Shown here: positions 1 to 64,000 of the stretch, piece after piece
How positions within the stretch are numbered: position 1 is the first letter of the stretch
Layout: the number at the start of each line of letters is the position of its first letter
Assembly (NCBI RefSeq): GCF_901000735.1
Contig: NC_081551.1
Span: 8,574,101 to 8,638,100 of the forward strand
Origin: Corylus avellana
Taxonomy: Eukaryota; Streptophyta; Magnoliopsida; Fagales; Betulaceae
Direction of reading: 5' to 3'
Length of the DNA stretch: 64,000 nucleotides
Program-made: the position numbers and the translations under genes
Notes under the pieces: generated by a model
What the model was told of the DNA's origin: nothing
The model's database searches: none
Seen by the model: only the letters and a program-made list of their open reading frames with translations

Positions 1-552
1 AATATAATAATAAATGCATTTAAATTTGGACTTATATATTGTTTAGGTTTTGCCCTATTAATACTTATAAATGCTATACAACCAAAAACTTTGACAATAA
101 GAAAAAAAAAAAAAAAAAAATTGACTACGTACCCTAGCTAGATTTATTTTATTTAACTAGGGTCCCCAATATCTAACAAATGCATATGAATATTTGGGAA
201 AAAATGAAAATGTGAATATGAAAAAAGAATGTAAACGGTTAAACAGCATCAAATAATGTAAATGTGAAAAAAAAACAAAAAAAAAAATTTTAAAATGTGT
301 GAAGTAAACCCTAAACCCTACTAAAAAAGATACGAAAACAACTAGCATGGATAGATGATAATTGTTGATGGTCCCCATTTGGAATAGTTGTTATTTTGTT
401 TAAGTTTAGGAAATTTTCATGAGTAAAAAATAAATAAATTACCAACAACCTTAGCTAGTAATTAAATTTGCATTTAAATTCCATTAAATATGTATGTGTT
501 TATTGATTACTTTTAAGTCGCGTATATTCGTCTTTAATGTCTGTAGACAATA
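1..552 (+). other. Leader of CACTA element A, no gene
   Basis: AT-rich sequence with no convincing coding region. It is recognisable because about 1-416 reads as the reverse complement of about 49125-49560 in element B, including a shared block at 361-405 (mirrored near 49140-49175). It therefore belongs to the element and lies between the missing 5' terminus and the transposase start codon. A purine tract (A-rich, 100-120) differs in length between copies. Confidence 0.75.
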
Positions 553-2702
553 ATGGACAAGAGTTGGATGACAAAGCCTAGGGGTACAAAGGAATACAGA
601 GATGGTTGTAGATTGTTCGTGGACTTCGCAGTTGGGAACTGCATAGTACCTGATGGTAAGATTTACTGCCCATGTAAGGTGTGTCGCCTTAATCGGCTAT
701 CCGCTAGCCGTTGTTCTCACCCACTTGATAGGAGAAAAGGCAAACTTCCTACATATAAGGACTGGATGTTTCATGGTGAGAAACCTATATGGGGTCATGT
801 TGAACCGTCTCCTTCGAATCGGCTGGCCACAGATGCAGTAGGTGGAAGCAGTGATCAGGGTGGAAATATACACGCTATGTTGCATGATGTGTTCAGCATG
901 CACGATGTCAGGGAAGACAACTGTGAGCCTCAAGTCGTTGTGCAAGGTGATGAAGAAATCGTAGTTGAAGAAGCGGATAAAGTTGACATCCGAAAGTACC
1001 ACGAGCTGGTTAAAGAGGCAAAGACACTGCTATACGATAGGACCAAACATAGTAAGCTGAGCGCAACTGTTCATCTGTACAACTTGAAGTGTGTTGGTGG
1101 AATTAGTAACAAGATATTATCATCTCTCCTTGAGTTCATCAATCAATTGTTGCATGCGGATGATGCAGCTTTGCCGGTTAATACCTATGAGGCAAAAAAA
1201 TATCTAAGCGACATAGGGGTCAAGTATGAGAAGATTCCGGTTTGTCATAATGACTGCACGATATTCTAGAAGAGCAACAAGGAGTTAGAATCATGTACAG
1301 TTTGTGAAAAATCTAAGTGGAAAGATTAAATTCATTTAGACGAGGACGATCAACCCATATCGTCAAGTAAGAAACGTCCAATGAAAGTGTTGCGGTGGCT
1401 TCCACTCATACCAAGACTATAGAGGTTGTTTATGTCGCAGTATACATCGCCCCATATGAAGTGGCATGCAAACAACCGCACAAAGGACGGTAAACTGAGG
1501 CATCCGGCCAACGGTGAAGCATAGAAGTCATTTGATCATTTATATCCGGAATTTGCAGCGGAAAGCAGGAATGTAAGGCTTGGACTAACCTCAGATGGAT
1601 TTAATCCTTTTGGGAACCTTAGTACATCCCACAGCACTTAACCCATAATGCTTGTGCCATACAACTTGCCTCCTTGGATGTGCATAAAACAAACGTCTTT
1701 CATATTATCCCTGATTATCGTAGGCCCGAGTTCACCTGGAATGGATATACATGTTTACCTTCAACCCTTAATTGAGGAATTGAAGGTATTATGGAATGTA
1801 GGGGTACACTCATTTGATGTCTCCACTAAAACACACTTTATGTTGCGAGCGCAATTGATGTGGACAATTAATGACTTCCTGGCATACGCAGATCTGTCAG
1901 GATGGCCTACCAAGAGAGCAAAGGCATGTCCTTGTTGTATACATTCAACAAGGTTTAGATGGTTAAAACACAGACACAAATGGTGTTTTATGGGCCATAG
2001 GCAATACTTGCCCTTGGATCATCCGTGTAGGAAGAACAAAAGAAATTTTGACTGTAACCAGGAACTACAACGTGTACCTGATGTGCTAAGTGGAGATGCA
2101 ATCCTAAGACAGTTAGAAGGGATGCCATTTGGGGATGAGGATGCCGATAAGTCAAAGCTAGAAAGTAGTAAGCAGCAGGAAGAGAAGCAATAGAAGAGTA
2201 CTCACAACACCAGACCACAAGGGACTAATCATGTAGTATGGAAGAAGAAGAAGAGTATTTTCTGTAAGTTGCCATATTAGAAGGATAATTTACTGCGGTA
2301 CAACCTTGATGTGATGCACATAGAGAAAAATGTGATGGACAACATTCTTGGCACAATACTCAACATAAAAGGAAAAACAAAGGACAACTATGATGCTCGC
2401 AAAGAATTGCAAGAGATGAGTTTGAGACGTATACTTCACCCATTTACAAAGAATGGAAAAATCTATATGCCCCCAGCTTGCCACACGATGTCCAATGAAG
2501 ATAAAACCAATTTTTTGAAAGTGCTTCGGGATGTGAGGGTGTCCGATGATTATGCCTCGAATATTTCCAAATGTATACGACTTAAAAAACATACGATAGC
2601 GGGTTTGAAGAGTCATGACAATCACATACTGATGCAACAGCTTCTACCTATTGCTTTACGTGGATCACTGTCAAGTAACGTAGTCAGACCTTTGGTTGAG
2701 AT

Positions 2703-2986
2703 GGGTACATTCTTTCGAGGCATATATTCAACTACGTTGACACTGGATGATTTGGACCGACTCCAGAGTGAAGTCTGTGTCACTTTGTACAAGATGGAAT
2801 AGCTATTTCCCCCAAGTTTTTTCACTAGCATGGTTCATGTTGTCGGGTACATTCTTTCGAGGCATATGTTCAACTTCGTTGACACTGGATGATTTGGACC
2901 GACTCCAGAGTGAAGTCTGTGTCACTTTGTACAAGATGGAATAGGTATTCTCCCCAAGTTTTTTCACTAGCATGGTTCATGTTGTC
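2703..2986 (+). repeat. 142-bp tandem duplication inside transposase
   Basis: Two adjacent copies (2703-2844 and 2845-2986) of a segment beginning GGGTACATTCTTTCGAGGCA and ending at the GTTCATGTTGTC block. Each carries the same peptide block (LTLDDLDRLQSEVCVTLYK) followed by an in-frame TAG. The copies differ at only a few positions, so the duplication is younger than most other damage in this gene. A length of 142 is not a multiple of three, so it shifts the frame. Confidence 0.9.
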
Positions 2987-3447
2987 ATGCATCTTGTCCG
3001 TGAATGCCGACTGGGTGGACCAATACAGTATAGGTGAATTTATCCGAGGGAGAAGTAAATTTTGATCATCAAATTTTTTTTTTTTTTGCCCACCACTAAA
3101 AGAAAGTGAATAACTGCAATTGATTGATTGATTTCCATATACAGGAGCCTAGGAGGGTTCAAATTTAATGTGCACAATAAAGGGGCTCCCGAGGGATGCA
3201 TTGTAGAGGGCTACATTGCAACTGAGTTTGGGACATTCTACTCGATGTATTTGGATGACGCACCGATGTTTCATAATAGGGCCCAAAGAAACCCTGATGG
3301 TTGTAAGGGGGCGGGAACACGAGTCATCCTCAACCGTATCACACTAGCACAGATTCATCGATATATATTGTTTAACTCCGACGAGTTTCAACCGCTATGG
3401 ACCTGTGTCATGTTACTAGCACATGCCCTGCCATTCCTTGAACAACC

Positions 3448-4744
3448 TGATGATGGCCAAATATTGCATATTTGGACCCCTTAATTTGCATTTACTAAGC
3501 CTTTAGCTTTATTATTTTCTGATGTTTTGGTTAGTTTTGGTGTTTTAGTGATTTTCAGGCTATTAAGAGAAAAATGCGGCTTTGAGGTGATAGTTGCAAC
3601 TCATTCTGGGGCTTAAGACACTTCATGGAGCATTGGTAGCAAATTGGGATCGAGCGATGATTCGCACTCGACGAGTCCCACTAAAAAGGTCATATCTTGA
3701 GTTGTATAGCTCGGATTGAGATGATATTGGTGTCGTTGGAAAGCTAACTCAAAGATCTACAAATTCATATTTCACAAGAGTAGGCAAATTTTGACTGGAA
3801 GTGTGCTCGAGTGCATGTTTAGTGCGATCGAGCGCACTCGCGCCCTGCGCAACAACATTCATGTTGCACGAGTGCGATCGAGCGCACTTAGAGTGCGATT
3901 GAGCGCACTCGGCTGACCTAGTAGTGTTAAAACCTTAAAATTAGCTTATAAATATCATTCTTTTTCATTGTAAACGTACGGAGACATGCCGGGGGCGCCG
4001 TTCTTGGTCGTATTTCGTGTTTTTTGGGTTTTTGTAGCTTGAAACTCAAATTCTTTTGTAAGTTTTTAATTTTAATAAAGTAATTTAGTTTCTTTATGAT
4101 TTCTTTTGTCATGAGAGGCTAAATCTTCAACTAAGGTTGAAGATGAAGCCTTGCCATTGATTAGTTTTATATTTTTATGTTTTGTTCGTACAAATCCGAC
4201 CTTAATGTAATGTATGTTCGTTTCAATTCAATTATGTGACAAAATTGTGTTTGATTGTGCCGAAGTTGGATATTCAATGTTTTTCATCCGACGGATACTT
4301 TGCATCTTTTGATTTACTTTGGATATCCATTGTCTTTTGTGCAAAGCATTGATACATTGGATCTTTTGAACTAAATTGGATATGCATTGTCATTTGTAAA
4401 ATGGATGAATTCATTGAATCTTTCAATAGGAACAATAGAACATGCATAGGTTTTAATTGTTTGTCGGAAGTATGAACAAACACATGAGAATGTATGCTTT
4501 AATGTGGTGAGGAGGATTCTGAAAACTTTAGTGCCCCTTTTATCTTTTAATAATTTCATTTTGTTTTAGTTTTTGTTTTCAATTTCAAATGCACGACAAA
4601 CTTCGTAACTAGGTTAAAATAGGATTGGTTTAAATAAGAATTAATTTTCACGACACAATTCCCTGTGGATCGACATCGCACTTCCACACACGTTATATTG
4701 CATATGACTCGTGCGCTTGTGAGTACAATTAAATTTGTACATCA
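3448..4744. mobile_element. Solo LTR (1.3 kb) in CACTA element A
   Basis: The insertion is bounded by a perfect 5-bp target duplication CAACC (3443-3447 and 4745-4749). It begins TGATGATGG and ends GTACATCA, giving the TG...CA ends of an LTR with a short TGATG/CATCA terminal inverted repeat. No primer binding site, polypurine tract or coding region lies within, so it is a solo LTR left by recombination between the two LTRs of a retrotransposon. The part CAATTCCCTGTGGATCGACA near the right end resembles the 3' ends of large Ty3-type LTRs; this family assignment is from memory and weak. It contains several copies of GTGCGATCGAGCGCAC (3815-3915). Removing it rejoins the transposase coding region. 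Confidence 0.85.
3815..3915. repeat. Palindromic GTGCGATCGAGCGCAC cluster
   Basis: Within the solo LTR, the near-palindrome GTGCGATCGAGCGCAC (or a one-base variant) occurs three times in about 100 bp, with a related ATCGAGCGATGATTCGCACTCG just upstream (about 3648-3670). It sits in the upstream half of the LTR, where enhancers usually lie, so a regulatory role is possible but only inferred. Confidence 0.6.
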
Positions 4745-5873
4745 CAACCTCAATTTGTAATGCACTATAATGAATCTAATTTCTAATTGTAGGATGCATA
4801 TGGAAATGCTTAGAGGGCGAACGGCGGACGATCAGTTGGAAAGCCAACATTTCGAACAATTTGTCGATTGGTATTGTGACTACGTAAGACTAATGTCTTC
4901 TTATGCATTAAATGACGAGTATATCTGTTTTGCATTCAAATTTCCTCACCAATTTCACTTCTCGTCCTCCATTATACGTAATATACTCGCAAGTCAATGG
5001 ATTGGACGATCGTCGTAGAAAGGAAATAGGTGAGAAACTGGTAATGCACTGTAGAGGGCCAAAGGAAACAACAGTCAAGTATAACAGATATGTGGTTAAT
5101 GGGAAGTTGTTTCGCACTCTTGCAGTTGATATCAAAAAAAGGACTCAGAACAGCGGTGTCTGTGCCGAGTACTAATGACGAAATGTATTACGGAAACTTA
5201 TCCCAAATAATTGAGGTTGAGTACTACGATAGGACTAAGTATGTTAAGTTCAAGTGTGATTGAGCGGACAACACGAGTGACAGGGGGTACAAGGTTGACG
5301 AGTATGGCATAACACTTGTAAATCTCAAAAACCTTATACACACCGGAGAGAGGACTGCGGATGAGCGGTTTATGCTAACATCACAAGTTGACCAAATATT
5401 TTACGTCAAAGATGAATGGAACCCAGACTGGGCTTGTGCTATAAGGACTACACCCAGAAACATATACGATGTTGGTCAGGGTCAAGGGCCTGACGATTCT
5501 AGTGTCAACTACCAAGCGATTGAGCCCCTCCTCTTGAGTAGCAATCATGATCATATTAACTCACCTGATGATGTCGATTATGTCCAACCCGATTTAGCAC
5601 CAATCGAAGCGTATGTCATTTAATGAAATTGGACTACACCCTTATTTTCGAATTTTTTTTTTTTTTTTTAAAAAAAAAGATATATCTACATTAATTTGTA
5701 ATTGTTTTTATGTTAACCATGAAATTTATATGTACAATGAGTAAATGATATATAATTAATTAAGTAACTAGTATATGTTTAAAATTGTAAATGTGTGATT
5801 AGTTTATATATGCTTGTACATATTTACTTATTTTAAATACTAATTCGATCCATAATGTATTTTCTCGAAATAT

Positions 5874-7194
5874 ATGAGTTGCAAGAAGAAGAGAAAAGCA
5901 TAGAGACAACCCACCGCGCGGTTGACATCGGGCGCCCAGGCGTCGGGCTCATCCCCCCGAGCTAATAAGAAGCAAGAAGGGTAAGGACCAGTACTTCCAC
6001 ATCAACTGGAAGGGCAGACCCATGCGGGATAGGACTTCGGCTTTGGTGGTGACATTTATGGAGATTCTCAGTATATTCCGGCCGAACCAGGCACATCCAC
6101 ACCTTTCACACTCGACTTCACAACGTTGAGCGATCTAAGGATTGTTTTACATGGCCATTTTGATCGGCCCCCGTACACCACTAGACCACAAGTGGATGAT
6201 AGTGATGAGACGCAACCCCCCGATAGCAATGTGGGTGATGAAGATGGTGTCGGGTAGGACACGCATCCCGATGATGCTGCTACACGCCAATTGGCGCACG
6301 ACGAGGTTCGTACTGTAAGTAAGTATATGTGCTAAAAATTGTAATATATTTTTTATTTTTTGATGTAGTTAGTTTTAATTTGTAACTAACTTGTTTGAAT
6401 CATTAATGTATTATGTGTAAATGAAAATAGCACCACCTGCTATCATGTTTTGAGTGTCAAGGCAAGGCACAAGTTGTGGGAGATCCCCGATGGGCAGAGC
6501 ATCATGTGTAAGTATAACCCCGCTTGGCAGCTTGTGGGACAAAGCGCTTCGAAATTTAAACGGATGACTGGATTGTTCGTTAGGAGCAGCAATTATGTAC
6601 AGATTAGTGATGAGTGGAAGAATGTACCGGAGTGTAGGAAGGAGGATATATGGGATGCCTTGATGGTATGTTTGAATTAAATATTATTGTATTTATGATA
6701 GTTATGTGTATGTGATTTTGTCAAATATATGCCTTATTGTTAATATAAATATTTTAATTTATGCAGAAGCACTTCTATGTCCCGCCTGAGTACGATTTCG
6801 TGGCGATAAAATTGGACGCCTTCCAAGATATGAGAAGCAAGCTTCAAACTTGGAAGTATGAATTTAAGCAGAGTCTTCGCATTTAGTTGGGCGATACTCC
6901 AGCGACAATGAAGGCTAGGGTAGGGGAACATGTGTTATCCACGTACAACAGCACGGACGTGGATATATTATTGGAGAAATGGTGTAGTGAAGAGAATTAA
7001 GTAAGTCACATATTTTATTGGGTTTTGTTTAGTTTTATTAAAACGAATGTGTTAGGCTAAAATATTAACAATGTTAATTGTGTTGGAATATGCTGCGTAT
7101 ATAGAGCGAATGCGGTCTAAGAACCAAACGCTTCACTGCACTGAGACGAAGAGCTTTGCCAGGGCTACACATGAAGAAGTATGTGTGTTATTTA

Positions 7195-7225
<31 letters not shown>

Positions 7226-8540
7226 TATATATATAATTTATGCTGAGTTGATAAATTATGTACATTTTAATACTTATTCGAAGATAATGTTTATGTTTTA
7301 TTTGTTTATACCGTTCATGAATACAAGGACTCCGCCTACACGAGCGCAGTCTTACATCAATACACACGTGAATAAGGATGGCAGATATCCAAATGACTTA
7401 GTCAGGGACAGATGTGTATGCTACTAATAACCGATATGTCTTGGTTAATATATATTTCTTTTTATTTCAATTTAATATTTATGATTGATTCTTTTAATTA
7501 TTTATCACGTTGCAAATTTAATGTGTTCCATACAGGAGAGGATGAAGAAGCTACTACCAACTGACCTTGCTGCTACAAGATCTATAACTGAGGGCACCGT
7601 ATGGTGGGCACCCGACTATGCGTACTCACAGGGGATCGGCAATAAGCCCGAGTATGCTAGTCGGGTTTGTCAGGTTGGGCCAAATATTCTACCTATGTGC
7701 GGCAGCATACACTCCTATTATAAACCAGTCGCACCATGGTCACAAAATTCCGGGAGCTCAGGGGTCTCACAAATGATAGAAGTTGCACTTCAAGCAGAAA
7801 GGGAGAAGCACAAGGCGGAGATAGATGTCTTGTTAGAGGCACAGCGAAAGCAGGCAGCTGCGTAACAAGCTGAAAGGGAAAAGCAGAGGGCGGAAATAGA
7901 TGCGTTGTTAGACGCACAACGACAGCATTTTGCTATGCAGCTATCTGAGAAAAAAGCTAATATTAATTTGATGTATGAGGCCTGTTTTAGTCAGCTTGAG
8001 TCCAAGATGCAATCAAGGTCTGCGTTCGAAATGACTCGAGTTAAGGATGTGCCAAACAAAGAGTCCCAAGCCCGTTTGGTGGTGAGATCGTTAGTAGGAA
8101 GTAGATCAGGTAATGCAATTTTTTTTGTTTGGGTTTTCTTGAATTTATGTCCTATACATACGAATTGGTATATATATATATATTGCAACTCTTGTTGCAA
8201 TTTGTTTTTTCTTCGTTGGTTTGGTGATACATTTGATTACTTTTAGTATTGTTCTTGCGTCTAATGTTGTTTAATATATTATTTTCCTATGGACTTTGTA
8301 AGAGATACATATTGCATTAATGATGTTTGTTATTATTTCTAGTTAGTGCATTTTTGGTTGTATTATAGTAATTAATGTTATTTTGGTTAGTATACATGTT
8401 AAAGTTGTTACAGTGCCCTTTTTTATGTTTGGCTTAGGATCTTGATAAGAAGGGTACATATTGGGTGCTAATTGTTTGTTTTATCATTTTCAGGTAATGC
8501 GGAGAGGTCGTACAATGAGGAAGCTATTGACCTAGAATGA
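5874..8540 (+). pseudogene. TNPA-like second CACTA protein (Transposase_24 type), broken
   Basis: The second gene of the CACTA element, related to plant Ptta/En/Spm accessory transposases, which bind subterminal repeats. Exon-like blocks: 5874-6320 (ATG AGT TGC, with a TAG at codon 10), about 6430-6666 (KLWEIPDG, YNPAWQLVGQSASKF, then GT donor), 6767-7000 (KHFYVPPEYD, STYNSTDVDILLEKW), 7085-7180 (SKNQTLHCTETKSFARATHEE), 7320-7415, 7535-8108 (a glutamine/glutamate-rich coiled-coil-like tail, [10 protein letters not shown]) and 8493-8540 (NEEAIDLE, stop). Introns are inferred from GT/AG borders and from homology with the copy at 46262-48919. Further stops lie near 6885 and at 7863. The reading is secure because both copies share every block. 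Confidence 0.82.
7195..7220. repeat. (AC)n microsatellite
   Basis: Thirteen AC units followed by A-rich and TATATA sequence, in an intron-like part of the second CACTA gene. It is absent from the matching part of element B (about 47570), so it expanded after the two copies separated. Confidence 0.9.
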
Positions 8541-9975
8541 GCATTGTTTGTTTGTTTGTAGTTGGTAAACTTATAAATATTGTGTTCTTGTTTTGTTGAT
8601 GTTTAATGTTACATGTAATTATGTCTATATTTGTAGTAACATATATAGTTTGGTTGTCTGTGATTGACGTAGAAATTGCATGTTTGTGATACTTGATGGA
8701 ACTTACATGTTTGTGATTAACGTGGGAGTTCATATCATGAATGGTAAGTATTTTTTATGGATGATTAATGAATACTTCATTTAGGGTTTAATGTGGTAAT
8801 TCGTTACATAAAATATATTTTTGGTGGACGATTAACATGGTAGTTCATTCTATCCAGTATCGTTTCATGAATATATAGTTCGTTAAATGTGTATTAGGTC
8901 AACTCCAAAATTCTACAATAAAAAATATTGTTTTTTATGTTCTAACTATTGATGATGATGAGGTTTGTTATTATTTATATTATTGAACTTTAATATTGTT
9001 TTTGCTTTTAGTTTTGCTTTATTATTATTTTCCTATACACTTTGTAAGAGATAAATGTTGCATTGATGATATTTGTTATTATTTCTAGTGGAAGCATTTT
9101 TTGTTTTATTATAGTAATTAATGTCATTTTGGTTAGTATATATGTTAAAGTTATTACAGTACCCTTTTTTGTGTTTGGCTTAGGATCTTGATAAGAAGGG
9201 TACGTACTAGGTGCTTATTGTTTGTTTTATCATTTACAGGTAATGCGGAGAGGTCGTATACAATGAGCTTTGTTTGTCAGTTTGTAGTTGGTAAACTTAT
9301 AAACATTTTGTTTTTATTTTGTTGATGTTTACCGTTACATGCAATTATGCCTAGATTCGGGGTAACAGATATAGTTTGGTTATTTGTGATTTTTGTACAA
9401 ATTGAATGTTTGTGATACTTGATGGAACTTGCATGTTTGTCATTAATGTGGAGGTTCATTTCAAGAATAGTAAGTATTTTAGATGGATGATTAATGAAAA
9501 ATTCGTTTAAGGTTTAATGTGGTAGTTCGCTCCATCAAGTATATTTTTTTATGGATAATTAACGTTGTTTCATGAATATATAGTTCGTTAAATGTGTATT
9601 AGGTCAACTACGAAATTCTGGGAAAAAATCCACTTCACCCCCTGAAGTTTCAGAAGTTTTTCAATTTGAACGCCAAAGTTTAAAAATTGGCAATGTACCC
9701 CCCTAATGTTTCAAAAATTTTCAATTTAAACCTTCCGTTACTAATTTCCATCAAATTGGACGGAAATCTCTAAAATTACGTAATTTCCCTCAGGCTTTTT
9801 TTAAAAAATTTCTGTCAAATTTAACGGAAATTAATAACGGAAGTTTTAAATTGAAAATTTTTGAAACATTGGGGGGGGTACATTGCCAAATTTTCAACTT
9901 TGGGGTTCAAATTGAAAAACCCTTGAAACTTCAGGGGGGTAAAGTGGATTTTCCCCGAAATTCTACAATAAAAAA
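8245..9975 (+). repeat. Tandem duplication of the CACTA element A tail
   Basis: About 8245-8930 and 8991-9975 are two copies of the same 3' segment. Both contain a block from TTTTCCTAT...CTTTGTAAGAGATA through GGATCTTGATAAGAAGGGTAC, the last exon (GGTAATGCGGAGAGGTCGTA) and the tail down to TTAGGTCAACT and AAATTCTACAATAAAAAA. The second copy is shorter at the exon (the stop codon region is lost) and is interrupted by a 336-bp MITE. The first copy provides the empty site that proves the MITE boundaries. Confidence 0.85.
9620..9955. mobile_element. MULE-type MITE, 336 bp, 9-bp TSD
   Basis: A near-perfect inverted repeat: the left arm begins GGGAAAAAATCCACTT and the right arm ends AAGTGGATTTTCCC. 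It is flanked by the exact 9-bp duplication CGAAATTCT (9611-9619 and 9956-9964). The uninterrupted site is present about 690 bp upstream in the tandem copy (CAAAATTCTACAATAAAA). The 9-bp TSD indicates a Mutator-like transposase acted in trans. It has no coding capacity. Confidence 0.9.
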
Positions 9976-10059
9976 ATAAATTTAAAATTGGTCTTTTAAA
10001 AAATGAAACAGTAAATTGAACCCTAAATGAATGAAACAAACGGATGAAAAAAAAAAAAA

Positions 10060-10446
10060 AAAAAACCCTGATGACTTAATTTACTGACTTGTTAAAAGTG
10101 CCATGCCATAAAATTTTATGATGTGGAACGTTTACCACGTCAAAAAATTTACTGACGTGGTAATTTTAACAGGTCAGCAAATTTATTGACGTGGTAAAGA
10201 ATGCCACGTCAATAAATTTATTGACATTGACATGGCACTGTTTGGCACGTCAAGAAATTTTACTAACGTGGCAAACAGTAGCATGTCAGTAAATTTTGAC
10301 GTGCTAAATAGTGACACGTCAGTAAAAAAAATTTACAGACCCCTACGTTTCTAACCTTTAACACACGTCAGAAAAGTTTTCTGACGTGTCAGACATCACA
10401 ACACATCAAAAAACACTAGTCAAGAAAAAATAGTTATTTTGTAGTG
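10060..10446 (+). repeat. 3' subterminal repeats and TIR of CACTA element A
   Basis: About a dozen imperfect copies of a TGACGTGG / CCACGTCA motif in both orientations, often paired into short hairpins around AAATTT spacers, lead up to the terminus GTAGTG at 10446. In En/Spm, subterminal repeats bind the TNPA protein; a similar role here is inferred. The same motif family occurs at both ends of element B and in the tail fragment at 18489-19600. Confidence 0.85.
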
Positions 10447-11372
10447 AGCTCAGGCTCGAGCTCAAGTAAAATTTAAACGAGCCAAACCCAAACAAGGGAA
10501 ACTCGCTTAAGCTCGGCTCGTTTACACCCCTGCGCGCCGCAGTTTTGTTCAATGGAAATAACACATTGCCAAAAATATCCAAACTATTTCACATAATTAC
10601 AACATTACTGATATATATATATACAATTTTTTTTTTTCTTGCCTTGCGCCTCCTCCGCGAATTTTAAAGCTGCAAACCCTTCTATGAATTTGAGCGCTTG
10701 TGAGTCCTATCTTTGAGAGCTGCATATTGTGGTAAGTCTGGTTTTTCTTTTGATGTCTATATAATCTTGTTCTTTCGATGGTCAAAGAGAGAAAGAGAGA
10801 TGAGAGTTTGAAGTTCTTGGCCGTAAAAATCATGACCGAGAGAAGTTTATATAGCAAGAGAAAAATCATTGGGAGCGGTATGGTTTATTGAGGGAGAGTG
10901 AGAGAGAGAGACAAGGTTTCTCATAGATGGAAGAAAATATGAATGAGAGAGAACTCTTATTTTGTGTCTTGCTTTTTCTGCATTTTTGGCTTGCTTTTTG
11001 AGACGACTTTTCATTGAGCAGAGGGTTGGGCAATGGGTACTATAGCAGATGGCTTTTTTGAAATTTTAGTTTTCTTTTCCTACATTGTTATCTAATGCAA
11101 TACGTCTTTTTGAATTGCTTTTTCTACATCTTCACATGGATTATTTAGTGCCAGCACGTCACACGTCGCCCATCTGTTCGAAGTACATCCCATACCAGAT
11201 CTCAATATTTTTTGTTGTTGCTATTTTGTTTGATGGATATGCATGTTATTCATGTTAATATGATTTTTTGTATTCTATCAATTGATCACTTTAAACAAAT
11301 TATTAATTGTTAATAATGTTTAACATACTTTTTTATTTATAATTTTATCAACTTATTTATTGTGTGATAAAC
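10447..11372. other. Sequence between element A and the Myb-like pseudogene
   Basis: The first 85 bp (GAGCTCAGGCTCGAGCTC ... GAGCCAAACCC ... AGCTCGGCTCGTTTACACCC) resemble the terminus of a common plant repeat rich in GAGC(T/C)CG, into which element A probably inserted. The remainder (about 10560-11372) has GAGAGA-rich tracts and no supported coding region. It may include the 5' untranslated part of the downstream Myb/SANT-like pseudogene. Confidence 0.45.
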
Positions 11373-11941
11373 ATGAGTAAAAAATGTCAAAGCAACGTTG
11401 CTGCTGCTACTGCAAATACTTAGATAAAGAAAGTAGTTTGGATTGAAAAAATGCTAAAAAATTATCTTGACATATGTATTACTGAGATTCATGCTGGTAA
11501 TCGACCTAGAACACATTTCAATTGGACAGGATGGAAAAATGTGATAAATAAATTTAATGAAAAACCTAAAAAATAATATTGCTATAAACAACTAAAGAAC
11601 AAGTAGGATAGTTTGAAAAAAGAGTGGAACATTTGGAAGAGATTGATAGGCAAGGAAACTAGCCTTGAATGGGATCCGGTAACAAAGACAATTGATGCGC
11701 TCGATGAATGGTGGGAAAAAAAAAATTGCAAGTATTATATTTGTACTTATTTGTTTTTGTTTAAATGATTTATAAAATGTTTAGGGGAAACTTTACTTTA
11801 GACCCCAAAACTACCACGCGTTTTGAGAAGACCCTCCAAAGTTCAAAAACTTTTAATTTGAACCCTTCAACTTTCAATTGCAGTCAATTTAAACCCCTCT
11901 GTTAGTTTTTAAAAGTTAAAAGTGATACAATGACCATTATA

Positions 11942-14860
11942 TGTAATGAACGATAAATTATTTAATGACTTTATTATGATTAAATAAAAATAAGTTAGAT
12001 TTGTGTGGTAAAATAATATAAGATGCCCATTTCTTATATTGTGGGTCATAGTGAAAAGCCCATTTAATGAGGGAACTAAACTACCCATTTTGAGCCCAAG
12101 CATTAATGTCAAATTTTGGCCCATTCTCCCTCAAATTCATTTAAGCTAGAGGGACATTTCTGTAATTTCTGTATCACACCCTTATCCACTCCCTTGGCTC
12201 ACATGAACTACACATAGGGCTTACCTTCTTCCACATTTTTAGCTTCTCCTCACTTGAGAAGAACCAACCCATTCGAAAATCTCCCCCATTTCCTCTCTCC
12301 TCTCATTTCTTCCTCTCCCACGTGAAGCATGAAGGTTGGCCATGGATTTTGAGCTTCTAAGAGTGAAGGCATAGTAAATAGTTAACTAAATAGTAAGTTC
12401 ATTTCTCTCACTCTCTCCTCCTCATTTTCTCTTCTTATTCCATATGGGTTTGAGATTGTTGGAGTTGGGTTTTGAACTCAAAAATCACCCATAAGAGGGT
12501 TGTACACATTTTTCTTTATGGCTTAAAACCCATTGTTCTCACTCAAGCAACTTCACTCTCTTTCATGTATGAACTAGGTTTGAGTTTGAGCTTTGATTCA
12601 AACCCACTTTACTACCATTTCCAAGTACCGGGTTACGTTTGTTGGCATTCAAACATCCAATTTACCGATTGGATTGAGGTAATTTTGTAATTCCTAATTT
12701 CCCCTTTAAGTTAGGTCAATTTTTGGGTGTATGGCTAAATTCCTAAAATTGGCTTAAGGCTTTTGTGTGTAGTGAATTGCTACACATTATCTAAGCATTG
12801 GGTTATTAAATTAATGTAATGAAACTTCAACTTTGCCAATGATTGAAGTATGGGTGTAAACCCTAATTTTATAGTTTGAATTAAATTTGGGGCTTTTGGT
12901 ATAGGAGCACTAGGAATGCTATTTAAAATGGGTTAGTTACATTTAAGTGTTAATTAATCATAGGCTTTCATGGGTTCCATGGAAATTGATGCATGTGGGG
13001 TTTAGGTTCTAATATGTCATATTAGAATCATAATGATTATTGGGAATAGTATGGGTGTTAAAACATTTGGGGTAAATTGCTAGATTAAATGGCTTAGGAA
13101 GAGAATATTAGTTATTGGGCTAACCTATAGAACATGATACTTGTAGTGCTCTAGTACTTTTTAAATAGTGAGAGTTGAGCTAAGAATATAACTTAATTAT
13201 GTGTTTATTATGTAAATGCTTAGGTGTATCGCGGTTAAGTCAAGAGTTCACTGGAAGGTACTCAACTGAACAAGGTAACTATTTTACTTACTGGGCAAAA
13301 AGATACTATGGTTTAAAGTATAAAAGATGTTTTGGATGAATGATTGATACAAGGTGTTTTGTGATTATATGACTATTTAATGATGTTCCATGAGATGTGT
13401 TGGAAGAATGTTTGATGTAATGTTTCTATGAGCTTTTATGGATTTGCAAGATAATGTGATGATTATGTTGTCATGAGTATTTCGATGGTTCGTATGGTTT
13501 ATGACATGATTGTATGATTTTATGATATGAGTTATGATAGCATATGAGTTCAAGGATTTATTGACATAAGCATGAACATGGCATAAGCAATGAAATGGAA
13601 ACGGGGTTCAACTCCGGTGGTGATTGAGTATGGTCTCACTACCATAGAGCTGGCCCATGCATAACGGAAACGGGGTTCAACTCCGATGGTGATTGAGTAT
13701 GGTCTCACTACTGTGTAGTTGGCCCAATGCATAATGGAAATCAGGGTGACAACTCTGGTGGTGATTGAGTATGGTCTCACTACCATGGAGTTGCCCAATG
13801 CATAATGGAAAACAGGGTGTCAACTTCGGTGGTGATTGAGTGTGGTCTCACTACCGAGAGCTGACCTCATGTATGACTCCGATGGTGATTGAGTATGGTC
13901 TCACTATTGTTGAGCTAGCCACATGTATGACTCCGGTGGTGATCAAGTATGGTCTCACTACCATTGAGCGGGCCTCATATAACTCTGGTGGTGATTGAGT
14001 ATTGTCTCACTACTGAGAGCTGGCCTCACAATGGAACGAGCACAATATGATGAGTATGAGCATAAGCATGCATAGTGTATGATTGTATGATGATGATGAT
14101 TGGTTTTGTATGATTTTTATACTAGACGTATCAATATGCATATGTGATTGGTATGGGACGGAACATATATGTATATTGTTATGGCTAGACATTGCATGAT
14201 GACTTCCCTATGTTTTATTGTTGAACTATGTATCTTGTAAGTGTGAACAAAGTTCAATTGTTATTTTGGATAAAACTAGTAAGTTTTATACTGCTGAGCG
14301 TCTATATTTTATGGAGACGACAGGCTCATAATTCCGCCTGTATCATGGGTAGTAGTGATTCCCAAGGTGCAGACGATGTTGTTGATGCAGGTACAGGGAC
14401 AATAGACGATGACCCTGTGGCCATGTATCTAGGTTACCACGATGTCTGAGGCCTGGATACATTGGGTGTTTATTTTCTTGGACTAGCTGATAACCCTCTT
14501 TTGTAGAGCATTCATGTATATGCTTAGGCATTGTTATTTTGTATATGGCTCATGTCGCATATGACACATTTGTATAGGCATTCTTTTGTATGTAAGCTTT
14601 AATCACTTAGATGTATTAATCAGCTTTGATGTGATACGTATGTCTAACGCTATTTATATTCTGCTGCAAAGATATGAACTCTGACAAATCATTGATGATG
14701 CATGTAGCTCTGTGTGGCATATTATACTGTCAATCAGGTTAATACATGGGTTCATGGCATACTGCGGTATCGTCATGCCACTGTAACAATCTGCTTTGTT
14801 GTGGGTAATGCTTTTTAAAAGAACAATTTTTAGTCATGTTTTATTAAGCAGGTCGTCACA
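11942..14860. mobile_element. Solo LTR, 2.9 kb, TSD TTATA
   Basis: Begins TGTAATGAACG and ends GGTCGTCACA (TG...CA), flanked by TTATA on each side (11937-11941 and 14861-14865). No gag-pol, primer site or second LTR is present. The length, a CT-rich leader-like block (12290-12440) and a minisatellite (13598-14033) fit a long-LTR Ty3-type retrotransposon; the lineage is not determined. The small open frames inside (for example 12472-12690 and 14228-14449) show no recognisable domain. Confidence 0.82.
13598..14033 (+). repeat. Minisatellite inside the solo LTR, seven units
   Basis: Seven head-to-tail units share the core GGTGATTGAGTATGGTCTCA followed by CTAC. The first four are about 70 bp and begin GAAA(C/T)(G/C)(G/A)GG; the last three are shortened to about 52-54 bp and begin ACTC(C/T)G. 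Divergence between units is modest, which indicates fairly recent expansion plus one unit-length change. Confidence 0.9.
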
Positions 14861-16868
14861 TTATACTCCTAAATTTTTTCATTTTTTCATTTTTTTTTTT
14901 AAAGAAAATCGAAGAGTAATTTTGCTTTTTTAGGGTTTTTAACAACAAAAATTGACAGGGGGCTAAATTGCATCAAATTGAAAATTCGAGGAGTGAAATT
15001 GAGAGTTTTTGAAATTTAGGAATGGTCCTCTCAAATTGCTCGATAGTTCAATGGTCCTTTGTGAAGTTTTCCCAAATGTTTATCATTGATTTTTACATAT
15101 ACATAACTACAAGAAGTTCCAAAAGCAACCAAGTTTCGCACGTCAGGTTTAGCTTATGCTATGAAGGTGAAAATATTGTTTAGAGATATAATTGTCACGG
15201 GAGAGGGATCTTGGGCACCATCCATAGTGTTGGTTCCTAATGATATTGGTGTCATAGATGGTGTAGATGTAATGGTTGATGAAGATGACAATTTGAGTAT
15301 TAGTGAATATTTCGTAGATGATACAAATGTTCCTTATATTTACTGATTTTCATTAAATGTTTGAAACTTCAGTGTGACCCCGGCTGAATTTCATAGCTAT
15401 TTAGATACCGTTGTTCATACAATATGATGTTGCTAAGGTTAATTTTCTTTTATATATAAGTTTATAGAAATGAATGAATTCATTTTTTCATGATGAATAG
15501 GCTGAAAGTTAATGTTTTTTGAAACTATATTTGATATCAATGAATGTCATGTAATTAGGAAGACAAACAAATACATTTTGACTATATACTATTTGCTATT
15601 TAAATTAACTTTCACTTGGAATTTCTTTTTTTTGTGCATCATATCTACTCGCTTAGAGCTACTGATGATTTGTGTAAAAGTTTAAATTTGCTCTTCCGTA
15701 AAAATGTAGATATTAACTTTATTTTTAAATATTTTTTTATAAATAATATAAAAAATAAAAAACACATAATAAATTACATTTATCATTATTGAACACCGGG
15801 AATTAAGCACGTGCCTCCCTTACTAGTTGTTCAAAATAAGTACAAAAAAAAATGGTGGACATCACTTTTTATTACATAACAGTACAAAAGAAAGAAAACG
15901 TTGACGTTTTATTACTAAAAAAAAAATTAAAAAAAATTAAAAAAGTTAACATTAATCATTTTTATATAAAAGGGTTGCTATAAAATGGAATAAAATTACC
16001 TTACATGTTTTTTATTGTCATTTTGCAACTAAGAGCACTTTTTTAGTTTTGTTACCAAACATCAGTAACATCAAAAAAACACGTAAGACATGCAGTTACC
16101 AAATATGTAAACAGTTTTTCAGTAATAGCACTTTTAACAAAAGGTCACAGGCAAAAACTCTATTTTCTACCGCAATCCCAAACATGCCCTTAGTCACAAC
16201 AGTATTCACAATATGCATTACCCCATTCACATGTGAAAATTAAAATCAGACTCCAAACAACATATAAAAGGAGGGTTGAATATGTATTTACCAAACGATG
16301 GGGAATCTTCTAATTAAGCAACCACGCAAACATTTCATCAAATATAATGAAAACAGTAAATCAATCAACACAAGTAATTTGGTGACGAATTAGAAACTCT
16401 TTGAGTACCTCAAAAAGAGAAAAACCATTATGAGATAGCCAAGCCAAAAATCAATCCATTATATAAAAATAAGGATTACAAGAAGTTCACACTTACAAAA
16501 TCTTTAAAGTTGACACTCTCTTACATAAGACAAGCGACTCACTTGACTTCTACAACAGTAGTCCCCCAGAAGATCTGTACAATTCTTCTATTTTGATCTC
16601 CATTATCGGAACTCCGATAGGCTTTAATAGTTGATGAAGAGTTTGCATGGTTTACAAAGAAATAACAGTACGAGAGAAGAGGCAGGATCATCCTAAAATT
16701 AAATACTCTTCTTAGCACATTGAATTCTAGACTTAGAAGCCTTAAGAAATTCATGCCCGGGAAGGCTCTATAAATAGATTTGTAAAACTCTAGTCCATAA
16801 TAAAAACAAAACAAAATAGTTTTAATGTAGATTTTAAGGCAGCGTACGACTAAGTGTAAACCTCGTTC

Positions 16869-17410
16869 TACGAGAGTAGGTTAACTTATGAAAACTTGGG
16901 TTTATGAAGCGACAGGTCCATACAAGCTAGCAACCAGGCTTGCAGTTGAGTCATTTTGCGGTAGCCTCATTTGTACACACTGCGGACGAGATTTCAAAAA
17001 AGCTTCTCTATAGGCATTTAAGATGCATTTTGTCAATACGCCCTTCAGGCGAGATTTCAAACGATCTTCTCAGTGGGACTTTGAAACCCATCTCTTTGAA
17101 ATTCATTGTAGCTAAGATTGTAGACAAGCTTCTCATTCATACGAGACTAGGTTAACTTATGAAAATGCAATTTCATGAAGCAGTGAGTCCGTATGAGCTA
17201 GCAACCAGACTTGTACACGAGTCATTATGTGGTAGCCTCATTAACTAAGAACGAGGTTACAAACAAGCTTCTCTATAGGTATTCAAGATGCACTTCATCC
17301 GTATGCCCTTCAGACAAGATTGCAAATGAGCTTCTCAATGAGTCTTTGAAATCTATCTTATTTGAACGCACTATAGAAGAGATTGCATATGAGCTTCTTG
17401 GTGGTTCTTT
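16869..17410 (+). repeat. 271-bp degenerate tandem repeat (left copy)
   Basis: Two units starting at TACGAGAGTAGGTTAACTTA (16869) and TACGAGACTAGGTTAACTTA (17140). Each contains CTAGCAACCAG(G/A)CTTG, GTCATT and ..GGTAGCCTCATT, AAGCTTCTCTATAGG and repeated GAGCTTCTC-type subrepeats with TTTGAAA(C/T)C(C/T)ATCT. The short open frames across it are a by-product of the repeat and resemble nothing known. Confidence 0.8.
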
Positions 17411-17611
17411 GAAATCTATCTCATTCGAATGCAGAGAAATAAAAAAACTATGTATCTATGTGGCTATTTACGTACATAGACTCCCCAAAAAAATCATGAT
17501 TCCACCTTGAAAGTCTTCCCTTATATGCAGGGTCGATTGTATACAGGGTTGAAGGGAAGGGGGTCGAGAGCGGGCAAATTTCCTTACCTTAGGTAGAATT
17601 CTCCATAATAT

Positions 17612-18388
17612 TTTTGTGATACCCTAATAAAAACAACCGTTTTTATTAAACACTCTTTATGATTAAAATTTCATAAAGCATAGTTTTAAAACAAAAGACT
17701 TAAGCCCTCACACATAACCAAAATTTCCTAAAAAGCCTTGAAGCAAAACCTAAATTCCATCCTTACTGACCGTACGTACGCCCAGGGGACCACCCGTACG
17801 TACACACTTGTCTTCAATGAGGACGTACGCTAGGGGGCCCACCAGTACACACGTTGACCAGTCTTTGATCCAGTGGGCAATACCCCATAACATAGGCCTT
17901 AACCTTTTTACCCAATGTGTAATAGTACCCGTACGTACGTTGATACCCTGAAAAGCATTTTTAACCCATTATCTATTTTTCCAGATAACATCACGCCTGC
18001 ATCCCCTATATAAGGTCCCCATTCAACCTTCAGGCACCCTTGCACTCAAGAAACCCTAAAACCTAGTGTGAGGAGTGATTTTGTGGAGAAATGAGGAGAT
18101 TGGAGGAGTTGGCCATCTTCTAAGGTAATCCCTTGCCCATCTCCTCAACTTTCATGTTGTTCTTAGTGCCTTTCTTATGTTATAAGTTTTAAAAATGCCC
18201 TGACAAGCTCTTGTACTCTTTTTCTTACAAAACCGAGAAATGTTTTCAAATGACCTTAAAGCACCTCTTTGATTCTTTGTGTTGCATGATATTGAGTTTT
18301 CTTACGATGCATATGTTTGCTTGGTAGCCTAGGATGAGATGTATCAACCCTCAGATGGAATAGAAGCCTCAAAACATAGTTAAGAGCT
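17612..18388 (+). promoter_or_regulatory. LTR-like promoter region with TATA box (left copy)
   Basis: Starts near TGTGATACCCTAATAAAAAC, includes several CGTACGTACG palindromes (17771-17940), then a TATATAAG box (18007-18014) followed by a leader (AAGAAACCCTAAAACCTAGTG) and a GAGG-rich segment. This looks like U3/R of a retrotransposon LTR, or the promoter of a dead gene. The far LTR end could not be fixed because the sequence runs into the gap; in the right copy it continues past 22834. Confidence 0.4.
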
Positions 18389-18488
18389 NNNNNNNNNNNN
18401 NNNNNNNNNNNNNNNNNNNNNNNNNNNNNNNNNNNNNNNNNNNNNNNNNNNNNNNNNNNNNNNNNNNNNNNNNNNNNNNNNNNNNNNN
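18389..18488. other. Assembly gap of 100 N
   Basis: Exactly 100 undetermined bases, the conventional placeholder for a gap of unknown length. The sequences on its two sides are unrelated (end of a duplicated block versus an internal CACTA tail), so real linkage here is unproven. Confidence 0.98.
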
Positions 18489-19600
18489 GTAGAAAAAATC
18501 AATTATCAATTTGCTTCTATGTTCTTGAAGGTACTTTATGCTTCAATTTATAAATTAAACTGCTAGTTTTGGTTAGGTTTTCTTGTTGTTTGTGAAATAG
18601 ATATTATTCTACCTTTCTTCATGTAAATGGCAATTCTATGAATGTAGATGGCAATCAAATATAAATACCTATTGATTTAATAAGATTTTGTGGTAGGTCA
18701 TGGAGGAAAGTTTCTACTTTATGCAGTCTTGTCTTCCACAGGATAGAGTAGAGTATTTGTTTCTCTTTGTAGAGTAACATATTTTTTTGAAATTATTTCT
18801 TACTGCAGATTGTGAAGAAGCTCGTGGATGTTGTTGCCAGTATACATCAAGCTATCTAGGAAGCCTTTGGAATTAGCGGTATAGGAAGCTCATGGATGTT
18901 GTTGCCAGTATACTATGGCCTCTGCATATTGCCATGTATAACCTGGTCATATAAGACGTATTAGTTTGGTTGGATTTTGTTTTCCATTTTGGTTTGGCAT
19001 CCTAATAAAATTTTTGAACTAACTCAATGACCTACTAGTTATTCCATGGCTTTCTCTATTTCTTTCTTATGTTGATAGATCTAAATGTCGAATTTCATTA
19101 CATGTAACTGAATTTCTGTACATATGTCCTTTCTAACTGCATGGTTTTATCATGCCAAATGGCAAATGCAACATGACATTATTTCTAAATTTGCTACCAT
19201 TCAAAAAAAATTTTTTTGTTCCCGATCCATCAACTACAAGTCATTAGGACATATGTACCGTGTCTTTAAGATTTGTTGACTTTGGAAGATGTGCTTATGA
19301 AATTGTCAATTCAAAAAAAAAAACAATAAATCGTAAAACCTAACGATCAGGAAAACAAACAAACTAATGAGGAAAAAAAAAAAAAATCTAATTTTTCTGA
19401 CGTGGCAGATTTCTGATGTGATAGAAATTCCACGTCAGAAAATTTTCTAACAAGGAATTTCTTCAACGTCAAAAAAAATTCTGACGTGGGATTTCTGCCA
19501 CGTCAGAAAATTTTCTGACATCTAATATAATAAAACGTCAGAAAATTCTGAGGTTCTAACCACTAACACGTCAGAAAAAAAAAAAAAAAAAAAAAAAAAA
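18489..19600 (+). mobile_element. 3' tail fragment of a third CACTA copy (contig between gaps)
   Basis: Nearly identical to the reverse complement of about 44846-45957 in element B, starting GTAGAAAAAATCAATTATCA and running through GTGAAGAAGCTCGTGGATGT to subterminal CTGACGTGG/CCACGTCAG repeats, ending in a poly-A run at the gap. The terminus CACTAC is not reached. Few substitutions separate the copies; for example CTAACAAGG here matches CTAACATGG in element B. It is orphaned between two gaps, so its true position is uncertain. Confidence 0.88.
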
Positions 19601-19700
19601 NNNNNNNNNNNNNNNNNNNNNNNNNNNNNNNNNNNNNNNNNNNNNNNNNNNNNNNNNNNNNNNNNNNNNNNNNNNNNNNNNNNNNNNNNNNNNNNNNNNN
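19601..19700. other. Assembly gap of 100 N
   Basis: A second run of exactly 100 N. It follows a poly-A run in the CACTA tail (a common assembly break) and precedes the second copy of the 3.1-kb block. Confidence 0.98.
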
Positions 19701-22700
19701 TAGATGGTGTAGATGTAATGGTTGATGAAGATGACAATTTGAGTATTAGTGAATATTTCGTAGATGATACAAATGTTCCTTATATTTACTGATTTTCATT
19801 AAATGTTTGAAACTTCAGTGTGACCCCGGCTGAATTTCATAGCTATTTAGATACCGTTGTTCATACAATATGATGTTGCTAAGGTTAATTTTCTTTTATA
19901 TATAAGTTTATAGAAATGAATGAATTCATTTTTTCATGATGAATAGGCTGAAAGTTAATGTTTTTTGAAACTATATTTGATATCAATGAATGTCATGTAA
20001 TTAGGAAGACAAACAAATACATTTTGACTATATACTATTTGCTATTTAAATTAACTTTCACTTGGAATTTCTTTTTTTTGTGCATCATATCTACTCGCTT
20101 AGAGCTACTGATGATTTGTGTAAAAGTTTAAATTTGCTCTTCCGTAAAAATGTAGATATTAACTTTATTTTTAAATATTTTTTTATAAATAATATAAAAA
20201 ATAAAAAACACATAATAAATTACATTTATCATTATTGAACACCGGGAATTAAGCACGTGCCTCCCTTACTAGTTGTTCAAAATAAGTACAAAAAAAAATG
20301 GTGGACATCACTTTTTATTACATAACAGTACAAAAGAAAGAAAACGTTGACGTTTTATTACTAAAAAAAAAATTAAAAAAAATTAAAAAAGTTAACATTA
20401 ATCATTTTTATATAAAAGGGTTGCTATAAAATGGAATAAAATTACCTTACATGTTTTTTATTGTCATTTTGCAACTAAGAGCACTTTTTTAGTTTTGTTA
20501 CCAAACATCAGTAACATCAAAAAAACACGTAAGACATGCAGTTACCAAATATGTAAACAGTTTTTCAGTAATAGCACTTTTAACAAAAGCTCACAGGCAA
20601 AAACTCTATTTTCTACCGCAATCCCAAACATGCCCTTAGTCACAACAGTATTCACAATATGCATTACCCCATTCACATGTGAAAATTAAAATCAGACTCC
20701 AAACAACATATAAAAGGAGGGTTGAATATGTATTTACCAAACGATGGGGAATCTTCTAATTAAGCAACCACGCAAACATTTCATCAAATATAATGAAAGC
20801 AGTAAATCAATCAACACAAGTAATTTGGTGACGAATTAGAAACTCTTTGAGTACCTCAAAAAGAGAAAAACCATTATGAGATAGCCAAGCCAAAAATCAA
20901 TCCATTATATAAAAATAAGGATTACAAGAAGTTCACACTTACAAAATCTTTAAAGTTGACACTCTCTTACATAAGACAAGCGACTCACTTGACTTCTACA
21001 ACAGTAGTCCCCCAGAAGATCTGTACAATTCTTCTATTTTGATCTCCATTATCGGAACTCCGATAGGCTTTAATAGTTGATGAAGAGTTTGCATGGTTTA
21101 CAAAGAAATAACAGTACGAGAGAAGAGGCAGGATCATCCTAAAATTAAATACTCTTCTTAGCACATTGAATTCTAGACTTAGAAGCCTTAAGAAATTCAT
21201 GCCCGGGAAGGCTCTATAAATAGATTTGTAAAACTCTAGTCCATAATAAAAACAAAACAAAATAGTTTTAATGTAGATTTTAAGGCAGCGTACGACTAAG
21301 TGTAAACCTCGTTCTACGAGAGTAGGTTAACTTATGAAAACTTGGGTTTATGAAGCGACAGGTCCATACAAGCTAGCAACCAGGCTTGCAGTTGAGTCAT
21401 TTTGCGGTAGCCTCATTTGTACACACTGCGGACGAGATTTCAAAAAAGCTTCTCTATAGGCATTTAAGATGCATTTCGTCAATACGCCCTTCAGGCAAGA
21501 TTTCAAACGATCTTCTCAGTGGGACTTTGAAACCCATCTCTTTGAAATTCATTGTAGCTAAGATTGTAGACAAGCTTCTCATTCATACGAGACTAGGTTA
21601 ACTTATGAAAATGCAATTTCATGAAGCAGTGAGTCCGTATGAGCTAGCAACCAGACTTGTACACGAGTCATTATGTGGTAGCCTCATTAACTAAGAACGA
21701 GGTTACAAACAAGCTTCTCTATAGGTATTCAAGATGCACTTCATCCGTATGCCCTTCAGACAAGATTGCAAATGAGCTTCTCAATGAGTCTTTGAAATCT
21801 ATCTTATTTGAACGCACTATAGAAGAGATTGCATATGAGCTTCTTGGTGGTTCTTTGAAATCTATCTCATTCGAATGCAGAGAAATAAAAAAACTATGTA
21901 TCTATGTGGCTATTTACGTACATAGACTCCCCAAAAAAATCATGATTCCACCTTGAAAGTCTTCCCTTATATGCAGGGTCGATTGTATACAGGGTTGAAG
22001 GGAAGGGGGTCGAGAGCGGGCAAATTTCCTTACCTTAGGTAGAATTCTCCATAATATTTTTGTGATACCCTAATAAAAACAACCGTTTTTATTAAACACT
22101 CTTTATGATTAAAATTTCATAAAGCATAGTTTTAAAACAAAAGACTTAAGCCCTCACACATAACCAAAATTTCCTAAAAAGCCTTGAAGCAAAACCTAAA
22201 TTCCATCCTTACTGACCGTACGTACGCCCAGGGGACCACCCGTACGTACACACTTGTCTTCAATGAGGACGTACGCTAGGGGGCCCACCAGTACACACGT
22301 TGACCAGTCTTTGATCCAGTGGGCAATACCCCATAACATACGCCTTAACCTTTTTACCCAATGTGTAATAGTACCCGTACGTACGTTGATACCCTGAAAA
22401 GCATTTTTAACCCATTATCTATTTTTCCAGATAACATCACGCCTGCATCCCCTATATAAGGTCCCCATTCAACCTTCAGGCACCCTTGCACTCAAGAAAC
22501 CCTAAAACCTAGTGTGAGGAGTGATTTTGTGGAGAAATGAGGAGATTGGAGGAGTTGGCCATCTTCTAAGGTAATCCCTTGCCCATCTCCTCAACTTTCA
22601 TGTTGTTCTTAGTGCCTTTCTTATGTTATAAGTTTTAAAAATGCCCTGACAAGCTCTTGTACTCTTTTTCTTACAAAACCGAGAAATGTTTTCAAATGAC

Positions 22701-22834
22701 CTTAAAGCACCTCTTTGATTCTTTGTGTTGCATGATATTGAGTTTTCTTACGATGCATATGTTTGCTTGGTAGCCTAGGATGAGATGTATCAACCCTCAG
22801 ATGGAATAGAAGCCTCAAAACATAGTTAAGAGCT
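19701..22834 (+). repeat. Right copy of the 3,134-bp duplication
   Basis: Matches 15255-18388 base for base apart from a handful of substitutions. It starts abruptly inside the last exon of the Myb-like pseudogene (TAGATGGTGTAGATGTAATG) with no rearrangement signature, only the gap. Unlike the left copy it continues past its end (22835 onward), so this copy carries the true rightward flank. Confidence 0.9.
21315..21856 (+). repeat. 271-bp degenerate tandem repeat (right copy)
   Basis: The same two-unit repeat as at 16869-17410, shifted by 4,446. The two differences from the left copy (near 21473 and 21491) are single-base changes. Confidence 0.8.
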
Positions 22835-24990
22835 GTTGGCTGAAATACCTGACTCACTGGCCAAACATACGCTCTCAAGGCTGTACGTACGACCAGGGAG
22901 CAAGGTATCTACCCCTCCTTAGTTCCACTTGTGTAAACTTAGGGTCTAGCAATCCCTTTTGTAAGATAGAACTTAGCACCATGCTCGTAGAAGTCCTCTA
23001 GTACTGCGCATAACGATATGTCATATTTCGTTATAGCAAGGTTTTGTGATGTTGGAGGACTCGAGCAAGCAAACGAGGTAAGTAAATACTTAAGACCACT
23101 TTCCTTAAAAACGTAGGATATGTCAGTTGACTGACCATGCGTATAATATGAGCATGTCTTCATTTTTATATTAACTTGGTAACTACTTTAATAGTTTATT
23201 AATAAGATGCATTATATGACATGATACACCGGTACGTGCAATATAATGGCTATAAACTTACTATATAGACTTGATTCTATGTTCAAACGTGTGTGTTGTT
23301 ATATGTGCCTTGGATCCAACGGTTGTTTCGTGATCGGCGCAGCCTTAACAAACGATCACTACAAAACGTACATCATTAGTAACGTAGGCCACCCGATGCC
23401 GAACTCGGTCGGACTGCTAGTGTTACGGACAGTAGCATACAATGGTCGGGGCATCGGCATTGTATTATAGGTCCATCGAAATAGCACCAACCCTACTGAA
23501 TGGGTAATATCTCGAATAGACAATACATGATAGTTACGACCTATAAGTATTAGTTTTTCTACATTAAAATGCTTAGGCAATTGCCGCCGGGAGTACACTA
23601 CATTTTATTAACTAAACAATACTTTTTGGTGTATTAACGGAGACAACACCTATTTTTAATGATACCGGAATTGCACGTTTATTTCTGTATAATAATAATG
23701 AGCTCATGTCATACCCAATTGCGAGGTTTTCTTACTAAGTCATTAGACTTACAATGTTACTACTCTTATAGGAAGTTCATAACTAGAACCCAAAAGTGAT
23801 ACGGTTACACTATAGACTTTGCTGTAAGACCTCCATGCTGTCGTCAAGTTTGTTTATTATTATTGTTAATTGCTCCATGTCTTTTAATTTCGAGAATTAT
23901 ACTTATCCCTGTAATGATTTATAGATTTCTCAGATTTATTTCACCTGACTTTGAACATTCTTAGAGGAGTAATTTCCCATCTAGCCACTAGTTGGTTAGA
24001 CTGAGGTAATTGCCAATAACTCTGTCAGGCTAGCCAAGGCCAATTTTGGGAGAGTTACAATTTTGGTTGCCCACCCTTAACCACTTATCAGATGGCATTC
24101 ATATCATACTGGAAGAGCTTTTTGGATGGCCGGAATTCAGTCATGCTTTGTACTGTTTCACATTTTGAAGTTTCAGAGATTTAGGTTAACTTCTTGTACA
24201 AAGAAGGAAGATGCTATAAAACGCTCAATTTTAATAAAAGTTTTAACTGTGTTCGTGACGCGTGTTCTATGCATGTTTCATTTTAGTAACAAAACTTTAG
24301 TAATTAAATTTCTACACTTATTTATTTTGTGAACTTTATTAATTGTTTGTGAATATAGATAGTTTTGTTACATATTTAATTGTATGAAATATATAATTGT
24401 AGTTAGCTAAGATTATAGAAAACAATAATAGTTCTATTGAACTCTAATCAAATTCTAAACGAGCTTGTGTCGAGATTGATTTAGCAATTTTTCCAGTAAA
24501 TCATTGCTTAAGAAATAAATTATGATTACCAAGAACTCCCCCCCCCCCCCAAAACCAAAATCTTGGATCCGTCATATGTCCTTTCCATGTTGGATGAGAG
24601 AAGAACTAACAAGGTACTATTATTGGTTTTTGGCTTAAATAAATTATATCTTTTACTTTTTGAAGCTTTAGAAAAAGAGAGAAATTCATTTGTATTTTTG
24701 CAAATTTTTGGTTTGATTTCTACAGCCCAACTTGCTTTGGGCCATGCCCATCCCTTCTAAATAACTTTCTTTGGGTCGTGTCCATCCATTTTGGACATGT
24801 CGTTGGGCTTTCACAATTCACTAAATTTTATAAGGTAATATATTCAGAGAGGGAGAGGGCTATATATATATATATATTGTAATACCTAGCTTGTACGTAA
24901 AATATAATGATTATTAATACAAGCAAAGATAGCGAATGGAAAGTTTTTACTTATATACCGAACTTTTTCCATATTTTTCGCATATTATTA
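22058..24990. other. LTR-like remnant and AT-rich spacer, no gene seen
   Basis: Begins with the same TGTGATACCCTAATAAAAAC region and TATA box (22453-22460) as the left copy, then continues with another GTACGTACG (about 22884) and unique sequence to about 24000. The region looks like a degenerated long LTR, but I could not find a convincing right boundary or TSD. Further right are a C11-type homopolymer (about 24539-24550) and a (TA)n tract (about 24862-24878). The short open frames at 22939-23598, 24126-24332 and 24563-24760 show no domain or conserved motif. Confidence 0.4.
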
Positions 24991-24994
24991 AAAA

Positions 24995-25155
24995 AGAGAA
25001 ATAATTAGTGTTAATATTTTTTTTATATCATCTTATAAATTAACCATTAGATTTGTAGACTTATGTGGACCCCACAAATCTAATGGTTGATCGATTGAAT
25101 TTGTAAGAAAATATGAGAGAAATATGGACAAATTATTGACACCAATAATTTCTCT
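24995..25155. mobile_element. Palindromic MITE, about 160 bp
   Basis: The arms AGAGAAATAATTAGTGTTAAT and the reverse complement of AGAGAAATTATTGGTGTCAAT form imperfect terminal inverted repeats, and the centre is a strong palindrome around GTGGACCCCACAAATCTAATGG. It has no coding capacity. The same central phrase (AGATTTGT..GGGGTCC) recurs in less complete form near 29500 and 37040-37120, so it is a dispersed family. The TSD is unclear because both flanks are A/T runs. Confidence 0.7.
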
Positions 25156-25162
25156 TTTTTAA

Positions 25163-25262
25163 TTATCCTACAATTGATGTGTCTTTTAAATTATTATTGG
25201 ATTAAAATTTAATAGTAATATTTTAAATTTAATGATAATTTTAAAAGCCACATCAACTTTGA
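25163..25262. mobile_element. Short palindromic MITE, about 100 bp
   Basis: The arms ATCCTACAATTGATGTGTCTT and the reverse complement of ATCTCAAAGTTGATGTGGCTT flank an AT-rich centre. A second member of the family lies at about 32193-32345 with the same GATGTG(A/T)CTTTTAAA arms. No coding sequence is present. Confidence 0.65.
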
Positions 25263-25418
25263 GATGATAAAAAAATAGTATGCAGAATTACTCTTTTACA
25301 AATTGGGTTTTAGAAGTTTCTTACAAATCAGCCTCTAAAAATAACACGTATCTTTTAAGTGTCTTATTAATAGTATCTAAAAAATGTATGTTTTTCGCAT
25401 GCTAAAAGCCGCATATCA

Positions 25419-25724
25419 TTGGGTAAGGTCTTAGCATCAATGTGTGTATCTCTTTGTCATATCACCGACCCTACAAAGGCGGAAGCATATGCGGCTTGGA
25501 ATGTAGTACTATTTTGCAGAGATTTTGGTCTTAAAAATGTTATTTTGGAAGGTGAATTTATTCATGATGCTGTATCTCTTCGGCATATCACCAACCCTAC
25601 AAAGGTGGAAGCATATGCGGCTTGGAATGCAGTACTATTTTGCAGAGATTTGGGTTTTAAAAATGTTATTTTGGAAAGTGAATTTATTCATGATGTTGTA
25701 AACGTTGAATGTTGTAACCTTTGA
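25419..25724 (+). pseudogene. RNase H-type domain fragment with in-frame internal duplication
   Basis: An open frame of 101 codons made largely of two 42-residue copies (126-bp period; copy starts at 25445 and 25571). Each contains PTK(A/V)EAYAAWN, VLFCRD and KNVILE(G/S)EFIHD. EAxAAxxA...CRDxGxxxVxLExD is the second and third beta-strand region of the RNase H domain (RVT_3 type) found at the C terminus of plant LINE polyproteins and in free-standing reverse-transcriptase-like genes. The domain's other catalytic parts are absent, so this is a fragment. It is not clearly part of a nearby element. Confidence 0.65.
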
Positions 25725-25739
25725 TGATTTGTGAAATGG

Positions 25740-27229
25740 TTGAATGAATGAGGTTTCACTTTTTTTAAAAAAAAGGCACTTTTAAAGGCGGGTTTATAAG
25801 ATTCCTACAATTTAGTTTATAGAAAATTTATGTAGGACGCTAAGTATCTTAAGAGATTTTCACCTGCATTTATGTCCAAAAAATACTCTAAAACATGTGT
25901 GTATAATAGACTAAATTAAAAAAAATAATAATAAAAAAATAAAAAATAAAAAAATTCAAAACTAATTTAAAGAAAAATGTATCCTATTATAGTCCCAATA
26001 GATTAATTGACCAAGAATTATCTTATGATACGTAGGAAATTGATTCGAATCTATCCTCCTTCCTTGGAATCCAACTTCACCCAAATAAAAGAAAAGAAAA
26101 AAAATTCTTGAGTTACGTGTGAGTTTGAAAGTAGTGGGGTGTTCTTTCTCTTAATTACAAACCATGACTTTATTATAGTGATGCTACAAAGCAATCGCTG
26201 ATGATCAGTTGTTTCACAAAAACTTTGCCTCATAGGGCCAAAGAAACCTAAAGGGAACAACCTTTTCTTTTTCTTTTTTTTCTCCCAGTCTTCCATAGGG
26301 TGAGAAGTCGTGTTCGAGTTGTATTCAAGATATAGGTATAAAACTTTATCAGTCAACTTTAACTTGACTTAAGCTGCTAATTTTGTATTAGGTTCGTATT
26401 ACGTTCTCGAATCATATCAAAAAAATTTAGTCCTTATATTACATGTTAGGTTCGAATCTTGTCGAGACATGGGTATAAGACTATAAATGTCAATCTTAAC
26501 TCAATTCATTCAATTAAATGGATCATACCCATCAACCCTAACCCGCTAATTTCGTTTTCGGTTCATATCAAATTCACAAATCGTGTAAAACCATCCTCCT
26601 AATCCCTCCCTCTTTTTTTCCTCCTTTTCATGACAACCCAATTAGAAGGTAACGTGATTCCAAAAAAGATGATGTCAATTTATGGCCATTTATATTGGGG
26701 ATTTATTAATGAGGTCCTACACTATCCCTCATCAATCATAATGGTAGTTAAAGCAGTTGATCTAATGCAAATTAAATATATATTAATGGAAAGAGAAAAT
26801 AGGTTGTTGCAAAGGAATAATATCCTAATAATCTTGTCTTAATCATAAGGATTGTTATATTATATGTGGTATCATTAGAATGAAATGATTTTTGGCTCTT
26901 TCTAATTTTTTTTTTTTTTCTTTAAATCAGCCCAAGTCTGACAGTATTTATAAAGGTAATTGTATATTTCTTGTGTAGGATATTTAATAATATATGATAT
27001 AATGTTAGCAATTCTTTGCACGAAAAGTTCATAATTATTATATAATTTGTGTTGTATATATGTCGATGACATGGAAATTACATGTATTTTTATCATAAAC
27101 TATACTATATGGTGTTGTTAAAAGAATTATTATGTTGTCTACCGACAATATAATTAGGGAAGATGATTATTTATTTTTCTTAAAGGATTACACTGCAATT
27201 ATCACTTTTGGGGATTCGATTGGGTGGCC
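25740..27229. other. AT-rich spacer, no gene seen
   Basis: Contains A-rich and TTC-rich tracts and a stretch (26340-26600) with CTTGACTTAA...GTTCGTATTAC phrases that look like a degraded repeat. No domain, RNA gene or clear transposon boundary was recognised. Confidence 0.5.
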
Positions 27230-27239
27230 GACCACAACT

Positions 27240-27651
27240 TGGGGCGAAATCAGAATTTTTTTGTATTAGAGGTCCAAGCTTTCGTAGTAAATATATAAAT
27301 ATATGTTTATAAAATTATCTTTAAAAATAACTTATTTTTCGAATATAAAAGATTTCTAATTTGCTATGAACATGTACAAAAAAAAAATCCAAAAAATAAT
27401 TTGGCATTTCCTTTGAATTATGCTCGATAGCGATCTTTCATGAAATAAAATTCATCAATTATCATCTATGTAGTAAAATTTTTTAACAATTTCTTTATCA
27501 ATCTTTAGCAATTTCGTTAGAAAATTTATATTTAAGGGTGCGAAAAATCATAATTCTCAAGGCTATAGTATAGAAAATTATACTTTTGTAAAGACTTTAA
27601 AAGTTTTTGGGGTTGCTGAGGACCCACACCTAATAAGGTAGGGCTGTCCCT
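27240..27651. mobile_element. Non-autonomous insertion, 412 bp, 9-10-bp TSD
   Basis: Flanked by a perfect direct repeat GACCACAACT (27230-27239 and 27652-27661). The insert starts TGGGGCGAAATCAGAATTTT and ends GGTAGGGCTGTCCCT, giving only weak inverted similarity at the ends (GGGGCG / reverse complement GGGACAGCC). A TSD of 9 or 10 bp fits a Mutator-type element. No open frame. Confidence 0.7.
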
Positions 27652-27682
27652 GACCACAACTATTAAATCTTTTTTTTTTTTT

Positions 27683-28479
27683 GGTAAAGTCTACTTAACC
27701 CTCTTAAACTACCACCCTAATAACAATATATTCCTCAAACTATCAATTACGACAATTTACCCCCACAAACTACCAAAACAATGACAATGTTCCCCTAATG
27801 CTAGCAAAATGATGAAATTACCCCTATATAATTTTTAATAAAACAAAAAGAGAAAATTACAGTTTACCCCCTCAAAGTTGATAGCGTTTTTCAATTCGAA
27901 CACCAAAGTTTCAATTTTTGCAATCCACCCCTCCCCCCCCCCCTAAAGTTCCAAATTTTTGCAATTTGATCAATTTTATCCAAAACTTCTCATATTGCTC
28001 ATAATTTTTATTTTTTTTTATTTTTTATTAAAAAAAAAATCGGGGTGGCCATAGCCACCCCTTTGGTCATCTGGTCATTTTTGCACCCTCAAATTTGTTT
28101 TCGTTTTCATAAATAATAAAATAAAATCAGGTTCAATATGAGAATTTTGGGATGATATTGGTCGAATTGAAAAAAAATTGGAACTTTGTGGGGGTGGATT
28201 GCAAAAATTGAAACTTTGATGTTCGAATTGAAAAATGCTGTCAACTTTGGGAGGGTAAACTGTAATTTTCCCAAACAAAAAGTCCCTTAAAATTTTGAAA
28301 AAAAAAATTAAATTTTAATATTTTTATTTTTATTTTAGTAATGGTAATTTCGTCATTTTGTTAAAATTTGGGGTACATTGTCATTGTTTTGGTAGTTTGG
28401 AGGTAAATTGTTGCAATTGATAGTTTGAGGGGTAGATTGTCATTGGGTGGTAGTTTGAGAGGGTTAAGTGGACTTTACT
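27683..28479. mobile_element. Outer MULE-type MITE hosting a second MITE
   Basis: Terminal inverted repeats GGTAAAGTCTACTTAACCCTC and its counterpart GAGGGTTAAGTGGACTTTAC, with matching internal arms (CCTCAAACTATCAATT... / ...AATTGATAGTTTGAGG). Flanks are T-runs on both sides, so the TSD cannot be read. Without the inner insertion it is about 370 bp, the same size class as the MITEs at 9620 and 11784. Confidence 0.8.
27850..28272. mobile_element. Inner MULE-type MITE, 423 bp, 9-bp TSD
   Basis: Bounded by AAACAAAAA (27841-27849 and 28273-28281). The left arm starts GAGAAAATTACAGTTTACCC and the right arm ends GGGTAAACTGTAATTTTCCC, and both arms continue with (C)AAAGTTGA...CGAACACCAAAGTTTCAATTTTTGCAA in inverted order. 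No coding capacity; the short minus-strand frame at 28075-28278 is a by-product. Confidence 0.88.
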
Positions 28480-30556
28480 GTTTTTTTTTTCTTTTTTCCT
28501 TTTTTGTTTTTTTTTTTTTTTGCCAATAAAAAAAAAAGAACGATTTTTCATAATTTTATTTTAAAATTTTTGGTTAAAAAAAATTTCATTCCATTCTAGC
28601 TAAAAAATGGGGTCATTTTTGTATTATTACCCAACTAAAAAAATAAGAATAATAATTTGATCTACAACCTAGCTGGCCCACTCAGAATATTAACTTCAGT
28701 TTCCGAGTATTTCTTACCGCGTTGAACCATTCAACTGAATTGATTAGATTATGCAATTGCTCCCTTTCTTTGGGATTCATTGCTTCAAAAGCACTCCAGT
28801 AAAAAGGTTGACTGAGATAAAATAATTAGTTTTTACAAAGTTTCTATGGAATTATTCTTAATTTCTTTTTACAAAATTTCAAGAAAGTTTTGTAATTCTC
28901 TGGGTTTTTAACTCTAAATTGGAATAATTTAACCCATTTTTCAATCAATCCAAAACTTGCAGGGGCACACTTTGAGCACCCTGATTGAAAAGTTTTCTTG
29001 ATGATTGATGGACCATGTTCTCAATATCTTTTCAACTTTCCAAAAGAGGTTTCTGTAATAAGAATAACCTTTAATTAGATCGGAGTGTAAGTGGGATGTT
29101 TTTGCACCATTCAATAGAAAACTAATATTTTTGAAACACAAAAAAATTAATATAACTCTTTACACCAAATAATTTTTTTTCTCTTGAGAAAATACTTCTT
29201 AGGTAAAATACTCATTGATAAAACTACCGAAGTCACCGTCTTGATTGGTTTTAGAGACTCCAGTGTTGAGGGCTCAGTGATAAATTGTGGGTGTTAGGTT
29301 AGAATGAATGGAAATGTCCATAGTCCACTAGATTGATTTGAACTATAAATACAGTGTTTTTCATCTCCATTGTATTTGGTATTTTTACCGGATCTGCCAA
29401 ATTTCTATTGATGGGTTTTACGCAACTCTTTTTTTTAAAAGAGAAATGCTATAGATCAATAAGTTTTTCCTACAACTTCAATAGATCAAATATTAGATTT
29501 ATGAGGTCCACCATTGACTTAGGCAGAGTTTACATAAGTTCTCAAATTTAATGACTGATTTGTAAAATGAGATGAACCAAATATAAAAGAAAAAAACAAT
29601 ACTGACCCTTAAGATTTTTTTTTTTTAATAATAATAATTTAATCAATCCAGATTTCCAAGCCATATACCCAGATTTTTTTTTTTTCTTTTTTTTTTTCTG
29701 TTTTTAATTGATAATGTGTACTAGTGCTATTTGTTTGACCCTTGAAAAGATTGGGTCCAAGCATGCATGTGCCATGTGAGTGTGGCCAAGTCCCATTTGG
29801 CCATTTCCCACAGTTTGCCTAAAGGGACTAAGTCAACCATCAGGTCAAACAATTTGTCCGTCCGTACGTGTTGGTCCTTCGGCCTTCAAAACAAGCCCTT
29901 TTGATGACCTTTGTAAAAGTTGATTTGGTCAAAACATGGAAAAAAAATCAGTACTATTCTTTTTAAATATATTTTATACTTTTGTTTTTTTTAATTGATA
30001 ATATTTCTGTTCACCTTCATTTAATTATTATACATATTAATATAACGTATTTTAAATGATTTTTTTATATTTTATTACATACTTAATATAAAAAAATCAC
30101 TTAAAACCTGTCACGTAGGTAAAAGAAATTCAAATAAGAAAACGGTATATATTTCCTATCCAAGTCTTATTTTCTTTGTGTAAATTAGGTGTACAAAGAA
30201 ATTATTTCTTTTTATTATTATTTTTATTTAAATCCCTTAAGAATTTTGTGTCTTCTAATTAAGGTCAATCACCTTTGAAAATCATATGGGTCTAACTTTC
30301 TTGAAAAATTCCCACACAAGAAAAGAAAAAATCTATTCTCTTCTTTTTTTTCTTTTTCTTTTTTTCTCCTTTTTTCCTCCAATTTTCTTTTTAATTTCCT
30401 TTGACCATCCTATCAATTGGTATCAAATAAACAATTCAAATCATAATTATTTCAAAATTATTTGGACTTTACAAGTACTAGAGATGAAGTTTGAGCCACT
30501 TCTGCACACCAAATTCATTGTAATATTATATTGTATAAACTATAAATCTACTGTTA

Positions 30557-30592
<36 letters not shown>

Positions 30593-30984
30593 ATAAATCT
30601 ACAAATAGCTCCAGAAGTGGATCTCAACCTTTAATCAAAATCTTCCAAAAAGTTTTTATGATTATGACACAGACGGTTTGATTAATTCATTTACCAACTT
30701 ATTTGGTCATTTCCATTTAAAAAATAAATAAATGAATAAACTTTTTTATGAGAAAAAAAGAAACAATATATAAACTTTTTTTTAATTCAGAAGGTGTCAA
30801 ATCATTAAACCAACTCCTGAATTTCCCTAAAAATATAGAGACAAATGGATGCCAATGTGAATGTTAATATTATAATATAAAAAATAAAAATAAAAAAAAT
30901 AAAACTATAAAGTAATAGATGATCTCATGCTCACAATATTATAAAAATTGAATATAATATATTTATTAAAAAAAGACAAGATGT
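28480..30984. other. AT-rich spacer with repeat remnants, no gene seen
   Basis: Several poly-T/poly-A tracts. A segment at about 29440-29615 (GAGAAATGCTATAGATCAAT ... GACCCTTAAGA) resembles 36965-37145 and the MITE at 24995, so it is a remnant of a dispersed palindromic family. An A33 tract at about 30558-30590 is bracketed by a 12-bp direct repeat. No supported coding region. Confidence 0.5.
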
Positions 30985-31095
30985 CCTTAAGGGATAGCTC
31001 AATTAGTTGTGGACTATGTCTCATGAAGCGGTGGTCACTAATTCGAATCCCCTATTCCCCTTTCCTTGTGTGGACATATCAAAAAAAAAAAAAAA
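30985..31095 (+). mobile_element. tRNA-derived SINE, copy 1
   Basis: A short retroposon with internal RNA polymerase III promoter boxes: box A-like TAGCTCAATTAGTTGTGG at about 30995 and box B-like ACTAATTCGAATCCC at about 31038, then the family tail CCTTGTGTGGACATATC and a poly-A run to 31095. It lacks the aminoacyl-stem pairing of a real tRNA. The same family occurs at 33348. No clear TSD could be read. Confidence 0.8.
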
Positions 31096-32192
31096 GGACA
31101 TAGTTTTCCTCCAAACTGGATCGGAAAAATTTTTTCTAATCTAATCTATAAAAATGACATATGTCCTATGAACATGTGAGATACACGTGCTTTTTTTAAT
31201 AGTAGGGACAAAATTCAAATAAATTTTATTAAAAACTAATGTATATTTCATATGTTAATAAAAAAAATAAATACATATCACTTTTATAGACTATATTAAA
31301 AAAAAAAATTCAATCGAGTTTAAAAAAAAACTTTACCCTTAAAAAAACAACCTAAAATAATTAAGAACCAATAAGCAAGTCAACAAAGAGTCTAATCAAT
31401 AAAAATGACATCAGCATAAATATATTATGACGTCACTCGCTTTTGGAGTCTTGCGTGTGCAGAGGCTGAGGCGGCGCATTAAACCCCCCTCACTCCTGAG
31501 GCGTCAGATGCTTGGAAGGTCGCTTTGTGCCTACTTTTAGATATTTAGCAAATTAATTTGGAATTATCGTGATGACTTTATTGCTGAAAAAGACTTCTTT
31601 GGAATTTAAATTGGCTAGTTCACATTTCTTTTTTTTTTTTTTAATTGGTGTCATTAAATTTATATTAGTTTATAATTTTTTTTTCTTTTTCCTAAAAAAT
31701 CTCATTTTGGTGCACCCACTTGGATGGAATTCATAATTATTAATTTAGAAAAAATTTAGGCATTAAAGCGTTTGAAAAATTATATCTTTTAAAAATGTGA
31801 CATGTTTTCAAAATAATTTTTTTAAAAAAATTCTTTCCAAAAGACTTTATCTTCAATTTTGTAGAAACGCTTCTTTTTCATAAATTCAAAAGATAATTTT
31901 TTGCCTAAGTTTTTTTATAACATAGGAAGCAAGAACCTAATAACAACTGTAATGGCACCTTTTTAAAATATAGCATTTTTCTAACGTCTTAATGCCTAAA
32001 AAGTGTATAAATTATGAAATTTAAGAAATTTAAAATTGTAAGGACCCTAATCATGTCCAAATACCTATTCCGGCAGTTGGATCTCAAGTGAATTATCTCA
32101 TAATAATTGTTCAAATTACTAGCAAATTTAGTTAATTAATTACTATGAATCTCAATCCCGCTCGTACATTATATAAAACTTGATGAGTAATG
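31096..32192. other. AT-rich spacer, no gene seen
   Basis: Nothing recognisable apart from homopolymer tracts and a slightly GC-richer patch around 31440-31530. Confidence 0.5.
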
Positions 32193-32345
32193 CAAGGGAT
32201 TATTTTTTTATCCTCTTTTTATCTTTTTAAAGCTGATGTGACTTTTAAAATCACAATTGAATCAAAATTTAAGTATGATTCATTTAAAATTTAATTGTAA
32301 TTTTTAAGGGCACATCAACTTTAAAAAAATAAAAATAAAATAAAA
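32193..32345. mobile_element. Short palindromic MITE, second family member
   Basis: The arms ATCTTTTTAAAGCTGATGTG and the reverse complement of a TTTTTTTAAAGTTGATGTG block flank an AT-rich centre (CAATTGAATCAAAATTTAAG ... TTAAAATTTAATTGTAA). It is the same family as 25163-25262. Confidence 0.6.
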
Positions 32346-33347
32346 ATATGTCCCTAACATTACTCGAACTTGACAAGACAATCAATTATGTTGCTAGCAA
32401 GTAGCAACACATTCAATGCATAATTGAAGGTGCAATTAATGAGGTAGAGCTGACTTTTAGCCCATGCCCCTTCCCATTCCTGAAGATAGTACGTCGAGAT
32501 TATCTATGTAATGTCAAGTTGTCAACTATATGATACAAATCAATTCAAATAATTAAGATAAAATACATTTTAGAGTGTTTGATGTTTCCTTCCCCTTCCA
32601 TTTTGAACTCTTTTATTTCCTTTCGTTTTTTTTTTTTTTTTTCTCATATAAAATATGCTTTAAATAATAAAAAAATCCAATGATCAATATAATATCATAA
32701 CCAGCTATTATCCACTATACATACCCAAATATAATTATTTTGATAATAAATCCATTCTTACATAAAAGCATATTTTAATAAAATAGAAAAGGTAGGTTAT
32801 TGCTTCAATAAATCATACTTGTTCATATCAAATTCTGAAATAATATAAGTTTTTTTTTTTAGACAAAAAAAAAAAAATCAAGAGTATTATTTTAAAGTGG
32901 TTGACTTTTTAATTAAACTCTTTTTTTTTTTTTTTCTGAAAACATGTATTACATCCGAGTAAAAATAAAAGGGAATGAGAGAATTCTAAATAGGAATCTG
33001 AATTCATAATTCTATCCAAATTTGAAACGATTTGAGTAGGCCAAAATGATTTGGTATTGTGTTATGGATTTCACATGAATTATAATTAAATTCACGTGAG
33101 TAAATCAGGAGTTGATTTTACAAAATGAATTCTAATTCAATTCATTTGGACCAATTCCTGAGTTTTCCAAATATGTTAGCTTTTCAAGGGAGATGCATTT
33201 ACTTTACTTCATATAATTCCATTTCCCATTAAAAAGATGGAGGAGTACCCCAAAGTGCAGTTGTAGAATTCTAGGGCCGGCTCTAGATTTATGGTGTAGG
33301 GCTCCACAATTTTGCTTTACTCATGTCTTTTCAAAAGTTGATTTGAA
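32346..33347. other. AT-rich spacer, no gene seen
   Basis: Homopolymer-rich sequence without coding or RNA signals. Near 32990-33170 there are repeated GAATTC/AATTCAT phrases around GATTTGAGTAG, probably a degraded MITE. Confidence 0.45.
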
Positions 33348-33463
33348 CTATTCCCTAGTGGTAGCTCAATCAGCTGTGGACCACGCTTAATGAAGTGGAT
33401 GTCACTAGTTCGAATCCCCCCTCTCCCTTCCCTTGTGTGGACATGTCAAAAAAAAAAAAAAAA
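33348..33463 (+). mobile_element. tRNA-derived SINE, copy 2, with 15-bp TSD
   Basis: The same family as 30985-31095: box A-like TAGCTCAATCAGCTGTGG, box B-like ACTAGTTCGAATCCCCC, tail CCTTGTGTGGACATGTC and poly-A. The flanks AAAAGTTGATTTGAA (33333-33347) and AAAAGTTGATTTCAA (about 33464-33478) form a TSD with one mismatch, which confirms retroposition by LINE machinery. Confidence 0.87.
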
Positions 33464-33478
33464 AAAAGTTGATTTCAA

Positions 33479-34540
33479 TTAACCCTTATTTATTTTTAAT
33501 TTTTATAACAAGTATATTGATTGAAAGATTAGTTTACTATCAAGAGAATTGTGGGATAAAAATGTAACATAAATATGAGAGAAAAATACAAAATCACTCC
33601 TTGTGTTATCTGATTTACAATGAGCTTCATGTGATATTAAAATGAATTTAGAAATTCATGAGGTATGCCAAAAAAAAAAAAAAAAATTAGTCCTTACAAT
33701 CAAATTTCGTTCACTAATTTCACATATTCAATTCAATTAGTGTGACACTGGCTTGAATATGACAAATGTCATAATTTTATTGGTTTTTGATAAGTTAATG
33801 AAGATAATTCAATTGTAAGGACTAAATCATTTTTTTGACATATCTCAGTTAATTAATTACAAGTTAGGCAAACCACATAGACTGTTTTACATTTTGTTTT
33901 TTTTTTCCTAAATAAGGAGTAAGGATATGAAATTCGTGCTTGAAAGTTTCCAATATCACTTGGTTAATTCATGCTATTTTAGTATTTTAAGTAAATAGAC
34001 ATTTAAGGAATTAAAAGCTTTTTTTTTTTTTTTTGTTAGGTAAGGAAAGAGTCTAGTGTATTGTGATTTTTATTAATAAAATTTCAAATTTGAATCTAAC
34101 GTGAATTTTATCCCTAAATTAAAAATTAATATTTATTTGGATAAAGAGAAGAAACCTCATAGACACGAGGATTATACTGTACTCAGTCAAGCATTACGTC
34201 AGTCAGCAAATTCAAACATCGACCGACAATGTAACGAGAATTGTTATTTCTCCATCTTCAATATATATTAAAAAAATTATTGTTGGATCTTTTACCGATT
34301 CAATAATAGCAGGTCTTAAGGAATATACCCACCGACTTACCAATAGGCAATCGAGACCGTTTTAAAAAAATTATAAAAAATTCTTATGAACTAGTTTGTA
34401 GATTTTGTATGCATGTGAGACGATCATACAATTAAAAATAAAACATGTAATTTTGACATGCTCAAAACACTATCACATCATTTGTAGGAAATTTTGGTCC
34501 AAATAAAAATAGTAACTCACATGGATTCTAAATTCCCAAA
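33479..34540. other. AT-rich spacer, no gene seen
   Basis: No coding signal. Around 34140-34350 there is a TE-like phrase (CCTCATAGACACGAGG, ACCGACTTACCAATAGG) that I could not assign. Confidence 0.45.
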
Positions 34541-34543
34541 TTA

Positions 34544-35074
34544 GAGTATCTTCAGCAATAAGAGGTATTTTACCTAGTCAAAAAGCACAATTATCTAATT
34601 TAACTACTCATTTTTTAATATCAACTCTAACAGATTCTTTATTTTATTAAATATTATTTTTAATCTTTTTTTTGTTATCCGCTTTTGGATCATCTTGTAA
34701 ATTACAATAGAATTGATTCACGCAGCATACATGTGTGTTATTTTTATTTATTTTTAGTTTTTCAATTATATGCATGCTATTCAATTTTTATTTTTTTATT
34801 TTTGGTAGTTTTTATTGATTAAAAAGACTTAAATTTATATCATAAATTTATGAACAAAGAAGAGAGAAGCGAGAGAAACGTTGAGAGAAGAGAAAGAAAC
34901 GTTGAGGGAGAGAGAAAATAATGTGAAAATAATATTATATTTAATAATCTAATGTGCTACAGTAGCAGTTAAGGTATAATAGCTAATATGAAACTATTCT
35001 GTTAGAGAAAAAAATGACAAAAATAGTTAAATGTAGCTAATATTTTTATTTTAGCTACGTTGCTAAAGATGTTC
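34544..35074. mobile_element. Tourist-like (PIF/Harbinger) MITE, 531 bp
   Basis: Flanked by TTA on both sides (34541-34543 and 35075-35077), the usual 3-bp TSD of Harbinger elements. The left end GAGTATCTTCAGCAA and right end TTGCTAAAGATGTTC form an imperfect inverted repeat, with further inverted arms (ACTCTAACAGA / TCTGTTAGAGA). AT-rich, no protein-coding sequence. Confidence 0.72.
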
Positions 35075-35077
35075 TTA

Positions 35078-38000
35078 CATCGTATTATATTTGTGAAATT
35101 AGTGTCGATCATATAGGTATTATGGATTATACTTGGCACTATCCTTGATGATGACGAATGATAATAAAGTTTATATAAAAAAATATTTAACACCATTATT
35201 TAGCATTCATGTAAAAAAAAAAAAAAAAAAGAAAGAAAGAAAAAAAAGGTAGGGTTCCTAATAATGTGCCGCCTACTCCGTGGTTTGATAGAAAGTTTGG
35301 CTGTCGCGAGCATAGGCGATAATCTCGGCCGACACCAAATCCCTAGCAAAGACAAAAATAACAACATCTTTAGCCACTTGATGAGAAGGAGAGGGAGCTT
35401 AATGCTTATCCGCTCTCAATCTACCAACAAATATGTCATCCAAACTATATCCTCACTTTTAACGTTACAAAATAAATTTATCATTTGTTGTATTTTGTTT
35501 TCAATAAATTATGAGCATTTAGACATGACCAAAGAGTCAATGGCAAAGACAAGGCCGGCCGGAGCTGGGAGGCCACAATTTTCTTCTCTTTTTTATTTAT
35601 TTATTTATTTTTTTATTTTTTATGATAAAACATAGCTAAATGCTATGAAATTACAATACAATTAGAAAAATAATACAATCAAATCATACCTATGACATCA
35701 GCTTTCGCTAACCCATGTACAACTTCAGTTATGAAACAAATTTTCTTCTAGTAAACTAAATTTAATACATTGGTAGCCCAAACTCCCAAAACTTATTTTT
35801 CGGTTGTGAGACATAATCCCTCCTACAGATCTAATTTTCCTCGGCCCAAAGGTCAGGAGTCAACTCACGTCTTCAACTCAAAAAGTCAAGACAAAAAGAA
35901 CAAAAAATAAAATAAAAACAACAAAAGCCCATCAAAAGCAGTTGCAGAAAAGCATGGTATCAAATACATCTTCAGGAAAACATGACTTGGCATGTGAGAT
36001 CCACTCATCGGAGCGTGAGAAACACGTTCCGGGACACAAGACTCCATTGGTTGATCAGTGCAAAAGCAATGAAAAATTAATTATCTTGTCAATTAATTAT
36101 CAAGATTAAAATTTTTTTTAAAAAAAAAATCTCTTTTTTTGAGTAAGTATTTCTAAAAATAGCGCCATTAGTAATATTGGTAAAAAAATTATCCAAAAAA
36201 GTAGGTATTGTATATATAAGAAGATTCGACCATCACGCGTCAATCCACTTCATTCCTCGGCCTCCCAGCTTCCCAATGCCACCTCCTCCGGCCAGATTTG
36301 ACCACCACGTGCCGGCGCGTGGATCTCACCTTTCAGCGTGTCTGCACCACGCCCCTGTCAGTGTTCGCCAAACTCCGCTCCCCGGCCATTGCTAATGTTT
36401 TCTGGTCTTTTTGTTGCTTTCCTGTTGTATTTCTTATGTATTGTCATTTTTTGTTGCTTTTGTGTTTTGTGGGTTACTATCTCCTAGTTTTTTATTGGTT
36501 TGTTTTTTAAGCGGAGACTTTTGTAACTGAATTTGTGTTGATTCCTCTCTTTACGACAGTCCTAGTTACGAACTTTAGCAGTGCTTTTATCGCTTCAGCC
36601 TCCTTCGGGCGGTTGTTGCTGGTTACAAGTAGGGGTTCAGATATGTTCGCCTTAATTTGTGTCCCTTTTGCTTCTGAAACCGCCTTGCGCGGCTTGAGAT
36701 GACCGAGTAACTTGTTTGTCCTATTTCCTACATTTTGTAATTATTTTTACACTGTTTTAATTTGTTCTGGGTCTATTGTTGGAGAGCTTACCCCTATTTC
36801 GTTTTTAGGATTATCCTCTCTTTCTTCCTTTCGAATTAGGTGTGGAAATGATCATTTCCTGTAACCATTTCCTTATTCAATTAGAATATATATATAGAGA
36901 GTTAGCAATCACCCAAAAATTTGTGTACAACGCATTTGTTGACTTGGGTTCTATTTTGAGAAGAGAAATATTATGGGTCAATAAATTTTGTATATTTAGT
37001 TCATATTATTTTTTAAGTTTAATAAATCAACTATTAAATTTATGGGGTCTACCATTGACATATGTGGGGTTCATATAAGTTCACAAATCTAATTGTTGAT
37101 TTGTAAGATGAGATAATCCAAATATGAAGAAAATATTAACCCCTAACATTTATCGTTTTTAAGAGTGCAAAAGTTGTTAACTAGGAATTATTAATTTTAA
37201 AAAAATTGAGCATTTATTGACTAAAGAAAAAAGGCACAAATAATCAGAAGAAACAGCGAAAAAAGAAGAAGAAATATTACCAGGTTGGAGGCAATACAAG
37301 AGGCAATGAAACCAACCAGTGACATAGAAGAGTAACCTAATCACAGCTTTTCAACAGGAATTAAAACATTTTTTTTTTCTAAAAAAGAAAAATTAAAACT
37401 TATTTACAGATCAACATATTTTTTTTAGAAGATGGATTGAGGTGTTGCCATAACATATGAAACCAGCAATTTTGTCGATTCTTCTCCAATTTCTTCAGCA
37501 TACAAATTCTTCTTTAAACACAAATTTCAAATTAAATTGTAGAGATCGATTTTACTATATTAGCATTTATTATTTTATTTTTTTTCTTCATATTTCCAAT
37601 GCATAGGTAATAAATACAAAACAAATGCAAGCCAATGCATGAGTGTCTTGGTAGCATAGAACCCCGAAGCTGAAATCCATCCTCCTCGACTTGAAAGTCA
37701 AGATATCAATCGCATCTATAACCTAAAGATCATGACCAATGTAAAGATTTTACTATATTAGCATTTATTATTATTTTTTTTTTCTTCATATTTCTCACTT
37801 TTATAATAAATTATGATAATAGTGAAGTAATAAATATTGACATGACATTTTGACAACATCACTCCTATTTAATTCAAAAATAATAATTAAAATTTGAAAA
37901 AATATATACTTAATAAAATCCAATAATTAGAACAAAAATGTATTCAGAAAAGATTCTAGCATTGTTTATGGTTAGAGAAATGCTAACCTAACAGCCCATA

Positions 38001-38651
38001 CAATACAATACAATACAAAAAAAAAAACAGCCCATACAATACTATTATAAACAGGCGGGTGAATAGGTGAGAAAGAGGCACCAGCTTACCGCCCACAGAT
38101 TCTATGCTTTTAAGGAAGGAGGAGGACACGTGGACATTGTTATGGTTGTGTGACATTATAAAAATGGTCGTTTTGGTCATGTGGAGCTTTGTATTGCTCA
38201 GTTTTGTTAATTATATAAGTGAAGTGTCCAATCATCAAAATGGTGATGGGATTAGATTACTGCTCATAATTCTTGTCGTTTTTTGTGGCTTTGTAATGAG
38301 ATAAGCCAATTGCATAAGCAAACAAAGATTCGGATCCCACCATTTCTTTTTTTCTACATTCCTCATTTAAAATGAATGATTTGAGGCAGTTAAGGCGTTT
38401 TTAGCCGCCCAAAAAGAGTGGTTTGAGGTGGCCGACTACTATAGGGCCAAAAGAAGATGGTTCGGACATCTCTGAACGGTCAGTATAAAATGATCGAACC
38501 ATTTCATCACTCTTTAGTTAGAGCCTTTTAGGGGATGATTTGACCACTCCAAAACACAATATTATGGCTAGAAGTGACCAAACCACCTATTTTGAGTGAT
38601 TCAACCACCAAACAAGCGCTACTCATACGAGATCCTAACAATTGTTTTTTG
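35078..38651. other. Spacer with a GC-richer patch, no gene supported
   Basis: A GC-richer patch at 36225-36420 (CACGCGTCAATCC ... CCACCTCCTCCGGCC ... CGTGCCGGCGCG) starts two overlapping short frames without a recognisable domain, and is followed by T-rich sequence to about 36850; it could be a captured gene fragment or the end of a LINE. A palindromic repeat remnant lies at 36965-37145. A direct repeat ACAGCCCATACAATAC occurs twice near 37990-38045. Around 38380-38630 inverted GGTTTGAGGTGG / CCAAACCACC phrases suggest a degraded MITE. Confidence 0.4.
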
Positions 38652-39052
38652 GAGAAACTTCACAATTTCTCTCAAAACTTTTACATATTTTGAAAGTATC
38701 GTCTGAAGTTTAAAAGCTACTAATTAAGAGTATTAAACTTTTAATTTATTTCAATTACCAAATTCTGTTAGAATTTTTCGTTAAATCTTGTCAAAATTTT
38801 CAAAATACCCATATTTTTATTATAAAAAATAAAAATAAAAATTGTAAAGATTTAGTAGTTTATTTATTTATTTTTTAAAAAAAAATCTTTGCAATTTTTT
38901 GTAATAAAAAAAAATGGGTATTTTGACAAAAATTAACATAAAATTTTAACGGAATTAGATAATTGAAAGTTCGATACCCTTAATTGAGAGTTTTTAAACT
39001 TTGGAATAATATCAAAATGAATGAAAATTCAGAACAATTTTATGATATTTTT
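38652..39052. mobile_element. Degenerate MULE-type MITE, about 400 bp
   Basis: Long imperfect inverted arms: the left has GAAGTTTAAAAGCTACTAAT, TAAGAGTAT and AATTCTGTTAGAATTTT; the right has the reverse complements of GTTTAAAAACTCTCAATTAA, GGGTATCGAACTTT and AATTCCGTTAAAATTTT. The ends GGAGAAACTTCA / GAGAAAAATATCA resemble the GGGAAAA-type MITEs elsewhere in the window. The TSD is not readable. Confidence 0.55.
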
Positions 39053-39512
39053 CTCAAACCTTCGGTTTGAGAAAATTTTTAACCACAAATTAATTTTAAG
39101 CACAAATTATACAAATGATTTTATAAATTATAAATATATCTCGAAAGATTAGACTGTATTTATTTATTTTTTGTTGAGGGGACCATGTTAATAAAATTAA
39201 AATAATAACAAATTTTAGAGTTAAAAAAAAAATTATTTAAACAGCACATTTCATAAAAAATATAATGTAAATTTCCAAACTTTTTGGAGTAATTTCAAAC
39301 TCAAATCACACTGCCCAAGGTGTGAACCATGACACATTTCATGTGTAATATTTTGATTTTATTATTATTATTATTATTTTTACGAAAATTGTTCTTATTG
39401 TCACTTTAGCATTTCTTCTTCAGAGAATAATAAATAATCAATAGTATTATTATTGGGGAAAAAAAAGACGTGTGAGGGGAGATTTTTTGAAACAATCGTT
39501 ATGTCATTGAAT

Positions 39513-42500
39513 TCAAATCATACGCTGCAGGGCTAAAGCCTCTGCATGCATAGTCTCGCGTATACAATCTGGGGGGTCATAAAGCCACACCCTATCTATC
39601 TCATTCTGCAAAGCCAAACTTGCTAGAGCATGGACAACTTTATTACCTTCTCTTTGTATGTGCCCCATTTTCCACGATAGGATAGAACGGAGAGCTATAC
39701 GCAGGTCTTTCGTAAGATGTCCCATAACACTCTCATCAGGCAGCATGGATGTCACAACATCCACGACCACTTTCGCATCTCCCTCCAATTGGACCTGCAT
39801 AAACCCCATCTCAGTGCACAACTGAGTCGCCATAGTAGCTGCCAAAGTTTTCGTTGCTGTGGGTTCCAAAAATCCCAGTCGAGTCACACATTTCGCCGCC
39901 CACATTCTGCCTTGATGATCCCGGATAACGACCTCGAGACCCACACGACCTGTTTGATGATTGACTCCGGCGTCCCAATTGGCCTTGACCCACCCAAGTG
40001 GAGGATTTTTTTCCAGATACATGAAGTCGGAGTGTCATAAGCACGCTCCTGCCATACCGCCTCATCCCGCACCAAGTGAAAAGAATCCACCACCTAGGTT
40101 GCTTGCTGGACGATAATATTGGGGTGCAGAAATCCACCATCATGAACCATCTCATTTCGCCTAAGCCATATGCGACGAGCAATGCCAGCAAGCTGAGCAA
40201 ATTCTGTTTGGTCACAACACATCAGCATTCCTTCCACCACTTGGAAGAAAGACGGCCTTTCAAGACAGCTTTTTTGGAATTTAACACACCCAACACTCCA
40301 AACATCCCTGGCCGCAGGACATTGCCACAACACATGAAAGGTTGTCTCCTCCTCTCTTTCACAGACTGGACAGCAAGGGTCCATGGTCACTTTCCGGGAA
40401 CAGAGATTTGCTTTTGTAGGCAAAATCTCATGGCAGGCACGCCAAAGGAAATGTTTCTCCGCATTTGTTATTTTTTGCCGCCATATTGATCTCCACACAT
40501 CACTGTGACGGACCCGAGAGGAGCCATCCGCCTTTGAAGCCGCTTCTCGCTCTTTTTCTATATGGTAAGCACTTCGCACCGAAAAGAGTCCTTTTGCTGT
40601 TCCCCTCCATATAAGCGTATCTTCTTGGTTCGTAGTACTCAGAGGTAATGATAGTATAGAGATATTCCCCTCTCGAGAGAACAACCTCTCCAATAATGCT
40701 TAATTCCACCAGTTTGTGTCTGCAGCAATGAGTTGGCTAACTGCAGCATTTGGGTCAAGTATCGATGGAGGTGAATACACCGTGTAAGTGGTAGGTCTAG
40801 GAAGCCACCTATCCTTCCATATTCGGATTGTTTTGCCGTTTCCAACTCTCCACACTAGACCATTTTTGACTAGATCACTAGACCCTTGGATACTCCGCCA
40901 TGCAAAAGAAGGCCGGTTTCCTAAAGAGGCTTCAAGAACCATGCATGTCAGATAGTATTTTCCCTTCATAATCCGTGCAATGAGACTGTTCGGTGTTTTC
41001 CAAAGACGCCAAATCTGTTTCGCTAAAAGAGCTTTGTTAAAACAAACAAAATCACGAAATCCCATACTTCCATGATTTTTAGAAAGGCCCATCTTGCTCC
41101 AACTCATCCAATGGATTTTTGTCTCATTTGCTTGATGGTCCCAAAAAAATCTCACCATGACGGAATTAATCTCCTTGCAAAGAGCCTTTGGAAGTCGGAA
41201 CACACCCATACAAAAAGTAGGTACTGCTTGAATCACAACCTTTAACAGAATTACTTTCCTCGCCTGTGACAAGAACTTAAGCTTCCAATCCTGGAGGCAC
41301 TTCCACACCCTCTCCTTGATACATTTAAAAGCGCCGATGCAAGATCTTTCCACCAAAGTGGGCAACCCCAAATAAGTATCATAGCGCTGCTTTGTCGGAA
41401 TCCCAGCTATCTCTTGGATGTGTTGCTTGTCTTCATTTAAGGTGTTTCTACTAAAAAATATAACCGTCTTATTTGCATTCATTTTCTGCCCCAACGCCTC
41501 TTCATATTTTTGTAGAATAGAGGTCAGATGGTTCCATTGAGACAAATTGGCCCTGCAAAACAATAATCTGTCATCGACGAAAAATTGGTGGCTTAATGCC
41601 GGCCCCTTCTTCGATGTAGGTACCCCTGTCAACCTTCCATCCATGTTGGCTTGGGAGAACATAGCACTCAGAGCTTCTGCACAAATAAGGAACAAGTAAG
41701 GTGATATTGGGTCGCCTTGTCGGAGACCTCTAGATGGGGTGATGAGGCCACAAGGGTTCCCATTCACCAAAATCGAATTTGCACCGTCTTAACACACATC
41801 ATGATTAGGGAAATCCACCTCCCATCAAAACCCATCCGCTGCATCACGGCTTCTAAAAAACCATTCCACCCTATCATAGGCCTTGCTCATGTCGAGCTTA
41901 ACGGCCATAAAACTCTTTTTTCCCCTCATCCCTGAGTGCATCGTATGTAGTGTTTCATAGGCCAGTAATACATTATCGATGATAAGGCGTCTCGGAATAA
42001 AGCACTTTGCGTGTGAACTTTGGGCCATTATAGCCCAAATTAGTTAATCCAGATGCCTTTAGAGTTTGTCGGAAGGCCTCCATGAGATAATGTTGCCTTC
42101 TGTTTCTCCCAAAATTTTCAAACATTGTCAATACTTCATTAAAATCATAAGAACTATCCACGGGTCAGGGGCTAAACGAGCCAAAACCTTTAAAAGTTCC
42201 CATGCTTCATGTCTTTCTGCCGGGTCCGGGTGGTCGTAGAATCCGGTGAATTTCCATTTTAAATCCCGATGTTGGTCATGAACTATAGCATTTATGTGTC
42301 TATGACTATAGTTTTGAACCTCCACCTCCCATCCTTCCTCCCAAAATAAAGCCAAGCCCCCACTTCTCCCCACACAATCCACCACAAATATGTTAGAAAA
42401 ATCCACCTTCATACGAATTGTCTCTAATTTTTGTTTACGTAATTTAGTCTCCATTAAGAAGACTAAATTGGGACGCTTTTCTTTCACCATCCGACGAAAA

Positions 42501-42556
42501 TCTTGAACTGTTAAAGGGTTCTCAAGCCCCCGATAGTTCCAACTAAGGATATTCAT
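39513..42556 (-). pseudogene. LINE ORF2: endonuclease-RT-zf-RVT-RNase H, broken
   Basis: Starts at 42556 with MNILSWNYRGLENP and METKLRKQK, the endonuclease/exonuclease/phosphatase fold. The frame shifts near 42160 (DFNEVLTMFENFGRNRR, GYNGPKFT) and then jumps at about 42026 to the RT finger/palm region (FIPRRLIIDN, AVKLDMSKAYDRVEW), so the end of the endonuclease and the start of RT are deleted. The RT continues in 41770-40700 with GLRQGDPISPYLFL and the catalytic FVDD (in the SHQFFVDDRLLF block). zf-RVT lies at 40693-40094 (WRACHEILPTKANL, CPVCEREEETTFHVLW) and RNase H at 40022-39513 (VKANWDAGVN, LEGDAKVVVD, REGNKVVHALA). At least three frame breaks preclude a full protein. Confidence 0.88.
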
Positions 42557-42695
42557 TGCGGTCGGTGGGGCTGGTCACCAGCCACCGCCATCCCCGAACC
42601 GTCACAAGAGTCACTAGTAATACTCACAGAGTAGGCCTTTTTTCAGTCCCCTTTAATTTTCCTCCATCTCCAACTACGTATTTCTTACAGCTGGT

Positions 42696-44159
42696 TTAAG
42701 GAGTGATCATAAGTTCAAGAGGTGTCACCAACTCGTCTCTACTTTTTCTCTTCCATGAAGAGAGATTCCCTCCCTGGCAACTTGTATTCATTTCCTTCCC
42801 TGATATTTTCCCCTCCTTGGCGTCCTTCAAAGAATTTTCTACCTCTGTTAGCACCAGACCCGTGTATGGACCCCCATCATTAGTGAATAGGCCATCAAAG
42901 TCCACAGCCTGTTTTGGTTGAATGTCACTGTTCATGTCTTCCTTTGCCTGCCACGTACCCTTAGTTGTTGTCAACCGTCTGTTGCTATAAGGGGATAAAT
43001 CTACCAGCATGTGTCTCTTAATGCCTCTTGATTTTTTCCTTCCAGAGAAAATTTTCCATGCGCCTTTGTTCTGGTAGATTGAAATTCAAATTGTTCTTGC
43101 ATAACACCCACATTAATTCTTTCCTTACCTGGTTGGCTTGTGCTAAGGAAACTCTAGTCATTTCTCCCCATATTCCCGAATAATGGCTCGCGGTTTTTGT
43201 GGGATATGTTTTTTGACTTTCCCGATTGGGCTCACCGGTTTCTTCATCCTTACCGGATTCCTCGACTCCTCGTTTCTGGCCCCCGCTTCTACGCCCAGTT
43301 TGGTCTGCCCTTTTCGGCCGGTCTTCTTCCGCTTGTCGTGGATATCTATCTGCATGCCAGTCCAGAATTCGGTCACCACTTCTAGTTGGAGATTGTGCCC
43401 TTATCCATGGTCCATTCTGGGTAAAGTCCTCTTGATTTCTCATTGTTTTCCTCTTTAGACACCCCTCTGGCCCATGGCAAATTACACCACAATGAAAACA
43501 AAATTTTGGTAACCTTTCATATTGGAAAACAATCAAATGTGATTTCCCTTCATATTTCATCATCCGGCCCCGGGGGAGAGGTTTATACAAATCAACCATG
43601 ATCTTCACTCTGAGAAATTCCCCCCATCCAATCCATCTCTATCAGTGTCAACTTTCTCGACTATCCCAACCGAGGCACCAAGTTTGAGACCGACTTCTTT
43701 GCCCATACATGCCAAAGGTAACTGTAGCATTCTCACCTAGAAAGCGGCTTTGTCAAAACTGAATTCTGAGGGCGAAGATTGGCCGTCAAAGTCTTCCACC
43801 AGAAAAAGATTTCCTTCGAACACCCAGGCTCTTCCTTCTAAAACTCGCTTCTTATCAGTGGCATGTTCAAATCCAATCAAGAACAAATTCCCTCCCAAAA
43901 CTTTGAAAGTCAGAGCCCCGATTAATCGCCACCATCGCTTAAGCGTAGTTTTGATGGTCTCCTTGCTCACTACTCGCTTCGACATCAATTTTCCCACGAT
44001 GCATGATTGTCCGCGCCTAACCACCTTTGTCATGTCCACTGCTTGAATCTGAACCTCAGCATCCTCTCCCTTTGACAATGAAAGCTTTGCCCAAAGGTTC
44101 GATAGATCCTCCGCCATTCTTACAAATCGATGAAAAATGAATACTCTAAAAAATCTCAC
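42696..44159 (-). pseudogene. LINE ORF1: DUF4283 and zinc knuckle, frameshifted
   Basis: An RNA-binding, gag-like protein of plant L1 elements. The first block (44159-43737) carries the DUF4283 domain (LWAKLSLSKGE, GALTFKVLGGNLFLIGFEH, RAWVFEGNLFLVEDFDG). The second (43608-43018) has DLYKPLPRGRMMKY and a CCHC knuckle, C-x2-C-x4-H-x4-C (CFHCGVICHGPEGC), then a basic, proline- and serine-rich tail. The third (43010-42696) continues the C terminus. The blocks are separated by frame changes near 43735-43610 and at 43018. The order ORF1 then ORF2 on the same strand is normal for L1. Confidence 0.83.
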
Positions 44160-44226
44160 AAAGATTATGAGAAACTACTCCTTCTCCTCTAGGACTGGGC
44201 TAGAGAGAAAACCATCCTTATCATAC

Positions 44227-44724
44227 GAGGGGAGATTTTATGGTTGCCTTTAGCTGCTAGCATGTTATTGCCATTTAATAAAATAGTAGTATTTAATTGT
44301 CTCTTTTATTTTTATAATAAATTTAGTTTGTCATTATAAAATATTTTACCATTTTCTAATCGCACTCCATGATTGTCCAAAACCATCTTAAATTGATGAG
44401 ACACGTCACACACACACCATTTTATACTTTTAATTTTCTTAAAATTTAAAACTTAAATTTTTATTTTTTATTTTTATTTTTTTGGACATTAAATTGTGAG
44501 AATTGTGTATGGGTTGATTATAATCCCTCAAACCCAATTTAGGGCCGTTTGGAAGTGGGATTTCAATAAGTGTAATTTTAAAAATTGCGTTTTTAAAATC
44601 ACTTTTTTTTAAAAAAAAATTGCACAAGCATTTAGTAAAACATGTTAATAAGTATTTTTTAATTTTTTTTTTTTTTATCAATTGAGTGTTTGAATAACAT
44701 TAACATATAATTGCGGTTTCATGA
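44227..44724. other. Left flank of CACTA element B, part of an older MITE
   Basis: From about 44541 (AGGGCCGTTTGGAAGTGGGATTTC ... AAAATTGCGTTTTTAAAATCAC) the sequence resembles the arm of a common plant MITE. The other arm lies beyond element B (56150-56340: CAATGCGCTTTTAAAATCACAATCTC...CACCCTCAAGCAGACACT). Element B therefore appears to have inserted into this MITE. Between 44240 and 44540 nothing is recognised. Confidence 0.5.
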
Positions 44725-45035
44725 CACTACAAAAAAACCATTTTTTCCTGACTGAAAATTTCTGACGTTTTATGGTGTTTGACACGTCGGAAAATTTTTC
44801 TGACGTGTGTTGACTGTCAGAAGCATAGGTGTCAGTAAAAATTTTTTTTTCTGACGTGTTAGTAGTTAGAACGTCAGAATTTTCTGACGTTTTATTATAT
44901 TAGATGTCAGAAAATTTTCTGACGTGGCAGAAATCCCACGTCAGAATATTTTTTGACGTGGAAGAAATTCCATGTTAGAAAATTTTCTGACGTGGAATTT
45001 CTATCACGTCATAAATCTGCCACGTCAGAAAAATT
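44725..45035 (-). repeat. Terminal and subterminal repeats, 3' end of element B
   Basis: The TIR at 44725, then about ten copies of TTTCTGACGTG(G)/CCACGTCAGAAAA in both orientations to about 45025. The same block makes up the end of the fragment at 18489-19600. The ACGT core is also the core of plant bZIP sites; binding by the element's own TNPA-like protein is the more likely role, by analogy with Spm. Confidence 0.87.
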
Positions 45036-46261
45036 AGGTTTTTTTTTTTTTTTTCCTCATTAGTTTGTTTGTTTTCCTGATCATTAGGTTTTACGATTTA
45101 TTGTTTTTTTTTTCTCATTTGTTTTTTTTTTTTGAATTGACAATTTCATAAGCACATCTTCCAAAGCCAACAACTCTTAAAGACACGGTACATATGTCCT
45201 AGTGACTTGTAGTTGATGGATCTGGAACAAAAAAAAAAATTTTGAATGGTAGCAAATTTAGAAATAATGTCATGTTGCATTTGCCATTTGGCATGATAAA
45301 ACCATGCAGTTAGAAAGGACATATGTACAGAAATTCAGTTACATGTAATGAAATTCGACATTTAGATCTATCAACATAAGAAAGAAATAGAGAAAGCCAT
45401 GGAATAACTAGTAGGTCATTGAGTTAGTTCAAAAATTTTATTAGGATGCCAAACCAAAATGGAAAACAAAATCCAACCAAACTAATACGTCTTATATGAC
45501 CAGGTTATACATGGCAATATGCAGAGGCCATAGTATACTGGCAACAACATCCATGAGCTTCCTATACCGCTAATTCCAAAGGCTTCCTAGATAGCTTGAT
45601 GTATACTGGCAACAACATCCACGAGCTTCTTCACAATCTGCAGTAAGAAATAATTTCAAAAAAATATGTTACTCTACAAAGAGAAACAAATACTCTACTC
45701 TATCCTGTGGAAGACAAGACTGCATAAAGTAGAAACTTTCCTCCATGACCTACCACAAAATCTTATTAAATCAATAGGTATTTATATTTGATTGCCATCT
45801 ACATTCATAGAATTGCCATTTACATGAAGAAAGGTAGAATAATATCTATTTCACAAACAACAAGAAAACCTAACCAAAACTAGCAGTTTAATTTATAAAT
45901 TGAAGCATAAAGTACCTTCAAGAACATAGAAGCAAATTGATAATTGATTTTTTCTACCGGTACCCAATTATCATAATTTTTCCACTTCATAAAGAATAAC
46001 AAGTGCTCATAGTTACAAGAGGCCCAACCTATTAAACCCTAAACGAAGTATTGATTAAACATCCATCAAATGCAACTTACTATTTATCATATAGACATAA
46101 TTACAAGTATCACAAACATGTAGTCTCTACGTCAATCATATACAACCAAACTATATATGTTACCATGAATATAGACTTAATTACATATAACATTAAACAT
46201 CAACAAAACAAGAACAAAATATATAATAGGTTTACCAACTACAAACTCACAGACAATGCTC
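45036..46261 (-). other. 3' noncoding tail of element B
   Basis: No coding region. About 45040-45957 is shared with 19378-18489 at high identity, and about 46050-46260 is shared with the tail of element A (8541-8780), which shows that element A has a different sequence beyond that point. It includes a short direct repeat, TAGTATACTGGCAACAACAT / GTATACTGGCAACAACATCC (45531 and 45601), with GAGCTTC following each. Confidence 0.7.
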
Positions 46262-48919
46262 AATCTAAGTCGATAGCTTCCTCACTCTCCAACTTCTCCG
46301 CATTACCTGGAGATGATAAAACAATCAATCAGGAACCAGTAGGTACCTTTCTTATCAGGATCTTAGGCCAAACACAAAAAATGGCACCATAACAACTTTA
46401 ACATATATACTAACCAAAATGACATTATTATAATAGAACAAAAAATGCACTAACTACAATTATAAATCATCATCAATGCAATATCTATCTATATATAAAT
46501 ATATATAGATATTCCGACTGGAAAATAATATCCTTCCTTCTAAAATTAGACGCAAACACAATGCTAATGTTTAGTAGTAGAAATAATAACAAATATCATC
46601 GGGGTCACTATCAACAACAACAACATAAAAAACCAATACTAATTCCAATCAAATGAATCACCAAACCAATGAAGAACAAAACATTTTGCAACAAGAGTGT
46701 CCATATATATATTCAAGAAAACCCAAAAAAAAAAAAAAAAACAAATTGCATTACCTGATCCACTCCCCACCGACGATCTCACCACCAAACGGGCTGCAAA
46801 TTCTTTGTCTGGGACATCCTTAACTCGAGTCATATCGGATGAGGACCTCGACTATAACATGGACTCAAGCTGAGGAAAACGTGCCTCATACGAAGTGTTC
46901 ATACTAGCCTCACTCTCAGTTAGCCGCACAGCAACCTGCTCTCGTTGTGCATTTAACAGCGCAGCTATCTCTGCCCTATGCCTCTCCCTTTCAGCTTGCT
47001 ACGCCGCTGTCTGCTCTCCCTGTGTCTCTAGAAGCACATTCATCTCCTGCTTGTGCTTCTCCCGCTCAGCTTGTAGTGCAGCTTCTATCATTTCTGGGAC
47101 ACCAAAGCTCCCAAGAGGTTGTGACCGTGGCGCGACTGGTCTATAGTAGGAGTGGATGCTGCCACGTACAGGTAGTATACCTGCTCCAACTTGGCGAACC
47201 CGACTAGTGTACTCTGGCTTATTGCCGATCCCCCGTGCGTACGCATCGTCGGGTGCCCACCGTATGGTCCCCTCGGTTACAGATCTTGTAGCAGCAGGGT
47301 CAGTGGGAAGCAACTCCTTCGTCCTCTCTTGTAGAGTACACATTAAAAGAAGCAATTATAAATATTAAATTAAAAAACAAAGAAATATACATTAACCAAG
47401 ACATATCGGTTATTAGTAGCATACACATCTCTCCCTGACCAAATCATTTGGATATCCGCCATCCTTCTTCACGTGTGTGTTAATGTAAGACTATGCTCGT
47501 GTTGGCGGAGTCCCGGTATTTATGAGCCACATAAACAAATAAAACATAAACATAATCAACATAAATTATATATATATAACTGATCAAAAAATGCACATAC
47601 TTCTTCACTTCTTCATGTGTAGCCTTGGCATAGCTCTTTGACCCAGTGCAGTGAGGCTCTTTGTTCTTCGACCGGATTCCCTTCATAAATGCAGCGTAAT
47701 CCTACACAAATAACATTGTTAATAACTTAGGCTAACACATTCATTTTAATAAAACTAAACAAAACTCACTAAAATATGTGACTTACTTGATTCTCTTTAG
47801 TACATCATTTCTCCAATAATATATCCACGTCCGTTCTGTTGTACGTAGATAATTGTCCCCCTTTCCTAGCCTTCACTATTGCCAGAGTATCGTCCGACGT
47901 GATGTGAAGACTCTGCTTCAAGTCATACCTCCAAGTTTTATGCTTGTTTCGCATATCAAGGAAAGCGTCCCGTTTTATGGCCGCGATATCGCACTCAGGC
48001 GGGATATAAAAGTGCTTCTGCATATATTCACACGTATATTTATATTAACAATACATCATGTATTTGAGATAAATATATGAATATATAAATAATTATCATA
48101 AATACAATAATATTTAATTATAACATACCATCAATGCATCCCAGATATCTTCCTTCCTACGCTCTGGTACATTCTTCCACTCGCCGCTAATCCTTACATA
48201 AGTACTGCTCCTGACGAACACTCCGGTCATCCATCTAAACTTGGAAGCGCTTTGTCCCACAGGCTGCCACGCAGGGTTATACTCACACACGATCCTCTGG
48301 CCATCGGGGATCTCCCACAACTTGTGACATGACTTGACAATCAAGATATGGTAGCGGGTGATGCCATTTTGATCTACACCTAATACATTAAGGATTTGAA
48401 CAAGTTAGTTACTTATTTAAACTAACTACGTATTGAAATAAAAAAAATATTACGATTTTTTAGCACATATACTTACTTATCGTCCGAACCTTGTTCACCG
48501 CCAATGGGCGTGTAGCGGCATCATCGGAATGTGTCATGCGCGACACCATCCTCATCGCCCACATTGCTATCCAGGGGCTGTGTCTCATCACTATCATCCA
48601 CCTGTGATCCGGTGGGGTATGGGTGCCGCTCGAAATGGCCATGGGAAACGATCCCCAGCTCGCTCAACGTCGTGAAGTCAAGCGTGAAAGGTGTGGATGT
48701 GCTTGGCTCTGGCGGAGTATGCTGAGAATCTACATAAATGTCACCACCAAAGCCCACGTCCTGCCCTGCATGGGTCTACCCTTCCACATGATGTGGAAAT
48801 ATCGGTCTATACCCTTCTGGCTCCATATCAGCCCGAGGGGATGAATGTAACGCATGGGTGCCGGATGTCAACCGCACGGTCGGTTGCCTCTGTGCTTTTC
48901 TCTTTTCCTTGTAACTCAT
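46262..48919 (-). pseudogene. TNPA-like second CACTA protein (Transposase_24 type), nearly intact
   Basis: A counterpart of 5874-8540 on the minus strand and better preserved. ATG at 48919 (MSYKEKRKAQRQPTVRL; codon 10 is CAG here, TAG in element A). Blocks: 48919-48484 (N-terminal, acidic, one stop and one frameshift), 48400-48114 (KLWEIPDGQRIVCEYNPAW), 48023-47790 (KHFYIPPECDIAAIKRDAF, TDVDILLEKW), 47700-47600 (SKNKEPHCTGSKSYAKATHEE), about 47520-47420 (NTGTPPTRA, KKDGGYPND; one stop), 47340-46760 ([20 protein letters not shown], then glutamate-rich coiled coil with a TAG near 46999 and a second stop near 46850) and 46308-46262 (ESEEAIDLD, stop). Introns have GT/AG borders. At least four stops or shifts make a functional protein unlikely. 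Confidence 0.82.
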
Positions 48920-49103
48920 ATCTCCCTCCAAAATACGTTACGAACCGAATTAGTATTTAAAATAAGTAAATATGTAAAAGTATATGTAAAGTAATCACTC
49001 ATTTAAATTTTTAAACATATACTAGTTACTCAATTAATTATATATCATTTCCACAAACTACATATAAATTTTATGGTTAACTTAAAAAGCAATTACAAAT
49101 TAA

Positions 49104-49125
49104 TGTAATTTGTAATGAAAAGTAA
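49104..49125. other. Deletion junction replacing the transposase gene
   Basis: Reading the minus strand, sequence matching element A up to about position 416 (TTTAAGTTTA(A/G)GAAATT) is followed within about 20 bp by sequence matching element A from about 5687 (TACATTAATTTGTAATTG). The filler ACTTTTCATTACAAAT resembles both sides. Relative to element A this removes the whole TNP2 gene (about 4 kb once A's solo LTR is discounted). Confidence 0.8.
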
Positions 49126-49836
49126 TTTCTTAAACTTAAACGAAATAACAACTATTCCAAATGGGGACCATCAATAATGATCATCTATCTAGGCTAGTTG
49201 TTTTCGTATGTTTTTTAGTACCGTTTAGGGCTTTCTTCACACACTTTTTTAATCTTGTTCTTTTTTTTTTCTTTTTTTTTTTCCTTTCAAATTTACATTA
49301 TTTGATGTTGTTTAACCGTTAACATTCTTCATTCACGTTTAGCTTCTATCATTTTTCCCCAAAAGTTCATATATATATGCATTTGTTAGATGTTGGAGAC
49401 CCTAGTTAAATAAAATAAATCTAGCTAGGGTACGAAGTCAATTTTATATATATATATTTTCCTATTATCAAAGTTTTTGGTCGTATAGCATTTATAAGTA
49501 TTAATTGGGCAAAACCTAAACTATATACAAGTCTAAGTTTCATGCATTTATTATTATAAGTTAAATAAATAAATCTAAGCTAATTACTAGTTTCCGGATA
49601 TAACGGATCAAAATTAACCACATGGTTGTTCATATATATATACCACGTGCATACCAAATAACAATCATAACACATAGTACGAATTACTTAATTAATTAAC
49701 AAATTAACAATAAATAACTATCTCAAACAAAGCAAAAATTTAAATAAGTTATATATAATAACATAAATGTGAAATTGTTATATATAATATATATATAGCC
49801 GGCCATATATATACTATGTATACATATGTATTACCC

Positions 49837-49867
<31 letters not shown>

Positions 49868-50088
49868 CGGCCATATATATATAACAAAAAAATTGAAATG
49901 CATATATATAGCTAGCGAGGAACGACAGAGTGAAGCAATTCATGTAAATATATCAATCATCTTGCACAAAACCAAATTCATAATAATTTTCTTTTCAAAC
50001 GTATTACACGAAATTAGCACAAACATCACCCAAACTTGCAACACCAAATCCAAACCAAACAAATATATATATATAACCTTTCCGGATT
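49126..50088 (-). other. 5' leader of element B, no gene
   Basis: 49126-49560 corresponds to bases 1-416 of the window in reverse. 49560-50088 is AT-rich with TATATA tracts and two GGCCGGCC palindromes (49799 and 49865) bracketing a (TA)n run, which together could fold into a long hairpin. No coding signal was found. Confidence 0.6.
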
Positions 50089-50106
50089 CTCCCCCTCCCG
50101 TTGTTG
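50089..50106 (+). repeat. 18-bp direct repeat, left edge of cargo
   Basis: CTCCCCCTCCCGTTGTTG, identical to 55248-55265. Its last two bases overlap the first two of the primer binding site. Flanking bases differ between the two copies except for a following (G/A)TAT. It could be a target-site-like duplication, the end of a viral terminal redundancy, or microhomology used in capture. Confidence 0.85.
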
Positions 50107-50117
50107 GTATCAGAGCC
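50105..50117 (+). promoter_or_regulatory. tRNA-Met primer binding site
   Basis: TGGTATCAGAGCC is complementary to the 3' end of plant initiator tRNA-Met and is the standard minus-strand primer site of caulimovirids and many plant retroelements. It sits about 420 bp upstream of the first ATG of the movement-protein frame (50525), a spacing that fits a viral leader. Confidence 0.85.
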
Positions 50118-50524
50118 ATAAGAGTTCCGATCTCTTTGCTGCTTGATGTACACCCTGTTCTCCTTTGAACCCCCTGAGTATTGTCTTGCTCTTCTCCTCT
50201 TTACTTACCCCCTGTTAACCTTTCTCTGTGTCGAGATCCTAGTTGTTAGACGGTAGTCCACCACCCTGTCAGTTACTGTTGTAAGGAACGGTAGTTCACC
50301 ACCCCGTCTAGTCAGTTTGCAAATCCGTAAGTCCCGTTGAAAAGCCTGGGTTGGCGTGTGAAGGGCAGGTAGTAGGTACTGAGTGTTGGCCAAGGGTATG
50401 TGTGAATAGTTCTGGTTTCAGCCGCTTCGCGTCCAAGGGTATGTGTGGATAGTTTAGCGTCTAGGAAGGACATACTTAGGAACTTTGCCCAGTGTGTGAT
50501 TTTGAGTTTAGTTTGTGTGTCAAA

Positions 50525-51300
50525 ATGTGGAGATCTAATTCTTCTGTTTGTTCTAATTCCAGTTTACCACCTGACGTGGTTAATTTTGAAAATTTTTCTG
50601 TCGAAACTGATACTGATTTTAAATTTGATAAGTGGAATATCCCCAAGCTTAACGCCAAGGATGTTTACACTACTTCATGGTCTAAATCTGTCTTTAGATC
50701 TGAATATTTTGTCAAAACTGTTGAACAAACCTTTGCTGTTACCGGCAAAGATCAAACTATGACCTTATTTAACAAGAAATTCATTAACGATTCTCTTGCT
50801 AAGTTTATAAGTTTTTGCATGTTGGTTCTGTGCAAGTTGCGGTCAAGCCATTGACTCGACTTGGTATTAATACTTCTATTTTGTTATGCTTGCGTGACAC
50901 AAGATTTATTGATTTCAAAACCAGTATTCTTGGAATGATTCAATCATCCTTGTTTATTGGTCCTGTCCATTTTGATGTCTTCCCCAACATTTCTCTTGCT
51001 TTAAATGATATGCATATTTTGAAAGCTTTGACGCTTAATGTTTTAACTTCTGGTTATAATATGGAAGAAGGTAGCAGACCCCTTGCTATCATCTACCGTA
51101 TTTATTAGAAGTTGATGAAGACAAATCTAGATCCACAAGCTGTGATCAAGAATTCAGGTGAATCTACTTTGTTAATTCAAAGTTCTACTCAGAATGCTTA
51201 TATCAAAACTCCAAAAATGATTCGCTGTAATGAGATTGACCTCCCCAACGAGTGGCTTTTGGAAGGTGTTGCAAAACCTTCTCGAGTAGTAAACGATGCC
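50525..51300 (+). pseudogene. 30K-type movement protein of a caulimovirid, frameshifted
   Basis: In living relatives this protein opens plasmodesmata for cell-to-cell spread. The frame opens at 50525 and carries the N-terminal part to about 50850. A +/-1 shift around 50815-50850 moves the continuation into another frame, where the diagnostic core appears (VGSVQVAVKPLTRLG, then an LRDTRF block with its conserved aspartate, and ALTLNVLTSGYNMEEGSRP). A TAG at 51106 interrupts just after IIYRIY, and the same frame resumes to about 51300. Family membership rests on the order and spacing of these core motifs. With one frameshift and one nonsense codon it cannot be made as one protein. Confidence 0.75.
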
Positions 51301-53557
51301 TCTAATCTTGATTACATCCAGCAATACATGGATAGATCTGTCAAAATCAATTTTTCTGATTTAGGACTTTCTAACAGAATTGAAAGACCTCTGTTCGAAA
51401 GACCTCTGTTGGTTAACGAACGAAGGAATTCTTTTGCTGGTTCCACAACCTCAGAAGGATTTCGACGTCGTGATAAAGATGTGGATGAGTCCCTTAACGC
51501 TCCTTCTCCTCTTTGTCCTGTTAACCCTGATTTGAAACTCAAAGGAATTTCTACCGATTCCCCAGTTTCTTCTGCTTTTTACTCTACTAGAAATCATCTC
51601 CAAACGGATGACGAAGGTGGATCTATCTCTCCTTCTGCTTCTGATTTTAATGCTCCTCTTCCCACTGCTCATCATCAGTGTAATGTCATCACTGCAACTG
51701 CTCCCATCAAAGATTTCTTTTTCTATTATTGATTGGCCTGCTTTGTCCAAAGATTTCAGTTCAAAAGAAAATCGTGCTTTAAGACATGCTTACCGTGCCA
51801 AATATTCTGAAAAGGAACAAAATCTCATCAAGGTCAAATGGACTGAGATGATGATTAAGTCCCAAAAACATATTTTGTTTTTTGATTATCTTCAAAAACA
51901 TTTCCCTGTCGATAATGTTTTGAATGTTGTCAAAAATAATTTTGTCAAAGAAGATAAAACTGTTGTCAAATCTTCTCATCCTCCTCTTGAAAATACTCTT
52001 CTTGATGTCAACAAAATTGTTGTTAAATGTTCCCCTTTCAAAACTCATGATAATGATCCTATTACTAACGATAGGAAAATTATCGAATAAAACAATTGTT
52101 GTACCCAATCTCTGCATATTTTAGGACAACAATTGGACCGTATCGAAGAGAAACTTCCCTCTCTCTCTTCTGATCCAAAGGTTTCCTCTGCTCCTTCTAA
52201 AATTGAAAAACCCCTGATTTCTCTCCCTGATTCGAAAGAATCTTCTGGTTTGAAAACGACTTCTCAAATGAACCTTGAGAAAGTCAACAAATTGCTTTCT
52301 GAGTTAACTACTGCTCGTGCTAGTTCTTATGGACAAAATTTTGGTAACAAAAAAGTCTCTTCTTCTGATTCTGAAACTTCTTCTCAAGAATCTACTGATT
52401 TTGACATCAGAGTTCTTGAACAAAACTTTGGTAAGATTGAAATGGAGCCAAAACTCCAAAGCATCTTTGACGGATCTAAACCTTTTAATCTTACAAAGAA
52501 TTTTTATTCAAAAACTACTCCTCCTGATTTACAATTTGAGGAAAGGTTTCTCCAATCCCAATTCTCTGTCTCTGCAAATAAATTATATGAATGGAATATT
52601 GACGGTTTGTCTGAGCAAGAACTGCCCAATAAGATGAATCACATGTCCATGGTTGCTAATGCCTATCTCACTAATCACAATAAAAGCCAAGCTAATATTG
52701 TGGATTTACTTGCTACTGGTTTTTCTGGTACTCTTAGAAATTGGTGGGACAATTATCTCACTGAACTAAGAAGAGATCAGATCAGGAAAGCAGTAAAGAG
52801 TGATGAAGAAGGATTACCCATTTTCAATGAGCAAATTGGTATGGGTGAACCTGATGGTGTTAACTCCTTGATCTATACAATTATCAAACATTTTGTCGGA
52901 ACTTCTTCCAATATCACTTCCCGTATTTCTGATTATTTGAACAATCTTTGATGCCCTACTATGTCTGACTATAGATGGTATCAAGATGTCTTTCTTTCCC
53001 GTGTCATGGTTAGACCTGATAGTCAAAAACCTTATTGGAAAGAAAAGTTTGTTAATGGGTTGCCTTCATTATTTGCTCACAAAGTTAAAGATGAATTGAT
53101 CAGTTCTGACACTGGTTTCATTGATTTTGAAAACTTGACTTATGGTGATTTGTTTTCAACTGTCAAAAAACTTGGTATTAAGATGTGCATCGATCAAAAG
53201 ATGATCAGACAGCAGCTTAAAAAGGCCAAGAAAGCTAAGTATGAAATGAGAAATTTCTGTGAACAGTTTGGATTACCTCCTATTGCTCCTTCCAGAACGC
53301 AAAGGAAGAAATCTAAAGCTTTCATGAAATCACCCTCTCCATATTACAATAGTAACAAGAAAAGAAAATTTAATAAACCTAAATTTTCTAAACCTCATCC
53401 TAAATGGAGTAAAGAATCTAAATTTGAAAAATACATTTCAAAAAATAAATGCTTCAACTGTGGAGAAACAGGACACTATGCTGACAAGTGCCCAAAACCT
53501 CTCAAAAAGATTAAAAAAGAGATTAATGCTTTAAACATCAATGACGATGAAAAGTAA
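51301..53557 (+). pseudogene. Capsid-like (gag) region with CCHC zinc knuckle, broken
   Basis: Continues from the movement protein without a separate start, as in polyprotein-type caulimovirids. A frame change occurs near 51700-51730; after it one frame persists to 54733, interrupted by stops at 52088, 52949 and 53555. Features: a serine/proline-rich linker (51400-51690), a helical charged block (about 51770-51900), a central capsid-like part (52540-53150, with NWWDNYLTELRRDQIR and PYWKEKFVNGLP), a lysine-rich stretch (53300-53440) and a C-x2-C-x4-H-x4-C knuckle at 53450-53491 (CFNCGETGHYADKC). This knuckle pattern binds nucleic acid in coat proteins and gags. The three stops lie in an otherwise well-kept frame, so decay is moderate. 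Confidence 0.72.
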
Positions 53558-54733
53558 AAAATCTTTAGAATTTTTCAAAACAATGCCTTTTCTGATTATT
53601 CTTCTGATAATGATTTTCTATCTTCCTCTGATTCTAAATATCGCTCTGCTTCTGATATTTCTGCAAATTGTGTCAATTTTGGTTGTACTGAATCTTGCTG
53701 CAACCCAAAAACTTGTTCTGTCTTGACCAAATCAGAAGAACAAGAAGATTTGCATCTTACCCTGATTTCAAAAATTGAAAACCCAGATTTGAAAGAAGAG
53801 TATCTTAAAAAACTTAAGAAACTCATGACCAAAGATGTTGAAAAACCTGTTGGCACGATATCTCTTGAAGATACCTAGAAACGATTTTCAAAACAAAAAT
53901 CCAAGGTAGCTACTATCTCAGATTTGCAGCATGAGATTAGTATCATCAAGAAAGATATTGTTAACTTGCAACTTGCCTTACAAGATGTTAATACTGAAAA
54001 CAAAGATTTACAACAAAAGCTTTTGCTTTTAAATCTTAACCAATGTTTTCCTGGAAGTGTTTCTGATAATGAAACACCTGAGCATGATGATGAGGCTGAA
54101 TCCAATCATAAATCTTTGTCCAATGAAGTTAAGATTGTCAGTATGATCAGTAAACTTGTCCCTCCGAGATGGTATTCAAAAGTCAGAATTACCATTTCTC
54201 CTGATTATGCTTTTGATGTTTTTGCTTTGATTGATTCTAGTTCTGACTTGAATTGCATTCAAGAAGGATTCATTCCTAGCAAATATTTTGAAAAATCCAC
54301 AGAACGGCTGCATTCAGCCAATGGAAGCAAATTGCACATTGATTTTGAGTTAAATAATGCTTATGTCTGTTTCAATAATATTCATTTCCATATTTCTACT
54401 GTTCTTGTCAAAAACATGAGTGAAAGGGTAATTCTTGGGATGCCTTTTCTTGCTTTACTTTATCCATTCTCTGTTAACGAGATTGGTGTTTCAACTGTTA
54501 AATTTGGTGTTAATATTCAAATACCTTTTGCTTCAAAATTTGAAATTGATGTTAATAGGTTGGATATTAAGTTTAGGCAGTCCTCAGATCTAGAGTTGGA
54601 TAAGGACCCTATTACCATTAGAGTTTTGTCTTGCCTAAACACCCCCCTGACGGTCGTGTTTTCCCAGAATTCTTTGTTCATACCTATCCCCAGCACATGG
54701 CGCATATTATTATTTTTGCTTTGCAAAAAATAA
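53558..54733 (+). pseudogene. Retropepsin (aspartic protease) region, active site altered
   Basis: Follows the zinc knuckle in the same frame with one stop at 53876 and ends at TAA 54731. A leucine/glutamate-rich coiled-coil segment (about 53925-54040) precedes the protease. The active-site region reads FALIDSSSDLNCI; retropepsins have D-(T/S)-G, so the glycine (codon 54239-54241) is replaced by serine. The flap and C-terminal motif ILGMPFLALL is present near 54430. No reverse transcriptase motif follows. Immediately after this, the frame gives way to a different open frame overlapping its end (54631 onward). Confidence 0.72.
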
Positions 54734-54820
54734 TTTTGACATTATTTTGCATATATTTTATAAAAGTTTTAACCATTTTGGTTTTAATTACTTTTCTTTT
54801 GAATTTTTGCAGTGTCACTA

Positions 54821-55200
54821 TGGCTAGCAAAAAGGATAAAGAAAAAATTGGTTCAAAAGCTTTGACTATAAAATCAGAGTCCCCCTTTGCTTCTTCCCTG
54901 CCAATTTCCTCTGTTGCCATAACCAACAGATTTGCTCCATTTGCTCCCTCCATTCCTGATTCCCAAATGTCGTACTCAAGTACACTTGCCTCCTCTTATG
55001 ATCCATTTTTTGACAAACCAAAAAATCCCTTCATAAGGTATGATAAAACGTCTGCCTATATGACTCTCCCTTATTCCCAGAACTTGTTCTTTGTCGAACT
55101 TAATCGTTCTGCTTCTTCTAAATCTACCGGAGATATTGCCCTCTCCTATTTTCCCCCAAATTTTCTTGCTTTACTTTATCTTTTGTGGATTCATTCCTAG
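54821..55200 (+). CDS. Small open frame after the protease, unknown
   Basis: An ATG at 54821 opens 126 codons (starts MASKKDKEK, contains ITNRFAPFAPSIPDS and LASSYDPFFDKPKNPF). It is preceded by TTTTCTTTTGAATTTTTGCAG, which looks like an intron acceptor ending 8 bases before the ATG. I do not recognise it; its position, where RT would be expected, suggests the start of another viral frame whose remainder is lost. Its last 14 codons are replaced by a patch copied from the protease (55161-55180 and 55187-55209), so the present C terminus is not original. A protein has not been shown. Confidence 0.4.
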
Positions 55201-55209
55201 CAAATATTT
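55161..55209 (+). repeat. Scrambled patch of protease sequence
   Basis: 55161-55180 equals 54445-54464 exactly (20 bases, TTTTCTTGCTTTACTTTATC), and 55187-55209 equals 54266-54288 exactly (23 bases, starting GGATTCATTCCTAGC). The order of the two pieces is reversed relative to the source. Both source pieces lie in the retropepsin region. Confidence 0.9.
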
Positions 55210-55247
55210 CTCCCCTATCCCCTGCATCTATATGCATTCTGCGCTTC

Positions 55248-55265
55248 CTCCCCCTCCCGTTGTTG
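55248..55265 (+). repeat. 18-bp direct repeat, right edge of cargo
   Basis: Second copy of CTCCCCCTCCCGTTGTTG, followed by ATATATATATATATAT and element-B-type sequence. It marks the apparent end of the pararetroviral segment. Confidence 0.85.
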
Positions 55266-55680
55266 ATATATATATATATATACTTGTGAGGAGCTCTAGC
55301 AGGAGCTAGAAACGGAGGGAGAGAGGACGACGGCCGGAGATCGATGGCAAAGAGATGGCCGGCAGGTTTAGTTGCGGGCGGAGGATCACTAGAATCATGA
55401 GATCGAGAGAGTATACATACGGTGGAGAAGAGAAAAAAAAAAAAAAGAAGCTTAATATTACTCGAGCTTCAGCTATGGTGGAAGAAAGAAAGAAAAACAG
55501 AGAGAAAACAAAGAGAAAAAGGAAAAGTTTGGGCGGTCATGCGTGGTAGCTAGCTTCCAGTTGGGGGAAAGAAAAGATAAAATAAATAAAAAATAAAAAA
55601 TTCAAACGTGCCAGGCCTCTTAATTAAGAGGCATGGCGCGCAGCAGCTGGTCGGGAGAGATGGGATGGGTCTGTGCGGGG
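55266..55680. other. Purine-rich 5' region of element B
   Basis: GGAG/GAGA-rich sequence with A-tracts (for example 55432-55447). A plus-strand frame at 55355-55549 is lysine/arginine-rich low complexity with no domain. On the element's own (minus) strand this would be the promoter or leader. Nothing more can be supported. Confidence 0.45.
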
Positions 55681-56120
55681 AGGGACTCGAGGGAATTTCC
55701 TGACGTGCCATGTTTGGCACGTCAGGATTTGACGTGCTAGGTGTTGCGCGTCAGGAATATAATCAAGAAAAAAAAAATTATATAATTAATTAGCTATATA
55801 ATTGTCTATATATATATATATATATATAATGTTCTGACGTGGCACATTACCACGTCAGAAATATTCTGACGTGGCCACGTCAGAAATTTCTGATGTAGTA
55901 AATGTTGCCATGTCAGAAAATATATAATTTTTTAAGATTTAAAATATGTAAGAATTTTCTGATATTGTAGTATTTAACACGTTAGAAAATTCTGACGTGG
56001 TACTATTCACACGTAAGAAAAAAATTTCTGACGTGGTAAAATTTCTACATCAGAAAATTAATGACGTGGTAACAAAACATGTACTGTACCCACGTCAGAA
56101 AATGCTATTTTTTTGTAGTG
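55681..56120 (-). repeat. 5' subterminal repeats and TIR of element B
   Basis: Opens with a perfect 12-bp hairpin (55699-55710 / 55715-55726, loop TGTT) containing TGACGTGCCA/TGGCACGTCA, followed by roughly a dozen TTCTGACGTGG/CCACGTCAGAA motifs in both orientations to the terminus GTAGTG at 56120. A (TA)n tract (about 55807-55829) sits inside. It mirrors the arrangement at 44725-45035. Confidence 0.88.
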
Positions 56121-56123
56121 TGA

Positions 56124-57920
56124 CCAAATAGGTAAATATTGCGCTAAATATTTTTTTAAGCGAAATCATGATTTTAGTTTAAATTCGCACTTTTTTAAAT
56201 AAGTACTTTTAGTGAGCTTATAGAAATCGCTGATTTTTCCACAATGCGCTTTTAAAATCACAATCTCAAATATTCCAAAATTGACATTTGATTTAAAAAC
56301 ATAAATTATTTTTAAAAAAATACACCCTCAAGCAGACACTTAGACGCAAAACAATTTTCAAATATCTCCATGTATCGTCCTCAACAAGCAAAATGCAAAT
56401 GACATGGCAGGTGACGCACGTGGCAGCGGCCAGCGAGTACAAAAATTCCACCCTCACCCAGCCGTACATGATTGACACCCACATAATAATAAAATACATT
56501 ATAATGACAATTAAAATAATAAAAACAGATTAAAAACAATTATCATGGATTACTATCCTCCGTGATACGCATCGGCCATCGTGTCGTGGCCTCCCAGCCC
56601 AACCACTTTTACAGTTTTACTTGTCCCACACCAATTTTCTGTCGGGGTGGGTCTCTCAATTCTCATCTCTCTTCCCCATTTTTTATTTAGAAAATTATAT
56701 AGTTCGAAAAATGATATTTATCCATCTAAGATTCATCTATTAATCCTATTAATACTCCGTCACTAAACACTTTGTACAAACTATAATTATAATAAGAGAA
56801 ATGCTACGATTTGTTCTAACGTTCTCCTGATTTTATGTGTATATTATTTTTTAAGAAGTAGAAAAAAATTTACCCACTTGTCACTCATATATATATATAT
56901 ATATATATATATTTAAGAAATCAATATTCACGTAAGATTAAGAAAATACCAAAAAAAACCGTAGCATTTCTCTAACTATAAACATTGCATCGCATGTAGA
57001 TAAAAAATATTTTTCTTTTCTAAACCACACCTCAAAATATTTGATCCTAATTGTTTTTGATTGTTTTTTCTTTATTATTGTAGAGCTATCTCTTAGTCTT
57101 CTTAGCTTTCTCGACTCTTTTGGAAGCCAGTCGAAAGCTATATTAAACGAGAAACCTATGTGCATGCCCATCTTTTATTTTATTTTATTTTTTTTTTTTT
57201 CGAACCATTCAATCATTTATTTCATTAATGATAAAAATCTTGAACAATTGTTTAGCTATGACAATATCAATAACAAGCCAATGGGCTTTTCCTATATGGA
57301 CCACTTCATTTATTATTTGTTTGCCTTTATGTCACTCCGTTTGCTTCCCTTTTAACTTGATTAACAAACAAATATCCAAACAATATGAAAATTGCATTAA
57401 TATTAAGGGTAACATCAAATAATGTGGAGAAGTTTTATGATTAAGACGATGGGTCCTAATCCGAACGGCACGCGTGAATAGTCCCCATTTCTCTCAGCAA
57501 CAAAGTGCACAATCATCTAGGTAGATTCTCTCTCTTTCTCTTTATTTATTTATTTATTTTTTTGGGGTTTAAAATCGTCAGCATGCACATTTAGAAGCCA
57601 ACCAACACAGACAATACACGCACTCACTGACACACTCAGAGAAAGACACATTACACATGCAATCCAATCATGCATACATCAAAACATACACACATACACA
57701 TACATACATATGGAGAAGAGAAGAGAAGAAAAGCAGTGTTTCTCTCTCTGGGAAATTGCCACGTCATTTCGCCCCTCTTTATCCAACCACCGCCTGCCGT
57801 CCCCAAAGTCTCTCTCGCTCTCTCAAGTCTTAGCTGTTCCTCACTGTAGCTCCTTGGCCCCCCTCCCACTCTCTCTCTCTTCTCCTTCCTCGTCTTCTTC
57901 TTCTTCTTCTTCTTCGTCGT
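56124..57920. other. Upstream region of the kinase gene
   Basis: 56124-56340 is the second arm of the MITE split by element B. The rest has a (TA)n tract (about 56888-56911), AT-rich sequence and CT-rich and CA-rich microsatellites (57520-57560, 57680-57715) leading into the promoter. No gene; the frames here are short and lack domains. Confidence 0.5.
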
Positions 57921-57922
57921 CG

Positions 57923-57930
57923 TATAAATA
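57923..57930 (+). promoter_or_regulatory. TATA box of the MAPKKK3-like gene
   Basis: TATAAATA, preceded by a (CTT)n run and 112 bp upstream of the start codon. The spacing allows a transcription start around 57955-57965 and a leader of about 80 bp that contains the CT microsatellite. Confidence 0.65.
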
Positions 57931-57969
57931 GCATCGCTAACCCCAAATCCAACGTTTCTCTCTTTGAGG

Positions 57970-57972
57970 CTT

Positions 57973-58006
<34 letters not shown>
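57970..58006 (+). repeat. (CT)n microsatellite in the 5' leader
   Basis: A run of CT repeats between the TATA box and the ATG, typical of plant core promoters and leaders (Y patch). Its length is probably variable between alleles. Confidence 0.8.
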
Positions 58007-58010
<4 letters not shown>

Positions 58011-58041
58011 GCTCTGCTATTGACTTCATCAGCAGCTAAAA

Positions 58042-61000
58042 ATGCCTGCTTGGTGGGGAAAGAAGTCCGGCAAGAGCAAAGAACAAAACCCACTTAGCGC
58101 CCACCTCTATGCTTCCAAATCTTCAGTCAATAATGAAAGGGTCAAGGCCAAGGACAAGGAAAAGGCCAGCAGCTTCGACGAGGTCTTCTGCCGGAATTCG
58201 CCGCGTACCAGCAAGGATTTCGGTGGCTCCTCCGGATTTTCAGGTTTCGATTCCGATGGCGGCGACAAGGTAGGCCATCCGCTACCTCGGCCGTCGATTT
58301 TGTCCGGGAACGATCATATCCACGGCGCCGTGGTCGGTATGGGATCTGGATCGGTTTCGAGTGTGAGCTCATCTGGGTCATCGGAGGATCAGCCGGTTGC
58401 TCAGGAGCAGGCTCAATTCAGTCAGTTCAGGTGGGTTTTTGGAGCTTTGGAAGATTAGTTTTTGTGTGAAAATTTGGTTAATCAATTCCAGGTGTTTGAT
58501 TGATTAATTGATCATTTCTGGTGTTATTATTGATGTGTTTATTTGGATTGTTTTTAATTCAATTGATTTGCAAAAGAGGCACCTTTTTTTCCGCTAATTT
58601 TGTTGTTGTCAGAGTTCTGGTTGCTTTGCATACGGGTGATTTTTCCTGGTTTCCAATCCAAAATCAACATGTGGGGTGCTTTGTATATGGCGGTTTTTCT
58701 GATTCCCAATCGAAATTCGGCATATGGGTTTTCCGTCTTTTTCGCTGTCTCAGCCTTTTAAACCGAGTTTTGTTACTGCTACTCAATTCTCTCTCACAGT
58801 TTCTTCTTTTGTCAGATTTTGATAGCTTTGTACTGAGGTTTCCATCCTTACAACCAACACAAACCACGTGGATCTGCTGTCAGTTTTTTTGGCTCTGAGC
58901 CTCTTGAACTTAGTTTCAGTTTTGTCCATTTCTATATTCTCTCTGTCTCCCACCTTGACAGCCTAGCTAAGTATATGCCTTCTCTTGGCTTGTTCCCTCC
59001 AAATGGATGAGTATCTTTGGTAAATAAATGATTGGAAGTTTTATGTTTTATTTTTTATTTTTTGGTTGAGAAATGAAGCTGTAGCTATGCAAGTTCAATA
59101 ATTTCCTGGACAATCTAAATCTTGATCACATGCATATTCTGCCTGACGCTAAGTACTATCCGTTGTTAATTGTCCCTGTTTCTTGCTTCCATTAGCAACC
59201 ATTTCAGATATTTCCTGTCTTGCGTGTTTCAATGAACTAGCTCGTAATCTTCACACAACGAAGAAAGATGGCTAATGGAGTTTACTTAGTCTTCGTGTGT
59301 GACAGTATTTAACAATGGTTATGACCGTGTATTTTAGAGGTGGAAGTCTAGGGTTTGACCTCTCATAGTTGCGGCAATTTGGAAGAGGGAAAGGGGGGGT
59401 GTTTAAAAACAAAAAAACTAGATTTTTGAATGATTTCAATTTCAATTATTCTTCTCTAACGTAAGTGTGAATTATAACCAATTTTATTGTTCTGGATTGT
59501 AGAGGAATTGGTGATACCAAGACCAACACGAGGTCAAGAAGCCCCGGACCAAGCCCAAGGGGGCCCTCAAGCCCCACATCACCTCTTCACCTGCGGTTAT
59601 GCGGCTTGAATTTGGAGTCTCCAACGGGAAAGCAAGAAGACGGGAAGAGTCAATGTCATCGGCTGCCTCTTCCTCCAGGTTCTCCTACTAGCCCTTCTGC
59701 CTTGCCCAACACAAGAACAAGTGGAGTCGTTGAAAACACAACTTCTACACAATCCAATTGGAAGAAAGGAAGGCTTCTAGGAAGAGGGACTTTTGGGCAT
59801 GTGTACCTCGGATTTAATAGGTAATTTTACTGTTTAAGATATATACTTAGTACTTACCTAATCAAGAAAAGGGCAAATTGCACTTGCACCTTCTGTGGTT
59901 TGATGCAGTTTCATTGACACCCCCTAGATTTTCAAATTTTCTATTTATCAACAATTTTTATCCATTTGGAAACATATCAAAAAAGGATAAAGTGCACCTG
60001 CACCTTATGTGGTATCTTATTTTTAATTGAAACCCTTCTTATCATGCCTTTTAGTATATTTCCTTCATTTGGGCAATATACAGAAAAGTGTTATAGCAAC
60101 TGTTAGAACTAAGAAACTGGTTCTGTAGATAAATAATAGAAGACTTATGTAGCTTTATATATTTATTGAGCAACTCCATAGCTTTAAATTGTTAACTCCA
60201 TGACCTTGAGGTCCATGTGAGTTTCCATGTGTGCACCGATCGTGCACATCTGTTTCGGAATCAATATTAGACGCATGAAGTGCTCAGGTAGTGTGAGTGA
60301 CCCACATGGTGTTTCTTGTAAACAATACCTATCTTGGCATATCCACATGGACATGAAAAGAACTCAGCAGCAATGTCAATAAAAGAATTGTGGAAAAAAA
60401 TGGAGTAAGATTAGCATGTTTCATGTTTTCTTACTTTTCCAATTGTTGTATTTGCAACAGTGGAAGTGGACAAATGTGTGCAATAAAAGAAGTCAGGGTT
60501 GCTTCTGATGATCAGACGTCAAGAGAATGTCTCAAGCAACTGAATCAGGTAATATGTTTATTAGTATATTTATTCCCTTCAATTTTCACTTTTTAGTTGT
60601 ACATTTGAATTTTCACTTTCAGAGTGCAGTTCGTCATCTGGCAGTACATAAGATTTTGACTGAATTTTTTCTTGTCAACAGGAGATAAATTTGCTTAGTC
60701 AGCTGTCGCATCCAAACATTGTTCGATACTATGGGAGTGAATTGGTAAGAGTTCATCTCTTAAAGGTCAATAATATGTGCCCTACACATGAACAGAAACA
60801 CACTGTAAATATAGTTAGATTCAGAGGAACAGTGTGTGAAGGTTTTTTCATTTTCAATCTGTGTAATGGGGCCCGTTTGGCAATGGACTGGCCAAAGTCC
60901 CATTTTTTTTTTCAACTCTCCGACATTCTTATTTTTTATATCACATCAATCACTTTTTATTACTATTCAAATAAAAAACTCATTACAAAACAAAATTTTT

Positions 61001-61714
61001 TCACTTTTCCATACAAAAAATTCAAAACTTCTAACTACTTTATATCACATCAATCACTTTTCTATGAATTGCGAATACTGGACCCTGCTTTTGTAACAAT
61101 TCTGGATTACCATGTTCTCAGGGTGAGGAAACGCTCTCAGTTTATTTGGAGTATGTCTCTGGTGGCTCAATTCACAAACTACTTCAAGAATATGGTCCCT
61201 TTAAGGAACCTGTTATTCAAAATTATACCAGGCAGATTATTTCTGGGCTTGCCTACTTACATGGAAGGCATACAGTGCACAGGTATTTGGCTATTAATTT
61301 AGTCATGGTCCCTTAGTATTTTGCCCTTGGCATTGCAGCTTTGTCAGTTTCTTTATGATTATTTTTTGATAAGTGTTTCTTTATGATTATTAAGTAATGC
61401 GTTTTTCTTGGCAGGGACATCAAAGGGGCAAACATCTTAGTAGATCCTAATGGTGAAATCAAGTTGGCAGACTTTGGCATGGCTAAACATGTATAGTTGT
61501 CTTACCCCATAAACAGAATTCTAATTCTAGAAGACTAGGGGGAATAGTCAGAGTTCATGTTATTACAAAAGCGTATGACTCTCTTAAACAACAATATAGC
61601 CAAGAAAAGGAAGAGTGGAAATAAATGATATTCTTGTAATGCTGGTAATGGAAAATAATTTTGATTTTCACCAAAAATTTGAACTGAAAATAGTCATAAG
61701 ATTTTAGTTCTCCC

Positions 61715-61748
<34 letters not shown>

Positions 61749-64000
61749 GCGCGTGCGCGCACACACACGCAAGCACCTGTTTGTATGCAACCAACTAGAC
61801 TGAAGGGCATATATAACCTACTAGTATGAAGCAAGCATGACATACTGTTGAGCCAGAAACATATCTGATCTAGGAACATTGAGAATAGTATGTTTTTGTA
61901 TTCTTCTTTTTATTATTTCTTTCTAGTTAATTGTCAAAAGCAATTCTCATTTTTGGTTCTTCTTCACCAGATAACGGCTTGTTCTTCAATGCTTTCTTTC
62001 AAGGGAAGTCCTTATTGGATGGCACCTGAGGTATATTATTTGTCTCTTTTGCACCCAACACAACCCCCCTCCCTCCCTCTTCTTGTCACCTGCACATTAT
62101 CCTCACTTTCTTTCTGCCTTTTGAACCTTTTATTTCTCCTATGACTGTTCACTAAGGTGTATTTACTCATGTTTCTATCTTGTTTTATAATCTCAGGTTG
62201 TAATGAATACAAATGGCTACAGTCTTGCAGTGGATATTTGGAGTTTGGGATGTACAATACTTGAAATGGCAACGTCTAAACCACCATGGAGCCAGTATGA
62301 AGGGGTGCGATATTGGATTTTTATAAACTGTTTCTTTATACCACACATTTTGTTATGGTCTTCTTTGAAGTGTTTGTAGGACCAAAATTGATTTGTTATG
62401 TTGGGTTGAACAGGTGGCTGCAATATTCAAAATTGGTAACAGCAAAGATACTCCTGAAATTCCCGAATGCCTTTCAAATGATGCAAAGAGTTTTATAAAG
62501 CTATGCTTGCAGCGAGACCCATTAGCACGGCCTACAGCCATAAAACTACTAGATCACCCCTTTATTCGAGACCAGGCAACGACTAGAGTAGCAAACATAA
62601 ATGTGACCAAGGATGCCTTCCCTTACATGTTTGATGGAAGCCGCACACCGGTAATGGCCTAAGATTCTTGTCCTTTCCCCTAAAAAAATATTATCTTTTT
62701 TAAGTGTTTATATTGTTAAAGTATTGATTAAATGGTTAAATTTATTTTTTCGTATTAGTTTAAGCTTTATGGAACATGTGGTGATTTAACATGGTATTAA
62801 GCTAGAGGTCCCGAGTTCAAATCCTGACTGCATAGTTTACCTCCAATTTGAATTAAATATTTTACGTTCTGTTTGAGTCCACACGTGAGGGGGAGTATTA
62901 AAGTATTGATTAAATAATTAAATTTACTATTTCCTATTAACTTAAGCTTATGGAACAAGTAGTGATTTAACATATTTCTTCTAAAATTCTAATATACGAG
63001 GACCCAATATATTTCTTCTAAAATTCTAAAATTCTGCCTTGACATGAGTCACTTTTGAATTTTTACAGCACAATCATTAAGAAGTAATTTGTAGGGAACT
63101 TGTTTTTTATTGACTTTAAAATACGTCTTTATGGTAAAGGAAATATGCATTATCAACTCAGGAATGATTTGATTATTTTATTCTGGGTGGTCGCCAAAGA
63201 AAGAAAAAACATCATCTCATGTTGTTCAGAACTTCCACTGATATGTCAAGGCTTTTGCTAAATTGAACTGAAATGATTATTGCGAACTTGAACAAAGAAA
63301 AATAGAAGAAATGGAATCTATTAGGGATCTTAGGATTTTGAAATTTGGAATTTGGAATTTGATGAATATATAAGTATAACCACCATATAACTGTTGGCAT
63401 GAAAATTAGAATTATCGTTTGAGGCAGACATTTTAGAAAAATAAAGATAAAATGTAGATTATATCTAGTTTCACTCTCTTTTCTAGCAGAACAGAAAGGT
63501 CCTCAGTGGCAATTAACTTAGATGAATTTAAATCTATTGACGCCTCTAAATTTTATGAGTCAATAAATATGGGATTTAAGCTAATATTGTACTTGCTTCA
63601 ACTTCCTGAGCAGCCAGTGTTAGAACTCCATTCAAATAGATCAAAGATGACTTTGAGTGATAGAAATTATGCAACAATGCCAGTTTTTACGTCTTCTGGA
63701 ACTTCGAAAAGCCCAAGGTAATAACATCCCGCCCTTTATTCTCTCATTCGTGCTTCATAATTGTATGGCATTATGAAATTGACTTTGCTTTCATATCCTT
63801 ACATGCAGGGATAGCATAAGAGCGATTACATCTTTACCTGTATCTCCCTGCTCAAGTCCATTACGACATTATGGACCCGCACACAAGAGCGGTTTTTTAT
63901 CTCCTCCTCACCCGACCTATGCAATGATGGGACAAAGTGGCTATAATTCTACTGACTACAACTCATATACAACCATGAGAGCAAGCCCCCCATCATACAC
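58042..64000 (+). CDS. MAPKKK3: MAPKKK3/MAP3K-alpha-like protein kinase, 3' end outside window
   Basis: A MEKK-type MAP kinase kinase kinase that would phosphorylate MAP2Ks in immune and developmental signalling, acting in the cytoplasm. Exons: 58042-58430, 59503-59820, 60461-60548, 60682-60744, 61122-61282, 61415-61490, 61971-62030, 62197-62304, 62414-62650, 63614-63717, 63809-64000; all introns are GT-AG and the phases agree, giving about 598 codons with no stop. The start [13 protein letters not shown] is typical of the family. The serine/proline-rich N-terminal region (1-215) precedes the kinase domain (about 218-475): GRGTFGHVY loop, K245 in CAIKEV, HRD (340-341 spans an intron) with N346, DFG at 359-361, activation-loop [12 protein letters not shown] (to 385), DIWSLGC. 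The C-terminal part has [13 protein letters not shown] and [11 protein letters not shown], shared with Arabidopsis MAPKKK3 rather than YODA. It appears functional. Confidence 0.9.
61722..61770. repeat. (CT)n-(CG)-(CA) compound microsatellite in intron
   Basis: (CT)n followed by CGCGCGTGCGCGCACACACAC, in the intron between the exons ending at 61490 and starting at 61971. It creates spurious arginine/glutamate-repeat frames on the minus strand. Confidence 0.85.
62714..62972 (+). mobile_element. TRIM element (miniature LTR retrotransposon), 259 bp
   Basis: Two 77-78-bp terminal repeats (62714-62791, starting TGTTAAAGTATTGATTAAAT and ending GATTTAACA; 62896-62972, starting TATTAAAGTATTGATTAAAT with the same end). 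A primer-site-like TGGTATTAAGCTAGAGGTCC follows the first LTR directly, and a polypurine tract GTGAGGGGGAG precedes the second. Between them is only about 104 bp with a tRNA-like GGTCCCGAGTTCAAATCC. Flanks TATAT / TATTT make a 4-of-5 TSD. It lies in the intron between exons ending at 62650 and starting at 63614. The TG to TA change at the second LTR is a point mutation. Confidence 0.82.

Follow-up and report, generated by a model that had tools for sequence, protein, structure and literature searches.

The locus lies in a window of 64,000 nucleotides of the Corylus avellana genome and consists of a CACTA (En/Spm) DNA transposon, spanning 44725-56120, that encloses a block of pararetroviral genes. 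The terminal inverted repeat of the element is 13 bp long and perfect, with CACTACAAAAAAA on the left and its exact inverse on the right, and the trinucleotide TGA stands directly outside both ends. The features are as follows, with the basis of each assignment in brackets.

44722-44724: target site duplication TGA, left (sequence)
44725-44737, forward strand: CACTA terminal inverted repeat, left (sequence, shuffle test)
44750-45040: left subterminal repeats of the TTCTGACGTGG type (repeat search, motif count)
46999-48775, reverse strand: broken internal gene region (Pfam test of six ORFs)
49290-50066: internal CACTA flank to the left of the viral block (genome search, 73 matches including self)
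50063-50075: TA-repeat bordering the viral block on the left (sequence)
50077-50088: 12-nt filler at the left junction (sequence)
50089-55265, forward strand: endogenous florendovirus-like block, component-B type, apparently opened at the tRNA primer site (domains, copy comparison)
50105-50117, forward strand: primer-binding site TGGTATCAGAGCC, tRNA-Met type (sequence)
50803-51108, forward strand: movement protein (MP) fragment, PF01107 (Pfam, 9e-16)
51536-52090, forward strand: ORF piece with DUF7588 (Pfam)
52091-52951, forward strand: capsid-region piece with DUF7746 (Pfam)
52952-53557, forward strand: Caulimovirus coat domain and CCHC zinc knuckle (Pfam)
53879-54562, forward strand: aspartic protease piece (Pfam below cut-off, homologous proteins)
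54820-55164, forward strand: putative 5' part of ORF2 (homology to protein P0150, copy comparison)
55209-55265, forward strand: terminal part of the viral intergenic region, up to the primer site (copy comparison)
55266-55282: TA-repeat bordering the viral block on the right (sequence)
55283-55690: right internal CACTA flank (genome search with 55283-55700, 47 matches including self)
55691-56107: right subterminal repeats (repeat search, motif count)
56108-56120, reverse strand: CACTA terminal inverted repeat, right (sequence, shuffle test)
56121-56123: target site duplication TGA, right (sequence)

The terminal 12-mer CACTACAAAAAA has four matches in the window at up to one mismatch, and the exact ones are confined to the two termini, in opposite orientation. 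Shuffled sequences average 1.43 matches, and because 4 of 100 shuffles reach the observed count, the terminus taken alone is weak evidence. The subterminal motif TTCTGACGTGG (up to two mismatches) occurs at 41/kb in 44725-45040 and 35/kb in 55691-56120, with 0-0.8/kb in five other counted stretches. The sequence and these motif counts bear out the termini, the flanking TGA and the subterminal repeats at both ends that a first-pass annotation had described.

The CACTA element is probably non-autonomous. Six of its ORFs, in the 46999-48775 region, contain no transposase family in Pfam, and the tnp2-type transposase (PF02992) is absent from them. By its position this region is putatively TNPA-like. 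Absence of tnp2 is common in non-autonomous CACTA copies, and a probable relative at the start of the window carries the domain (PF02992). The element shares its CACTA termini, 3-bp duplication and subterminal repeats with CACTA (En/Spm) transposons generally; it differs in the viral insertion and in the lack of a tnp2 domain in the six ORFs tested.

Within the viral block, MP comes first, followed by the coat with its zinc finger and then by the aspartic protease. The families MP, DUF7588, DUF7746, Caulimovir_coat_dom and zf-CCHC score above the Pfam cut-off, in agreement with the movement protein and zinc-knuckle capsid region reported earlier. The tRNA-Met-type primer site reported with them is present at 50105-50117. 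The protease falls under the cut-off here (Peptidase_A3, 16.5 versus 21.3 bits; RVP, 16.3 versus 20.7), and the earlier retropepsin assignment is supported by 272 homologous proteins, several of which carry RVP above cut-off. The reading frames are broken and spread over three frames, and neither RT nor integrase is found in the nine ORFs scanned with Pfam. Segment 54820-55164 is similar (E 1e-15) to the ORF2-like end of P0150; the piece is truncated and its name is based on position, and a homology search with it returned no match. The block has lost the 3' part of ORF2 and most of the intergenic region; it is ~1.6 kb short of a full unit. Neither the capsid piece nor the primer-site pattern retrieved a match from IMG/VR.

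Other viral copies in the genome fall into two complementary classes. Those on C1, C2, C3 and C6 are colinear with ~50090-55165 at 82-89% identity and have coat matches and no RT match in that copy. P0150 likewise spans protease to ORF2 without RT, a join also present in proteins of other sources. The recurrence of this organisation in the C1, C2, C3 and C6 copies indicates that the RT-less architecture predates the present insertion. The second class (L010, L028 and the RT-bearing unit of L009) bears RT and jumps from ~52476-52528 to 53711, so that the coat block is missing. In the leader and MP region, L010 is 90.6% identical to the block (over 50089-52528) and L028 84.2%. The leader in the L009 stretch is part of the following unit in an array, and the leader shared with RT-bearing copies is therefore documented by L010 and L028 only. 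The ~60 nt of intergenic region left here are 85.7-91.9% identical to L009 and L010, where a component-B partner is defined by identities above 87% in MP and above 90% in the intergenic region. Several relatives retain an RNaseH-like remnant after the protease.

Architecture and homology, rather than an RT tree or a match to a named virus, place the virus as an RT-less, component-B-like florendovirus, and its life style would have been bipartite. Bipartite endogenous florendoviruses with a component B are described for Vitis, Oryza and Sorghum in PMC4241990, which also describes an RT-bearing component A without the coat block. The block resembles that component B in having MP, coat and protease without RT, a putative ORF2 homologue at its 3' end, a coat-less RT-bearing class in the same genome and an association with TA-repeats; this copy differs in being truncated in ORF2 and in its broken frames. 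The grass non-autonomous pararetroviruses eRTBVL2 and ePVCVL (PMC5491270) are also multicopy and carry MP, CP and PR without RT/RH, a likeness of organisation. The hazelnut copies thus extend to another plant the record of apparently bipartite florendoviruses, here with components that complement each other.

Divergence from the window (K2P) over 50090-52500 is 0.06-0.17 in six viral stretches. Over 52500-55165 it is 0.08-0.17 in four RT-less stretches, 0.32 in L010 (420 bp of protease) and 0.07 in L009 (897 bp). The flanks of 11 CACTA paralogues diverge by 0.04-0.17. These values reflect the age of the families and not of this event, so the insertion cannot be dated from them.

The two edges of the block share 18 nt (50089-50106 and 55248-55265), and a TA-repeat lies outside each. 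At its right end the block has the sequence that immediately precedes the primer site in other viral copies, and this end abuts the TA-repeat. Ten other places, two of them probably one event, also end at the primer site, and eight abut TA-repeats; the set is biased, since the queries that retrieved most of them favour such ends. The 12-nt filler on the left is seen neither in the joined flanks of the CACTA paralogues nor before the primer site in the viral copies compared. The earlier annotation had named, as refuting its proposal, the case in which the block merely landed in the element, with a target site duplication of its own. Landing is what the data point to; no such duplication is seen, only the TA-repeats and the filler, as expected for end joining.

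Evidence for landing comes from the CACTA paralogues, a set of 31 drawn from 46 non-self matches to the right flank. In 16 of them the flanks are joined without virus, the left extending to ~50065 and the right starting from ~55285, across a gap of 27-60 bp that is TA-rich in 15. One more (L049) is ambiguous, and 14 have other sequence on the left and are uninformative on the empty site. None of the 31 contains virus in the stretches compared, which measure 3.3-3.4 kb in 11 paralogues and 601 bp in the other 20. The earlier description of a complete CACTA element enclosing pararetroviral genes holds as to enclosure; its implication of gene capture by the element is rejected in view of the empty sites.

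These observations are very probably explained by a nested insertion, in which a CACTA copy came first and viral DNA, opened at the primer site, was inserted by end joining where one of its TA-repeats had broken. That element, which is probably non-autonomous, would already have occupied some site. Linear DNA of an RT-less component-B florendovirus, opened at the minus-strand tRNA primer site, would then have served as filler in the repair of a break in the element's internal TA-repeat, with the loss of a few tens of target bases on the left and the addition of 12 nt of filler, and the viral frames would have decayed afterwards. Both the repair pathway and the timing with respect to the last jump of the element are inferred; the virus may have inserted before the element arrived at its present site, and one later cut-and-paste move of the composite may have occurred.

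A further idea, offered tentatively and rather doubtful as a whole, is that florendovirus DNA here integrates as a linear molecule after opening at the minus-strand tRNA primer site, and that its end (TGGTAT...) pairs by TAT microhomology with broken TA-repeats, so that the viral end itself, in addition to fragile DNA, might contribute to the TA bias. A single event of this kind would have produced a CACTA element still equipped with the ends required for carrying viral DNA, were transposase supplied. The TA-repeat bias and florendovirus component B are themselves already published (PMC4241990; PMC526188). The series of primer site-TA-repeat junctions makes the mechanism of integration directly testable by junction counts.

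In a different history, CACTA ends and viral block would form a composite that has moved as a unit, at least once by cut-and-paste. The first-pass annotation had proposed such a composite as a vehicle for pararetroviral DNA, and its transposition as a unit on condition that other copies with the same cargo exist. The block is bracketed, as it would be in such a composite, by intact terminal repeats, a TGA duplication and subterminal repeats; one cut-and-paste move would likewise leave a single copy, and transposase in trans is conceivable given the probable tnp2-bearing relative in the same window. This reading is nonetheless improbable in view of the empty sites in paralogues, the lack of a transposase domain in the six element ORFs tested and the right junction, for which a 231-bp query matches end to end only at this locus, one of 40 scored among 162 candidates; the other 39 match on one side only. 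Among 20 ten-kb stretches, of which 13 have viral matches, none matches the internal CACTA segments 45041-50066 or 55283-55690. Elsewhere in the genome the virus family inserts alone into TA-repeats. The vehicle proposal is not supported, and nothing shows that element and virus have travelled together.

Other readings concern the block itself. That an ordinary monopartite virus lost its RT here after integration would fit the leader and MP region held in common with RT-bearing copies, L010 in particular; it is very unlikely and is rejected, because the identical RT-less protease-to-ORF2 join recurs in independent copies at four other places and in proteins of other sources, and because the coat block is absent from the RT-bearing copies, with one breakpoint common to them. 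Misassembly at the block edges is just as hard to credit: TA-repeats on both sides are difficult to assemble, but the primer site-TA-repeat join recurs at other places and the CACTA flanks match paralogues on both sides. Least plausible of all, and likewise rejected, is an LTR retrotransposon, either as the block itself or as its carrier. A tRNA-Met-type primer site directly after a short terminal repeat recalls one, but the shared ends measure only 18 nt, no LTR-sized direct repeat is among the families listed in the element's repeat search, and the nine ORFs tested contain MP and caulimovirus coat domains and neither RT nor integrase.

The striking chimera is thus best read as a nested fossil and not as a transposon-borne virus. 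It is comparable in outline to Teratorn, the piggyBac-herpesvirus composite of fish, which also has viral genes inside DNA-transposon ends; as described in PMC10175614, Teratorn joins an active transposon to a whole herpesvirus genome, whereas the single copy seen here is passive and broken. Movement as a unit in several copies, as in Teratorn, was not found in the right-junction search. In titles and the beginnings of abstracts, no CACTA-caulimovirid chimera was found; the words "florendovirus" and "CACTA" co-occur in one paper, an annotation primer. A literature search likewise found no paper joining caulimovir, microhomology, primer binding site and integration.

CACTA-like ends were also observed in two stretches with or beside viral copies, within ~1.6 kb of virus in L013 and farther away in L018. 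In L013, on C7, a viral fragment lies ~1.6 kb from a CACTA-like 3' end, with no 5' end in the ~17 kb upstream. Given these two stretches, viral pieces beside CACTA ends may not be unique to the present locus.

In the window, which spans C11:8574101-8638100, element B is a CACTA element at 44725-56120 with perfect 13-bp terminal inverted repeats and TGA directly outside both termini. Its subterminal repeats reach over 40-fold the density measured in the other stretches. It encloses an endogenous caulimovirid at 50089-55265, in which the movement protein (MP), DUF7588, DUF7746, the caulimovirus coat domain, and the zinc knuckle all score above the Pfam cut-off, with coding pieces scattered across three frames. 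The CACTA boundaries, MP, and zinc-knuckle capsid region described in the first-pass annotation are thus borne out. The retropepsin it named falls below the Pfam cut-off and is supported by homology, with 272 homologues of the protease piece at E 1e-3 or better. At the same threshold the capsid piece has 311; 120 were listed for each piece.

The CACTA family of element B is large. Across the genome searched (370 Mb, 12 contigs), the left flank (49290-50066) yields 73 matches and 47 come from the right internal flank (55283-55700), with self and overlapping matches counted in. A terminus is readable in 7 of 11 paralogue stretches, and the outside sequence is different at each. Element B looks non-autonomous, with no transposase in six ORFs of its internal gene region (Pfam). 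A second, tnp2-bearing element of the same family probably lies around window 3-2193, because the left flank of element B has a counterpart at 3-263 and ORFs at 553-2193 match PF13963 (Transpos_assoc) and PF02992 (Transposase_21, tnp2) in Pfam. This relative is a possible transposase source, ~43 kb from element B.

The two ends of the viral block (50089-50106 and 55248-55265) have 18 nt in common. TA-repeats lie outside both edges, and the left junction also carries 12 nt of filler. The right end resembles the sequence preceding the primer site in other copies, indicating that it terminates at that site. In 16 of 31 examined paralogues (L055 and L056 giving identical rows), the CACTA flanks are joined directly, 27-60 bp apart, and the joining stretch is TA-rich in all of these except L037 (15 of 16); L049 is ambiguous, and the other 14 of the 31 have a different left sequence. 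None of the 31 contains virus within the stretches examined, and a right-junction query matches across at the window alone (1 of 40 scored, from 162 candidates). These empty sites and the solitary junction indicate that the virus landed in a pre-existing TA-repeat of one CACTA copy. As far as the right-junction search sees, the composite is single-copy, and the earlier proposal that the chimera has transposed as a unit if other copies share its cargo is not supported.

Viral DNA would have entered the TA-repeat of an existing element through repair by end joining, and the timing of this insertion against that element's last jump is an inference too. If the composite had since moved once by cut-and-paste, one genome would show an identical picture, although nothing calls for such a move. 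Insertion of virus into a CACTA element may recur: in L013, a viral fragment (2909-7126) stops precisely where the primer site is complete, with a CACTA-like 3' end ~1.6 kb away, and is possibly a second such insertion. L018 has a weak CACTA-end match, and the CACTA-like ends of both stretches count against uniqueness of the virus-in-CACTA setting.

Besides the window, ten places end between ~6 nt before the primer site and its 3' boundary.

Viral ends at the primer site
L013, one end
L014, reverse strand, one end
L016, two ends (864-940 and 6568-6650)
L061-L066, one end each

Eight of the ten directly abut a TA-repeat, in a set biased by choosing L061-L065 for a match running into the TA-repeat and L066 for one stopping at the primer site; most of the copies shown from the primer-site pattern search run on beyond it. 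Two further candidate intergenic ends, outside the ten, lie at L028 position 8621 and, on the reverse strand, at L009 position 5109; they depart from the viral sequence close to the primer site or beyond it. The L016 ends, 5.7 kb apart, both read TTGGTAT against the TA-repeat with nearly identical outside sequence; they probably represent one event and look like a later duplication. Since the L016 and L064 ends read TTGGTAT and then the repeat, TAT is common to viral end and repeat, and pairing through it may have joined the two. The pattern has a precedent in a report on endogenous rice tungro-like viruses, which describes viral ends falling at discontinuities and AT-repeats present at 93% of the ends (PMC526188).

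Viral copies elsewhere in the genome fall into two complementary classes. RT-less copies are colinear with window ~50090-55165, leaving no room for RT.

RT-less viral copies and identity to the window
C1, L011: 88.8%
C2, L012: 87.5%
C6, L025: 81.8%
C3, L027 with L028: 87.9% and 84.2%

All four have coat matches. No RT match occurs within L011, L012, or L025, and that of L027 belongs to a separate reverse-strand unit. RT is present in L010 (C1) and L028 (C3), with no coat match across 9.9 kb of either. Each skips from window 52528 to 53711 across 24 bp of intervening sequence. A similar skip occurs in the RT-bearing unit of L009 (C4), where 64 bp separate 52476 from 53711.

Coat-block breakpoint of RT-bearing copies
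L010:6599-6624
L028:4549-4574
L009:8901-8836

All three thus lack the coat block, at what looks to be a common breakpoint, and so mirror the four RT-less copies, which keep it. The leader and MP region matches the window at 90.6% in L010 (50089-52528) and 84.2% in L028 (50091-52528). Passages of the published account of bipartite florendoviruses (PMC4241990) describe component B, with MP, CP, and AP and without RT, and component A, with RT and with CP partly or wholly deleted. The RT-less copies keep coat like component B and the RT-bearing copies lack the coat block like component A, so the classes fit this two-component organization. At C3:19765900-19795600 (L026-L028), RT-less and RT-bearing pieces lie adjacent in both orientations as a compound array.

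The window copy is itself incomplete. From 55165 in ORF2 to the intergenic end spans 44 bp here versus ~1.67 kb on C1 (L011 9093 to L016 864), implying that ~1.6 kb is absent and that a full unit is near 6.8 kb, a size obtained by arithmetic, without sequence reconstruction, that falls inside the published 5.5-6.9 kb. Among 120 listed protease relatives sorted by motif, 40 run on into the linker preceding RT, nine pass directly from protease to an RNaseH-like remnant, eight have another tail motif (two of these also with the linker), and 63 were left unclassified. Five of the nine were scanned with Pfam, giving weak RNaseH matches in P0122, P0132, and P0136 and none in P0121 or P0150. P0150, a single protein running from protease to the ORF2 start, matches the window either side of the gap at 55% and 41% identity. 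An AT-rich, intron-like stretch at 54733-54830, with end TTTTTGCAG, lies immediately 5' of the ORF2 ATG, and P0150 retains the adjoining residues (LLNFCSxTMASKKDKEKI). Judged from sequence, ORF2 might be expressed via splicing of this candidate intron.

Upstream of element B, a degraded LINE-like stretch (39513-44174, minus strand) ends ~0.5 kb before it and contains an ORF (40700-41788) matching RVT_1 (Pfam). Downstream, ORFs at 58024-61302 resemble MAP3K exons by eye, although the only one scanned gave no Pfam match; element B ends ~1.9 kb upstream of them.
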